In this document: piece after piece, positions 1-45,742 of the stretch | How positions within the stretch are numbered: the stretch's first letter is position 1 | Layout of the letters: the number at the start of each line of letters is the position of its first letter | Assembly (NCBI GenBank): GCA_016218365.1 | Contig: JACREF010000001.1 | Coordinates: 1-45,742, forward strand | Source: Gammaproteobacteria bacterium | GTDB taxonomy: Bacteria > Pseudomonadota > Gammaproteobacteria > SZUA-140 | Length of the DNA stretch: 45,742 nt | Direction: 5' to 3' | Notes under the pieces: generated by a model | Seen by the model: only the letters and a program-made list of their open reading frames with translations | The model's database searches: none | Told to the model about the DNA's origin: nothing | Made by a program: the position numbers and the translations under genes

Positions 1-133
<133 letters not shown>

Positions 134-199
134 TCATTTCTTCACGTCTAACGCCAAAGGCAGCCAAACCACAACTTCAAAACAATGCTATGCTCTATA

Positions 200-275
<76 letters not shown>

Positions 276-325
276 CCGAAAACTTTCAACAACCCTCACC
301 CTGGCAAACCCGCACCTTCAGGATT

Positions 326-399
<74 letters not shown>

Positions 400-436
400 C
401 TTGTCCCGCTGGCCCGTCTCAAGCTCAGTCCGCGAC

Positions 437-521
437 TGGTGGAGGGGGGAGGATTCGAACCTCCGAAGGCAGAGCCGTCAGATTTACAGTCTGATCCCTT
501 TGGCCACTCGGGTACCCCTCC
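437..521 (-). tRNA. tRNA-Tyr (anticodon GUA), class II
   Basis: An 85-nt class II tRNA with a long variable arm. It starts GGAGGGGTACCCGAG on the minus strand and ends with encoded CCA (437-439). The anticodon stem CAGA(C)/TCTG flanks loop CTGTAAA, anticodon GTA. It is the first tRNA of the cluster and lies about 10 bases downstream of the predicted start of transcription. Confidence 0.97.
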
Positions 522-537
522 AAAACGCAAGCCGGTA

Positions 538-566
538 ATTCTGCTCAAAAAGGCGCAAGATGTCAA
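538..566 (-). promoter_or_regulatory. Promoter of the tRNA-Tyr/Gly/Thr-tuf operon
   Basis: On the minus strand a perfect -35 TTGACA (566-561) is followed by a 17-nt spacer and a -10 CAGAAT (543-538). The predicted start falls near 531 in a GC-rich TACCGGC discriminator, typical of stringently controlled stable-RNA promoters. It lies immediately upstream of tRNA-Tyr. Seen in sequence; activity is inferred. Confidence 0.75.
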
Positions 567-660
567 CATCATCCCGCCCTGAAGAGATGGCCAACGTCGT
601 CCAGACTGTTTTAAAACGTTAAGTGGCCGGAATTATAAACCACTGTCCGCCCCAGGCAAG

Positions 661-690
661 TTCACAGCGGGGATCCACTTGAGGTAAAAT
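661..690 (+). promoter_or_regulatory. Probable promoter of the SH3-domain gene
   Basis: A -35 TTCACA (661-666) is separated by 18 nt from a -10 TAAAAT (685-690). Transcription would start near 697 and leave a leader of about 35 nt before the GTG start at 732. Confidence 0.5.
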
Positions 691-731
691 TGCCGGCTTC
701 TGAATGTAAAACAGCGCGTTAAGGTAATCCT

Positions 732-1406
732 GTGAACAAACTGATCACCGCCCTGGTCCTGGCCCTGGCCCTCCCCGTCGTGCAGGCCGAGACGCGTTAT
801 GTCAGCGACGACCTGGAACTGCCGGTCTATAACGGCACCGGAGGGCGCAAGGAGGTCATCCAGGCCCTCAAGAGCGGAAGCTCCGTCGAACTGACCGGCC
901 AGCCGGAAAACAACGGTTACCGACAGATCAAGCTGGCCAATGGCAAGGAAGGCTGGGTGCCGAGTCGCTTCCTCAGCAACGACCCGGGCATCCGGCAGCG
1001 GCTCGGCGAGCTGCAGCAGCAGCTCGACAGCGCCCGCAGCAGCAACAGACCACGGGATAACGGCTCGGCCCTATTGCGGGAGAATCTGGCCCTGAAACAA
1101 CAGATCACCACGCTGAAGGATGCGGCGCAGGGCCAGAGCAACGAGATCACCCGGCTGCAACAGATTACCGTCAACCACTCGGCCAATACCCAGCAGATCG
1201 CCAAGGAAAATGAGGCATTGCATACCGAGCTTGACCAATCACGACGGGACAACCAGGCCTTGCAACAGCAAAATGCCTTGTTGCGCAGCAGTTTATCTCG
1301 CGACTGGTTCCTGGCCGGGGCCGGGGTGCTGCTCGGCGGCATGGCCATCGGCCTCATCGCACCCAAGATCCGCTGGCGGAAAAGGTCGGGCTGGGGATCG
1401 TTTTAG
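732..1406 (+). CDS. SH3-domain, coiled-coil membrane protein (YgiM/TIGR04211-like)
   Basis: A 224-aa envelope protein. Residues 1-19 are a signal peptide ending PVVQA. Residues about 22-85 form a bacterial SH3 domain (RYVSDDLELPVYNGTG, then GWVPSRFL). A long Gln-rich coiled coil follows (about 87-185), then one C-terminal membrane segment (about 192-212) and a basic tail. This order matches the TIGR04211/YgiM family, whose function is not well defined. The start is GTG at 732, preceded by AAGGTAA. The SH3 domain and coil would be periplasmic, with the tail inside. It is monocistronic and diverges from the tRNA-tuf operon. Confidence 0.88.
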   Translation: MNKLITALVLALALPVVQAETRYVSDDLELPVYNGTGGRKEVIQALKSGSSVELTGQPENNGYRQIKLANGKEGWVPSRFLSNDPGIRQRLGELQQQLDSARSSNRPRDNGSALLRENLALKQQITTLKDAAQGQSNEITRLQQITVNHSANTQQIAKENEALHTELDQSRRDNQALQQQNALLRSSLSRDWFLAGAGVLLGGMAIGLIAPKIRWRKRSGWGSF

Positions 1407-1585
1407 CCCTCGCTGTTTCCTGTTTATAGTATAATAGGGCCTGCATTATGACTGGCGGCACTGGACGCTGCCGGTACCCCTCCAATGGAACAGGCCCGCG
1501 CGCTGCCCGATCGCCAGCCGCCGGTCCATGGCAGACTATAAGACCGGCAATGCGATCGGTAATTATGTAAGCCATGGAACCCATT

Positions 1586-3271
1586 ATGAAATCACAAGCG
1601 ATCGCATATCCGGCAATCCTCCTTGCCGCCTTCGGCCTGACGGCCTGCGGGGGCGGAGGTGGAGGTGGTGGCGGCGGAACGGGCACAGCCGCTACCAGCT
1701 ACCCGATCAGCGTCCAGGTCTCCGGCCTCAACGGACTGTCTCCCATCACGGTGCAAAGCAATGGCGGATCAGGCTACACGGATGATCCCAGTGCCCCGGG
1801 CGAGGATCTGACCATAACCCAAGACGGCACGCAGACATTTAATACCCGCATCGCCATCGATACTAATTATCTGATCACGCTGGTCCCGACAGCGGGACAA
1901 CTGTGCCGGATCATCGACGACCCGACAGATACCAACCCGCTGCCCGGCTCGGGCCCGCTGACCGTCGCCAGCGCGCCGGTCTCCGGCCCGGTCACGGTCA
2001 AGATCAACTGCACCAAGACCCGTGCCGTGTCCGGAACCACCCACCATCTGGTCGGCGGACTGATGCTGCGCAACACCATCGAAAACGCCACTGGAAAACC
2101 GCTTTTTGAAGACATCTATTTTGTCTATAGCAAAGGCGGATCACAGCCATTTGGAGGCGGCCTGGACCAATCCTTGCAGCCCATCGAGATCCCTGTCGGC
2201 AACTATGAAATCGCAATCGCAACAAAATCACGAGGACAGACATGCTCTCTGAAGAATCAGGACGGCACAACGATAGGCTCCGTCAAGGGCAATAGCGATA
2301 CCCCGCTGAGCGGTCTGACCATTGATTGCACCCTGGACAACGAAGTTAACGCTGCCTGTGACACCGGGACAGCGGCTTTAGCCTCCATCGATCCGGTTGA
2401 GGCCGCACACGCAATGGGAGTCTGCAAGGGTTTGACCGAGGCTACATGGCAGCTACCTGGCGCAGGAACTCTAAATAGCACCCAACAGCCCAGATTCGAC
2501 CTTGGTCACGGCATACAAACTGCGTCAGACGCCCCGAACTCCCAGCTCGCCCCGCGCGCAGGTACGCAGCTACTGATGTTGTCCACTGGATCGGCTCGAT
2601 TCCCTAGCCAAGCACCAGATTACATCAATCCTGCCATATCAGGCGCTGACGTGGCGCAGTACTCTTCCGAAATATTTAACAATTCCGTATTCCCACGCAC
2701 AGACTACGGCGGACCTTATGCGACCCAATCGTACAACCCAGATCAAAAGCTGCCGGTTTTTCACGGCGTCAGGTTGTCGCTGAAACTGATGCTCCCCGAG
2801 GGTGCCAATGGCTTTATCTTCAAGTACCGTTCGCTGATCACCGATTATCCGAACGTCGGCACCGCCTACGCAGACCAGATCGCGGCCTATGTCAGCCCAA
2901 CAACCGACGCCGACCCGATCATCTTGAAGCCGCATGACATGCTGGGCATGCCAAATGACACAAATGTCGATAGCAGCGACAAACCATGGCACCCTCATGA
3001 CCCGAGCCGGCTGACGGTCTGCGCCCAGCAATCTTCCACTACCATTATGATCAACAGCACTGCAGAAACCTATGACTGCACGAATGTTAGCGGGGACCTG
3101 ACCGGCACCGACTATACCGCAGGCAGCGCGTGGCTGACCGCCAGCTCCGGCATCATCGGACGACCGGACAAAAAAGAAGAGGTGACGCTCGACCTAATGA
3201 TCTGGGACCATGGCGATGGCGAAAAAGACAGTGCGATCCTGTTTGACGACTTCAAATGGGTCAGCTTCTGA
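1586..3271 (+). CDS. Putative lipoprotein with polyglycine linker, function unknown
   Basis: A 561-aa protein. Residues 1-20 form a lipoprotein signal with lipobox LTAC (Cys21), directly followed by ten glycines, a flexible linker found in some surface lipoproteins. I chose the ATG at 1586 rather than 1574 because it places the signal peptide correctly. The middle (about 30-250) is rich in beta-forming residues with paired Cys (QLCRI, KINCTK, QTCSL, IDCTL). The C-terminal part (about 385-561) has a pattern of the type FIFKYRSLITDYP and DSAILFDDFKW, resembling choice-of-anchor or lectin-like secreted domains. That assignment is inference. No neighbour suggests its role. Confidence 0.75.
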   Translation: MKSQAIAYPAILLAAFGLTACGGGGGGGGGGTGTAATSYPISVQVSGLNGLSPITVQSNGGSGYTDDPSAPGEDLTITQDGTQTFNTRIAIDTNYLITLVPTAGQLCRIIDDPTDTNPLPGSGPLTVASAPVSGPVTVKINCTKTRAVSGTTHHLVGGLMLRNTIENATGKPLFEDIYFVYSKGGSQPFGGGLDQSLQPIEIPVGNYEIAIATKSRGQTCSLKNQDGTTIGSVKGNSDTPLSGLTIDCTLDNEVNAACDTGTAALASIDPVEAAHAMGVCKGLTEATWQLPGAGTLNSTQQPRFDLGHGIQTASDAPNSQLAPRAGTQLLMLSTGSARFPSQAPDYINPAISGADVAQYSSEIFNNSVFPRTDYGGPYATQSYNPDQKLPVFHGVRLSLKLMLPEGANGFIFKYRSLITDYPNVGTAYADQIAAYVSPTTDADPIILKPHDMLGMPNDTNVDSSDKPWHPHDPSRLTVCAQQSSTTIMINSTAETYDCTNVSGDLTGTDYTAGSAWLTASSGIIGRPDKKEEVTLDLMIWDHGDGEKDSAILFDDFKWVSF

Positions 3272-3296
3272 CCCGGCACTGAGCTGCTGTGCCGGG
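3272..3296. terminator. Stem-loop between convergent genes
   Basis: A perfect 8-bp inverted repeat, CCCGGCAC and GTGCCGGG, with a 9-nt loop starts within the stop codon region of the lipoprotein gene. It lies between two convergent genes and could limit read-through both ways, but neither side has a U-tract. Confidence 0.35.
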
Positions 3297-3325
3297 ATGT
3301 CACAGATGTCCAGGCACTCACGCGC

Positions 3326-3913
3326 TCACTGCTGCGCAAGCGCCTCCTCAACGGCCTGCAATATCTGTGATGCAACCGCATCTTGCGCGGCCAGCGCCTG
3401 GTGCAGCGCCTCAATAGTCACGATATAGTCTTCGGGATCGATGGCCGCGCTGCCGCGCCGCGATTGCTCGAGCGCCCGCTGTGCGACCATGTCCTGGGCC
3501 AGCAAGGCCTGCACCAGCGGTTCCAGCCGCCATAACAGACCGGTCGCACCCTCGATGCCGGCGATATGGTCACGCGCCTGCTGGCGCAGCGGATATTCAC
3601 GGCGGTTGCCGGCGATCAGCCAGTAGGTGACGCCAAACACCGTGGCCGGGATCATCATGACCCAGCTCAGCTTGCCAAACAGCTCCGGCGGCACGGCGCC
3701 GAACTTCCAGGCCGTGAAGCCGGCGACAAAAAACACCGTATAAAACGCCCCGGCGGCCATGACACCGGACAGCTTGGTACGGCTGCGTTCACTGCGGATG
3801 CGCCGCAGATAATCGAGGTGCTCGAGCTCGAAGCGGCGCTCGATCAGCCGCAGCAGCTCCCGGCGCGGCCGGCGGCGCGGCGCCTTTTTTCCCTGTTGTT
3901 CCGCAGCAGACAT
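3326..3913 (-). CDS. Membrane protein of unknown function, downstream of ilvD
   Basis: A 195-aa protein. The N-terminus is very basic (KKAPRRRPRRELLRLIERRF). Two membrane segments follow (about 49-70 and 78-100), separated by a short loop, then a cytoplasmic helical C-terminal half (about 105-195) rich in Ala, Gln and Glu. I do not recognise the family. The ATG lies only 3 nt after the ilvD stop, so the two are probably translated from one message, although nothing in the protein suggests a role in amino-acid synthesis. Confidence 0.7.
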   Translation of the reverse strand: MSAAEQQGKKAPRRRPRRELLRLIERRFELEHLDYLRRIRSERSRTKLSGVMAAGAFYTVFFVAGFTAWKFGAVPPELFGKLSWVMMIPATVFGVTYWLIAGNRREYPLRQQARDHIAGIEGATGLLWRLEPLVQALLAQDMVAQRALEQSRRGSAAIDPEDYIVTIEALHQALAAQDAVASQILQAVEEALAQQ

Positions 3914-3916
3914 CGC

Positions 3917-5596
3917 TTACTCGTCGGTGACGCAGCCCTCGCTGGCGTTCTTGACGTTCTTGATATATTTGTACAAGGTGCCGCGCGTCGCCTTGTACGG
4001 CGGCATCTGCCAGGTGCTGCGCCGGCGCTGCATCTCGGCATCACTGATCTGCACCGCCAGCGTGTTGGCCACGGCATCGATGGTGATGACATCCCCGTTC
4101 TTGATCAGGCCGATCGGCCCGCCCTCCTGCGCCTCGGGCACGACGTGACCGACGATGAAGCCGTGCGAGCCACCGGAGAAGCGGCCGTCGGTGATCAAGG
4201 CCACATCGCTGCCCAGTCCGGCGCCGATGATCGCCGAGGTCGGCGTCAGCATCTCCGGCATACCCGGGCCGCCCTTGGGTCCTTCATAACGGATCACGAC
4301 GACCTCGCCCTTGCTGATCTCGCCCTGCTCCAGGCCCTTCAGCATGTCCTCTTCGCAATCATAGATCCGCGCCGGACCTTCGAAGCGCTCGCCCTCCTTG
4401 CCGGTGATCTTGGCCACCGCGCCCAGCGGTGCCAGATTGCCCTTCAGTATCCGCAGGTGACCTGATTCCTTGATCGGCCGCTCGACCGGCAGGATCACCT
4501 GTTGCCCTGGCGTCAGGCCGGGCAGGGCCGCCAGGTTCTCGGCTACGGTCTTGCCGGTCACCGTCAGGCAGCTGCCGTCGAGCAGCCCCTGCTCCAGCAG
4601 GTATTTCATCACCGCCGGCGTGCCGCCGACCCGGTGCAGATCCTCCATCACATACTTGCCGCTGGGTTTCAAATCAGCGATGAACGGTACCCGGTCGCTG
4701 ACGCGCTGGAAGTCATCGATCGTCAGTTCGACGTCGACGGCGCGCGCCATTGCGATCAGATGCAGCACGGCGTTGGTCGAGCCACCGGTGGCGATGATCA
4801 CCGTCATCGCATTCTCGAACGCGGCGCGGGTCATGATGTCGCGCGGCTTGATGTCGCGCTCCAGCAGCACACGGATCGCGGCACCGGCGCGCCGGCATTC
4901 GTCCAGCTTGCCGGGATCGACCGCCGGCATCGACGAGCTATAGGGCAAGGTCATGCCCATGGCCTCGATCGCCGAGGCCATGGTGTTGGCGGTATACATG
5001 CCACCGCAGGCGCCGGGACCGGGACAGGAGTGCTCGACGATGCCTTCGCGGGTAGTCTCGTCGATCTTACCGGCGATGAATTCACCGTAACTCTGGAACG
5101 CCGAGACGATGTCGAGGGTGCGCTCACGGTAGCGGCCGGGCTTGATGGTGCCGCCATAGACCATCAGCGCCGGCCGGTTCAGCCGCCCCATGGCGATCAG
5201 GCAACCCGGCATGTTCTTGTCACAGCCCGGGATAGCGATAGTGGCATCATACCACTGCGCGCTCATGACGGTCTCGATCGAGTCGGCGATGATGTCGCGC
5301 GACTGCAGTGAATAACTCATGCCATCGGTACCCATCGAGATGCCGTCACTGACACCGATGGTATTAAAACGCATGCCGACCAGTCCGGCGGACTGTACAC
5401 CCTCGCGCACCACGGCCGCCAGATCGTTCAGATGCATATTGCAGGTATTGCCCTCATACCAGACGCTGGCGATGCCGACCTGCGCCTTGGCCATGTCGTC
5501 ATGACTCAGGCCGGTGCCATACAGCATTGCCTGCGACGCACCCTGTGACTTGGGCTGGGTGATCCGTGAGCTGTAGCGATTCAACTTGTGCGCCAT
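3917..5596 (-). CDS. ilvD: Dihydroxy-acid dehydratase
   Basis: Converts 2,3-dihydroxy-isovalerate and its methylvalerate homologue to the 2-keto acids in valine, isoleucine and leucine synthesis. The 559-aa protein carries the Fe-S cysteines Cys52 (GNTCNMH), Cys125 (PGCDKNMPG) and Cys197 ([14 protein letters not shown]), and the metal-binding Lys127. This is the shorter form of the family rather than the roughly 615-aa E. coli form. I chose the ATG at 5596, which follows GGGGA at good spacing, over an upstream in-frame ATG at 5623. No leader peptide or attenuator is visible upstream. Confidence 0.96.
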
Positions 5597-5683
5597 GTCA
5601 TTCCCCATTGGCTCGGTGTGCAAAAAGATTTTTTATGATACCAAATGACCGGGGCCAGCGCCCGACCCGTGTGGTGGCAGGTA

Positions 5684-6040
5684 TCACAGATAATGCGGGT
5701 AGAGGACCAGGCCCCAGACCAGCAGCACATTCAGCATCGTGGCAAACACCGCCGCCGAACCCAGATCCTTGGCGCGACCCGACAACTCGTGCCATTCGGC
5801 GCCGAGGCGGTCCACCAGCGCCTCGAGCGCCGAATTCATCAGCTCCATCGCCAGCACCAGCAGCAGGCTGCCGACCAGCACTGCCCGCTCGATACCGTCC
5901 TGCCCCAGCCATACACCCAGCGGCGCGAGCACGATACACAGCGCGACTTCGAGCCGGAATGATTCCTCATACCGCCACGCCGCCTGCAGTCCGGCCCACG
6001 AATAGCCTGCCGCCCTGATCAACCCCGGTATTCCCCGCAT
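5684..6040 (-). CDS. dgkA: Diacylglycerol kinase
   Basis: A 118-aa inner-membrane lipid kinase that phosphorylates diacylglycerol and so recycles lipid released during envelope glycan synthesis. It has the family's usual small size and three membrane helices. The signature is clear: [16 protein letters not shown], then [16 protein letters not shown], with the catalytic Glu and the metal-binding Glu of that segment. The ATG at 6040 follows GAGGGGGG. It is divergent from ttcA and upstream of ilvD on the same strand, with an 87-nt gap to the ilvD start. Confidence 0.95.
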
Positions 6041-6113
6041 CCGCCCCCCTCGTCTGTCCGGCGATTATACGAGCCGGACCGGTCGCCAGCCAGCCATGGC
6101 CGGGCAAAACGGT

Positions 6114-6119
6114 TATAAT
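6114..6119 (+). promoter_or_regulatory. -10 box upstream of ttcA
   Basis: A perfect TATAAT lies 36 nt before the TTG start of ttcA. No convincing -35 is present at 17 nt. Transcription from here would begin after the in-frame ATG at 6096, which argues against that codon as the start. Confidence 0.45.
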
Positions 6120-6155
6120 GTCCGGCCCGGTGCACGTGGACCATGGAGAGCTCGG

Positions 6156-7025
6156 TTGGCCGATCTGGAAAAAAAACTGCTGCATTACACCGGCAAGGCG
6201 ATCGCCGACTACAAGATGATCCACAAGGGTGACCGGGTCATGGTCTGCCTGTCCGGCGGCAAGGATTCCTATACGCTGCTGACACTGCTGAACACGTTGC
6301 GGCTGAAGACCCATAACAAGTTCGAGCTGTTTTCGTACACGCTGGACCAGGGCCAGCCGGGCTGGGACGACAGCGGGCTGCGCGCCTGGCTGGCCGACAG
6401 CGGCATCCCGCACCTCATCGAGTCCCGCGACACCTATTCGATCGTGCTCGACAAGGTGGCCGACGGCAAGACCTATTGCTCGATGTGTTCGCGGCTCAGG
6501 CGCGGCAATATCTACCGTTATGCCCGCGATCACGGTTTTAACAAGATCGCGCTCGGTCATCACCGCGACGACCTGATCGAGAGCCTGCTGATGTCGATCC
6601 TGTACAGCGGCGAGGTGCGCTCGATGCCACCGAAGCTGCTGACCGACAATAAGCGTCACATCGTCATCCGCCCGCTGGTCTACTGCCAGGAACGGGACAT
6701 CGCCGCCTATGCCCGGCAGCAGGGCTTTCCGATCATCCCGTGCAACCTGTGCGGCTCACAGGCCAATCTGACCCGCGCCCGGGTCAAGCAGCTGATCGCC
6801 GAGCTGGCGCAGCACAACCCCAAGGTACCCTCCAACATGCTGAACGCGATCGGCAACCTGCGCATCAGTCAGCTGATGGACAAGCGTCACTGGAACTTCG
6901 GTGGTCTTGAGCAGCAGATGCTGGAACTGGATCCCTCCGACAGCAGCGAGGCTGACGACTCACCAGAACCGTGGGATCAGGGACCGGTGGCCCGGCTAGG
7001 CGGTATCCCGGTGATCACCGAATAA
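6156..7025 (+). CDS. ttcA: tRNA 2-thiocytidine(32) synthetase
   Basis: Installs the 2-thio group on cytidine 32 of certain tRNAs, using ATP and a 4Fe-4S cluster. The 289-aa product has the PP-loop SGGKDS (residues 33-38), the CxxC pair Cys108/Cys111 ([11 protein letters not shown]) and a further Cys pair in [10 protein letters not shown] chose the TTG at 6156 because GGAGAG sits 5 nt upstream and the likely promoter -10 box (6114-6119) lies after the alternative ATG at 6096. Choosing 6096 would add 20 atypical residues. Confidence 0.93.
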
Positions 7026-7032
7026 CAGGCCA

Positions 7033-7389
7033 TCAGCCACCGAACAGCCGATCGCGAAACATGAAGAACACCGCACCGAGCAGACACAGCGCCGCCCACA
7101 GGTAATCGAGCTTCAGCGGCTCGCGCAGGTACAGCAGCGCAAAGGGCACGAACACCGACAATGTGATGACCTCCTGCAGGATCTTCAGCTGGCCGACACT
7201 CATCACGGTATAACCGACGCGGTTGGCCGGCACCTGCAGCATGTATTCGAAGAAGGCGATCCCCCAGCTGACCAGCGCCGCGATGATCCACGGTCGCGTA
7301 TTCAGCAGCTTCAGGTGCCCATACCAGGCAAAGGTCATGAACAGGTTACTGAGCCCCAACAGCACGGTGGTGGTGATAAATGGATGCAC
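7033..7389 (-). CDS. DMT-family protein (DUF486)
   Basis: A 118-aa inner-membrane protein with four hydrophobic segments and the DUF486 motif SNLFMTFAWYGHLK near the N-terminus. The family resembles half of an EamA-type drug/metabolite transporter and probably dimerises; substrates are unknown. The GTG at 7389 follows AGGGGG and gives the usual family start (MHPFITT); an ATG 39 nt further out has no such site. It lies 49 nt downstream of ppnP on the same strand and converges on ttcA with a 7-nt gap. Confidence 0.85.
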   Translation of the reverse strand: MHPFITTTVLLGLSNLFMTFAWYGHLKLLNTRPWIIAALVSWGIAFFEYMLQVPANRVGYTVMSVGQLKILQEVITLSVFVPFALLYLREPLKLDYLWAALCLLGAVFFMFRDRLFGG

Positions 7390-7438
7390 ACTGCCCCCTG
7401 GCAACAGCGACTGATTCAGTCGACGCAATGCGTTGCTA

Positions 7439-7753
7439 TCACTTGAGGAATGAACAGCAGTAATCGGTCCCCTGCTTGACCTTCATCCGGAACGACGCAT
7501 GGGCCGGGACATCGAAGGCCATGCCCGCGCTGATCTGCTGCCAGCCATTGCCGCCCGGCAGCTGCACATCGAGCTCGCCGGCCAGGATTTCCATGACCTC
7601 GGCCGCATCGGTAGTGAACTCGTACTCGCCCGGCTGCATATACCCCAGCGTCTTTCTGCTGCCATCGGCAAACAATACGCTACGGCTGACGACCCGGCCG
7701 TCAAAATAGACGTTCGCCTTCTTGACCACTGTTACATTCTTGAATTCTGACAC
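7439..7753 (-). CDS. ppnP: Pyrimidine/purine nucleoside phosphorylase (DUF1255)
   Basis: A 104-aa single-domain cupin that splits nucleosides with phosphate into base and ribose-1-phosphate, as shown for E. coli YaiE/PpnP. Family landmarks are the N-terminal NVYFDGRVVSRSV, the GEYEFTT turn, the ELDVQLPG strand and FDVPAHASFRMKV. It is of the usual length. It is probably co-transcribed with the DUF486 gene behind it. Confidence 0.92.
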   Translation of the reverse strand: MSEFKNVTVVKKANVYFDGRVVSRSVLFADGSRKTLGYMQPGEYEFTTDAAEVMEILAGELDVQLPGGNGWQQISAGMAFDVPAHASFRMKVKQGTDYCCSFLK

Positions 7754-7844
7754 TGCATTACCCCTGTCATGATCTCCACCCTTGCGGGAACCCTGGCCAT
7801 GCTAGCGTTTGCCCACCCTCCAGACAATCCCACCCGGGCGCACT

Positions 7845-7870
7845 AAAAAAACGGGGGCTTGCGCCCCCGT
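7845..7870 (-). terminator. Rho-independent terminator after the 30-aa membrane protein gene
   Basis: On the minus strand an 8-bp stem, ACGGGGGC pairing with GCCCCCGT around a 4-nt loop, is followed by seven T. It ends the transcript of the small gene at 7901-7993, 30 nt after its stop. Confidence 0.88.
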
Positions 7871-7900
7871 CAAATGGTCATGAACTAACAACGTTCGGTA

Positions 7901-7993
7901 TCAGGCGCCGCCGGTCAGGTGCGAAAAAAACAGACCGAACGAAATAACAATGCCTGCAATCCCGGCCAGTGCGGTAATCTTATGTTCAAACAT
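7901..7993 (-). CDS. 30-aa single-span membrane protein (small paralogue 1)
   Basis: A 30-codon gene starting MFEHKITALAG and ending GLFFSHLTGGA. Residues about 8-24 form one hydrophobic helix. The ATG at 7993 follows AGGGGAGA 7 nt upstream, a strong ribosome binding site, and a clear terminator lies 30 nt after the stop. The C-terminus shares GLF-x-SHL with the second small gene at 8231, so the two are probably paralogues. It could be a small subunit of a membrane complex or a regulator of one; I cannot name a family. It is easily missed by gene callers because of its length. Confidence 0.75.
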   Translation of the reverse strand: MFEHKITALAGIAGIVISFGLFFSHLTGGA

Positions 7994-8104
7994 TTCGACT
8001 CTCCCCTATATTTGGTTTATAGCTGCAACGGATAACTTCAATGCCCCCTCCCGGAGACAGGGTTTACCTTAGCAAAGCACTCGGTTTTACGCAACCTGCC
8101 AAAT

Positions 8105-8134
8105 AAAAAGGCCCGGGGGATTAACCCCCGGGCC
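8105..8134 (-). terminator. Rho-independent terminator after the 27-aa membrane protein gene
   Basis: On the minus strand a perfect 10-bp GC stem, GGCCCGGGGG against CCCCCGGGCC around a 5-nt loop, is followed by five T. It lies about 100 nt downstream of the stop of the small gene at 8231-8314. The two small genes are therefore separate transcripts. Confidence 0.88.
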
Positions 8135-8230
8135 CTCCAACCCTTGCGGATTGTCAGCGTACTGATTGTTACCCGGCCGTTAGTCGTGCTCCGTTGCAGA
8201 GAGTCGTCACTTGGAGGCCGGATGCACAGC

Positions 8231-8314
8231 TCAGGCTGCCAAGTGGCTGACGAACAGCCCGACGGCGGTCAGGATAAAGGCCAGTGACAGCAGAATTGAC
8301 ATGGTATTTTCCAT
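8231..8314 (-). CDS. 27-aa single-span membrane protein (small paralogue 2)
   Basis: A 27-codon gene starting MENTMSILLSLAF and ending GLFVSHLAA, with one hydrophobic helix (about residues 5-22). The ATG at 8314 follows AAAGGAGA at 7 nt, close to an ideal ribosome binding site. The C-terminal GLF-x-SHL is shared with the gene at 7901. An AT-rich region with an operator-like palindrome lies upstream (8372-8405). It was probably formed by tandem duplication with its neighbour. Function unknown. Confidence 0.75.
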   Translation of the reverse strand: MENTMSILLSLAFILTAVGLFVSHLAA

Positions 8315-8371
8315 GAGATATCTCCTTTGTTGACATTAGAACGTACAATCATGACCAAAACACTCAACTTC

Positions 8372-8405
8372 ACCTTATTTATTATAGTTGTATATGGAAT
8401 AAGGT
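8372..8405. promoter_or_regulatory. Operator-like palindrome around a -10 box
   Basis: ACCTTATT (8372-8379) and AATAAGGT (8398-8405) form a perfect 8-bp inverted repeat with an 18-nt spacer. A second, overlapping 10-bp repeat pairs 8375-8384 with 8405-8414. On the minus strand TATAAT (8386-8381) lies inside it, upstream of the 27-aa protein gene, with a poor -35. This layout fits a regulator-dependent promoter. The regulator is unknown. Confidence 0.45.
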
Positions 8406-8580
8406 AATAAATAATTAACCCCTTTGGCCATCGCTGTCAAGTGCCTGTTGCGCAGGGCGCTTGACACGTTATGCTAGGCGACATGATCCATGCCTGGCGG
8501 ACATCGATGCACTACCATACTTTCATGTATCTATTGAACTTTCTCCCTTACACCCATCTGACTGCAACGGAGAACACGAT

Positions 8581-9885
8581 TTGAGCGACCAGTTAAATAA
8601 TCAGCGTTTCGTCGATTGGTTTCGAGGCTCTGCCCCGTATATACACGCCTTCAGGGATCGCACATTTGTTATCGTCATCGGCGGCGAGATCTTGAATGAG
8701 CAGGGCTTTGCCCCGCTGGCCCATGATCTCGCACTGCTCAACGGCCTTGGCATCCGTCTGGTGCTGGTGCACGGCGCCCGGCCGCAGATCGAGGCCCGAC
8801 TCAAGGCCAGATCGCATCAGATCCAATACATCAATGGTCAGCGCGTCACCGATGATGTTGCGCTGCAATGCGTCATCGAGGCCGCCGGCAGCCTGCGCGT
8901 CGAGATCGAGGCGCTGCTGTCGATGGGGCTGGCCAATTCACCGATGGCGGGTGCGCGGATCCGCGCCACCTCCGGCAACTTCGTCACTGCCCGCCCGGTC
9001 GGCGTCCGTGACGGGATCAACTTCGGCCACACCGGCCAGGTGCGGCGTATCGACCATGCGGCGATCGCCGCCCAGCTGGACCAGCGCGCCATCGTGCTGC
9101 TGCCGCCGCTGGGGTATTCGCCGACCGGCGAGGTCTTCAACCTGTCGGCGATCGAGGTAGGGGCCGCGGTGGCCAGCGCCTTGCGGGCCGACAAACTGAT
9201 CTGCCTGACCGAACGCACCGCTGGGCTGCCGCGGCAACTGACTCTGGATGAGGCGCAGTCCTCATTGGCAGCACGCCCCGGCGACGACGATCTGTTACAT
9301 GGACTGTTGTCGCACGCCGTCCATGCCTGCCGCCATGGCGTACGCCGCGCCCATCTGCTCGATCGTCATGTCGACGGGGCGCTGCTGCTCGAACTGTTCA
9401 CCCGCGACGGCGTTGGCACGATGATCAATGCCGACGTCTACGAAGGCACCCGCGGCGCCACACTGGAGGACATCGGCGGCATCCTGGAGCTGATCGCCCC
9501 GCTGGAAGACAGCGGCGTGCTGGTGCGACGCTCGCGCGAGAAGCTGGAGATGGAGATCGATGACTATCTGGTCATCGAGCGCGATGGCATGATCATCGCC
9601 TGCGCGGCCCTGCACCTGTTTCCGGCCTGCCCGCTCGGTGAGCTGGCCTGTCTCGCCGTACACCCCAGCTATCACAAGGGAGGGTATGGCAACAGCATCC
9701 TTGAGTCCATCGCGGCCCGGGCACGGGAGCGTGGCCTGAACTCGCTGTTCGTGCTGACCACCGAGGCCTCGCACTGGTTCCGGGAACGTGGCTTCGAACC
9801 CGGCACACTGCAGGCCCTGCCGATGGAGAAGCAGGCCCTGATCAATTACCAACGCAACTCGCAGGTCTTCATCAAACAGCTTTGA
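8581..9885 (+). CDS. argA: N-acetylglutamate synthase
   Basis: First step of arginine synthesis: acetyl-CoA plus glutamate gives N-acetylglutamate. The 434-aa protein has an N-terminal amino-acid-kinase-like domain (from FVIVIGGEI through the arginine-sensing region, to about residue 290) and a C-terminal GNAT acetyltransferase domain (about 300-434, with LACLAVHPSY and the acetyl-CoA loop HKGGYGNSIL). Its length is close to E. coli ArgA (443 aa). I chose the TTG at 8581, with GGAGA 7 nt upstream, over longer in-frame starts; it gives the usual N-terminus before FRGSAPYI. The cobalamin adenosyltransferase gene starts 24 nt after the stop. Confidence 0.95.
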   Translation: MSDQLNNQRFVDWFRGSAPYIHAFRDRTFVIVIGGEILNEQGFAPLAHDLALLNGLGIRLVLVHGARPQIEARLKARSHQIQYINGQRVTDDVALQCVIEAAGSLRVEIEALLSMGLANSPMAGARIRATSGNFVTARPVGVRDGINFGHTGQVRRIDHAAIAAQLDQRAIVLLPPLGYSPTGEVFNLSAIEVGAAVASALRADKLICLTERTAGLPRQLTLDEAQSSLAARPGDDDLLHGLLSHAVHACRHGVRRAHLLDRHVDGALLLELFTRDGVGTMINADVYEGTRGATLEDIGGILELIAPLEDSGVLVRRSREKLEMEIDDYLVIERDGMIIACAALHLFPACPLGELACLAVHPSYHKGGYGNSILESIAARARERGLNSLFVLTTEASHWFRERGFEPGTLQALPMEKQALINYQRNSQVFIKQL

Positions 9886-9909
9886 GCTCGCAACATCAAG
9901 GACACCGCC

Positions 9910-10473
9910 ATGGGACATCGTTTAACCAGGCTCTATACACGTACCGGTGACGCCGGTACCACCGGACTCGGGGATGGACGCCGTGTCGACAAGGACCATC
10001 CACGCATCACTGCCATCGGCGACATCGATGAGCTGAACAGCGCGATCGGCCTGATCCTGGCGCAGACGATACCGCAACAGGCTGCCGGCACCTTGCAAGC
10101 GATACAGCAACGGCTGTTCGATGTTGGCGGCGAACTGGCGATGCCCGGATATACCGTTATCAATGCCGGCCATATCAGCGCCATGGAACACCAGATCGAC
10201 GCGCTGAATCAACGCTTGCCGCCGCTGCAGGAGTTCATCATGCCAGGTGGCAGCACCGCCAGCGCGCACTGCCACCTGGCACGCGCCATCTGTCGCCGCG
10301 CCGAACGGCAACTGGTGACACTGGGCCGCATGGAGACGGTGCGGGCTGAACTGCTGACCTATCTGAACCGTCTGTCTGATCTGCTGTTCGCCACCGCCCG
10401 GATGCTGGGGCGCGAGGATGGCAGCGACGAAACGGCCTGGCAATCGACAACACGTTCGTCACAACAACCGTGA
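9910..10473 (+). CDS. Cob(I)alamin adenosyltransferase, PduO type
   Basis: Transfers adenosyl from ATP to cob(I)alamin to make coenzyme B12. The 187-aa protein carries the family ATP-binding start YTRTGDAGTTGLGDGRRV, the middle IGDIDELNSAIGL, and the C-terminal helix motifs FIMPGGSTASAHCHLAR, CRRAERQL and YLNRLSDLLF. The ATG at 9910 follows AAGGA. It is probably in one unit with argA upstream and the Rossmann protein 7 nt downstream. The C-terminal 25 residues are polar and variable. Confidence 0.93.
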   Translation: MGHRLTRLYTRTGDAGTTGLGDGRRVDKDHPRITAIGDIDELNSAIGLILAQTIPQQAAGTLQAIQQRLFDVGGELAMPGYTVINAGHISAMEHQIDALNQRLPPLQEFIMPGGSTASAHCHLARAICRRAERQLVTLGRMETVRAELLTYLNRLSDLLFATARMLGREDGSDETAWQSTTRSSQQP

Positions 10474-10480
10474 CACCGGC

Positions 10481-11254
10481 ATGAAACCGCCCGTCGTCAT
10501 CATTGGCATCGGCCAGCTCGCCAGCGTCTTCGCCCATGGCCTGCTGCGCAGTGGTCACGCTGTCTACCCGGTCAATCGCGGCGTCACTATGCACGAGATG
10601 GCGCAGCAGATCCCGCGGCCGGCGCTGACGCTGGTCGCGGTCGCCGAGGGGGACCTGCATAGCGTGCTCGACGGCATCCCGGCGCCGTGGCGTACCCGGA
10701 TGGCATTGCTGCAAAACGAATTGCTGCCACGCGACTGGCAGCAGCACCGCATCACCGACCCGACGGTGATCGCGGTATGGTTCGAGAAAAAACGCGGCCT
10801 GGACGCCAGGCCGATCCTGCCGACACCGGTATTCGGCCCCGCTGCAACCATGATCCAGCAGGCACTGCAGGCCATAGACATCAGCAGCCGGGTCATCCCC
10901 GATGAAGATGCGTTGTTGTTTGAGCTGGTGCGCAAGAATCTCTATATCCTGACCATCAACATTGCCGGCATTATCACCGGTGGCACGGTCAGGGAGCTCT
11001 GGGACCAACACCATGCGCTGACCTTGCAGGTGGCAAGCGAGATCATCGCCGTGCAGCAATGGCTGACCGGCCGTGTGTTGCCTGCATCTCAGTTGATCGA
11101 CGGCATGATCGAGGCCTTCGATGGCGATCCCCAACACCTATGCATGGGGCGCAGCGCGCTGTCACGCCTGCAGCGTGCATTGCAGCATGCCGATGCGGCA
11201 GGACTCGCCGCGCCTACGCTGCGCGGGATCGCGGCACAAGGCTCTACAGCTTAA
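10481..11254 (+). CDS. Rossmann-fold protein, distantly ketopantoate-reductase-like
   Basis: A 257-aa soluble protein. The N-terminus VVIIGIGQLASVFAHGLLRS is a dinucleotide-binding beta-alpha-beta motif (GxGxxx(S/A)) as in ApbA/PanE or 6-phosphogluconate-dehydrogenase folds. The C-terminal half is helical (ELVRKNLYILTINIAGIITGG), also seen in ketopantoate reductase relatives, but conserved catalytic residues are not obvious. The ATG at 10481 lies 7 nt after the stop of the adenosyltransferase gene. Enzymatic role unknown. Confidence 0.7.
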   Translation: MKPPVVIIGIGQLASVFAHGLLRSGHAVYPVNRGVTMHEMAQQIPRPALTLVAVAEGDLHSVLDGIPAPWRTRMALLQNELLPRDWQQHRITDPTVIAVWFEKKRGLDARPILPTPVFGPAATMIQQALQAIDISSRVIPDEDALLFELVRKNLYILTINIAGIITGGTVRELWDQHHALTLQVASEIIAVQQWLTGRVLPASQLIDGMIEAFDGDPQHLCMGRSALSRLQRALQHADAAGLAAPTLRGIAAQGSTA

Positions 11255-11280
11255 TCACGACTTTTTCTGAACGCCCGCCG

Positions 11281-11868
11281 TCACAGCCGGGCATTATGAA
11301 ACTCCAGCACCGTCTGCAATGCATCACTGACATGGATCCGGCTGATCCCGGCGTTAGCCACCTGCAGTTTGAACATATTGCCCGGCGGCATGCCCAGCAC
11401 TTCACCGACAATGGCCCGGATCACGCCAGCATGTGCCACGACCAGCACTGGCATCTCGGCATCCCGCCGTATGATCATCTGCCACGCCGCCAGCACCCGC
11501 TGATGAAAATGCTCGAGCTCTTCGGCACCGGGCGGCGCGCCTCTCACCGGATCGTCATAAAAGCGGCGCAATGCGCCCGGCTCACTGGCCTCGATCTGCT
11601 CGGCCGTCTGCCCTTCCCAGCGGCCAAAACCGATCTCCATCAAACGCGGTTCGATCTCTAGCGGCAGCTGCAGCCGCTGCCCGAGCTCGGCTGCAAACTC
11701 GCTGCAACGCAGCAGCGGTGAACTGATGATATGCCGCCATGGGCGCTGGGCAGCCACGGCGCTGCGCATCTGGCGCCAGCCCAGTTCGCTGAGCGGGTCA
11801 TCCAGCTGGCCGCGGTAACGCCGTCCGCCAACCGGCTCACCATGCCGTATCAGATCGACGAATGCCAT
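11281..11868 (-). CDS. Histidine phosphatase family protein
   Basis: A 195-aa member of the phosphoglycerate-mutase-like superfamily. The phosphohistidine motif is LIRHGEP (residues 6-12), the catalytic acid region is EIGFGRWEGQ and the second histidine is in VVAHAGVIRAI. It resembles alpha-ribazole phosphatases (CobC), and the cobalamin adenosyltransferase lies less than 1 kb away on the other strand. Other substrates, such as sugar phosphates or nucleotides, are equally possible. It is the last gene of an ampD-ampE-phosphatase unit (6-nt gap to ampE). Confidence 0.88.
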   Translation of the reverse strand: MAFVDLIRHGEPVGGRRYRGQLDDPLSELGWRQMRSAVAAQRPWRHIISSPLLRCSEFAAELGQRLQLPLEIEPRLMEIGFGRWEGQTAEQIEASEPGALRRFYDDPVRGAPPGAEELEHFHQRVLAAWQMIIRRDAEMPVLVVAHAGVIRAIVGEVLGMPPGNMFKLQVANAGISRIHVSDALQTVLEFHNARL

Positions 11869-11874
11869 CAGCCA

Positions 11875-12804
11875 TCACTCCAGCCAGCCGGTCAGCGTCA
11901 GCAACGACAACCCCGCCATCCATGCAATCAACACCCGTTTGATCATGTCGCGCAAGGCCTCGACGTGCTCCTCCATCTGCTGTAGCGACAACTCGCCCTG
12001 GTCAGCGGCAGCATAAAATCCCTCCAGCTGCAGCGCCCCGAGACCGGCACCGCGCAACAGGCGCATGCTGCGCTCGCCAAGATTGGCCACCCATTCCAGA
12101 CCCTGCGCCCGCCGCCAGCCCTGGCGGGCGTCGGCATAACTGCCGGTCAGCGCACACACCAGCATCGCCAGCCGCACCGGCAGCCACTCCATGATTGCCT
12201 TCAGATGCAATAATGCCGCCTCCAGCCCGATCTCGCGTTGCGGCCGCCGACTGACCTGTTGCAGCGGCCCCTTCATCTGGCACAGCAGACGGTAACCCAC
12301 CGCGCCCAACGGGCCCAGTACCACAAACCAGAACAACACTGCCAGCACCCGCTCCAGCATCCGCTCCAGCACCATCTCCAGAAAGCGCCGATTCAGCTGC
12401 CGGGCATTGAGGATCGAACCATCAAAACCGGTGACCTGTTGCAGATAGTGATTGGCCCCTTCGACATCGCCATGACGCCAAGCCTGCAGATAATGCTTGA
12501 TGAACTCGCTGTACCAGCGATCGCCGATGCACAGCGCCAGGATTACGGTGGAAAAGATCAAACCGATGATCTCCCAGTGCAGGCCACTGGCGTGACCCAA
12601 CAATCCCTGCACCGCTGCAATTGGCAGCAGCGGTATCACCAGCAACAGCAGGGCCCCGCTGACACCATTCAACCACGGCACCCGGATCAACCCCTTGCGC
12701 CACAGCAGCAACCGGGCCGCCAGGTGCCTGAAGATCCGCAACGGCGCATGCCGGCGCCAGTAGCGCTCGGTGGCCAAGGCCAGCAGGATTGCAATCAATG
12801 TCAT
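11875..12804 (-). CDS. ampE: AmpE-like inner-membrane protein
   Basis: A 309-aa membrane protein of the AmpE/CobD-CbiB-like superfamily. It begins MTLIAILLALATERYWRR and has hydrophobic segments at about 45-65, 78-96, 160-180 and 292-305. The middle segment (about 100-130) with GDRWYSEFIKHYLQAWRHGD is the family's conserved region. Together with AmpD upstream (13-nt gap) this reproduces the ampDE operon, which acts in murein recycling and beta-lactamase induction signalling; the molecular role of AmpE is not settled. No ampC or ampR is present in the window. Confidence 0.9.
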   Translation of the reverse strand: MTLIAILLALATERYWRRHAPLRIFRHLAARLLLWRKGLIRVPWLNGVSGALLLLVIPLLPIAAVQGLLGHASGLHWEIIGLIFSTVILALCIGDRWYSEFIKHYLQAWRHGDVEGANHYLQQVTGFDGSILNARQLNRRFLEMVLERMLERVLAVLFWFVVLGPLGAVGYRLLCQMKGPLQQVSRRPQREIGLEAALLHLKAIMEWLPVRLAMLVCALTGSYADARQGWRRAQGLEWVANLGERSMRLLRGAGLGALQLEGFYAAADQGELSLQQMEEHVEALRDMIKRVLIAWMAGLSLLTLTGWLE

Positions 12805-12817
12805 CTGGATGTGCCCC

Positions 12818-13414
12818 CTAGGCGTCCGCCGACGGGGTTGGCATCAGCAGCTGACGCAGATACCCCCAATCAAAATTTGGCCCCGGATCGGTCTTGCGGC
12901 CCGGCGCGATGTCGCTGTGACCGGTGATCCGCGCTGCCGTCAGATGCGGATGGCAACGCTGCACCGCCGCGATCACCCGTGCCAGCTGCGTGTACTGGAT
13001 CAACTGGTACGGCTCGGTGTCACAGCCCTCGAGTTCGATGCCGATCGAGAAGTCATTGCACTGCACCCGCCCCTCAAAACACGACTGCCCGGCATGCCAG
13101 GCCCGGTCGTTGAACGATACATACTGCGTCACATCACCGTTACGTTCAATCAACACATGCGCCGAGACCCGCAAGCCCTGAATCTCGCTGAAGAACGGGT
13201 GGAGCTGCGGATCCAGCGTATTGGTGAACAGCCTGTCGATCCAGCCGCCGCCATACTGGCCGGGCGGCAGGCTGATGCCATGGACAACGACCAGATCTAT
13301 AGTGCACGGCGCAGGACGCGGGTCAAAGTTCGGTGAAGGCAGGTGCCGCACCCCGTCTAGCCAGCCATTTGCACAATCCATGACCAGATATGGCACTGAG
13401 CGCTCAGCCTCCAT
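12818..13414 (-). CDS. ampD: 1,6-anhydro-N-acetylmuramyl-L-alanine amidase
   Basis: Cytosolic zinc amidase that removes the peptide from anhydromuropeptides during cell-wall recycling. Zinc ligands are the His in VVHGISLP, the His in ITGHSDIAPGRKTDPGPNF and the Asp of KTDPG. The signature NDFSIGIELEG is also present. It is about 198 aa from the ATG at 13414; an ATG at 13432 and a shorter start at 13381 (MDCANGWLDG, closest to E. coli AmpD) are also in frame, so the start is uncertain. It is the first gene of ampD-ampE-phosphatase. Confidence 0.93.
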   Translation of the reverse strand: MEAERSVPYLVMDCANGWLDGVRHLPSPNFDPRPAPCTIDLVVVHGISLPPGQYGGGWIDRLFTNTLDPQLHPFFSEIQGLRVSAHVLIERNGDVTQYVSFNDRAWHAGQSCFEGRVQCNDFSIGIELEGCDTEPYQLIQYTQLARVIAAVQRCHPHLTAARITGHSDIAPGRKTDPGPNFDWGYLRQLLMPTPSADA

Positions 13415-13528
13415 GGTAGTGAATTTCCGCATTTCGCATACCGTCTTTGTCTCCCCGTCAGCGCTGTGCTAGCATGCCGTCTGTTGCAGGAAATATTATC
13501 CCTTTTCATGGTGCAAGGAGCAGCGCTG

Positions 13529-13816
13529 ATGAAAAAACTTTTTCTGCTGTTGCTGGTATTGCTGTGCCCGCTGTTGATGTCACCCGTCGCCCATGCCTGC
13601 AGTGCCGCCGGGCCCAACGCCCACATCGGAACCGTCATCGCTGTTGACAATAGCGCCGGGACCTTGACCCTGCTGGATCAGGAGACGGGACGACCCATCA
13701 CGCTGCGCGCGTCAATGCGGCTGTTGTCCATGGTGCCGATGACGATCCAGGTGCATGTTGCGGTGACGCGCAACGGCAATACTCTGCCGGTGCTGACCTC
13801 GCTGACCTATATCTGA
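13529..13816 (+). CDS. Small exported protein, unknown function
   Basis: A 95-aa protein. Residues 1-24 are a signal peptide (MKKLFLLLLVLLCPLL, cleavage after AHA). The mature part is a small beta domain (IGTVIAVDNSAGTLTLLDQE, then PITLRAS) that resembles short OB-like exported domains. The ATG at 13529 follows AAGGAG. It is monocistronic, between the divergent ampD and the convergent PilZ-like gene. I do not recognise a named family. Confidence 0.7.
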   Translation: MKKLFLLLLVLLCPLLMSPVAHACSAAGPNAHIGTVIAVDNSAGTLTLLDQETGRPITLRASMRLLSMVPMTIQVHVAVTRNGNTLPVLTSLTYI

Positions 13817-13891
13817 TTGGGTCGCTGATTACCGGATCCCTGGCCGCCGCAATCATGCGGCCGGTGCGTGGACGCCCGGCAGGCAGTCAGC

Positions 13892-14809
13892 TCATTGGGT
13901 TTCGGGATGCTGCAGCAAGCTGGCCTTGAACTCGAGGACATCCAGCAATTCCAGCACCATGAATTCGCTGCCCTTGTACATACCGACGAACTCGATGACC
14001 AGATGGCCCTCGCCGCGCCGTATGATCCGGCCCTTCATCCGGTAGTGCCGTTTCTGCGCCTCGAGCGAGATATTCAAATATAAGTACTTGGTGTTGACCA
14101 GTGCCTCGACCAGTGCACTGGTCATGTCAAACTCCAGCCGGGCGTAATATTCGGAGAAATCGACCATCACACTGTCATGGCGCGCCCCCTTTTCGGTGGC
14201 CGAGACCTGCACCGGCAGCAGCGTCTTGATCCGCCGGTGCTGACGCTGATCTACCAGACTCAGCGAACTGAGGATCACATCAAGGATCACCACCGCGTGG
14301 TTGGCGTAATAGCCATCTTTTAAGGTCACGCGTTTGCGTACCACCACCTCGAGATGCGGGACACCGCGTTCGGTATGGATCGACACCATCTTCAGCTTGG
14401 AGTCACGCTGAAACGGATTCCAACCCTTCATCGCCACCTTGCTGGTGTAGTCCAGTGCGCTATCATTGGTCGGGATATACGGCACCACCAGGCAAAAACT
14501 GCGCACATCGCGGACCGTGATGTCGGTCCAGTTATCGTCAAGGACGAAAAAGGCCCGATCGCCCTCGATGTTGACCTGGATGTCATTCTGGGTATAGATC
14601 AGGTGTTCATTCAGGCCATAGGCGATGACGATCGACTCCAGCGCGACGTCGTCCTGCAGCTCGGGGAACAGCCGCAACTTGCCGCCGATCGGAAAACAGC
14701 GCATCAGCTCGACCAGCTGGCTGTTATCCAGCAATACCGGTCGCTCGACCGGGGCCTGAGCCGCCGCCTTTTTTGTGTCCTGACTTCCTTTCAATAGACG
14801 CCCGAGCAT
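13892..14809 (-). CDS. PilZ-like protein, degenerate c-di-GMP motif
   Basis: A 305-aa cytoplasmic protein with an N-terminal domain of unknown type (about 25-180) and a C-terminal PilZ-like region starting RQHRRIKTLLPVQV (Arg189, Arg192, Arg193). The second motif, normally D/NxSxxG, reads DFSEYYA (217-223), so the terminal Gly is missing. It may bind c-di-GMP weakly or only have the fold. Whether it responds to the GGDEF/EAL protein at 24203 is unknown. It is monocistronic and convergent with the small exported protein. Confidence 0.65.
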   Translation of the reverse strand: MLGRLLKGSQDTKKAAAQAPVERPVLLDNSQLVELMRCFPIGGKLRLFPELQDDVALESIVIAYGLNEHLIYTQNDIQVNIEGDRAFFVLDDNWTDITVRDVRSFCLVVPYIPTNDSALDYTSKVAMKGWNPFQRDSKLKMVSIHTERGVPHLEVVVRKRVTLKDGYYANHAVVILDVILSSLSLVDQRQHRRIKTLLPVQVSATEKGARHDSVMVDFSEYYARLEFDMTSALVEALVNTKYLYLNISLEAQKRHYRMKGRIIRRGEGHLVIEFVGMYKGSEFMVLELLDVLEFKASLLQHPETQ

Positions 14810-14928
14810 GAACCCTCACAGACCATCACATGTGTCTCAGTCGCGTATCGGCAACAAGGCGTCGCGACTAAAACCGCCCTCACCCGGCACAGGGCAAACC
14901 GCCTGCCGCCGCGGCATCTCTGTCCCCG

Positions 14929-15114
14929 TTATCGCGCCTCGGTGCGAACCGCGCCGCAGCGGGCGCAGCGATAGCGGGTGACCAGTCCGCCCTGCTTGAC
15001 GTCAAACGGCCGGTCATTGTCGGCCAGCCATTTATGAAAACCGCTGCGGCACAGGCCGCGCCCTTCAGACCGCTGAACGGGCCGGGCCTTGCGAAACTTG
15101 ATAATCTCGGCCAC
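14929..15114 (-). CDS. Small conserved zinc-ribbon-like protein
   Basis: A 61-aa protein starting MAEIIKFRKARPVQR, with LCRSGFHKW in the middle and a CxxC knuckle RYRCARCGAVRTEAR at the C-terminus. The GTG at 15114 is preceded by AGGGGG at 5 nt and gives a compact basic protein; longer in-frame starts add an unlikely hydrophobic segment. The Cys and His residues could hold one zinc ion. Similar small proteins of unknown function occur in gammaproteobacteria. The 120 nt between this gene and the PilZ-like gene show nothing clear. Confidence 0.65.
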   Translation of the reverse strand: MAEIIKFRKARPVQRSEGRGLCRSGFHKWLADNDRPFDVKQGGLVTRYRCARCGAVRTEAR

Positions 15115-15185
15115 CACTACCCCCTGGATTCCACCCCCAGACTCCATCGCTGACGATAAACAGGCAAAAAACACGCCAGATCAGT

Positions 15186-15275
15186 TAAGGAGGTCCTGAT
15201 TAATTCGAATTGTCGTCATGCCCGCTTTCGCGGGCATGACTGCCGTGGTAATTTCTGAATTAATCAGGTTCCTTA
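15186..15275. mobile_element. MITE-like palindromic element 1
   Basis: A 90-bp element with imperfect terminal inverted repeats of about 26 bp. The left end is TAAGGAGGTCCTGATTAATT; the right end, reverse complemented, is TAAGGAACCTGATTAATTC. A perfect 11-bp hairpin lies at the centre (GTCATGCCCGC 15215-15225 against 15230-15240, loop TTTC). Both ends begin with TA, which would fit a TA target duplication. No coding capacity. It lies between the zinc-ribbon gene and dsbB, directly upstream of dsbB, so it may affect dsbB transcription. Confidence 0.7.
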
Positions 15276-15323
15276 GCATAACCATCATCCCGTTAAGATC
15301 CGGAAACACCTGCAGGTAAACCG

Positions 15324-15821
15324 ATGACCCCACGCCAGCTCTTTGTTGCCAGTTTTGTTATCTGCTGCGGCCTGATCGGCACAGCATTGTATTTCCAGTA
15401 TGTCGATGGCCTGGATCCCTGCCCGCTGTGTATCCTGCAGCGCATTGCCGTCATCGCCATCGGGCTGGTATCACTGGCCGGGGCGCTGCATAACCCGCGT
15501 CAGTGGTCGATCCGGGTCTATGCACTGCTGGTGCTGATCGCGGCCGGTTCCGGCCTGACGGTTGCCGGCCGCCATGTCTGGCTGCAACACCTGCCGGCCG
15601 ACCAGGTTCCGGCCTGTGGACCGGGGCTCGACTATATCTTGGACGTCTTCCCGCTGGCCGAGGCGCTGCAGCTGATCTTCCGCGGCTCCGGGGAATGTGC
15701 CACGATCAGCTGGACACTGGCCGGACTCAGCATGCCGGGCTGGATGGCGGTGATCTTCACTGCCTTTGTCCTCGGCAGCCTGGCCATACTGCTGGCCCCG
15801 TGGCGTGTGCTGCGGCGCTGA
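15324..15821 (+). CDS. dsbB: Disulfide bond formation protein B
   Basis: A 165-aa inner-membrane quinone reductase that reoxidises DsbA. It has four membrane helices. The first redox pair is Cys33-Pro-Leu-Cys36 (DPCPLCILQR) and the second periplasmic pair is Cys98 (PACGPGLDY) and Cys125 (GSGECATISW). The ATG at 15324 follows CAGGTAA. MITE-like element 1 ends 48 nt upstream. In this window DsbB would supply disulfide exchange relevant to CcmG, CcmH and TlpA, though that link is only general. Confidence 0.95.
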   Translation: MTPRQLFVASFVICCGLIGTALYFQYVDGLDPCPLCILQRIAVIAIGLVSLAGALHNPRQWSIRVYALLVLIAAGSGLTVAGRHVWLQHLPADQVPACGPGLDYILDVFPLAEALQLIFRGSGECATISWTLAGLSMPGWMAVIFTAFVLGSLAILLAPWRVLRR

Positions 15822-15857
15822 GTAACTGGCCGCTGCCACGCAAGAGGTTCAAACGCC

Positions 15858-16229
15858 ATGACAACCATCCGCACCGTCCGTGATGATCAGGGCCCGACCG
15901 ACCTGAAGATCCAGAACGAGACCCCGGAGACCGTGGGACAGGTCCCGGCCAGCGGACGTATCCCGGCCCTCGGCGCCGAACCCGCCACCCCACCCGTCAC
16001 CGCCCGACCACCGCGACCACCCACCACCCCGGTGGGCGGACAGCGCGACCGCAGGCCGCGCAACCCGGAACGGCGCCGGCAGCGCGACCGCCGTCGCAAC
16101 CAGAAGAAGGTGCTGCTCGATACCCGCAGCGGCCGGCAGCGCCGTACCCGGATGCGCCGTGACGGCGATCTGCAGCAGGGCGCCGGCGACGAGCCGCTGA
16201 CCACGCGAGGCATCGACCGTTATGTCTGA
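15858..16229 (+). CDS. Arg/Pro-rich, probably disordered protein
   Basis: A 123-aa, strongly basic protein. Residues 1-30 look structured (MTTIRTVRDDQGPTDLKIQN); about 45-110 is almost entirely Pro, Arg, Thr, Gln and Gly, with runs such as RRRQRDRRRNQ. The stop overlaps the ATG of the downstream hydrolase by 8 nt (ATGTCTGA), which supports real translation. No domain is recognisable; such tails often bind RNA or anionic surfaces, but that is a guess. Confidence 0.5.
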   Translation: MTTIRTVRDDQGPTDLKIQNETPETVGQVPASGRIPALGAEPATPPVTARPPRPPTTPVGGQRDRRPRNPERRRQRDRRRNQKKVLLDTRSGRQRRTRMRRDGDLQQGAGDEPLTTRGIDRYV

Positions 16230-17541
16230 CCCCTGCCACCGTGGCCATTGGCCACGCCGGGTCATGGCCGCACTATCAATAATCATTCTGCTGCTGCCGG
16301 GACCGGGCCGGGCCGAGACCCCGCTTGCGCAGCGCCACACCCCATCCGGACTCAATGATCAGCTCACCTTCAGCGGCGCCACCTTCGCCGACTATATCGC
16401 CACGCAGCGGCAGATGATTGGCGCGGCGCGGCGCAGCCTTGACCCGCAGACGCCACAGATGGTCATCGATGGCAACAGCCCGTTCATGCTGGCACCCGAG
16501 GCCGGTTGCGGCCCGGCCCGCGCGGTGCTGATGATCCATGGCCTGACCGATTCGCCATACTGGCTGCGTCCGCTGGCCGATGTCTTTCGCCAGCAGTGTT
16601 TCCATGTCTACACCATACTGCTGCCTGGGCATGGCACCCGTCCCGGCGACCTGACCCGGGTAGGCTGGGAGGATTGGGATGCCGCGGTGCGACTCGGCAT
16701 CAGGCTGGCCGCGCAGCAGCATCACGAACTGTATCTGCTCGGTTATTCACTCGGCGGCACGCTGGCGATCCTGCAGGCCACGCGCCGCCCGGCACCCGGC
16801 ACGCCCGCGATCAAGGGCCTGATACTGTTTGCCCCGGCGCTGCACATCGATGCTCAGGCCATCATCACCCGCTTCCATGGTCTGTGGGACTGGCTGCTGC
16901 CGCGCCAGGCGTGGCTCGACATCGCGCCGGACGTCGACCCGTTCAAATATGAATCTTTCCCGATGAATGCCGCGGCGCAGATCCATCGCCTGACCTGGGA
17001 GCTTGACGACCATCTCGATGACAACGTACCGCAACTGCCGCTGTTTATCGCACTGAGTGAGCAGGATCGCACCGTCGACAGCGCGGCGACGCTGCAGTTC
17101 TTCGCCCGCAACCGTCACCCGGCCAGCCGGCTGCTGCTGTATTCCAACGCAGCGCCGACGCTCAGCGACCCGCGCATCGTGCTCCAGGACAGCCGTGACG
17201 CTGCGCGTCATATCGTCAGCTCGGCGCACACCGCACTGCTGCTGCCGCCGGAGGAGCCGCATTACGGCGCCGCCGGCGATTATGTGCTGTGTAATCACTA
17301 CCTCGACCAGCTGCCGTTGTGGCAGCGCTGCCGGCAGCGCGACGAGGATGTGCTGGGCGAGATCAGCACGGATACCCTGCAACAGGGCGTGGTCCGCCGC
17401 CTCAGTTACAATCCGTGGTATACATCGATGCTGGATCAGCTGCGGACATTCATCGCCACCAGCGAACAGCAGATCGGCTCTACCAGGATGTTGAAAAAGG
17501 CCGTCCATGGCCTTTTTCAACCTGCAAAGCAGAAACTGTGA
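16222..17541 (+). CDS. Exported alpha/beta hydrolase
   Basis: A 439-aa protein with a signal peptide (residues 1-31, ending GRA). The hydrolase fold shows an oxyanion segment MIHGLTDSPYW (104-114) and a nucleophile elbow GYSLGG (174-179, Ser176). A likely catalytic His lies in SSAHTALLLPPEEPHYG. Substrate unknown; it is probably a periplasmic esterase or lipase-like enzyme. The last 19 codons, including the stop, lie inside MITE-like element 2 and encode a foreign tail (MLKKAVHGLFQPAKQKL). The native C-terminus may have been longer. Confidence 0.85.
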   Translation: MSDPCHRGHWPRRVMAALSIIILLLPGPGRAETPLAQRHTPSGLNDQLTFSGATFADYIATQRQMIGAARRSLDPQTPQMVIDGNSPFMLAPEAGCGPARAVLMIHGLTDSPYWLRPLADVFRQQCFHVYTILLPGHGTRPGDLTRVGWEDWDAAVRLGIRLAAQQHHELYLLGYSLGGTLAILQATRRPAPGTPAIKGLILFAPALHIDAQAIITRFHGLWDWLLPRQAWLDIAPDVDPFKYESFPMNAAAQIHRLTWELDDHLDDNVPQLPLFIALSEQDRTVDSAATLQFFARNRHPASRLLLYSNAAPTLSDPRIVLQDSRDAARHIVSSAHTALLLPPEEPHYGAAGDYVLCNHYLDQLPLWQRCRQRDEDVLGEISTDTLQQGVVRRLSYNPWYTSMLDQLRTFIATSEQQIGSTRMLKKAVHGLFQPAKQKL

Positions 17542-17581
17542 TTTTTGCTTTGCTCACAGGCTGTTTTTCAACAGCCTGCTA
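17481..17581. mobile_element. MITE-like palindromic element 2
   Basis: A 95- to 101-bp element with ends CAGGATGTTGAAAAAGG and, reverse complemented, CAGGCTGTTGAAAAACAG, both preceded by TA. It holds two hairpins: 13 bp (17490-17502 with 17509-17521) and 9 bp (17557-17565 with 17570-17578). It lies exactly at the junction of two convergent genes and provides the stop of the hydrolase gene; its right edge coincides with the stop of srkA. The hairpins may work as bidirectional terminators. Confidence 0.7.
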
Positions 17582-18580
17582 CAACACCAGCGGCGGTTCG
17601 TCGAGCCGCGCCCGCTGCTCGCGCAGGGTCAGGATGTGCTCTTCCCAGTAACGCGGGCTGTTAAACCACGGGAAGGCCTGCGGGAACGCCGGGTCGTCCC
17701 AGCGCCGCGCCAGCCATGCCGCATAATGCAGCATCCGCAAGGTGCGCAGCGCCTCGACCAGATAGAGCTCACGGGCATCGAAGTCACGAAACTCCTCGTA
17801 GCCGCTGATCAGGTCCAGCAGCCGCGCCTGCATGTAGTCACGATCACCGGACAGCAGCATCCACAGGTCCTGGATCGCCGGTCCGGTGCAGCTGTCGTCA
17901 AGATCCACCAGATGCGGACCGTCACGCCATAACACATTGCCCGGATGCAGATCGCCATGCAGGCGTAATGACGTGGCCGGCACTGCAGCGAAGATCGCGG
18001 TGACGGCCTGCACCAGCGCCTCGAAGATCGCCCGGTAGGCCGGCACCAGCTCGTGCGGGATGAAGTCATGCGTCAGCAGATATTCCCCGGAGGCGCTGGC
18101 AAAGTGCTCGATGGTCAACGCGGGGCGGTGGTGAAACGGCCGCACCGCACCGACGTTGTGCAGCCGGGCGAGGTAACGTCCGAGCTGTTCGAGATGCGCA
18201 GCATCGTCAAGCGCCGGCGCCCGTCCGCCCTGGCGCGGAAACAACGCAAAGCGAAAACCCTGAAAACTGTGCAAGGTCGCGCCGCGGTGATCGGCCAGCG
18301 GCTCCACCACCGGCACCTCGGCCTCCAGCAGCTCATGTGCGAAGCTGTGCTCCTCAAGGATCGCCTGATCGCTCCAGCGTCCCGGACGGTAGAACTTGAC
18401 GATCAGCGGCGTGCCGTCCTCGATGCCGACCTGGTAGACGCGGTTTTCGTAACTGTTCAGCGCCAGCAGGCGGCCGTCACACAGATAGCCGCACTGTTCG
18501 ACGGCATTCAGTATTCGATCCGGATCAAGTCGCGCATAAGGATGCGCAGCGGGGATTGCGCTGTCGGTCTCATGGTCCAT
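17579..18580 (-). CDS. srkA: Stress response kinase A (YihE/RdoA-like)
   Basis: A 333-aa protein kinase of the aminoglycoside-phosphotransferase fold, known in E. coli to counter stress-induced cell death. Landmarks are an N-terminal NSYENRVYQVGIEDG nucleotide loop with LIVKFYRPGRWS (Lys of the ATP site), the catalytic loop LHGDLHPGNVLW and the metal-binding LVDLDDSCTGP. The ATG at 18580 gives MDHETDSAIPAAHPY. The TAG stop lies exactly at the right edge of MITE-like element 2. It is divergent from the hydrolase/OsmC gene, with starts 97 nt apart. Confidence 0.93.
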   Translation of the reverse strand: MDHETDSAIPAAHPYARLDPDRILNAVEQCGYLCDGRLLALNSYENRVYQVGIEDGTPLIVKFYRPGRWSDQAILEEHSFAHELLEAEVPVVEPLADHRGATLHSFQGFRFALFPRQGGRAPALDDAAHLEQLGRYLARLHNVGAVRPFHHRPALTIEHFASASGEYLLTHDFIPHELVPAYRAIFEALVQAVTAIFAAVPATSLRLHGDLHPGNVLWRDGPHLVDLDDSCTGPAIQDLWMLLSGDRDYMQARLLDLISGYEEFRDFDARELYLVEALRTLRMLHYAAWLARRWDDPAFPQAFPWFNSPRYWEEHILTLREQRARLDEPPLVL

Positions 18581-18631
18581 GGCCGCGACTATTGCACAGC
18601 CTCTGCCGAACCACAACCGGTCAGGCTGGGA

Positions 18632-18637
18632 TATAAT
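18632..18637 (+). promoter_or_regulatory. -10 box upstream of the hydrolase/OsmC gene
   Basis: A perfect TATAAT lies 40 nt before the ATG at 18678, in the short region between divergent srkA and the hydrolase/OsmC gene. There is no good -35 at 17 nt. Confidence 0.4.
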
Positions 18638-18677
18638 GCCACGACAGCAATCCCAGTACATTACGGAACGGATCCTC

Positions 18678-19889
18678 ATGCGCTCGCAAAAGATCAGCTT
18701 CACGAATCAGCACGATATCGGGCTTGCGGCCTATCTCGACCTGCCGGATCACGGCACACCCCGCCATATGGCGCTGCTGACGCACTGCTTCACCTGCTCG
18801 AAACAGCTCAAGGCCTACCGCTATATCAGCCAGGTGCTGACTGAACACGGCTATGGCGTGATGCGGCTGGACTTCACCGGCATTGGTGACAGCCAGGGCC
18901 GCTTCGATGACACCACACTGCTCACCAACGTCGAGGATGTCATCGCCGCCAGCGACTGGCTGACGACCCATCACCAGACGCCGGCACTGCTGATCGGCCA
19001 TTCGCTGGGCGGCATCGCGGTGTTATCAGCGGCTGCGTCACTGCCCGGCTGCCGCGCCGTCGCGGTGATCGGCACCCCTGATGAGCCACATGACCTGCAT
19101 CGTCTGCTGTCCAGCGATCATACGCTGACCGATGACCCGGCGCGCCGTGCCATCACCCTCGGTGGCAAACGCTTTGAACTGGGCCCACAGTTGCTGGACT
19201 CGCTGCGCGACCACAATATGACGGCCCGGCTGGCACAGCTGCAGCGGCCGTTATTGATATTGCAGGCGCCGGACGATGATACCGTCAGCCTTGCCAGTGC
19301 CTTGCGATTGTTTACTGCGGCGCAGCAGCCGAAGAGTTTCATTGCGCTCGACGGCTGCGATCACCTGTTGAACCGGGAACAGGATGCGCGTCACGCCGCG
19401 GCGCTGATCGTCACCTGGGCGCGCCGCTATCTCGAACCCGACACCGGTACTGTACAGCTGATGGCTGATCACCATCCTGGAAAGATCAGCGTACGGCTGG
19501 GACACGGCCATTATCTCACCTCGATCAACGCCGCCGGTCATGTCCTGAATGCCGATGAGCCGCGCAGCAGCGGTGGCGGCGACCTCGGCCCGTCGCCGTA
19601 CCAGCTGCTGTGTGCATCTTTGGGCGCCTGCACGGCGATCACGCTGCGCATGTATGCCGACCGCAAGGGCTGGCCACTCGACGCTATCCAGGTCATATTG
19701 CACCATGACAAGGTGCGCACGGAGGGAACGGGCAAGGTCATCGCCGCCGATGTGATCCAGCGCGTCATTGAACTGCGCGGCGCGCTCGATGCCACACAGC
19801 GCCAGCGTCTGCTCGAGGTCGCCGATCACTGCCCGGTGCATCGTTCGCTGCACGGCACCATCACCGTCAACACCATTCTCACCGACTAA
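18678..19889 (+). CDS. Bifunctional alpha/beta hydrolase and OsmC-family protein
   Basis: A 403-aa fusion. Residues about 1-255 are an alpha/beta hydrolase with nucleophile elbow GHSLGG (107-112), the early HCFTCSKQ segment typical of this fusion family, and a late DGCDHLL histidine. Residues about 265-403 are an OsmC/Ohr-type peroxiredoxin-like domain with its two Cys in [20 protein letters not shown] and [13 protein letters not shown]. OsmC proteins reduce organic hydroperoxides with thiols. The ATG at 18678 was chosen over longer in-frame starts because it begins the hydrolase fold and follows the -10 box. msrB starts 10 nt after its stop, which suggests an oxidative-damage operon. Confidence 0.92.
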
Positions 19890-19899
19890 CGGAGCCGCA

Positions 19900-20301
19900 A
19901 TGACCGACAAATTATCCAAAAGCGCCGAGGAATGGCGCTGCCTACTGAGTCCGGAGCAGTATTACATCACCCGCGAGGCCGGCACCGAGAGGCCGTTCAG
20001 TGGCGAGTACTGCGACCACACGGCCCGCGGCAGCTACCACTGCATCTGCTGCGGGACAGCACTGTTTTCCTCCGCCAGCAAATTCGATTCCGGCTCCGGC
20101 TGGCCGAGCTTCTGGCAGGCCGTCCCCGCCGCCGTCGCAACCCGCGAAGACCTCAGCCACGGCATGCGCCGTACCGAGATCCGCTGCGCCCGTTGTGATG
20201 CCCACCTTGGCCATCAGTTCTCGGACGGCCCGCCTCCGAGCGGACTGCGTTATTGTGTCAACTCGGCAGCATTGTCCTTCAGCGCGGACGCTGAGGCCTG
20301 A
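19900..20301 (+). CDS. msrB: Peptide methionine-(R)-S-oxide reductase
   Basis: A 133-aa enzyme that repairs methionine-R-sulfoxide in proteins. Structural zinc Cys are Cys48/Cys51 (YHCICCG) and Cys96/Cys99 ([13 protein letters not shown]); the catalytic Cys119 is in [12 protein letters not shown]. The substrate segment SGSGWPSFW is present. GGAG lies 5 nt before the ATG at 19900. It follows the hydrolase/OsmC gene in one operon. Its last 52 nt overlap the 3' end of the convergent cytochrome gene, so part of the catalytic motif is also coding on the other strand. Confidence 0.95.
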
Positions 20302-21191
20302 TACAGCCGCTCGACATAAGCAGCGACCGCGGCGATCTGCTGCGCATCAAGCACCGGGCCCCAGGCCGGCATCGTGGTCCCCGGCAGGCCATCATGGATC
20401 CGCTGCTGCAACGTCTGCTGCGTCATGGTCTGCATAAAGGCCGGGTCGCGCAGATCACGCGGATGGGGTTGCAGAAAGGTGCCGATCCAGTTCTTCCCCG
20501 AGCCATCGGCGCCGTGACAGAAGGCGCAGTTATGCTGAAACAGCTGCTCGCCGCGCCGCTGTTGCGGGCTGAGACCGGCGATGACAGGCGCGGCGTCGTG
20601 CCGCGCATACGGTGTCGCCGCCGTCAGGGCATCGACATGCTGCGTGCGTGCCGGCTGCGCTGCGTAGCCGGCACGCGGATATGACACCACAGCCGGCTCG
20701 AACACCAGACCCGTCTTGCCGCTGCTGCGTCCTTCATGACAGGTCACACAACTGGCCATGAACAGTTGCAGCCCGGCCTGTTGCCCGGCATCGAGCTGAT
20801 CAGCCGCGGTATCGACCGCCAGTGTCCCGCTGACAAACGGAAAGGCCGGGGCATAACGCTGGTGATCATCCCAGCCATTGGCGGCGATGTGGTAGCGGGT
20901 ATTGCCGTCGCGGCCATCCATAAAGGCCCGGCGCACAAAATCAACCACCGTCGCGATGTCCTGCGCCGGCAGGATGCCGGCAAACGGCATCATTGCCGTT
21001 CCGGGCTTGCCGTGACGGACCGCCTCGATCATCCGCTGCCGGCCCAAGGCACGCGGATCGCTGGCGGTGAAGGCGCGCGGCGGCGGCGTCAGATAGCGGC
21101 TGGCCACCGTCCGGGCATCCCCGGCATAACCATGACAGAAATAACAGTGGGTGTTATACAGCTCGCGGCCGCGGCGATAACGAACTGACAA
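20250..21191 (-). CDS. Triheme cytochrome c lacking its own signal peptide
   Basis: A 313-aa protein from a TTG at 21191, with three CxxCH sites: Cys16-Cys19-His20 (CYFCH), Cys148-Cys151 (CVTCH) and Cys222-Cys225 (CAFCH). PPPRAF and TAMMPFAG motifs match the domains of the upstream cytochrome, so it is a close relative. The reading frame opens straight into a heme domain without an export signal, which a c-type cytochrome requires. The same frame is open back to an A9 run at the end of the upstream gene, where a -1 shift would fuse the two proteins (see finding). Otherwise it could be inactive or wrongly started. Confidence 0.78.
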
Positions 21192-21211
21192 TCCCGCCGC
21201 CTGACCAGTGG

Positions 21212-22267
21212 CTAGTTCAGCGTTTTTTTTTCTGCGGTGATATAGGTGCGAAACACATATTCGGCAACATCGGCGATCTGCTGATCCGACAACACGGCAC
21301 TCCAGGCCGGCATCACCGTACCACGCTTGCCCTGACTGATCGCGGCAAACAGCGCCGGCCGGTTCATCGTCAACCGGGATTCCCGGCTGGTGAAGTTACG
21401 CGGCGGTGGCTGGATGAAGCCGGCGCGCGGCCCGTTGCCGTCGCCCTTGAGACCATGACAGGTCGCGCAGTTCTCCTGATAGAACAGCCGGCCGGCCTCG
21501 ACCTGGCCGATCAGCCCCTGCGGCAGCAACTGTTTCAGGTCGGCGCGCCTGGGCAGCGGATCGGGTCGCGTAACCGCAGCGGTCCCGACCGGCGCAGCCG
21601 GGCCGCTGGTCACATGCATGAATGTCGCGCGCACAAACCCCACCACCGCCAGGATCTCCTGTTCCGACAGCCGGCCGGAAAATGCCATCATCGCGGTCCC
21701 TGGCCGACCATGGGTCACCGAGGTCACCATCCGTTCGGCAGTCAGTTCATCCGGCGAGGTGGCGGTGAAGTTGCGTGGCGGCGGGTTCAGGCTGTTCTGG
21801 GTCCAGGTCGCACCGGCCCCGCCATCGCCATGACAGGCCGCGCAATGCTTTTTGTACAACCGCGCCCCGTTATCCTGCCGGGTAGCGGTCGGCCGGTGCA
21901 TGAAGGCAGTGCGGACATAATCAACGACACTGGCAATCTGGGCCGCATCAAGCCGGCCGCTGAAGGCCATCATCGCCGTGTCCGGCCGGCCATAGCTCAC
22001 CGAGGTCAGCATCCGTTCACGGCTCAGCTGCTCCCAGGCCTCGGCGGTGGTGAAGTCGCGCGGCGGCGGGTTCAAGCCTTGTTGCGCACGGCTGTTGCCA
22101 TCACCCTTGTCACCATGACAGACCGCACAATGCTCACGGTATAACCCGGCGCCCCCGGACCCTGCCGCCTGTGCAGCAGTCCCCAGCAGGCCGTAGCCGA
22201 CCAGCGCCACAGCCATCAGCCGCATCGCTGTAGTGAACAATCCTGGCGCCCTTGTCCGGCCATGCAT
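21212..22267 (-). CDS. Triheme cytochrome c, exported
   Basis: A 351-aa periplasmic cytochrome with a signal peptide (residues about 1-35, ending AAQAA). Three tandem cytochrome domains carry heme sites Cys47-Cys50 (CAVCH), Cys142-Cys145 (CAACH) and Cys267-Cys270 (CATCH). The first two domains are near copies (NPPPR-D/N-FT, then TAMMAFSGRL with a likely axial Met), so they arose by internal duplication. The ATG at 22267 follows AGGAG at a 10-nt distance. The gene ends in A9 followed by ACGCTGAACTAG. It is divergent from the pentaheme cytochrome and probably co-transcribed with the triheme gene downstream. Electron partner unknown. Confidence 0.9.
   Translation of the reverse strand: MHGRTRAPGLFTTAMRLMAVALVGYGLLGTAAQAAGSGGAGLYREHCAVCHGDKGDGNSRAQQGLNPPPRDFTTAEAWEQLSRERMLTSVSYGRPDTAMMAFSGRLDAAQIASVVDYVRTAFMHRPTATRQDNGARLYKKHCAACHGDGGAGATWTQNSLNPPPRNFTATSPDELTAERMVTSVTHGRPGTAMMAFSGRLSEQEILAVVGFVRATFMHVTSGPAAPVGTAAVTRPDPLPRRADLKQLLPQGLIGQVEAGRLFYQENCATCHGLKGDGNGPRAGFIQPPPRNFTSRESRLTMNRPALFAAISQGKRGTVMPAWSAVLSDQQIADVAEYVFRTYITAEKKTLN
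21223..21231 (-). other. A9 slippery run at the junction of two cytochrome genes
   Basis: On the minus strand, nine A lie in the last codons of the upstream triheme gene (GCA GAA AAA AAA ACG CTG AAC TAG). In the -1 frame the sequence continues AAC GCT GAA CTA GCC and stays open into the downstream triheme cytochrome. The heptamer A AAA AAA is a known -1 frameshift and transcriptional slippage sequence type. Confidence 0.6.
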
Positions 22268-22301
22268 GATGCGAGTTCTCCTGCGCTCATCAATCGCGGC
22301 T

Positions 22302-22330
22302 ATTGTCGCGCAAAACGCTATCCTGACCAA
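22302..22330 (-). promoter_or_regulatory. Possible promoter of the triheme cytochrome gene
   Basis: TTGGTC (22330-22325) and GACAAT (22307-22302) with a 17-nt spacer on the minus strand, upstream of the ATG at 22267. Both boxes are weak. Confidence 0.3.
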
Positions 22331-22347
22331 GGACTATCCGGCGCCAT

Positions 22348-22377
22348 TTGCCCGGCGACCATCGCCACAGGTACAAT
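22348..22377 (+). promoter_or_regulatory. Possible promoter of the pentaheme cytochrome gene
   Basis: TTGCCC (22348-22353) and TACAAT (22372-22377) with an 18-nt spacer, 38 nt before the ATG at 22416. It lies in the same 148-bp divergent region as the promoter of the triheme gene, so one regulator could govern both directions. Confidence 0.45.
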
Positions 22378-22415
22378 GAATCACACCAACAGGACGATAG
22401 CTCCAAACCCATGCC

Positions 22416-23156
22416 ATGAAGCGTCCGTACCGGATCAATACCGTGCTGCTTGTGCTGACCCTGTCGGTGGTGGGCGTGGTCTCCGCCGGCACCCTGCTCG
22501 GCAGCAAACACGACTTCACCGGCCTGAACAAACGGGCCGGGGTCGAGGCGATGGCCGGGGTGGCGTTTTCGGATTACGGCTCTCCCTGCGTCTATTGTCA
22601 CCTGCCACCCGATGGCACCCACCAGGACACTGCGGCCGAAGGCGCGCTGCCGGGCTGGAACCGCTATCAGCCAACCACCAGCGGCTACACGCTGTATGAC
22701 AGCATGACGCTGAACAACAAGGTCAAGACACCGAGCCCGATCAGCCTGCTGTGCCTGTCATGCCATGACGGCACCATGGCCGTTGACATGACGGTGTTCA
22801 AACCCAACGGCTGGCGCAGCAGCGAGGATGCCGCGCTGCATCTGCGCATCAATGGCAGCGATGACCTGATGAGCTGCGGCAAATGCCACAACGGTTATCG
22901 CGCCCACAGCATCGCGATCAAACACCTGGGCCAGGACCTGTCGAACGACCATCCGATCTCGATGACCTATGCCGGCCTCAATCACCTCGATCCGGATTTC
23001 CGCCAGCCCGATGGTCCGTATGGTTTCGACAATGGCGTCAAGCTCTATGACGACAAGGTCGAATGTGCGACCTGCCATAATGTGCACAACCCGGACGTGT
23101 CATTGCTGCTGCGTACCCGCGCCGACCGTCTCTGCGAAACATGTCATATCAAATAG
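22416..23156 (+). CDS. Pentaheme cytochrome c
   Basis: A 246-aa cytochrome with one N-terminal hydrophobic segment (residues 7-24) that serves as signal or anchor. Five heme sites are visible: Cys58-Cys61 (CVYCH), Cys113-Cys116 (CLSCH), Cys154-Cys157 (CGKCH), Cys217-Cys220 (CATCH) and Cys240-Cys243 (CETCH). Extra His residues (HPISM, HNVHNP) could be distal ligands, giving bis-His hemes. The layout resembles cytochrome c3-like / doubled-CxxCH families. The stop overlaps the ATG of the NHL lipoprotein by 16 nt, so the two are translationally coupled and probably work together. Confidence 0.88.
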   Translation: MKRPYRINTVLLVLTLSVVGVVSAGTLLGSKHDFTGLNKRAGVEAMAGVAFSDYGSPCVYCHLPPDGTHQDTAAEGALPGWNRYQPTTSGYTLYDSMTLNNKVKTPSPISLLCLSCHDGTMAVDMTVFKPNGWRSSEDAALHLRINGSDDLMSCGKCHNGYRAHSIAIKHLGQDLSNDHPISMTYAGLNHLDPDFRQPDGPYGFDNGVKLYDDKVECATCHNVHNPDVSLLLRTRADRLCETCHIK

Positions 23157-24211
23157 CCCGCCCCGCGCTACTGTGGCTGGGTGTGCTGCTGGTGCTGGGG
23201 GGCTGTGCCGCCACGCCGGATGACCGCCGGCCGCTCGCCATACCGGTCTATCCCCCACCCCCCGATACCGCGCGCTTCATCTACGAGCGGACGCTGCTGT
23301 ATAGCAGTGACATTGAGGATTTCACCAAACTGCAGCGCTTCAAACTCTTTGCCACCGGTGCGTCTCGGCAGCTGAAGGGTCTGGTCAAACCCTTCGATGT
23401 CGCAGTCCATCAGGGCCGGGTCTATGTCTCCGACAGCGTGCAGCGCTGTGTGCTGCTGTTCGACCTCCCGGGCAAACGCCTGGTCGAGATCGGTCTCGAT
23501 GACAAAAAAGGTGAATTGACCAAACCGCTGGGGCTGACGGTCTCGGTCACACGTCAGGAGCTGTTCGTCGTCGACACCACCGCCCGCCGCATCGTGGTAT
23601 ATGACCTCGATGGACACTTCCAGCGCTACCTCGGCGGCAAGGAGCAGCTGCAGCGCCCGTCCGATGTCGCGCTCAGCCCTGATGGCAACGAGGTCTATGT
23701 CGTGGACACCGGAGGCATAGACTCAACACGACATAACATCCAGGTCTTCGACGCCGCCAGCGGCCAGCTGTTGCGCACCCTCGGCCGCCGGGGCAGCGGC
23801 CCGGGCGAGTTCAACCTGCCCTTGCAGATCGCCGTCTCGGCGGACGGCCTGCTGCATATCGTTGACAGTGGCAACTTCCGGGTCCAGGTCATTGATGACC
23901 ATGGCACGCCACTGGCCAGCTTCGGCACTGTCGGCCGCATGCCGGGGCAGTTCGCCCGCCCCAAGGGCATTGCCATCGACGCGCAGGGCAACAGTTATAT
24001 CGTCGACACTGCGTTCGGCAATGTACAGATCTTCAATCCACAAGGGCAGCTGCTGATGTTTCTCGGCGAGCGTGGCGAGGCCGGTTATCCCGGCAAGTTC
24101 ATGCTGCCATCTGGTATCGCGGTGGATGAAAATGGCAGCATCTATGTCGTCGACCAGTTCTTCAGAAAGGTTGACGTCTTCCGGCCGCTGGCCGCTGCCA
24201 TATCACAATAA
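23141..24211 (+). CDS. NHL-repeat beta-propeller lipoprotein
   Basis: A 356-aa lipoprotein with signal LVLGGC (lipobox Cys near residue 22). Residues about 80-350 hold six NHL-type repeats with the recurring pattern P-x-G-(I/V)-A-(V/I)-x-x-x-G-x-(I/V)-Y-V-x-D, for example RPKGIAIDAQGNSYIVDTA and LPSGIAVDENGSIYVVDQF. Such propellers usually dock proteins or ligands. Overlap with the pentaheme cytochrome gene and outer-leaflet lipidation suggest an anchor or partner for that cytochrome. It converges with the GGDEF/EAL gene and overlaps its end by 9 nt. Confidence 0.88.
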   Translation: MSYQIARPALLWLGVLLVLGGCAATPDDRRPLAIPVYPPPPDTARFIYERTLLYSSDIEDFTKLQRFKLFATGASRQLKGLVKPFDVAVHQGRVYVSDSVQRCVLLFDLPGKRLVEIGLDDKKGELTKPLGLTVSVTRQELFVVDTTARRIVVYDLDGHFQRYLGGKEQLQRPSDVALSPDGNEVYVVDTGGIDSTRHNIQVFDAASGQLLRTLGRRGSGPGEFNLPLQIAVSADGLLHIVDSGNFRVQVIDDHGTPLASFGTVGRMPGQFARPKGIAIDAQGNSYIVDTAFGNVQIFNPQGQLLMFLGERGEAGYPGKFMLPSGIAVDENGSIYVVDQFFRKVDVFRPLAAAISQ

Positions 24212-26695
24212 CACCGGCTGCCGCGTGGTCTGCGCGGCCTGTTTCAGCCACGCAACCAGCTCATCGGCCGCCAGCGGCGTGCTGATATAAAAGCCCTGTA
24301 CCGCATCACAACCCAGCATATGCAGTTCATCGAGCATCTCGCGACTCTCGACCCCTTCGGCAACCACCCGCAGCCCCATGTTGTGCGCCAGATCAATGAT
24401 GGCACGCACGATGGTGGAATCACTGCCGGGCCGCGACATGCCGATGACAAAGCTCTTGTCGATCTTGACCTCATCCACCGGCAGCTCGCGCAGATACGAC
24501 AGTGACGAATAGCCAGTGCCGAAATCATCGATCGAGATGTGAATCCCGGCATTGCGCAGCCGGGTCAGCACCTCAAGGGCCTGGGATGATCGTGACATGA
24601 TCGCCGACTCGGTGACCTCGAGGCGCAACTGCGGCGCCCGTAACCCCTTGCCTTGCAGGATCGCGGCGATGATCTGCGGCAGATCATCCTCATGCAGGTT
24701 GTGCACCGACAGATTGACTGCGACCCGCAATTCAATGCCGGCCGCGCTCCATTGCTGACACTGCTGTATCGCTTGCGCCAGCACCCATTGTGTCAGTACC
24801 CTGATCAACCCGGTCTGTTCGGCCAACGGGATGAACTCATCCGGATACAGCAAGCCATGTTCGGGGTGCTGCCAGCGTACCAGCGCCTCAACACCGGTGG
24901 TACGTCCGCTGCGGGTATCGATCACCGGCTGGTAACACAGCGCCAGCTCATTATTGTCGATGGCCTTGCGCAACGTGGTCATCAGTGACAGGTTATACAG
25001 GCTGTGATGATCCTGCTCGGCATCGTAGACCATGAAACCGCCACGGGCCTTTTTCGCGCTGTACATTGCCACATCGGCATGTCGCATCAGTGTCGAGCGG
25101 TCCACGCCATGCTGCGGGAAGATCGCAATGCCGATGCTGGCCCCCATGACAAATTGATGCCCGTCGAACTCAACCGGCTTGGCCAGTTCGGCATGCAGCT
25201 TGTTGGCGACGCGCCGCGCATGCTCCAGCCCGGAGTTCGGCAGCAGCACCGCAAACTCATCACCACCCAGCCGCGCCACGGTATCTGAGCTGCGCACCAC
25301 CTCACGCATCGCGGCGGCAACCTTCACCAATACCGCATCACCATAATGGTGGCCCAGCGTGTCGTTGACCTCCTTGAAATGATCAAGGTCGAGGATCATC
25401 AGCACCAGCCGTTGAGAGTTGCGATGCGCCAGGTGTATCGCCTGCTGCAGGCGATCAGATAACAATGTGCGATTGGGCAGTCCGGTCAGGGCGTCATGCA
25501 GCGCCTGATATTCCAGCGCCTTGAGTTGCTGCCGGCGCTCGGTGATGTCGCGGATCACGCAGGTAAAATGGCGCTGACCGCCGGACTTCATAGAACTTAC
25601 GGCGATCTCCATCGGAAAGGTCGTGCCATCCTTGCGCCGGGCGACAAACTCGCGGCGCCCGCTGCCATGCACCTGACGGCTGGCGCGCAGAAAACCCAGC
25701 AGATAGCGCTCCGCCTCAGCCCGATAGGCCTCCGGGATCAGCTGCACGGCGTGGTGACCCACCAGTTCATCCGCGGCATAACCGAACACACGACGCACTG
25801 CGGGATTGACCGACTCGATGATGCCGGCATCATCAAAGATGATGACCGCATCCGCAACATTGTGCGCCAGCATCCTGGTCCGGGTCCCGGAGGCTCGCAG
25901 CTGCTCCTGCATACGATTGAATGCAAGGCTCAACTCACCGAACTCATCATCATTGCTGATCGGCAGCCGGGCCGAACGGTCTCCGGAACCAACCCGCCTG
26001 ATCGCCGCCTGCAGGCGCTGGATCGGCCTCAAGACACTGAAACCCAATACCAGCCACAGCATGACCCCGATGATCATCGTCAGCCCGGCCGCCACCAGCC
26101 ACAGGTCACGCCGCATCTTGTGCACGCCGGTGTCGGCGCCCAGCGTCAGCACACTGAGCTTCAACACCCCGCGCAATCCGGAACGTTCGTAGCCATGACA
26201 GCCTTCACAGGCCTGTTCCATGCGTATCGGCAGATACACCGTCAGATGGCCATCACCGACGGAATCAAAGGCCGTCTGCCCCTGCAGGGCGCGACGAAAC
26301 TGCGCTGATGACTCCAGCGCCTGCTGCCTGGGCGGTGACGCGGCACGGGTAAAATGCCGGTCCTGATCGAAACTGTTGACCGCATTGATCGTGGTCAGGT
26401 CAGTGAAGGCCTCGCGGCCATCACGGCGCAGGATCTCGACATCAACGATCCCCTGCTCACCACGCATCCGTTGCAACCAGTCGCGCGCCAGTGTGCCCTG
26501 GCCATTGAGCATCAGGGTCCGCAGGCTGGCCAGCAACGACCGGGCATGGACCTCGGCCTGGGCCACATCCTCTTCATGAATGGAACGCGTCAGCTGACGA
26601 TCGACCCACAGCCCCGCCATCAGCATCAATACGAACAACACGGCCGAGATGATCAGCGCCAGCCGCACGCCCAGACTTTTGATCGACACCTGCAA
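24203..26695 (-). CDS. GGDEF/EAL protein with heme-c periplasmic sensor, HAMP and PAS
   Basis: An 830-aa membrane-bound c-di-GMP enzyme. Order: membrane helix 1 (about 12-30), periplasmic domain (about 31-196) with a heme-c site Cys163-Glu-Gly-Cys166-His167 followed by LRGVLKLSV (as in Tll0287/DUF3365-like sensors), helix 2 (about 197-221), HAMP (about 222-272), PAS (about 275-388), GGDEF (about 395-560, catalytic GGDEF 477-481) and EAL (about 575-825, EALVRW from 603). Both catalytic motifs look intact. The TTG at 26695 follows GGAG at 11 nt. It is the last gene of the ccm operon, 24 nt after the propeller gene. The heme could sense redox state, O2 or NO. Confidence 0.93.
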   Translation of the reverse strand: MQVSIKSLGVRLALIISAVLFVLMLMAGLWVDRQLTRSIHEEDVAQAEVHARSLLASLRTLMLNGQGTLARDWLQRMRGEQGIVDVEILRRDGREAFTDLTTINAVNSFDQDRHFTRAASPPRQQALESSAQFRRALQGQTAFDSVGDGHLTVYLPIRMEQACEGCHGYERSGLRGVLKLSVLTLGADTGVHKMRRDLWLVAAGLTMIIGVMLWLVLGFSVLRPIQRLQAAIRRVGSGDRSARLPISNDDEFGELSLAFNRMQEQLRASGTRTRMLAHNVADAVIIFDDAGIIESVNPAVRRVFGYAADELVGHHAVQLIPEAYRAEAERYLLGFLRASRQVHGSGRREFVARRKDGTTFPMEIAVSSMKSGGQRHFTCVIRDITERRQQLKALEYQALHDALTGLPNRTLLSDRLQQAIHLAHRNSQRLVLMILDLDHFKEVNDTLGHHYGDAVLVKVAAAMREVVRSSDTVARLGGDEFAVLLPNSGLEHARRVANKLHAELAKPVEFDGHQFVMGASIGIAIFPQHGVDRSTLMRHADVAMYSAKKARGGFMVYDAEQDHHSLYNLSLMTTLRKAIDNNELALCYQPVIDTRSGRTTGVEALVRWQHPEHGLLYPDEFIPLAEQTGLIRVLTQWVLAQAIQQCQQWSAAGIELRVAVNLSVHNLHEDDLPQIIAAILQGKGLRAPQLRLEVTESAIMSRSSQALEVLTRLRNAGIHISIDDFGTGYSSLSYLRELPVDEVKIDKSFVIGMSRPGSDSTIVRAIIDLAHNMGLRVVAEGVESREMLDELHMLGCDAVQGFYISTPLAADELVAWLKQAAQTTRQPVLL

Positions 26696-26719
26696 ACTAG
26701 GGGCTACTCCAGATTACTG

Positions 26720-27967
26720 TCACTGCCCGGTCCTGACGATCCTTGCCACGCCACCGAAGCTGCCTAGCCACATGGTACCATCTGCGGCATCGGCCATCGA
26801 GAACACATTGTCGGCGAACAGCCCGTCACGGCTGGTCAGGACGTCAAAACCGCTGCCGGCGCGGTTAAAGCTGGCCAACCCCTGATTGGTGCCGATCCAC
26901 AGCCGGCCGCCGCGATCCTGATGCAGCATGAAGATATGGTTGGCGGGCAGGCCGTCTTTGGTCGTGTAATTGCGCCAGCTGTTACCATCAAAACGCGCCA
27001 GCCCGCCACCCCAGGTCCCGCACCACACCACACCCTGACGATCCACGGCCAGCGAGATGATGTAGTTCGGGTTGTAGGCGACGTTGACATCCTGCAAGCC
27101 CTGTTCGGCCTTGTTGCGCGCATGGTGTTGCGACGCGCGGCCCGGGTCATTGGTGAATTTGATCGAGTCCTTGACCTGCTGATAAGGCGCGCCCAGTCCG
27201 TCACTGTGTTTCCAGTTGCGCCATTGACCGTCCCGGTAGCGGGCCAGGCCCTCCTCGGTGGCAAACCACATTGCGCCATCCGGGCCTTCGGCAATCGAAT
27301 ACACCCAGCGGTTCGGCAATCCCCCATCGGTATTTTCAACCGTGAAGGTGCTCCACTGTTTCGGATCATCAAACCGGCCCTGGCGCACGCGATTGGCGCC
27401 GGACCAGGTCGCGATCCATACATCACCATTACTGGCCTGCACGACATCATAGACAAACTGATCGGCCAGCCCCTGCGGGATGTTGTAGTTCTTCCAGCTG
27501 CCCTTGGCCGGATCGTATAGCGACAACCCGCCGCCATAGGTGCCGACGGCGATGCGGTCGCCCAGGCGACTGACATGGAACACACCATTGGACAGCAGAC
27601 CGGGGATCTTGTTATCGAAAATCTGGTGCTGGTCGGTGGTCAGATCATAACGAATCACGCCGCCGGAGGTGCCGATCCATGCATAACGGTCCTCGAGATA
27701 CAGGCTCTTGACGTTGCGGCTGCCCACCCGGAAATGGGTGAAGCGGTTATCCACCGGCGCGCCGGCCAGCGGTGCCGCATCATCCAGTGCCGGATGATTG
27801 GCCGGTAGCTGACTGCTGGGCGACACCACGCCGGCCCCCGTCGTCGTGGCGGCACCACTGGGCGCCGCGGTCTGTCCGCTGCGTTTCAGGCCGAGCGAAT
27901 AACCGCCGGCGATCGCCGCACCGATCACTACTATCAGTAATGCCAGCCCTTTGTATCCGAATCTCAC
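26720..27967 (-). CDS. Membrane-anchored two-component-regulator-type propeller protein
   Basis: A 415-aa protein with one N-terminal membrane anchor (about 5-27) and then a periplasmic beta-propeller (about 70-415). Repeats follow the Reg_prop pattern, such as YAWIGTSGGVIRYD, MWFATEEGLARYRDGQW, VWCGTWGGGLARFDGNSW and LWIGTNQGLASF. Unlike Bacteroides hybrid sensors it has no kinase or other output domain. The GTG at 27967 overlaps the stop of the preceding propeller gene by 4 nt (GTGA), so they are translated together. The GGDEF/EAL protein is encoded just downstream and is a plausible partner. Confidence 0.85.
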   Translation of the reverse strand: MRFGYKGLALLIVVIGAAIAGGYSLGLKRSGQTAAPSGAATTTGAGVVSPSSQLPANHPALDDAAPLAGAPVDNRFTHFRVGSRNVKSLYLEDRYAWIGTSGGVIRYDLTTDQHQIFDNKIPGLLSNGVFHVSRLGDRIAVGTYGGGLSLYDPAKGSWKNYNIPQGLADQFVYDVVQASNGDVWIATWSGANRVRQGRFDDPKQWSTFTVENTDGGLPNRWVYSIAEGPDGAMWFATEEGLARYRDGQWRNWKHSDGLGAPYQQVKDSIKFTNDPGRASQHHARNKAEQGLQDVNVAYNPNYIISLAVDRQGVVWCGTWGGGLARFDGNSWRNYTTKDGLPANHIFMLHQDRGGRLWIGTNQGLASFNRAGSGFDVLTSRDGLFADNVFSMADAADGTMWLGSFGGVARIVRTGQ

Positions 27968-29103
27968 TGCTGCACCTTGCTTGCCGGGTTGTCTTGTGTC
28001 GTGGCGGCGCTCCGGCCGATCAGCACCACATTGCCGCGCATGCCGGCCCACACCTGCCCCTTGGCCGTGGCGGCCAGCGCATACACGTGATCTTCAGGCA
28101 GTCCCTGATCACGTCCGATCGTCTGCCAGGTCTTGCCATCATAACGGGAGATGCCGTGATCGGTACCAAACCACAGGTCGCCATTGCGATCCTCGGTGAT
28201 CGCAAACACGATATTACCGGCCAGCCCCTGCTCGGTGGTCAGGTTGCGCCAGCGCTTGCCATCGAAATAACTGACGCCGCCGCCCCAGGTCCCGGCCCAC
28301 ACCGTGCCATCGCGGGCCACATGAATGGCAAACACATACCCCGGGTTATAGGTGGGCTGGCCCGAGGCCAGCAGGCTCAGGTCATGGCGGTCACGGGTGC
28401 CCAGCCCGGTGTTCTTGCTCGGCGGCAGGTTGAGGCGATTCGGCGCCCCCAGCTCATCTTCATGCGTCCAGCCATACCACTGCTTGCCGTCATACATCGA
28501 CACCCCGCCCTCGGTGCCGAACCATACCCGGCCCTGGCGATCGACATCGATGCCATACACCCACTCATTGACCAGCTCGCCGACGAAATTGGTAAACACG
28601 CCCGCCACCCGCCCCGGCTGCTGCCCGGTCACGACCAGCCGGCTGGCGCCGGCCCAGGTGCCGATCCACATCACACCGTCAGGCTGCATGCCAAGAGAAT
28701 AGACCCAGTAATCGGCCAGGCCGTGCATCGGAAAGAAGGTCTGCCATTGACCGTCCTTCAAGCGCGACACGCCGCCCCCGTTGGTGCCGAACCACTTGGC
28801 GCCCTGCGCATCGACAAAGATTGCAAACACATATTCATTGGCCAGCCCGCTGCTGCGGCTGTAGGTATTGCGGACATCACGGCTGGCCAGGTCCACCTCG
28901 TGCACACCGACCGAGGTGCCGATCCACAAGGCCCCGGCCTTTTCATCCACCGCCAGCGTCCGGGCATAGACCCCGGCACCGATGCCGAAGGATTCCTGGA
29001 TCTTCGGCAAGGCCAGCGTCGGCGTGGCCGCCTGCTGCGGCGCACGGCCACAGGCCGCAACCAGCAACATCACCACCAGCGCCAGCCACCGCCGCCGCGT
29101 CAT
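27964..29103 (-). CDS. Propeller lipoprotein (two-component-regulator-type repeats)
   Basis: A 379-aa lipoprotein with signal LLVAACG (Cys about 18). The rest is one beta-propeller (about 50-379) with repeats such as LWIGTSVGVHEVDL, KWFGTNGGGVSRLKDGQW, VWFGTEGGVSMYDGKQW, VWAGTWGGGVSYFDGKRW and LWFGTDHGISRYDGKTW. It is a paralogue of the next protein; both share the arrangement GTWGGG near the fifth blade. The ATG at 29103 overlaps the stop of the monoheme cytochrome gene (ATGA). No catalytic domain is seen. It is probably a periplasmic binding or sensing component. Confidence 0.85.
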   Translation of the reverse strand: MTRRRWLALVVMLLVAACGRAPQQAATPTLALPKIQESFGIGAGVYARTLAVDEKAGALWIGTSVGVHEVDLASRDVRNTYSRSSGLANEYVFAIFVDAQGAKWFGTNGGGVSRLKDGQWQTFFPMHGLADYWVYSLGMQPDGVMWIGTWAGASRLVVTGQQPGRVAGVFTNFVGELVNEWVYGIDVDRQGRVWFGTEGGVSMYDGKQWYGWTHEDELGAPNRLNLPPSKNTGLGTRDRHDLSLLASGQPTYNPGYVFAIHVARDGTVWAGTWGGGVSYFDGKRWRNLTTEQGLAGNIVFAITEDRNGDLWFGTDHGISRYDGKTWQTIGRDQGLPEDHVYALAATAKGQVWAGMRGNVVLIGRSAATTQDNPASKVQQ

Positions 29104-29414
29104 CGGTGCAGCGTCCTCAGATACGCAATGACATCCAGGATCTGGGTCTCGGTCAGCAGGCCACGAAACGCCGGCATCATGCCCTTGCCGGCCTGGATCG
29201 CAGACTTCAGCTCGGTATCGGCGCGCAGCAGCCCCTCGCTGCGGGTAAAATCCGGCAGGCCCGGCAATTGCGGCATACCGTTGCTGCCATGACAATTGGC
29301 GCACTGCCGGTTATACAACGCCTTGCCGGCCTGGGGATCAGCCGCCTGGGTGTCGAATGCCCACATCAGCAGCCCGCTTGCAATCAGGACGCGACCCATC
29401 TGCTTGATTGTCAT
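29100..29414 (-). CDS. Monoheme cytochrome c
   Basis: A 104-aa class I cytochrome with signal peptide (residues 1-25, ending TQAA). The heme site is Cys38-Cys41-His42 (CANCHGSNG) and the likely axial Met is in GKGMMPAFRG. The ATG at 29414 follows GGAGGT at 3 nt. The stop overlaps the start of the propeller lipoprotein gene. It could carry electrons to the heme sensor or to a terminal oxidase; neither is shown by the sequence. Confidence 0.93.
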   Translation of the reverse strand: MTIKQMGRVLIASGLLMWAFDTQAADPQAGKALYNRQCANCHGSNGMPQLPGLPDFTRSEGLLRADTELKSAIQAGKGMMPAFRGLLTETQILDVIAYLRTLHR

Positions 29415-29445
29415 GTTACCTCCGCTTGCCATTCCGCGCATGTCT

Positions 29446-29997
29446 TCACATGCCCCGCAACGCAGTGTAATCACCCTGAGAGGCATGTTCCAGTGCCGCG
29501 ATCAACTCAGGCGCGTCCCAGTCGCGGGCACCGCTGAAACGCTGCACCAGCATGCCATGGTGCGAGATCACAAAGGTATCGGGATAGACGCGGATGCCCA
29601 GCCGGTCGCGCGCCAGACGCCGCCCCTGATCGATATAATTAACAAAACCAACACCGATATCATCAAGATATTCGCGCGCCGCCAGCCTGTCATCATCCAC
29701 CGACAGGCCGATCACGGCAAAACGCTGCGGGTCGAGCCGGGCGGACAGCCGGTCGAGTCCCGGCAGTTCCTTGCGGCACGGCCCGCACCACGTTGCCCAC
29801 ACGTTCAATATCACCACCCGGCCGCGGTAACTGTCGAGCGGCAAGGCGCCACCATCAAGATCATGAACCACCAGGGCAGGGAACGGCCGGTCTAGCTGCA
29901 GCGCATCCGGCGGCGAGGCCTGCTGACAGCCGGTCAGGCCGATGCCAGCCGCCAGGCAGGCCGGCAACAATGCGCGCTGCAGACGCTGCCGCATCAC
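29446..29997 (-). CDS. TlpA-like thioredoxin-fold lipoprotein
   Basis: A 183-aa protein with lipoprotein signal (LTGC, Cys24) and a thioredoxin domain (about 33-175) with active site WCGPC (Cys71/Cys74) and the cis-Pro region RVYPDTFVI. TlpA/ResA proteins reduce thiols in the periplasm, including heme-binding Cys pairs of apocytochromes. It starts 6 nt after ccmI and is followed at 31 nt by the monoheme cytochrome gene. A second thiol-disulfide protein besides CcmG suggests a dedicated role in this operon. Confidence 0.9.
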   Translation of the reverse strand: MMRQRLQRALLPACLAAGIGLTGCQQASPPDALQLDRPFPALVVHDLDGGALPLDSYRGRVVILNVWATWCGPCRKELPGLDRLSARLDPQRFAVIGLSVDDDRLAAREYLDDIGVGFVNYIDQGRRLARDRLGIRVYPDTFVISHHGMLVQRFSGARDWDAPELIAALEHASQGDYTALRGM

Positions 29998-30003
29998 CGT
30001 GCT

Positions 30004-31302
30004 TTAAGGCACCACGCGATCGATGACCACCTCGATATCGCGACTGCCGGTGCGCACCACACCGGTCCGGCCTTCCAGATCACCGCTTTGTGGCTGGGCA
30101 TTGCCCGACTTCGAGACCCGCGCCGACACGATGACCTGGTCAAACCGCGCCAAGCTCATCTGCGGCATCATCGCCATGCTCTCATCAAGCGTGAACTGCA
30201 CCGGCAGCTGGCTGGCCTGACCGCGCCATACCGCCAGCGGCACCCGCGGCCCATTCGGCGCCTGGGCAAAGATAAACACGCTGTCACCGGGCGCAAGCTT
30301 GCCAGCCAGTTGCGGCATCACCCGCACCATCCCGCTGACACTGGCGCCCCCGCTGCTGGCCGCCGGTGTGCTGCTGCCGGCGCCGGCCTTGACCCCCAGC
30401 CTGGCATCAAGCGCCGCCAGCGCCTTCTTGCCATCACGCTTCTCGATCATGCTGCGCGCCTCGGCGATATTCTGCTGCATCACCGTCGCCCCTTCCGAAC
30501 CCGGCGCCATCAACTGCGACAATGTGTGCCAGTGCTCAAGTGCCGTAGCAAAATCGCTGCGCTCGTAGGCCGCGGTACCGGCCAGCCACAAGGCCTTCTC
30601 GTTATTGGGATCGATCTGCAATGCCTGTTTGATCAGCTCCATCGGCTGGCCTTCCAGCGACTGGCCGCTGGCCATCGCCATCGCATCGGCAAAATCGGCA
30701 TACATCTGGGCATTACCCGGTTGCAGCGCAACCGCCTTGTCAAACGCCGTCACGGCATCAGAGAAACGCTGCAAGGCAAAATAGGAACGGGCCAGCATCG
30801 CCCAGCCCTCGGCATCGTTCGGGTTCTGCTCCAGCTTGGTGGCCAGCTGCGCCACCATGCGATTGATCTGATCGGCGACCTGCTGCTGCGACATGTTGCC
30901 AGTGATCTGTATCGGCGCACTGTTGGTGATGGCACCCGGCGTCCCGCGCCACAGGTACAGGCCCACTGCCAGCAGCGGCACACTGAGCGCCACCACGATG
31001 GCGGTGGCCCGCGACGGCCGCGCAACCGGCAGACCGGCCGGGACACCGCCCGGCAGCGGTGCCGCCACGTCTTCCAATAAACGTTGCTCGATCTCGCGCC
31101 GGCTCTGCTGATACGGCTCCTCGGCCAGCACATCATTGGCCTTGTCACGTTCCAGTTCGCTGAGCTGGTCACGATAGACGGAGACATTCAGCTCGTCGCG
31201 TGCGGCGGCAGCGGTCTTCGGGCCACGGCCCAGCAACGGCGGGACGATGAACAACCAGGCGGCGATGACCAGCAGGGCCGCTACAATATAAAACACCATC
31301 AT
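30004..31302 (-). CDS. ccmI: Cytochrome c biogenesis protein CcmI (fused CcmH2-type)
   Basis: A 432-aa protein that holds apocytochrome c for heme ligation. Two membrane helices (residues 2-22 and about 95-115) bracket a cytoplasmic leucine-zipper-like loop with DQLSELERDKANDVL. A periplasmic TPR region follows (about 140-285, e.g. PNDAEGWAMLARSYFALQRF), then a C-terminal beta domain. The ATG ATG start overlaps the stop of ccmH by 4 nt. Full length for the family. Confidence 0.92.
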   Translation of the reverse strand: MMVFYIVAALLVIAAWLFIVPPLLGRGPKTAAAARDELNVSVYRDQLSELERDKANDVLAEEPYQQSRREIEQRLLEDVAAPLPGGVPAGLPVARPSRATAIVVALSVPLLAVGLYLWRGTPGAITNSAPIQITGNMSQQQVADQINRMVAQLATKLEQNPNDAEGWAMLARSYFALQRFSDAVTAFDKAVALQPGNAQMYADFADAMAMASGQSLEGQPMELIKQALQIDPNNEKALWLAGTAAYERSDFATALEHWHTLSQLMAPGSEGATVMQQNIAEARSMIEKRDGKKALAALDARLGVKAGAGSSTPAASSGGASVSGMVRVMPQLAGKLAPGDSVFIFAQAPNGPRVPLAVWRGQASQLPVQFTLDESMAMMPQMSLARFDQVIVSARVSKSGNAQPQSGDLEGRTGVVRTGSRDIEVVIDRVVP

Positions 31303-31784
31303 CTGTTCTGTTCTCCATCCAGCGTGTCGCCCAGCAAGGCGGCGGCGCGGCGCTGCTCAGCCTCGGACAAGGGGGTCTGTTCACTGCGTTGACGGCGGCG
31401 GCGCAGCGTGACGATCAAGACCGCGGCCCCGACTGCCAGCAGGATAAAGGGGCCGAACCACAGCAGCATCGTCACCGCCTTGACCGGCGGCTTGAACAGG
31501 ATGAAGTCACCGTAGCGCGCCACCAGAAAATCCACGACCTCCTGGTCCGATCTGCCCTGCTGCATCTGCAGCCGCATCTCGTTTTTCACGTCGATGGCAA
31601 AATCGGCATGGGAATCGGCCAGCGACTGGTTCTGACACACCAGGCAACGCAGATCCTCGCCCAAGGCGTTGATGCGCCGTTCCAGCACCGGGTCCTCGGC
31701 CAAGGGCTGCGCCTCCCTGGCCAGCGCCGCATCCATCATCAGGCCGGAGACCAGCATCAGCACTATCCATCCGCCACGTCTCAT
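31299..31784 (-). CDS. ccmH: Cytochrome c maturation thioredoxin CcmH
   Basis: A 161-aa membrane protein that reduces and presents apocytochrome Cys. The signal peptide covers about 1-22; the redox motif is LRCLVCQNQS (Cys47/Cys50); one C-terminal helix lies at about 103-128. The segment YGDFILFKPPVK is typical. It overlaps ccmG and ccmI by 4 nt each. This is the short CcmH; the TPR part is in the separate CcmI, as in Pseudomonas. Confidence 0.95.
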   Translation of the reverse strand: MRRGGWIVLMLVSGLMMDAALAREAQPLAEDPVLERRINALGEDLRCLVCQNQSLADSHADFAIDVKNEMRLQMQQGRSDQEVVDFLVARYGDFILFKPPVKAVTMLLWFGPFILLAVGAAVLIVTLRRRRQRSEQTPLSEAEQRRAAALLGDTLDGEQNR

Positions 31785-32314
31785 CGCTGCAGCTCCTTGA
31801 TCAATGGCACGATCGTCTTGTCCAGTGCCTGCTCGGTGATCGGCCCGATCTGCTTGTAGCGGATCACCCCCTGCTTGTCGATGACATAGGTCTCCGGTAC
31901 GCCATAGACGCCATAATCCATGCCGACACGGCCATTGCCATCACTGACGCTGAGCACATAGGGATCACCTTGCTGCTGCAACAGCCCGATCGCCGCCGCC
32001 GGGTCGTCCTTGTAATCGAGGCCATAGATCGGCACCACGCCGCTGCGTGCCAGCCTCACCAGCAGCGGATGCTCCTCGCGGCACGACACACACCACGAGG
32101 CCCAGACGTTCAGCAGCCACACCTTGCCCTGCATCTCGGCCGGCCCGAAGGTCTGCGCCGGTTCATGCAGCTGCGGCAAGGTGAACAGCGGTGCCGGCTT
32201 GCCGATCAGCACCGACGGCACCTCGGTTGGATTCAGGAACAACCCTCTGGCCAGAAACCCGGCCAGGCCAACAAAGATCAGCAACGGGATCAGGGCGCGC
32301 CAGGACAGTTTCAT
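31781..32314 (-). CDS. ccmG: Thiol:disulfide interchange protein CcmG (DsbE)
   Basis: A 177-aa membrane-anchored thioredoxin (anchor about 7-26) with active site WCVSC (Cys75/Cys78) and the GVPETYVID cis-Pro motif typical of CcmG. It keeps apocytochrome Cys reduced. The ATG at 32314 overlaps the ccmF stop by one base (TGATG); longer in-frame starts run inside ccmF and are unlikely. Confidence 0.95.
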   Translation of the reverse strand: MKLSWRALIPLLIFVGLAGFLARGLFLNPTEVPSVLIGKPAPLFTLPQLHEPAQTFGPAEMQGKVWLLNVWASWCVSCREEHPLLVRLARSGVVPIYGLDYKDDPAAAIGLLQQQGDPYVLSVSDGNGRVGMDYGVYGVPETYVIDKQGVIRYKQIGPITEQALDKTIVPLIKELQR

Positions 32315-34287
32315 CAGCTGGACTCCCCCGCTGCCTCGGGCCGCGTGCCCTTGCCGCCAACCTTCAAGCGATAACGGCGGTCCGTGAGCGCCAGCAGTCC
32401 ACCCAGCGCCATCAGTGCACAGCCGCCCCAGATCCAGGTGACGAATGGCTTGTAATAGATACGCACGCTCCACGCCCCGCCACTGACCGGCTCACCGAGT
32501 GATACATACAGATCGCGGACCAGACCGGTATCGATGCCGGCCTCGGTCATCGGCATGGTCTGGACGTTGTAGACACGTTTCTCCGGATGCAGCATCGTCA
32601 GTTCACGGCCATCCTTGCTGACCTGGACAAAACCGCGGGTCGCCTGGTAATTGGGGCCGGCGGTCTCGACAACCCCGTCAAAGCGAAACTCATACCCACC
32701 TGCCGTGGCGGTATCACCGACCTCCATGCGCAGGTCCTGCTCCGACTCATAGCCCTTGACCATCGTCACGCCGACGATGAACACCGCGACGCCAAAGTGC
32801 GCCAGCTGCATGCCGAAATAGCTGCGCGTCATCCCCGACAGCCCGGGCAGGCCGAGCCCGATATTGCGCCGGATGCGCTGCACCAGGTTGAGGATCACCG
32901 TGATCATGAGCCACGACGCCAGCAACAGGCCCAGGCTGATCAGCGGCGTCCACTTGCCGAGCACCAGCGGCAGCAGCAGCGCGGTGACCAGCGCGGCGGC
33001 AAAGGCCCAGCGCAGGCGGACGACGATCTCCGGCAGCGTCGCCTTTTTCCAGCGCGCGATCGGCCCGATCCCCATCAGGAACACCAGTGGCACCATCAAC
33101 GGCACGAACACCGACTGAAAATACGGCGGGCCGACCGAGATCTTGCCCAGTTTCAGCGCATCGATGATCAGCGGATACAGGGTACCGAGCAGCACCGTTG
33201 CGCCCGCCACCACCAGCAGCACATTGTTCGACAGCAATAATGACTCGCGCGACAACAGCGCAAAGCTGCCACCGCCCCCCACCTGGCCGGCACGCAGCGC
33301 ATACAGCAGCAGCGAGGCGGCCACCACCACAAACAGGAAACCGAGGATGAAGACACCACGTTCCGGATCGGTGGCAAAGGCATGCACCGAGGTCAGCACG
33401 CCGGAGCGCACCAGGAAGGTGCCAAGCAGGCTCAGTGAAAAGGCCATCAATGCCAGCAACACCGTCCAGTTCTTGAAGCTGCCGCGTTTCTCGGTCACCG
33501 CCAGCGAATGGATCAGCGCGGTGCCGACCAGCCATGGCATGAACGATGCATTTTCCACCGGATCCCAGAACCACCAGCCGCCCCAGCCCAGTTCGTAATA
33601 GGCCCACCAGCTGCCGAGTGCGATGCCGCAGGTCAGGAACATCCATGCCACCGTGGTCCAGGGCCGCGACCAGCGCGCCCACGCCGCGTCGAGCTTGCCG
33701 CCCAGCAGGGCCGCGATCGCAAAGGCGAAGGCCACGGCAAAACCGACATAGCCCATGTACAGCATCGGCGGATGGATCACCAGTCCGGGGTCCTGCAACA
33801 ACGGATTCAGATCGCGGCCATCCGGCGCCGCCGGCAACAGCCGCTCAAATGGATTCGAGGTCAACAGGATGAACAATACAAAACCAATGGCGATCAACCC
33901 CAGCACACCGAGCACCCGCGCCACCATTTCATCGGGCAGACGTTTGCTGAGCAGCGACACCGCGCAACCCCAGCCGCCGAGCATCAGCACCCACAGCAGC
34001 ATCGATCCTTCGTGACCACCCCACACCGCACCGATGCGATACTGGATCGGCAATGACGAATTGGAATGACTCGCGATATACACCAGCGAGAAATCATTGT
34101 TGATCGACGAATAGATCAGCGCGGCAAAGGCCACGGCAATGAAGACAAAAAAGGCCTGCGCGGCAGGGCGCGCCACCGCCATCCACGCGCTGTTGCCGCG
34201 CGCCGCACCGATCACCGGCAGCGTGCCCTGGACCATCGCCATCAGCAGCGCCATGATCAGTGAAAAATGGCCAATCTCTGGAATCAT
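32314..34287 (-). CDS. ccmF: Cytochrome c heme lyase subunit CcmF
   Basis: A 657-aa polytopic membrane protein and core of the heme ligation complex. The WWD motif appears as GWGGWWFWDPVENASFMPWL, with flanking histidines, and LHSL-type helices follow. Length is normal. The ATG at 34287 overlaps the ccmE stop (ATGA). It receives heme from CcmE and joins it to CxxCH Cys held by CcmH/CcmI. Confidence 0.97.
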   Translation of the reverse strand: MIPEIGHFSLIMALLMAMVQGTLPVIGAARGNSAWMAVARPAAQAFFVFIAVAFAALIYSSINNDFSLVYIASHSNSSLPIQYRIGAVWGGHEGSMLLWVLMLGGWGCAVSLLSKRLPDEMVARVLGVLGLIAIGFVLFILLTSNPFERLLPAAPDGRDLNPLLQDPGLVIHPPMLYMGYVGFAVAFAFAIAALLGGKLDAAWARWSRPWTTVAWMFLTCGIALGSWWAYYELGWGGWWFWDPVENASFMPWLVGTALIHSLAVTEKRGSFKNWTVLLALMAFSLSLLGTFLVRSGVLTSVHAFATDPERGVFILGFLFVVVAASLLLYALRAGQVGGGGSFALLSRESLLLSNNVLLVVAGATVLLGTLYPLIIDALKLGKISVGPPYFQSVFVPLMVPLVFLMGIGPIARWKKATLPEIVVRLRWAFAAALVTALLLPLVLGKWTPLISLGLLLASWLMITVILNLVQRIRRNIGLGLPGLSGMTRSYFGMQLAHFGVAVFIVGVTMVKGYESEQDLRMEVGDTATAGGYEFRFDGVVETAGPNYQATRGFVQVSKDGRELTMLHPEKRVYNVQTMPMTEAGIDTGLVRDLYVSLGEPVSGGAWSVRIYYKPFVTWIWGGCALMALGGLLALTDRRYRLKVGGKGTRPEAAGESS

Positions 34288-34754
34288 TTACCCTGTGCTC
34301 CTGTTGCCGCTGCCGCCGCCTGGCGATCCTGTTCGGTCTTCTTCAACGCCTCCGCCACCTCGGGCGGCATATAATTCTCGTCATGCTTGGCCAACACCTG
34401 CTCGGCATGAAACTCCCCGTCCGGCCCCATCCGTCCCTCGGTGACCGCGCCGCGCCCCTCACGAAACAGGTCCGGCAGGATGCCGGTGTAGACCACTTTT
34501 ACGGTCTGGGCATTATCGGTGAGGCGGAAATGTACCGTCAGGCCGTTATCCTGGCGCTGCAGACTGCCCTGTTCGACCAGCCCGCCGAGACGAAAGGTCT
34601 TCTGTTGCGGCACCTTGTTGGCCACGACGTCGCTGGGGGTAAAGAAAAACACCAGATTGCTGTTGAAGGCGCGCAGCACCAGGGTCGCGGCCACCGCCAG
34701 CACCACCAGTGCCAGCACGATCATGACCATACGTTTATGCCGGGGTTTCATCAT
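34284..34754 (-). CDS. ccmE: Heme chaperone CcmE
   Basis: A 156-aa periplasmic heme chaperone with one N-terminal anchor (about 8-28) and the OB-fold domain. The covalent heme ligand is His124 in VLAKHDENYMPPEV. It carries heme from CcmC to CcmF. Its start overlaps the 3' end of ccmD by 20 nt, and its stop overlaps ccmF. Confidence 0.97.
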   Translation of the reverse strand: MMKPRHKRMVMIVLALVVLAVAATLVLRAFNSNLVFFFTPSDVVANKVPQQKTFRLGGLVEQGSLQRQDNGLTVHFRLTDNAQTVKVVYTGILPDLFREGRGAVTEGRMGPDGEFHAEQVLAKHDENYMPPEVAEALKKTEQDRQAAAAATGAQGK

Positions 34755-34926
34755 CGATCCTGTCGTGAGTAGTGGCCATTACACGACGCATCCGCAGCAG
34801 ACGTTCCCACAGCCGGCGACGGCGCCGCATCACCAATAGCAGTTCTGCCACCATAAACAGCAGCGTCACCAGATAGGAACCCCATACATAGTAGGCGTAT
34901 CCGCCCATGGCGAAGAAGTCACTCAC
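34735..34926 (-). CDS. ccmD: Heme exporter accessory protein CcmD
   Basis: A 63-aa single-span membrane protein (helix about 11-32) with the family's N-terminal FFAMGGYAYYVWGSY and a basic cytoplasmic tail (RRRRRLWERLLR). The GTG at 34926 lies one base after the ccmC stop. CcmD helps CcmABC release heme-loaded CcmE. Confidence 0.92.
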   Translation of the reverse strand: MSDFFAMGGYAYYVWGSYLVTLLFMVAELLLVMRRRRRLWERLLRMRRVMATTHDRIDDETPA

Positions 34927-34927
34927 A

Positions 34928-35671
34928 TCACTTGCCCTGTTCCAGCGTCTCTGCAACCCAGTCGGTGTGACGCTCGCGCTCCAGGATCTCGCTGCGCACC
35001 CGCATCAGCACCACGGTGATGGTGTAGGCCCAGAATGCCAGCGTCATCACCAGCATCGCGGTCAACATCGTGGCCGCCATCGTCGGCGCGGCATCAAAGC
35101 GAATCGATGCGCCCTGATGCAAGGTGTTCCACCACTTTACCGAGAAATAGATGATCGGCACATTAACCACCCCGACCAGGGCCAGCAACGCACTGGCGCG
35201 CGAGGCGCGACGCGGGTCATCAATGGATGCCTGCAGTGACATGAAACCGATATACAGGAACAGCAGGATCAGCTCCGAGGTCAGCCGGGCATCCCACACC
35301 CACCACGCCCCCCACATCGGCTTGCCCCACAGCGCGCCGGTCCATAACGCGAGGAAGGTAAACATCGCGCCGGTCGGCGCCAGTGACGTGGCCATCATCG
35401 CTGACAGCCGGGTGTTGAAGATCAGACCCAGCGCGGCGTAACCGGCCATCACGACATAGATGCACATCGACATCCAGGCCGCCGGCACATGGATGAAGAT
35501 GATGCGGTAGGCCTCACCCTGCTGAAAATCGGTGGGGGCGACAAAAAAACCGATGTACAGCCCGATCAGTGACAATATCACCGTGATCCCGCCGCACCAC
35601 GGGACCAGCCGTCCGGCCAGCGGGTAGAAGCTCGCCGGTGACGCGTATTTGAACCAGTTGATTCCACTCAT
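34928..35671 (-). CDS. ccmC: Heme exporter protein CcmC
   Basis: A 247-aa protein with six membrane helices and the WWD motif PMWGAWWVWDARLTSELIL; conserved His lie in IHVPAAWM and before the last helix. It loads heme onto CcmE. The ATG at 35671 gives MSGINWFKYASPASFYPLAG; an upstream in-frame extension overlaps ccmB and is not typical. ccmB ends 17 nt upstream. Confidence 0.96.
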   Translation of the reverse strand: MSGINWFKYASPASFYPLAGRLVPWCGGITVILSLIGLYIGFFVAPTDFQQGEAYRIIFIHVPAAWMSMCIYVVMAGYAALGLIFNTRLSAMMATSLAPTGAMFTFLALWTGALWGKPMWGAWWVWDARLTSELILLFLYIGFMSLQASIDDPRRASRASALLALVGVVNVPIIYFSVKWWNTLHQGASIRFDAAPTMAATMLTAMLVMTLAFWAYTITVVLMRVRSEILERERHTDWVAETLEQGK

Positions 35672-35688
35672 CCGTTCAACAACCAATA

Positions 35689-36372
35689 CTATTCCATTGA
35701 AATCCTGAGGGCTGCCGCCGCGGCCCACGGCGCACAACACAGCGCCAGCAACAGCAGCGCACCCAGCAGTGACAGATGGGCATCGGCACCCAGCCCTGAC
35801 ATGCCCGCCTCGACGGCACCCGCGCCGAAGATCAGCACCGGGATGTACAAGGGCAATACCAGCAAGGCCACCAGCACATTGCCGCCGCGCAGACCCAGTG
35901 TCAGCGCCGCCCCCACCGCGCCGATCAGGCTCATCACCGGCGTACCCAGCAACAACGACCAACACAGCGTCTGCAGGGCATCGGCCGGCATACCGAGCAA
36001 CATACCCAGCAGCGGCGCCAGCACCACCAGCGGCGCGCCTGATATCAACCAGTGCGCTGCAACCTTGGCCAGCACCAGCAATGACAGCGGCTGCGGGGCC
36101 ACCAACAGCTGCTCCAGCGTGCCATCATTATAGTCACTGCTGTACAAGCGGCCCAATGCCAGCATCGATGCCAGCAGTGCCGCGACCCAGACCACACCCG
36201 GGGCAATGGACCGCAGCACGTCCAGATCAGGGCCCACACCAAGCGGAAACAGACTGACGACGATGACAAAGAAAAACAGTGTCGTCAGTACATCGGACAG
36301 GCGCCTGACCGCCAGTGTCAGGTCGCGCACCAGCATACACCGCATCGCCCCCAGCGTACCAGTCCGCTTCAT
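35689..36372 (-). CDS. ccmB: Heme exporter permease CcmB
   Basis: A 227-aa permease with six membrane helices, matching the family in length. The N-terminal RDLTLAVRRLSDVLTTLFFF and the YNDGTLEQLLVAP loop are characteristic. It pairs with the ATPase CcmA; the complex uses ATP to release holo-CcmE. Its start overlaps the ccmA stop by 4 nt. Confidence 0.95.
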   Translation of the reverse strand: MKRTGTLGAMRCMLVRDLTLAVRRLSDVLTTLFFFVIVVSLFPLGVGPDLDVLRSIAPGVVWVAALLASMLALGRLYSSDYNDGTLEQLLVAPQPLSLLVLAKVAAHWLISGAPLVVLAPLLGMLLGMPADALQTLCWSLLLGTPVMSLIGAVGAALTLGLRGGNVLVALLVLPLYIPVLIFGAGAVEAGMSGLGADAHLSLLGALLLLALCCAPWAAAAALRISME

Positions 36373-36989
36373 CGCCCCAGCCTTAGCTGCTTGACTCGGC
36401 CACTGTGCGTCACTGCCACATCCTGATGGCTGGTCATGACCAGCATCCCGCCCCGTACCAGATGCTGCTGCAGGATGGCGCGCAACACATCTATGGCACT
36501 GACATCCAGCGCGGTAAAAGGTTCATCAAGCACCCACAACCGCGCCTCACTGAGCAACAGCCGGGCCAGCGCGACGCGCCGCTTTTGCCCCTGCGACAGC
36601 ACCTTGGCCGGCAGGTCCTCAAAACCTTCCAGACCAAATCGGGCCAGCGCACCTGCGGCCTCGCCGGCAGTGACGAGGGTCCCGGCCAGCTCGCTGGCAA
36701 ATCGCAGGTTCTCGACGCCGTTGAACTCATCCTTCAAGCCCGGCAGATGCCCGAAATAGAACAGGTCCCGCGCATAGTCCTCACGCTGCGTCCGCAATGG
36801 CTGGCCCTGCCACAGGATCATGCCCTGCTCGGGGACGATCAGTCCCGCCAGCATGCGCAACAGCGTGGTCTTGCCGCTGCCATTATGGCCTGCGACCTGC
36901 AACAGGTCCCCGGCCTCAACGGCAAAATCGAGCCCGGAAAAAAGCCTGCGGTCGCCACGCAACGCGGCCAGATCACGCGCCTCCAGCAT
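36369..36989 (-). CDS. ccmA: Heme exporter ATP-binding protein CcmA
   Basis: A 206-aa ABC ATPase and first gene of the operon. Walker A is GHNGSGKTTLL, the signature is LSQGQKRRVALARL and Walker B is LWVLDEPFTALD. The ATG at 36989 follows GGAAGG. The 204 bp between ccmA and the divergent RRM gene should hold promoters for both; on the minus strand a weak TAGGAT -10 is visible, but no convincing -35. Confidence 0.95.
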   Translation of the reverse strand: MLEARDLAALRGDRRLFSGLDFAVEAGDLLQVAGHNGSGKTTLLRMLAGLIVPEQGMILWQGQPLRTQREDYARDLFYFGHLPGLKDEFNGVENLRFASELAGTLVTAGEAAGALARFGLEGFEDLPAKVLSQGQKRRVALARLLLSEARLWVLDEPFTALDVSAIDVLRAILQQHLVRGGMLVMTSHQDVAVTHSGRVKQLRLGR

Positions 36990-37193
36990 GCCAGCCTTCC
37001 GCCCCCAAATGACAAAGGCGCCATCCTATCACACTGCCGCTTACAACTGAAAAAGTGGCTGGGCAGCAAAACGGGCACCAATTCCCGGATAAACCCATGG
37101 CATGGTGGCGGGGATTTGCTACACTAACCGCCGGTATTCAATCCGACCCTGGCCCCAGCCCCGACCCGGAATTCAGCCCTACAGGACAGACCC

Positions 37194-37664
37194 ATGAATC
37201 CAGCCCTACTCAGGGGCGGCAGCGCCGCCATCCTCCTTGCCCTGGCCGGTTATCTGCTGACACCGCTGCTGTTCCCGGAACCGGTATCCGCAGCGGTTGT
37301 ACTGGCAATAGGCCTGCTTATCGGCACCGTCACCGGCACCGTGGCCTGCACCCTGGGTTCACGGCCCGGCGCTGCCGCGCCCCCGCCGGGCAGCGCCGGG
37401 CAGCAGCGCCTGACGCTGTTCGTCGGCAACCTCGCCTTCCGCGCCACCTCCCAGGATCTGCGCACGCTGTTCGCCCAATTCGGTACCGTCCATTCGGCAC
37501 GCATTGCCACCGATAAGCATACCAACAAGGCGCGGGGTTTTGGCTTTGTAGAAATGGACAGCACCGACGCGCTGCGGGCGATACGCGCATTACATAACAG
37601 CGAATTCCTGGGCCGGGCGCTTAATGTCACCGAGGCCAAACAGCGCAGCGACGCCGACCTGTGA
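37194..37664 (+). CDS. Membrane-anchored RRM RNA-binding protein
   Basis: A 156-aa protein. Two hydrophobic helices (about 8-27 and 32-55) are followed by a Pro/Gly-rich linker and a C-terminal RRM (about 72-150). RNP2 is LFVGNL and RNP1 is KARGFGFVEM. The RRM would face the cytoplasm, tethered to the membrane. Bacterial RRM proteins are usually soluble and small, so the anchor is notable. RNase D starts 16 nt downstream on the same strand, which suggests a shared role in RNA handling; this is inference. Confidence 0.88.
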   Translation: MNPALLRGGSAAILLALAGYLLTPLLFPEPVSAAVVLAIGLLIGTVTGTVACTLGSRPGAAAPPPGSAGQQRLTLFVGNLAFRATSQDLRTLFAQFGTVHSARIATDKHTNKARGFGFVEMDSTDALRAIRALHNSEFLGRALNVTEAKQRSDADL

Positions 37665-37680
37665 TGGCCGCACCCGCACT

Positions 37681-38838
37681 ATGAGCCCGCGCCCCGAATG
37701 CCTGCTGGTGGAGACCGAGGAGCAGCTGGCGACACTGTGCCAGCGCCTGCAGCACAGCACTTACCTGGCCCTGGACACCGAGTTCATCCGCGAAGAAACC
37801 TATTACCCCGAGCTGTGCCTGCTGCAGATCGCCAATGACGATATTGCCGCCTGCATCGATCCGCTGCGCATCAGCAATCTGCAACCACTGCTCGACCTGA
37901 TCTATCGCCCTGACATCCTGAAATTGTTCCATGCCGGCGGCCAGGATCTGGAGATCCTGTTTCACCTGTGTGGCCGGATGCCGACCCCGTTATTTGACAC
38001 CCAGATCGCCGCCCCGTTGCTGGGATTTCCGTTGCAGTGCGGCTATGCGGCACTGGTCAAGAGCCTGCTCAACATCGACCTCGACAAGAGCCAGACCCGC
38101 ACCGACTGGCGGCGCCGGCCACTGAGCCGGGAGCAGATCGAATATGCCTGGGACGATGTCATCCACCTGCTGTCGATCTATTCCCGTCTGCGCGACGACC
38201 TGCAGCAGCAAGGCCGCCTCGACTGGCTGGATGATGATTTTGCCGAACTGGCCAACCCGCAACGGCTGCAGCCCCCGCTCGAACAGCTGTGGCAGAAGAT
38301 CCACGGCAGTCAACGGCTGAATCCGTCACAACTCGCCGTACTGAGCACACTGACGGCCTGGCGTGAACAGCAGGCACGGCAACTGGACGTGCCGCGCAGC
38401 CGGGTGCTGCGCGACGAGGTCCTGCTGGATCTGGCACGGTTGCGGCCACGTGACGTCGCGCAACTGGCGCAACTACGGTCGTTGCGCGACAACACCGTCC
38501 GGCAGTACGGGGCAACACTGATTGAGCAGATTGCGGCGGCAAGCGGTGCCCCGCCACCGCCACGACCCCGGCGTTCAGCCACGCTGACGCTGCAGCAGGA
38601 GGCGCTGACCGATTGCCTGCTGGCTGTGACCCGGTTGTGCGCTGAGCAGCACCGGATCAATCCGGCGCTGCTCAGCGGCCGCAAGGAACTCGAACAGCTG
38701 GTGCTCGGTGAGCGTGATCTCGACGTACTGCGTGGCTGGCGCCGCCGCCTCACCGGCGATGTGCTGCTTGCCTATCTGGAAGGCACGGTCCAGCTGGTCA
38801 ATGATGGGCCATCCGCACTAAGATTGAGTACGGTTTAG
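37681..38838 (+). CDS. rnd: Ribonuclease D
   Basis: A 385-aa 3'-5' exoribonuclease that trims tRNA and other small stable RNAs. The DEDD catalytic residues are visible: Asp32/Glu34 (LALDTEFIRE), Asp89 (AGGQDLEIL) and Asp158/159 in YAWDDVIHLL. An HRDC domain follows (about 205-290) with a second helical repeat at the C-terminus. The ATG at 37681 was chosen over one 57 nt upstream that overlaps the RRM gene. Its end overlaps the convergent antiporter gene by 21 nt. Confidence 0.95.
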   Translation: MSPRPECLLVETEEQLATLCQRLQHSTYLALDTEFIREETYYPELCLLQIANDDIAACIDPLRISNLQPLLDLIYRPDILKLFHAGGQDLEILFHLCGRMPTPLFDTQIAAPLLGFPLQCGYAALVKSLLNIDLDKSQTRTDWRRRPLSREQIEYAWDDVIHLLSIYSRLRDDLQQQGRLDWLDDDFAELANPQRLQPPLEQLWQKIHGSQRLNPSQLAVLSTLTAWREQQARQLDVPRSRVLRDEVLLDLARLRPRDVAQLAQLRSLRDNTVRQYGATLIEQIAAASGAPPPPRPRRSATLTLQQEALTDCLLAVTRLCAEQHRINPALLSGRKELEQLVLGERDLDVLRGWRRRLTGDVLLAYLEGTVQLVNDGPSALRLSTV

Positions 38839-40806
38839 CCGTTCCTCGGCCCGCTTCAGGTCGTCCGCCCCGCCATACAACACCAGGGTATCGGACGCCA
38901 TCAGCAGCGTATCCGGCGCCGGATTCTGCCCCCTGATGCCATGACGCCTGATCGCCGTCACGGAGACATGCAGCGCCGCCAGATCGATCTCGTCCAGCCG
39001 GCGACCAACGGCACTGGAGTGGGCACTCAGCGTCACCGAATGCAACCTTCTGCCGGGCACATAGGGCCCCCCGGTCACCGACATGTCATCCTGACCATAG
39101 AACACCTCACGCAGGATCTGGTAACGATCATGCCGCACATGTTCAACATGGCGAATGATGTCGGCAGTCGGCACCTCGAGCAGCAACAACAGGTGCGAGG
39201 CCAGCATCAGGCTGGCCTCCAGCGTTTCCGGTATCACCTCGGTCGCGCCGGCGCGCTGCAAGCGTTCCAGATTATTGTCATCGCGGGTGCGTACCAGCAC
39301 CGGCATATCGGGCCGCGCCTTCTGCACCTGTGGCAGGATCTTCAGTGCAGCATAGATATCATCAAAACTGATGACCAGCACCCGCGCCTGCATCAGACCG
39401 GCCGCCTCGAGGATCTCGATGTGCGCCGAATCACCATAGATCACCGGCTCGCCGGCCTCACGCGCCACCTTGACGCGCAACGGATCCAGATCCAGCGCCA
39501 GATAGGGGCGATTTTCCTGATCAAGAAAGCGCGCAATATTCTGGCCAATACGGCCGTAGCCGCAAATGATGGTATGCCCCGACAGGGTGCGTGCCGATTG
39601 CGCCACCTCCTGCACCAGCTGGGCGCGATTCTGCAAATAACTTTCCGAACACAGATATTTGGCGATCGTGCCGTTGTATTTGATCAGCCATGGCGTCAGG
39701 ATCATGCTGAAGATCAGCGCGGCCAGCATGATCTGTGAAAGTTGCGCCCCAAGGATCTCGGAACCCATCGCCAGCGACAACAGGGCAAAACCAAACTCGC
39801 CACCCTGCGACAGCACGATGCCGGTCCGGACCGCGACCCCGGAATTGACACCCAGCAGCCGCATCAAGACGCTGATCAGCACCGCCTTCAACAGCACGAT
39901 GGCAAGCGCCAGCAGCAAGACCCACAGTACGATCTGCGGCAGCAGCCCGATATTCAGCATCATGCCGATGGTGACAAAAAACAGCCCCAGCAACACGTCA
40001 CGGAATGGCCGGATATCGACCTCGACCTGATGACGGAATTCGGTCTCACCCAGCATCATCCCGGCCAGAAACGCCCCCAGCGCCAGCGACAAACCGGAAT
40101 AATGGGTCACCCATGCCGCGGTCAAGGCAAACAGCAAGGCGGTCAGCGTGAACAGTTCCGAAGAACGTGAGCGTGCAATCTCGTGAAACAGCGGCCGCAA
40201 CAGCCAGCGGCCTACCGCCACCATCGCTATCACGATGATACCGCCCTTGATCACGGCACCGGCAAGCTGATCGGAAACCGAAACATCATCGACCCCGGTC
40301 AGCGCCGGGATGATGATCAGAAATGGCGCCACTGACACATCCTGGAACAGCAGGATGCCCACCGACAGACGGCCATGACGCGAACCCAGCTCCAACTGTT
40401 CGGCCAGCTGTTTGACCACAATCGCCGTCGATGACATGGCAAACACTGCGCCGATGACAAATGCCTCGACCGGCGACATGCCGAACAGCCAGGCCACGCT
40501 GCCGATCAGCGCGGTCGTCAGCACGACCTGGGCGCCACCCATGGTCAGGACTTCCTTCTTGACCGCCATCAACTGCGACAGCGAGAACTCAAGACCAACG
40601 GTAAACAGCAGGAATACGATACCGAATTCTGCCAGCAACCTGGTATCCTCGGTGTCGCTGACCAGCGCCAGGCCATAGGGGCCGACGATCACACCCACGG
40701 TCAGGTAGGCCAGGATCGGCGGCAGGTGGAAGCGGCGGAAACCGGCCACGGCAATCACGGCCGCAGCCAGCAGCATCAGGATCTCGATCAAGATCGAATC
40801 GTTCAT
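38818..40806 (-). CDS. Kef-type cation/proton antiporter with RCK domains
   Basis: A 662-aa CPA2-family transporter. Residues about 1-385 hold about 12 membrane helices with the pore region ALGAFLAGMMLGETEF. An RCK_N (TrkA-N) domain begins at HTIICGYGRIGQNIARFL with GxGxxG, and an RCK_C domain lies near the C-terminus. Close relatives are KefB/KefC and YbaL, which move K+ or Na+ against H+ and respond to nucleotides or glutathione adducts. No KefF/KefG partner is adjacent. It starts 29 nt after purT and is probably in one operon with it. Confidence 0.92.
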   Translation of the reverse strand: MNDSILIEILMLLAAAVIAVAGFRRFHLPPILAYLTVGVIVGPYGLALVSDTEDTRLLAEFGIVFLLFTVGLEFSLSQLMAVKKEVLTMGGAQVVLTTALIGSVAWLFGMSPVEAFVIGAVFAMSSTAIVVKQLAEQLELGSRHGRLSVGILLFQDVSVAPFLIIIPALTGVDDVSVSDQLAGAVIKGGIIVIAMVAVGRWLLRPLFHEIARSRSSELFTLTALLFALTAAWVTHYSGLSLALGAFLAGMMLGETEFRHQVEVDIRPFRDVLLGLFFVTIGMMLNIGLLPQIVLWVLLLALAIVLLKAVLISVLMRLLGVNSGVAVRTGIVLSQGGEFGFALLSLAMGSEILGAQLSQIMLAALIFSMILTPWLIKYNGTIAKYLCSESYLQNRAQLVQEVAQSARTLSGHTIICGYGRIGQNIARFLDQENRPYLALDLDPLRVKVAREAGEPVIYGDSAHIEILEAAGLMQARVLVISFDDIYAALKILPQVQKARPDMPVLVRTRDDNNLERLQRAGATEVIPETLEASLMLASHLLLLLEVPTADIIRHVEHVRHDRYQILREVFYGQDDMSVTGGPYVPGRRLHSVTLSAHSSAVGRRLDEIDLAALHVSVTAIRRHGIRGQNPAPDTLLMASDTLVLYGGADDLKRAEERLNRTQS

Positions 40807-40835
40807 TCGAATAGTATCCTGCTGACTGCGGCCTG

Positions 40836-42044
40836 TTACTCGGTTGCCACCCGGACACATGCGGCCGCAGCGCAGGCCCGTTCCCGCGCCTGCGGTACGT
40901 CCTGGCCATGCGCCAGCGCCACACCCATCCTGCGCTTGATAAAAGAATGCGGCTTGCCAAACAGCCGCAGATCGGTGCCTGGGATCCCCAGGGCCGCGCT
41001 GACACCGTGATAACACACCGCATCCGCATCAATCCCGCCATAGATCACTGCACTGGCCCCGGCTGCAACCGACATCGAGGTGTCGACGGGCAGCCCAAGT
41101 ACCGCACGCGCGTGCAATTCAAATTCGTTCTGGCGCTGTGAGATCAGCGTCACCATACCGGTGTCATGCGGCCGCGGGCTGACCTCGCTGAACCATACCT
41201 GATCACCTTTGACAAACAATTCGACACCGAAGATACCGCGCCCGCCCAGCGCAGCGGTCACCGATCCGGCAATGTCGCGGGCCCGGGCCAACGCCGTCTG
41301 CGACATGGGCTGGGGCTGCCAGCTTTCGACATAATCCCCGGCCACCTGACGGTGACCAATCGGATCACAGAACACGGTCTCGGCCTCACCACTCCCCGCC
41401 ACGCCACGTACCGTCAGCAGCGTGATCTCGTAATCAAACTCGATCTTCGCCTCGACGATGACCCGGCCACGATTGACACGACCACCGGACAGCGCATAGT
41501 CCCAGGCCGGCGCAACATCACCGGGCCCCAGCAACTGGGATTGTCCCTTGCCGGAGGATGACATGACCGGTTTGACAAAACAGGGGAAGCCGATGCGGTC
41601 ATCAATGACTGCTTGAAGTTCAGCGAGAGAGCTGGCAAACGCATATCCGGAAACCGGCAATGACAATTGCTCCGCCGCCAGGCGCCGGATACCTTCACGA
41701 TTCATCGTCAGCTGTGCAGCGCGTGCCGTCGGGATCACCTCCGCCAGACCCTCCAGTTCGATCTGCGCCAGGGCATCGGTGGCGATGGCCTCGATCTCCG
41801 GGATGATGATGTGGGGCCGCTCCCGCCTGACCAGCTCCTGCAGCAACGCAGGGTCGGACATATCGATCACATGGCTGCGATGGGCAACCTGATGGCCCGG
41901 GGCATGGGCATAGCGATCTACCGCGATGACCTCCACACCCAGACGCTGCATGGCGATGATGACCTCCTTGCCAAGCTCACCACTGCCAAGCAGCATCACC
42001 CGCAATGCCTTGTCGGTCAGCGGCGTACCAATCCTCTGTACCAT
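40836..42044 (-). CDS. purT: Formate-dependent GAR transformylase
   Basis: A 402-aa ATP-grasp enzyme that makes formyl-GAR from GAR, formate and ATP in purine synthesis, the folate-free alternative to PurN. The start [15 protein letters not shown] is the family N-terminal motif; ATP-grasp elements include [29 protein letters not shown] and [14 protein letters not shown]. Length is normal. The 242 nt upstream, to the next gene, show no clear PurR operator. Confidence 0.95.
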
Positions 42045-42226
42045 TTCCTACCCTACCCTCTATAAATACCGCTAACCAGTAAACAGGATTTTCATCATGT
42101 ACGCCAGAGCATCCGCCACCCGTGACCCTTGACTGCATCGGCCACGACCTCAGAGAAAATAAGGGGTGCCACGACAGGCCACCATCAGCCATGCCAGTCC
42201 TTGTTGCTCAAACCTTGGAATTATGC

Positions 42227-42256
42227 AAAAAAACCGGGGCATGACATCATGCGCCA
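42227..42256 (-). terminator. Possible terminator of the soluble RRM gene
   Basis: On the minus strand the short stem GCATGA/TCATGC is followed by CCCGG and seven T, 30 to 60 nt after the RRM stop. The stem is short and the T-run slightly displaced. Confidence 0.35.
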
Positions 42257-42286
42257 GCACTATCGGAAATCCCGCGCTCTTTGCTG

Positions 42287-42553
42287 TCAGCGGGCCCGAC
42301 CCGGGTCTGGGCCACGCTGCCGCGCCCTGTTGATACGCAACACACGCCCCTGCAATTCAATATGATTCATATGCAGCATCGCCTCGGCTGCACTCTGATC
42401 ATCCATGTCAACAAATGCGAAACCGCGCGGCCGGCCGGAATCACGATCCCTGACCAGGACGACCGATGACACGACACCGTACTGCTCAAACAGGCCACGC
42501 AACTCGGCCTCGGATGAACTGAAAGGAAGATTACCAACAAATAATGTAGTCAT
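42287..42553 (-). CDS. Small soluble RRM RNA-binding protein
   Basis: An 88-aa single-domain RRM protein. RNP2 is LFVGNLPF (residues 4-11), RNP1 is RPRGFAFVDM, and the tail is basic (INRARQRGPDPGRAR). The ATG at 42553 gives MTTLFVGNL; a TTG 9 nt upstream is less likely. AAAGG lies about 10 nt before the ATG. Such proteins in cyanobacteria and gammaproteobacteria are often cold-induced RNA chaperones. The 296 nt between it and the divergent gene hold a TATATA-like -10 on the minus strand and a 6-bp hairpin at 42755-42772, with nothing stronger. Confidence 0.92.
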   Translation of the reverse strand: MTTLFVGNLPFSSSEAELRGLFEQYGVVSSVVLVRDRDSGRPRGFAFVDMDDQSAAEAMLHMNHIELQGRVLRINRARQRGPDPGRAR

Positions 42554-42849
42554 GGCTGCCAAACCTTTGACTGACGATCGACCTTATCCCACCCGCCGCA
42601 TAAGGGCCGGTGCGGCGACCTGTTACCGGACATATATAGTATCGGCGCGTCCTGTACAGCGGTTAGCCATAACAACGCTTGGTCTCGCCGTTTCCCCTGG
42701 CAAAAAAACAACCTCAGACAGATCAAAATGTTGCGCAAGGGCTTGCACACCTCAGCGTCAGGATATTGACGCCTTGGCTTCAGAAGGGGGCCGGGGTGCC
42801 GTTAAATAGGGCAGGAACAATTCATCCTAACGCAGTAGGTATATAACAC

Positions 42850-43275
42850 ATGAAATCCAGAATTGAGGACATTCCAAAACTAAAAACAGAACCATCAATG
42901 ATAGATGGTCACCGTTACAATCAGATTCGACTTGGATTGCTACGCATCGAAAACCCGATGCGCCTTGAACTGCCCGGGCTGCGTGGCATGGACATCGTGC
43001 TGGACGACAACTCCTGGGTCTGTGTTGACCGGACGCTGTATGATCTGCCGGTACTGGCCTGGACAAATTTCGAGGTCACCCGCCGCGCCAGCCTGCATGA
43101 GCCAGTACGCTGCCTGCTGCATTATTATCATATTCATGCCGAACTGATTAAGGAAACAGTGCTCAACACCGTGCTGAAGGAAATCGCCAAACGCGCGAGA
43201 AATCTCTCACCCTCAACCTCTATCAATGACATCACCGCATTGCCGCAGACCGGCAAGTCCGTACCCAACCGATAA
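42850..43275 (+). CDS. Hypothetical protein, unknown family
   Basis: A 141-aa soluble protein. The N-terminal half is beta-rich (RYNQIRLGLLRIENPMRLELPG, in parts) with an aromatic segment SWVCVDRTLYDLPVLAWTNFE; the middle is helical (LIKETVLNTVLKEIAKRARNL), ending in a polar Ser/Thr tail. I do not recognise the family. The ATG at 42850 has only a weak AGGT upstream at 11 nt. It is alone, between the soluble RRM gene and the YeeE pair. Confidence 0.6.
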   Translation: MKSRIEDIPKLKTEPSMIDGHRYNQIRLGLLRIENPMRLELPGLRGMDIVLDDNSWVCVDRTLYDLPVLAWTNFEVTRRASLHEPVRCLLHYYHIHAELIKETVLNTVLKEIAKRARNLSPSTSINDITALPQTGKSVPNR

Positions 43276-43376
43276 TCGCAGGCTTATCCTCCGCCCCCCC
43301 GGCCGTGCTGGTGATAGCAAAATGGCCGGGACTTTACCACCCCGACCCGGCATCGCTGCCTTTAACTCAGAATGTA

Positions 43377-43404
43377 TTGAGCTGAATAATAATGCCGGTA
43401 TACT
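43377..43404 (+). promoter_or_regulatory. Promoter of the YeeE/YedE pair
   Basis: TTGAGC (43377-43382) and TATACT (43399-43404) with a 16-nt spacer, about 75 nt before the ATG at 43480. Confidence 0.55.
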
Positions 43405-43479
43405 TGGGACACGTCCGGACCGTCAGTCGCTGATCCCCCGGATCCTCCATATCCAACACCGAACGAGCTGACCTATACC

Positions 43480-43902
43480 ATGACAGATTTTGACCCGATA
43501 ACCTCGCTGCTGGGTGGCGTGCTGATTGGCCTTGCCGTCGCCACGCTCTTTTTATTCAATGGGCGGATACTGGGTGTCAGCAATATCACGGCCGAGGCAT
43601 TGAGCCTGCGCAGCAGCGACCGGGGGTGGCGTCTGTTATTCCTGGCCGGCCTGGGCCTGGGCGGCGTGCTGATCCACCTCAGCAACCCGACGCTGATCGG
43701 TGACAGCCCGCGCGCGCTGCCGGGCCTGATCATCGCCGGATTGCTGGTCGGTTATGGCTCGGCGCTGGGCCGCGGCTGCACCAGCGGTCATGGCATATGC
43801 GGGATCAGCCGGCTATCACTGCGTTCCATCGTGGCCACGGCGGTATTCATGTCCACAGGCATGCTGACAGTCTTCGTTGTCAATCACATGATCGGGGGCT
43901 GA
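43480..43902 (+). CDS. YeeE/YedE-family membrane protein (PmpA-like)
   Basis: A 140-aa membrane protein with four hydrophobic helices and the family motif [21 protein letters not shown], containing two conserved Cys. Such half-size proteins act in pairs and are related to TsuA thiosulfate importers; PmpA/PmpB are linked to sulfur-compound handling. Its partner starts 4 nt after the stop. Confidence 0.9.
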
Positions 43903-43906
43903 TACG

Positions 43907-44371
43907 ATGAAGTGGCTCACGGTATTTATCTCTGGCCTGCTGTTTGCGCTCGGACTCGGCATTGCCGGCATGACCCAGCCCGAGAAGATCATCAACTTCC
44001 TCGATATCAGTGGCGGACACTGGGATCCCAGCATGCTGTTTGTCATGGGCGGCGCCGTCGGTGTCAACATGATGCTGTACCGGCTGATCATCCGCCGCCG
44101 CCATCCGGTATTCGAAGCAGCATTCACCATGCCGCGGCGTCGATTGATCAGCAGACGGCTGGTCACCGGCGCCGGCCTCTTTGGTGCCGGCTGGGGTCTG
44201 GCCGGCTACTGCCCGGGCCCGGGGCTGGTGGCATCTTTTTCTGGTTCGCTTGCTGCACTGTCCTTCGTTATAGCCATGCTGGTCGGCATGCAACTGTATC
44301 AGCTGCTGCAATCACTGCATCAGGATGATGATGTCGACGCGGATAATGCAGATACGGCGCCTCGCAACTGA
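43907..44371 (+). CDS. DUF6691 / YeeE-family membrane protein (PmpB-like)
   Basis: A 154-aa membrane protein, the second half of the YeeE pair. It has four helices, an N-terminal GLGIAGMTQPEKIINFLDI and the Cys motif GLAGYCPGPGLVAS. The ATG at 43907 follows GGGGG. The tail is acidic and Asp-rich. Together with the upstream gene it probably forms one sulfur-compound transporter. No sulfurtransferase or regulator gene is next to it. Confidence 0.9.
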   Translation: MKWLTVFISGLLFALGLGIAGMTQPEKIINFLDISGGHWDPSMLFVMGGAVGVNMMLYRLIIRRRHPVFEAAFTMPRRRLISRRLVTGAGLFGAGWGLAGYCPGPGLVASFSGSLAALSFVIAMLVGMQLYQLLQSLHQDDDVDADNADTAPRN

Positions 44372-44453
44372 TAGTTACTCCCAGCTTAGCCGCCGCGCTC
44401 ACATAACCGCAAGCAACCGGTCATGGCCCGCGCTGATAGCGGGAAGACTCAGA

Positions 44454-44476
44454 GCCGGATCTATCTATAATCCGGC
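44454..44476. other. Stem-loop downstream of tRNA-Thr(UGU)
   Basis: A perfect 7-bp inverted repeat GCCGGAT/ATCCGGC with a 9-nt loop, 30 nt after the tRNA 3' end on its strand. There is no U-tract; it may serve as a processing or termination structure for the orphaned tRNA. Confidence 0.3.
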
Positions 44477-44505
44477 AATGACAACGTGAGACTGGACAGG
44501 GATAT

Positions 44506-44581
44506 TGGAGCTGGCGATGGGAATCGAACCCGCGACCTGCTGATTACAAATCAGCTGCTCTACCAACTGAGCTACGCCAGC
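44506..44581 (-). tRNA. tRNA-Thr (anticodon UGU)
   Basis: A 76-nt tRNA beginning GCTGGCGTAGCTC on the minus strand and ending with encoded CCA (44506-44508). Anticodon loop TTTGTAA, anticodon TGT. It matches E. coli thrU in anticodon and in its place after the coaX-side genes, but the tRNA-Tyr gene that should follow lies 44 kb away. Confidence 0.97.
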
Positions 44582-44599
44582 CTTGGTCCGTGGCCGCCA

Positions 44600-44628
44600 A
44601 TTCTAACAAATGCCTGTGGCAATAAAAA
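44600..44628 (-). promoter_or_regulatory. Possible promoter of tRNA-Thr(UGU)
   Basis: On the minus strand TAGAAT (44605-44600) lies 19 nt before the tRNA, with a weak TTTTTA 17 nt upstream. It sits between the SPOR-like gene and the tRNA. Confidence 0.4.
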
Positions 44629-44639
44629 GCCAATAGTGC

Positions 44640-45326
44640 TCAGCCAGATACATCACAGGCGACCGGCGCTGGTTGCTGCGCCGCCACCCCGGCAGTGGTG
44701 AGGTGGCCCTTGACCTCGTCAATACTGACCGTCGGCAACAGCTGCAACAGCAATTGGTAGCGGGTCCCGCGACGAAACACCTCCTGCACCTGCACTTCAT
44801 ATCCCAATGAGGTAATCTGTTGCCGCCGCTCCACCATCGTGCCCTGCTTGGCAAAAAACCCCAGCGAGACAAAATACCGGTCACCGGCCCTGATGATATC
44901 GAGATCAGTGACCTTGCGCTGCCGCAATTCACGCAGCTTGTCGCGCGCCGCAGAGTAACCGCGATAGGGCCCGATCTGCACCCGATATCCGGAGCGCCAT
45001 TCATACGGAACCTCGACCACTTCGGCCTGTACACCATGCAGGTGATTCAGCATCTCGGCCAACGGATCGGCCGTGACACGCTCATAAAAAGGTTTCAATA
45101 TATAACAGCTCTGTCGCTCATCGGGCACCGACAGCTGTTGCTGCGCCTCTGGCGCCTGCGGCGGCGCTGGCAATTCGCTCAGCAGTGTCAGCGGCGGGGC
45201 CGCCTGCCCCCGTCCTGCCACATCCGCAGCACCCTGCTGTTGCGCCACCCTGCCGCCCGCCAACAAGTACCACGCCAGCAACAGCAGATTGGCAAGCAGC
45301 AGTACCAATACAATGCGCCTCATCAT
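44640..45326 (-). CDS. SPOR-domain-like membrane protein
   Basis: A 228-aa bitopic protein with an N-terminal membrane anchor (about 4-24), a Pro/Gln-rich linker (about 28-70) and a C-terminal region resembling SPOR repeats (YRVQIGPYRGYSAARDKLRELR, then DRYFVSLGFF). SPOR domains bind denuded septal peptidoglycan. The ATG at 45326 overlaps the coaX stop by 4 nt. The coaX-SPOR-tRNA order is common in gammaproteobacteria. Confidence 0.85.
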   Translation of the reverse strand: MMRRIVLVLLLANLLLLAWYLLAGGRVAQQQGAADVAGRGQAAPPLTLLSELPAPPQAPEAQQQLSVPDERQSCYILKPFYERVTADPLAEMLNHLHGVQAEVVEVPYEWRSGYRVQIGPYRGYSAARDKLRELRQRKVTDLDIIRAGDRYFVSLGFFAKQGTMVERRQQITSLGYEVQVQEVFRRGTRYQLLLQLLPTVSIDEVKGHLTTAGVAAQQPAPVACDVSG

Positions 45327-45742
45327 TGTGCCATGGCGATGGTCGCCAGACCCTGCAATACCAGATGAGGCCGATGCAGGAATCGCTGATCCAACCATGG
45401 CAACAGGCGCTCCGCCTCGCCACCACACAGCAGATGCACGGCCTGCTGACCTGCAGGGCGCTGTCCGGCCTGATCGGCAAACTGCCTGATGATGGCCAGC
45501 AGTGCAAACACACTGCCATTGGCAACACACTGGGCGGTATTGTTTGCCAGTGCCGGCTCAATGGGCATGGCCGGGGCCAGATCTGTCGGGATGGCTTGAG
45601 CACCCTGCCACAGACTGCGCTGCAGCAACCGACTGCCTGGAAATATCAGACCGCCCTGATGCCGACCTTGTATCAGCACATCAATGGTCAGCGCCGTCCC
45701 GCAATCGTAGATGCATACCTCCTCACCATAATCGCGAGCCGC
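45323..45742 (-). CDS. coaX: Type III pantothenate kinase, C-terminal part (runs off the window)
   Basis: First step of coenzyme A synthesis, by the potassium-dependent type III enzyme. About 139 residues are visible; near the visible N-terminus are the motif YDCGTALTIDVL and the GGLIFPGSRLLQ loop, and later LLCGGEAERLLPWL. The start lies outside the window. It overlaps the SPOR-like gene by 4 nt. Confidence 0.95.
   Translation of the reverse strand, partial: AARDYGEEVCIYDCGTALTIDVLIQGRHQGGLIFPGSRLLQRSLWQGAQAIPTDLAPAMPIEPALANNTAQCVANGSVFALLAIIRQFADQAGQRPAGQQAVHLLCGGEAERLLPWLDQRFLHRPHLVLQGLATIAMAQ

Follow-up and report, generated by a model that had tools for sequence, protein, structure and literature searches.

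Two microprotein genes beside argA and the undescribed gammaproteobacterial family to which they belong

The window, i.e., the entire analyzed stretch of 45,742 nucleotides from a gammaproteobacterium, carries two tandem genes for tiny single-helix proteins (Table 1), which our analysis shows to be real and old genes, the local representatives of a hitherto undescribed family of the Gammaproteobacteria. The strongest feature of this family, which had no part in the earlier note on this DNA, is its constant position beside argA, the gene for N-acetylglutamate synthase, from which it is divergently transcribed at all loci examined. What the earlier note had proposed from the letters of the window, namely that these are genuine, paired, single-helix microproteins, is now strongly supported by their conservation, synteny and codon substitutions, and neither peptide has a match in the family libraries. 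As for their role, our best guess is an accessory or regulatory one in a complex of the inner membrane.

Table 1. Coordinates of the microprotein genes, their expression signals and the neighboring genes in the window
Feature	Position	Strand	Details and basis
Microprotein gene 1	8231..8314	-	27 aa, MENTMSILLSLAFILTAVGLFVSHLAA; ORF
Microprotein gene 2	7901..7993	-	30 aa, MFEHKITALAGIAGIVISFGLFFSHLTGGA; ORF
Shine-Dalgarno site of gene 1	8320..8327	-	AAGGAGAT; sequence; purine-rich site retained in all relatives
Shine-Dalgarno site of gene 2	8001..8006	-	GGGGAG; sequence; retained in relatives
Probable promoter of gene 2	8066..8094	-	-35-like TTGCGT 8094-8089; extended -10 TTTGCTAAGGT 8076-8066
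AT-rich region with candidate gene 1 promoters	8381..8440	-	TATAAT 8386-8381; TTGACA-18-AATTAT 8440-8411; consensus match, sequence
Rho-independent terminator after gene 1	8105..8137	-	-29.8 kcal/mol, z -3.4
Rho-independent terminator after gene 2	7844..7871	-	Scan; fold -22.5 kcal/mol
argA (amino-acid N-acetyltransferase)	8581..9885	+	NCBIfam PRK05279/TIGR01890; TTG start at 8581 inferred
ttcA-type PP-loop gene, convergent	6096..7025	+	Pfam PF01171; tblastn in relatives
ppnP-like pyrimidine/purine nucleoside phosphorylase	7439..7753	-	Pfam PF06865

The two genes and their conservation in the home family

An ORF filter calling for an ATG start, 22-45 codons, a Shine-Dalgarno site and a mean hydropathy above 2.2 over 17 residues, with settings picked when both ORFs were already known, passes genes 1 and 2 as the sole ORFs in the 45.7 kb window. 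None passed it in 40 shuffled windows, and the intergenic region, shuffled 2000 times, yielded a mean of 0.0005 passing ORFs. The earlier note had pointed to two ORFs with strong Shine-Dalgarno sites and one predicted helix each and had held them to exceed chance; both ORFs lie where it placed them, and the uniqueness of the pair under the filter, together with the near-zero yield of the shuffles, bears out the second part of its contention. Each gene combines a short conserved ORF, a ribosome-binding site and a hydrophobic helix of membrane length, the combination that marks a single-span microprotein. Searches of Pfam, NCBIfam, PHROGs and the PDB returned no convincing match to either peptide, in keeping with their earlier description as unannotated. 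Sub-threshold matches to MS_channel_1st, MotA_ExbB, Doppel, the LtaA flippase and two PHROGs families were rejected as matches of one hydrophobic helix to another, as was the sole PDB profile match, 1fs9, whose E value of 5.7 is that of chance.

The peptides of genes 1 and 2 are identical at 10 of 27 ungapped positions, a score reached by 6 of 20,000 shuffles; the match between their GLFxSHL tails, taken alone, is reached by 36 of 20,000. Because a profile built from the relatives of gene 2 only retrieves gene 1 (E 4.5e-4), the two are most likely paralogues, to judge from their sequences.

Among the 20 home-family genomes surveyed, the tandem pair is present in four (G000, G003, G004 and G008), while a fifth, G001, has gene 1 only. 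Homologues of gene 1 occupy the same site in G001, G003, G004 and G008, and those of gene 2 are found in G003, G004 and G008. In G004 and G008, the pair lies between argA and ttcA; in the genomes of genus g3, ttcA directly follows argA and the pair is missing. Likewise, the microprotein genes are missing from the sibling genera g6 and g7 and, since these three genera do without them, they are dispensable.

The pairwise codon changes bear the imprint of purifying selection: every comparable pair within the home family has a dN below its dS, as do nearly all comparable pairs overall, one example having 18 synonymous versus 2 changed codons (rows with gene 1 of G259 were left out, being misaligned owing to a shifted start). 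For gene 2, dN is well below dS and, between G004 and G008, 12 changes fall on third positions as against 3 and 3 on the other two. Thus, the codons follow a protein-coding rather than a non-coding pattern, and homologues, which the earlier note had suggested seeking in related genomes, are found both in the home family and beyond it.

A wider family at a fixed place beside argA

Searches with single sequences got no further than the home family, and profiles were needed to reach the wider relatives. The gene 2 profile led to members in families f101 and f128; in the latter (L068 and L069), argA is followed by two tiny genes under a single promoter, a single terminator and then ttcA. A scan upstream of argA across 80 named loci added Candidatus Tenderia (L079), L071 and L142, along with a single-gene variant in L074, L083 and L091 (e.g., MERSVTLLVNAALIVGIFILLIANAQF in L083), and a combined profile picked out G055, G354 and G318 from 369 genomes of the class, the first of these being the carrier in family f37. 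The nucleotide identity of 80-86% between the L079 contig and G259 puts f128 within or beside the Tenderiales. Order-wide searches found carriers in 9 of 11 genomes of that order, usually as a two-gene operon, in 3 of 5 genomes of the f101 order and in 4 of 24 of the f65 order. Relatives are, therefore, known from four families besides the home family, i.e., at least five families in total; tblastn against plasmids gave no match.

On the argA tree, whose backbone support is weak, the carriers fall in a few neighboring groups and the presence of the microprotein maps as six changes, a distribution that would fit an old origin followed by losses. The carriers are mostly metagenome assemblies, such that absence from an incomplete genome is weak evidence, and the probable homology of the most distant core types draws on short sequences together with their common position.

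That position is a fixed one. In 22 of 22 carrier loci (a few of which are the same or near-identical genomes from two collections), the microprotein genes are divergent from argA, at a distance of 212-582 nt. The whole-genome profile searches were run without anchoring to argA, and the carriers that profile A4 retrieved although they had no part in building it (G354, G318, G385, G388-G392 and G415) are all divergent from argA too. The distal neighbor, on the other hand, varies: ttcA in f1 and the Tenderiales (flanking the genes in G004, G008 and the Tenderiales), moeA in f101, a DnaJ-domain gene in G318 and an ntrC-type regulator in G001. In the window, the ppnP-like gene is the next one downstream, past the terminator and co-directional with the pair, and it was not seen beside the pair in the relatives read. 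More broadly, window positions 7033-7753 hold the ppnP-like gene and a DUF486 gene between ttcA and the pair, an insertion by comparison with G004, G008 and the Tenderiales. In a literature search covering few subscription journals, no argA-linked small protein was found described.

The core alignment of 26 sequences, each of 25-27 residues, has no internal gaps. It is marked by a glutamate at position 2 (E2, 25 of 26 cores) and by a polar residue at position 24 (25 of 26: H 11, Q 7, E 3, Y 2, N 2), which, with the core length and the divergence from argA, define the family. Small residues occupy positions 10, 13 and 17 in 62-81% of the cores. Positions 6, 10, 13, 17, 20 and 24 share a heptad face, the one richest in small and polar residues, though it is suggestive only, as 640 of 20,000 column permutations (about 3%) score equally well or better; plain entropy periodicity of the same alignment gave no significant helical signal. 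AlphaFold2 models the gene 2 product as a single helix over residues 2-28 (mean pLDDT 89.9, from a 4-row alignment).

The GLFxSHL tail, which the earlier note had taken as a shared hallmark and a handle for finding relatives, is indeed common to both peptides, but a search of related genomes finds it in the home family only, members elsewhere ending in ATELMA, SQLMV, ANAQF or ITYL. The SHL tail is, accordingly, the local version of the polar end of the core rather than a signature of the family. Charge suggests that the N-terminus lies inside, a topology further supported by the second microprotein of the Tenderiales (L068, L079 and L172), in which a basic N-terminal extension (MYREIKRPV or MYTGIKKPV) precedes the core.

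Promoters, leaders and terminators

The probable extended -10 of gene 2 is unique in the window, even allowing up to 1 mismatch, and it or a close form of it precedes gene 2 in G004 and G008 as well as the genes in f101, f37 and the Tenderiales. In the Tenderiales, the element has a TTGAAA-like -35 with an AT-rich block above it. This block, resembling TTTAATTnTGAnTnTTTTnGTAAAAAA and lying just above the -35, is kept in L068, L069, L079, L172, L174-L176 and L178, and is possibly an UP element or a site for a regulator in the interval that separates the microprotein genes from argA. The 5' leaders extend for ~80-110 nt after the -10 and often start with a hairpin; in several Tenderiales leaders (L068, L079 and L175) it lies near the presumed 5' end of the transcript. 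Upstream of gene 1, window positions 8360-8410 contain an interrupted inverted repeat, ACCTTATT ... AATAAGGT, with ATCCATAC ... GTATGGAT at the corresponding place in G001; it may be an operator of altered sequence.

Both terminators are more stable than all of the 200 shuffles made of each. The earlier note had given each gene a terminator of its own and had proposed looking for its conservation. This holds for both genes in the window and, in the relatives, for gene 2, after which G003, G004 and G008 have hairpins of differing sequence in the corresponding place, as the Tenderiales loci have after their operon. Gene 1 has a similar terminator in G003, but a simple scan recognizes none in G004 and G008 and, hence, an own terminator is not universal for this gene. 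Overall, the signals look like those of a vegetative, separately controlled expression unit, and the strong ribosome sites and conserved promoter suggest that the microproteins may be abundant.

Possible roles and comparison with known systems

We propose the following plausible course of action for these microproteins. Each would probably be made from a vegetative promoter and inserted such that the short charged N-terminus stays in the cytoplasm and position 24, with its polar residue (H, Q, E, Y or N), comes to lie close to the outer surface of the inner membrane. The small and polar face (positions 6, 10, 13, 17 and 24) could then pack on the paralogue and/or on a larger membrane protein, allowing the microprotein to stabilize or tune an inner-membrane complex as a single-span accessory or regulatory subunit. 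We give this role about an even chance of being right. A part in a membrane complex, as subunit or as regulator, was already envisaged in the earlier note and is still the best guess, though no partner was found, no operon was seen to join the microprotein genes to one for a complex subunit, and two well-known kinds of complex are argued against below.

The alternative of greatest interest is a functional tie to ArgA; the linkage to argA may be functional or a matter of inheritance only. Under such a tie, the divergent pair would be co-regulated, and the microprotein would connect N-acetylglutamate synthesis, and with it the arginine supply, to the membrane, e.g., as a recruiter or modulator of ArgA or of a transporter. 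The unbroken divergence from argA, at 212-582 nt, while the distal neighbor changes, and the adherence to the same rule of the carriers that had no part in building profile A4, speak for it. Yet ArgA is a soluble enzyme, only about four residues of the peptide would be left in the cytoplasm to meet it, sibling genera keep argA without the peptide, and vertical inheritance of the neighbor accounts for the linkage equally well. We regard this tie, the suggested recruitment or modulation included, as unlikely, and the broader proposition of a physical or regulatory coupling, through this family, between the initial step of arginine synthesis and the inner-membrane state as quite unlikely.

It is unlikely that the pair encodes membrane-acting peptides akin to type I toxins under antisense RNA control. 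Their size, single helix, tandem copies and occurrence as isolated units recall DinQ (PMC3567139), and the long leaders with 5' hairpins would also suit such a system. Against this, the genes keep one site across families instead of being scattered, the peptides in the window have no basic tail and come with strong Shine-Dalgarno sites, and no conserved antisense promoter was seen: the only plus-strand promoter match (7985-8012) is weak, no better than chance, and its sequence is not retained in the relatives.

A short ORF followed by a terminator, in separate small transcripts, could also denote a leader peptide or the coding part of a dual-function regulatory RNA. We consider this very improbable, given that the amino acids are conserved while third positions drift and that the Rfam matches in the window are tRNAs only. 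Moreover, in G004, G008 and the Tenderiales, the gene past the terminator is the convergent ttcA, which leaves nothing to attenuate and makes attenuation very unlikely.

Of similarly slight probability is a small subunit of a cytochrome bd or canonical cbb3 oxidase (CydX/CydH/CcoM-like), although such oxidases do have single-helix subunits of this size class (PMC4325964 for CydX). The PDB set offers no sequence match, subunit I of bd oxidase (PF01654) is missing from G000 (97% complete), G146, G354, G119, G318 and G399 among other carriers, several of which, the genome of the window included, are near-complete, and ccoN above the canonical cut-off is missing from G000, G146, G354, G055 and G318; as several carriers have neither enzyme, both subunit roles are strongly disfavored. 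Nearly all carriers, but also most non-carriers, have a divergent ccoN-like oxidase (~220 bits), for which a related subunit role is conceivable; its representative in G000 (G000:C29:29426-30727) is a full-length ccoN-like heme-copper oxidase scoring far below the ccoN cut-off, and it possibly belongs to a distinct oxidase class. Finally, that both ORFs are products of chance, as their very short length might suggest, has a negligible probability and is refuted in practice by the shuffles, the conservation across genera, the substitution pattern and the constant synteny.

Annotation routinely leaves out genes of fewer than 50 codons, and here a 27-residue protein could be recognized as real from raw sequence. 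The microprotein has apparently persisted in at least five families at a single genomic spot, unnamed in the libraries searched. The family, which includes the electroautotroph genus Tenderia, is now defined for the hunt for partners, and why the peptide stays beside argA is a testable question.

Among known systems, the type I toxins DinQ, TisB, Ldr and Ibs are likewise hydrophobic, of ~20-35 residues, and encoded in isolated and sometimes tandem units, whereas the argA-linked pair has a fixed syntenic site over several families and shows neither a basic tail nor a conserved antisense promoter. CydX/CydH, CydY and CydZ are tiny single-span subunits of bd oxidase with few conserved residues that are often unannotated (PMC4325964). 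These partner cydAB, whereas the microprotein genes adjoin argA and their products have no sequence match to them. CcoM, a small subunit of the Pseudomonas stutzeri cbb3 oxidase and an orphan single-helix microprotein, is similar in size and helix number, but several carriers of our family lack canonical ccoN and the PDB gives no match. The argA-linked microproteins differ from YohP, AcrZ, MgtS and KdpF, small single-span proteins of E. coli, in having no family-library match to any of these and a different gene neighborhood; the two sets are alike in their general kind, that of single-span accessory or regulatory microproteins.

Follow-up and report, generated by a model that had tools for sequence, protein, structure and literature searches.

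A predicted covalent-heme GGDEF-EAL enzyme encoded in a conserved gammaproteobacterial cytochrome locus

Heme-based control of GGDEF/EAL output is known from DosP and DosC of Escherichia coli, which sense oxygen in the cytoplasm with a noncovalently bound heme. In the sCache_heme family (DUF3365, PF11845) a Cache fold carries a CxxCH motif, and a preprint places the Geobacter sulfurreducens MCPs GSU0582 and GSU0935 (3b47 and 3b42) in this family and already reports fusions of the domain to GGDEF/EAL enzymes and to HAMP (PMC12889525). In the two Geobacter sensors Met60 is a ligand of the reduced heme, and CO or NO displaces it (PMC8396549). Among electron-transfer systems, OmcE (7TFS) is a nanowire cytochrome of Geobacter (PMC12954529), and loci in which an OmcE-like cytochrome has NHL propeller neighbours occur in G. 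sulfurreducens and in Geoalkalibacter, where two NHL proteins accompany an OmcE homologue (PMC12016550). Another possible counterpart is the Uet pathway of Tenderiales, which by its description has NHL proteins and a tetraheme cytochrome in common with the locus considered below (PMC10734462).

The window analysed here, a stretch of 45,742 nucleotides of gammaproteobacterial DNA, contains a gene for a predicted inner-membrane protein that would make and/or break c-di-GMP, in which a periplasmic c-heme Cache/PAS-like sensor between TM1 and TM2 is followed by HAMP, PAS, GGDEF and EAL domains, these last four all scoring above the Pfam cut-offs (Table 1). It resembles DosP and DosC in the proposed heme control of a GGDEF/EAL output, whereas its predicted heme site is periplasmic and covalent; we ascribe no heme-binding role to its cytoplasmic PAS domain. 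Like GSU0582 and GSU0935 it is membrane-bound, with the same periplasmic fold and an equivalent CxxCH and distal Met, but those proteins have a chemotaxis output in place of HAMP-PAS-GGDEF-EAL, identity in the Foldseek alignments is about 15%, and the enzyme is encoded together with ccm in a cytochrome locus. For the catalytic half, the nearest solved structure is that of a MorA-type GGDEF-EAL protein (4rnh; E = 8e-116), whose sensor differs. The enzyme has a conserved gene neighbourhood, while none is described for sCache_heme proteins in the accessible part of PMC12889525. Compared with the OmcE/NHL loci, this one is gammaproteobacterial, has an OmcE-like cytochrome with five CxxCH motifs rather than four hemes, adds Reg_prop propellers and ccm, and includes the enzyme in a subset of cases. 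An incomplete literature search found no description of a locus joining ccm, propellers, an OmcE-like cytochrome and a c-di-GMP enzyme.

Table 1. Positions in the window of the enzyme gene, its predicted parts and its neighbours.
Feature	Position	Strand	Residues	Basis or remark
Second three-CxxCH class I cytochrome	20250..21191	-		Downstream part of conserved locus
Three-CxxCH class I cytochrome	21212..22330	-		Downstream part of conserved locus
OmcE-like cytochrome, five CxxCH	22416..23156	+		
NHL beta-propeller	23141..24211	+		Convergent with enzyme gene, overlapping its 3' end
c-di-GMP enzyme gene (dgc)	24203..26695	-		830 aa, TTG start
EAL domain	24275..24976	-	574-807	Pfam; catalytic motifs intact
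GGDEF domain	25043..25504	-	398-551	Pfam; RSSD I-site and GGDEF intact
Cytoplasmic PAS	25544..25876	-	274-384	Pfam
HAMP	25892..26038	-	220-268	Pfam
TM2 (predicted)	26045..26107	-	about 197-217	Sequence; hydrophobic stretch ahead of HAMP
Periplasmic sensor domain, sCache_heme type	26108..26599	-	about 33-196	
CEGCH, c-type heme attachment motif	26195..26209	-	163-167	Sequence
Met62, candidate distal axial heme ligand	26510..26512	-	62	Profile alignment with Met60 of GSU0935/GSU0582
TM1 (predicted)	26600..26668	-	about 10-32	Sequence; hydrophobic stretch starting first long model helix
prop2, Reg_prop beta-propeller	26720..27967	-		Pfam; strictest genomic partner
prop1, Reg_prop beta-propeller	27964..29103	-		Pfam; lipoprotein-like N-terminus
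Monoheme cytochrome c	29100..29414	-		Pfam; start assumed at internal ATG
TlpA-like thioredoxin (tlpA)	29446..29994	-		Pfam
ccmA,B,C,E,F,G,H,I (cytochrome c maturation system I)	30004..36989	-		ccmA-C, E and F named from sequence and synteny, not family search

The sequence-only reading had proposed a covalent-heme sensor, and this is supported by the motif, by profile and fold matches to solved c-heme sensors and by a conserved candidate axial Met. The CEGCH motif lies between the two N-terminal hydrophobic segments and holds the only Cys of residues 36-192. An alignment-based search of genome contigs gave 41 relatives (a single-sequence search gave none); CxxCH is kept in 32/32 aligned sensors and in 40/40 full-length relatives, the residues between the two Cys varying while both Cys and the His are invariant. 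When a profile of the 32 sensors was compared with 177,635 PDB sequences, GSU0582 (3b47, E = 3.4e-7) and GSU0935 (3b42, E = 1.4e-6) took the first two ranks, and Tll0287 (5b82) reached only E = 1.2; the family profile was needed for significance, a single-sequence PDB search giving no significant match (3b42, E = 0.085). The Cache fold is supported by the AF2 model (pLDDT 85.7), by Foldseek, whose top three matches to the model were chains of GSU0582 and GSU0935 at probability 1.00 (the next had E = 0.02), and by VIA-align, where Tll0287 superposed with Z 8.1 and 3.6 Å over 122 residues, a kind of match that many Cache domains also give. The Foldseek matches to GSU0935 have a high rmsd of about 14 Å, which would fit domain-swapped crystals.

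Met62 is present in 31/32 sensors and, judged by the alignment, is a probable heme ligand; Tll0287 has an axial Cys in place of this conserved Met. Because CxxCH is invariant, GSU0582 and GSU0935 come first both by profile and by Foldseek, and Met62 falls on Met60, the sensor can be assigned from sequence and model to the sCache_heme (Tll0287/DUF3365) type, as a divergent relative on the GSU0582/GSU0935 side of that family, and would carry its heme covalently in vivo. Counting against this explanation, the enzyme scores 15.9-19.0 bits with PF11845 (Tll0287-like), below the gathering cut-off of 24.1, which is a curation threshold and not a biological feature; a census by that model alone would therefore miss the sensor. 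Eight of 10 relatives match PF11845 at E of 1 or below, the best of them at 1.4e-4.

The catalytic motifs of the GGDEF and EAL domains, both read as intact from the start, are all present: an RxxD I-site (RSSD) and GGDEF in the one, EALVR, EVTES, DDFGTG, KIDKSF, EGVE and QGF in the other. GGDEF is found in 37/40 relatives and EAL in 39/40. The enzyme thus carries predicted diguanylate cyclase and phosphodiesterase motifs, and its net activity may be that of either; thirteen other GGDEF matches in the genome count against assigning it a specific output. Hypr activity, with cGAMP as product, was considered, being suggested by metal respiration in Geobacter. In Hypr GGDEF domains Ser replaces the canonical Asp at the selectivity position (PMC6456294); the enzyme and all 38 readable relatives have Asp there, by which cGAMP production is predicted to be ruled out.

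We favour, with moderate confidence, the view that the enzyme is a periplasmic c-heme switch that accompanies an electron-export locus and adjusts c-di-GMP in response to redox (or NO). The Ccm system, encoded directly upstream, would attach heme to C163/C166; His167 would be its proximal ligand and Met62, while the heme is reduced, probably its distal one. The dimeric sensor would be altered when the heme is oxidised or when a diatomic such as NO displaces Met62, and the change, relayed by TM2, HAMP and the cytoplasmic PAS, would reach the GGDEF-EAL pair and shift c-di-GMP. A conserved periplasmic/extracellular cytochrome locus, comprising the monoheme cytochrome, the two Reg_prop and the NHL propellers, the OmcE-like cytochrome and two more multi-domain cytochromes, would have the enzyme as an accessory regulator; if it is accessory to this locus, the redox state of the electron-export pathway would set c-di-GMP. 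We infer both the acting signal and the regulated target.

The earlier suggestion of redox or a gas such as O2 or NO as signal stands in part, redox and NO being plausible, while published work on one family member speaks against stable O2 sensing: the tested signalling-type protein, from P. azotoformans, holds NO tightly (koff 6e-4 per s) and gives no stable oxy-complex (PMC12889525). Together with the binding of NO and CO by the GSU sensors (PMC8396549), this would suit a primary NO sensor, in which NO on the c-heme displaces the distal ligand, changes c-di-GMP and shields the cytochrome chain from nitrosative stress. We nevertheless regard that as somewhat unlikely: redox is the trigger proposed for the GSU homologues that carry the equivalent Met, the enzyme's genomic partners transfer electrons and are not NO enzymes, and a search of the genome found no NirS and, for NirK, only sub-cut-off matches of the multicopper-oxidase type, so there is no sign of endogenous NO production.

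The constant partners of the enzyme are the two Reg_prop propellers, the monoheme cytochrome, the NHL propeller and the five-CxxCH OmcE homologue, and the synteny of the locus is conserved in eight families. The last of these partners matches OmcE (7TFS) over its whole length at E = 2.1e-18, with five CxxCH against four hemes, and by this homology may be nanowire-type. Among 369 genomes of the class, occurrence is strictly nested, the enzyme (20) within the OmcE-like cytochrome (32) within the propeller (43), although the P values for this co-occurrence take no account of common descent. The OmcE-like locus occurs in many Gammaproteobacteria that are uncultured, Candidatus Tenderia among them, and its presence in some genomes without the enzyme counts against our preferred explanation. 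The propellers, directly upstream and the strictest partners (prop2 in 20/20 enzyme genomes), could themselves deliver the signal: they or the OmcE-like chain would bind the periplasmic domain, the heme being structural or accepting electrons from partner cytochromes. The name Reg_prop does refer to occurrence in two-component regulators (Pfam family name), but prop2 is also found in 23 genomes without the enzyme and must therefore have another role, and we think such a protein-borne signal unlikely.

Position bears out the description of the enzyme gene as the last of a putative ccm operon, given the shared strand, the short gaps and the recurring placement near ccm in relatives. The order, all on one strand, is ccmA,B,C,E,F,G,H,I-tlpA-cytc-prop1-prop2-dgc, the enzyme start codon lying 24 nt past prop2; gaps from ccm to dgc are about 31 nt or less, with many overlaps, the exception being the 173 nt between ccmC and ccmE. 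A scan of the run for internal promoters and terminators found none convincing, with counts close to the shuffled expectation. The physical linkage recurs in relatives, the enzyme lying directly downstream of the ccm block in 24/32 assessable loci; the other eight (L057, L064, L065, L073, L089, L097, L104 and L106) have no ccm within about 10 kb upstream and retain the propeller partners. Conversely, in L134, L137, L138 and L139 ccm precedes the same propeller/cytochrome block and the enzyme is absent from it. The ccm link is a property of the locus and not of the enzyme gene. An enzyme that monitors cytochrome maturation, active or inactive according to heme attachment by Ccm, would agree with the 24 linked loci, and apo and holo sensor could differ; however, because the locus, ccm included, occurs without the enzyme, and the enzyme with its propellers occurs without nearby ccm, the earlier proposal that c-di-GMP reports on cytochrome maturation does not hold up well, and we consider it very unlikely. 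That the CxxCH is no heme site at all, but forms a disulfide or binds a metal, for instance, is highly improbable: such motifs can arise by chance, yet composition predicts 0.0016 in the whole enzyme, and the invariance of His and both Cys and the match to solved c-heme sensors, axial Met included, speak against it.

Returning to the redox (or NO) c-heme switch, a more specific form of it can be put forward tentatively. The enzyme would read the redox state of the OmcE-like extracellular conduit, electrons reaching its heme from the cytochromes of the locus or from propeller-held partners, and would set attachment to an electron-accepting or electron-donating surface; the gammaproteobacterial locus, present in many families, would thus couple biogenesis and operation of the conduit to c-di-GMP. 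If the switch is real, it offers a testable case in which a periplasmic/extracellular electron pathway sets c-di-GMP through its redox state, via a covalent heme, and in which one conserved gene block encodes the sensor, the heme-attachment machinery and the electron conduit. The Pfam model would then also be missing a subgroup of c-heme sensors, and cells may tune their lifestyle to the state of their electron-export chain.

CEGCH, the c-type heme attachment motif noticed in the sequence-only reading, lies at residues 163–167 of the sensor enzyme, flanked by two N-terminal hydrophobic segments, and holds the only cysteines of the periplasmic stretch. Composition predicts 0.0016 CxxCH per protein; the CxxCH is invariant across 10 family members, 32 aligned sensors and 40 full-length relatives, with varying residues inside the motif, and the periplasmic domain very probably carries covalent heme.

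By itself, the sensor sequence only hints at identity: it scored 15.9–19.0 bits against the Tll0287-like family (cut-off 24.1) and matched GSU0935 in the PDB at E 0.085. A 32-sequence sensor profile placed two solved Geobacter sulfurreducens periplasmic c-heme sensors, GSU0582 (3b47; 3.4e-7) and GSU0935 (3b42; 1.4e-6), at the top of 177,635 PDB sequences; both again led a Foldseek search with an AF2 model of the sensor (pLDDT 85.7), and VIA-align with this model returned Cache domains, among them Tll0287 (Z 8.1). This kind of protein is already known, since a 2026 preprint names the family sCache_heme and reports GGDEF/EAL fusions (PMC12889525); the subgroup to which the enzyme belongs scores under the Pfam cut-off.

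The profile alignment is free of gaps in its N-terminal part, and there Met62, kept in 31/32 sensors, pairs with chain residue 26 of 3b47 and 3b42, which is Met60 in both structures (numbering anchored by His143 in GSU0582 and His144 in GSU0935). In the reduced GSU sensors Met60 is the distal ligand, and CO and NO displace it (PMC8396549). The mechanism that appears most likely is a redox-linked Met62 switch on a heme installed by Ccm, which would drive the HAMP-PAS-GGDEF-EAL portion; redox as the main physiological input we consider an even call. The main rival has NO displacing Met62 as the trigger: a signalling-type member from P. azotoformans bound NO and formed no stable oxy-complex, according to the preprint (PMC12889525). 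Exogenous NO may be a source, but an endogenous one is not evident in the genome, because NirS was not found there and NirK matches were below cut-off only. A divergent relative, L068, offers a natural test case for Met62 as ligand.

The earlier view that both output domains are intact holds: HAMP, PAS, GGDEF and EAL score above the Pfam cut-offs, and the RSSD I-site, GGDEF, EALVR, EVTES, DDFGTG, KIDKSF, EGVE and QGF motifs are all found. The canonical Asp occupies the residue that sets apart cGAMP-making Hypr enzymes, and GGDEF is retained in 37 and EAL in 39 of the 40 relatives. The genome has 14 GGDEF matches, counting the enzyme, and several PilZ matches; a PilZ-like protein some 10 kb away is a possible c-di-GMP receptor.

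Features of the window and of relatives' loci
Location	Strand	Feature
24203-26695	-	Sensor enzyme, 830 aa, TTG start
22416-23156	+	OmcE-like cytochrome, five CxxCH; matches OmcE (7TFS) over its whole length, 2.1e-18
13892-14809	-	305-aa protein; PilZ match at 17.5 bits, under the cut-off of 22.5
15324-15821	+	DsbB-like (disulfide oxidation), by eye
43480-44371	+	Two adjacent ORFs resembling YeeE/YedE sulfur-compound transporters, by eye
L065:10419-11852; L137:11352-12719		Kelch-like lipoprotein-type gene, by eye; in some lineages between prop2 and enzyme, or replacing enzyme
L133:11541-13517		Enzyme relative; periplasmic heme domain lost by in-frame deletion, GGDEF-EAL kept
L068:9929-10483	-	Divergent relative; CESCH kept, Leu in Met62 position, GGDEF motif not recognisable

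The genes upstream of the enzyme, all in its orientation, are ccmA,B,C,E,F,G,H,I and those for a TlpA-like thioredoxin, a monoheme cytochrome and two Reg_prop propellers (prop1, prop2); the TTG start, with GGAG about 10 bases 5' of it, is 24 nt past the stop of the adjacent propeller gene. A DsbB, if that is what the DsbB-like gene encodes, would be relevant to periplasmic thiol chemistry close to the ccm block. An NHL propeller gene is convergent with the enzyme gene, and past it lie the OmcE-like gene, whose product has five CxxCH whereas the Geobacter nanowire cytochrome OmcE has four hemes, and then the genes of two cytochromes that each carry three CxxCH. Two more, weaker OmcE homologues (297-aa and 957-aa frames) are encoded on contig C17 of this genome.

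Genomes from eight gammaproteobacterial families share the gene order around the enzyme, as do named records including Candidatus Tenderia, Chromatiaceae and Ectothiorhodospiraceae bins. Among 49 distinct sensor-enzyme loci, prop2 is upstream of the enzyme in 36 of the 46 assessable, the other ten being for the most part divergent relatives; the physical link to ccm proposed earlier recurs in 24 of the 32 prop2-bearing loci whose upstream sequence extends 6 kb or more. Across 369 genomes of the class, the strong sensor-enzyme set (20) is nested without exception inside the OmcE-like set (32), and this inside the prop2 set (43); co-occurrence P values are extremely small, though they take no account of shared ancestry, and the enzyme is present in eight families.

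Several genomes have the OmcE-like gene without the sensor enzyme. Among them, L134 keeps the order ccm, (tlpA), monoheme cytochrome, prop1, prop2, NHL, OmcE-like, as do L137 and, by layout, L138 and L139, where a kelch-like gene or other genes fill the enzyme slot. Seen in a single genome bin, the L133 deletion could be artefactual. Because the same order exists without the enzyme, we infer that the enzyme is an optional module, its slot flanked by prop2 and the NHL gene, and that ccm belongs to the block. A functional tie of the enzyme to the OmcE-like locus seems somewhat probable. The optional status of the enzyme weakens the proposal that c-di-GMP reports on cytochrome maturation, and favours regulation linked to the cytochrome pathway.
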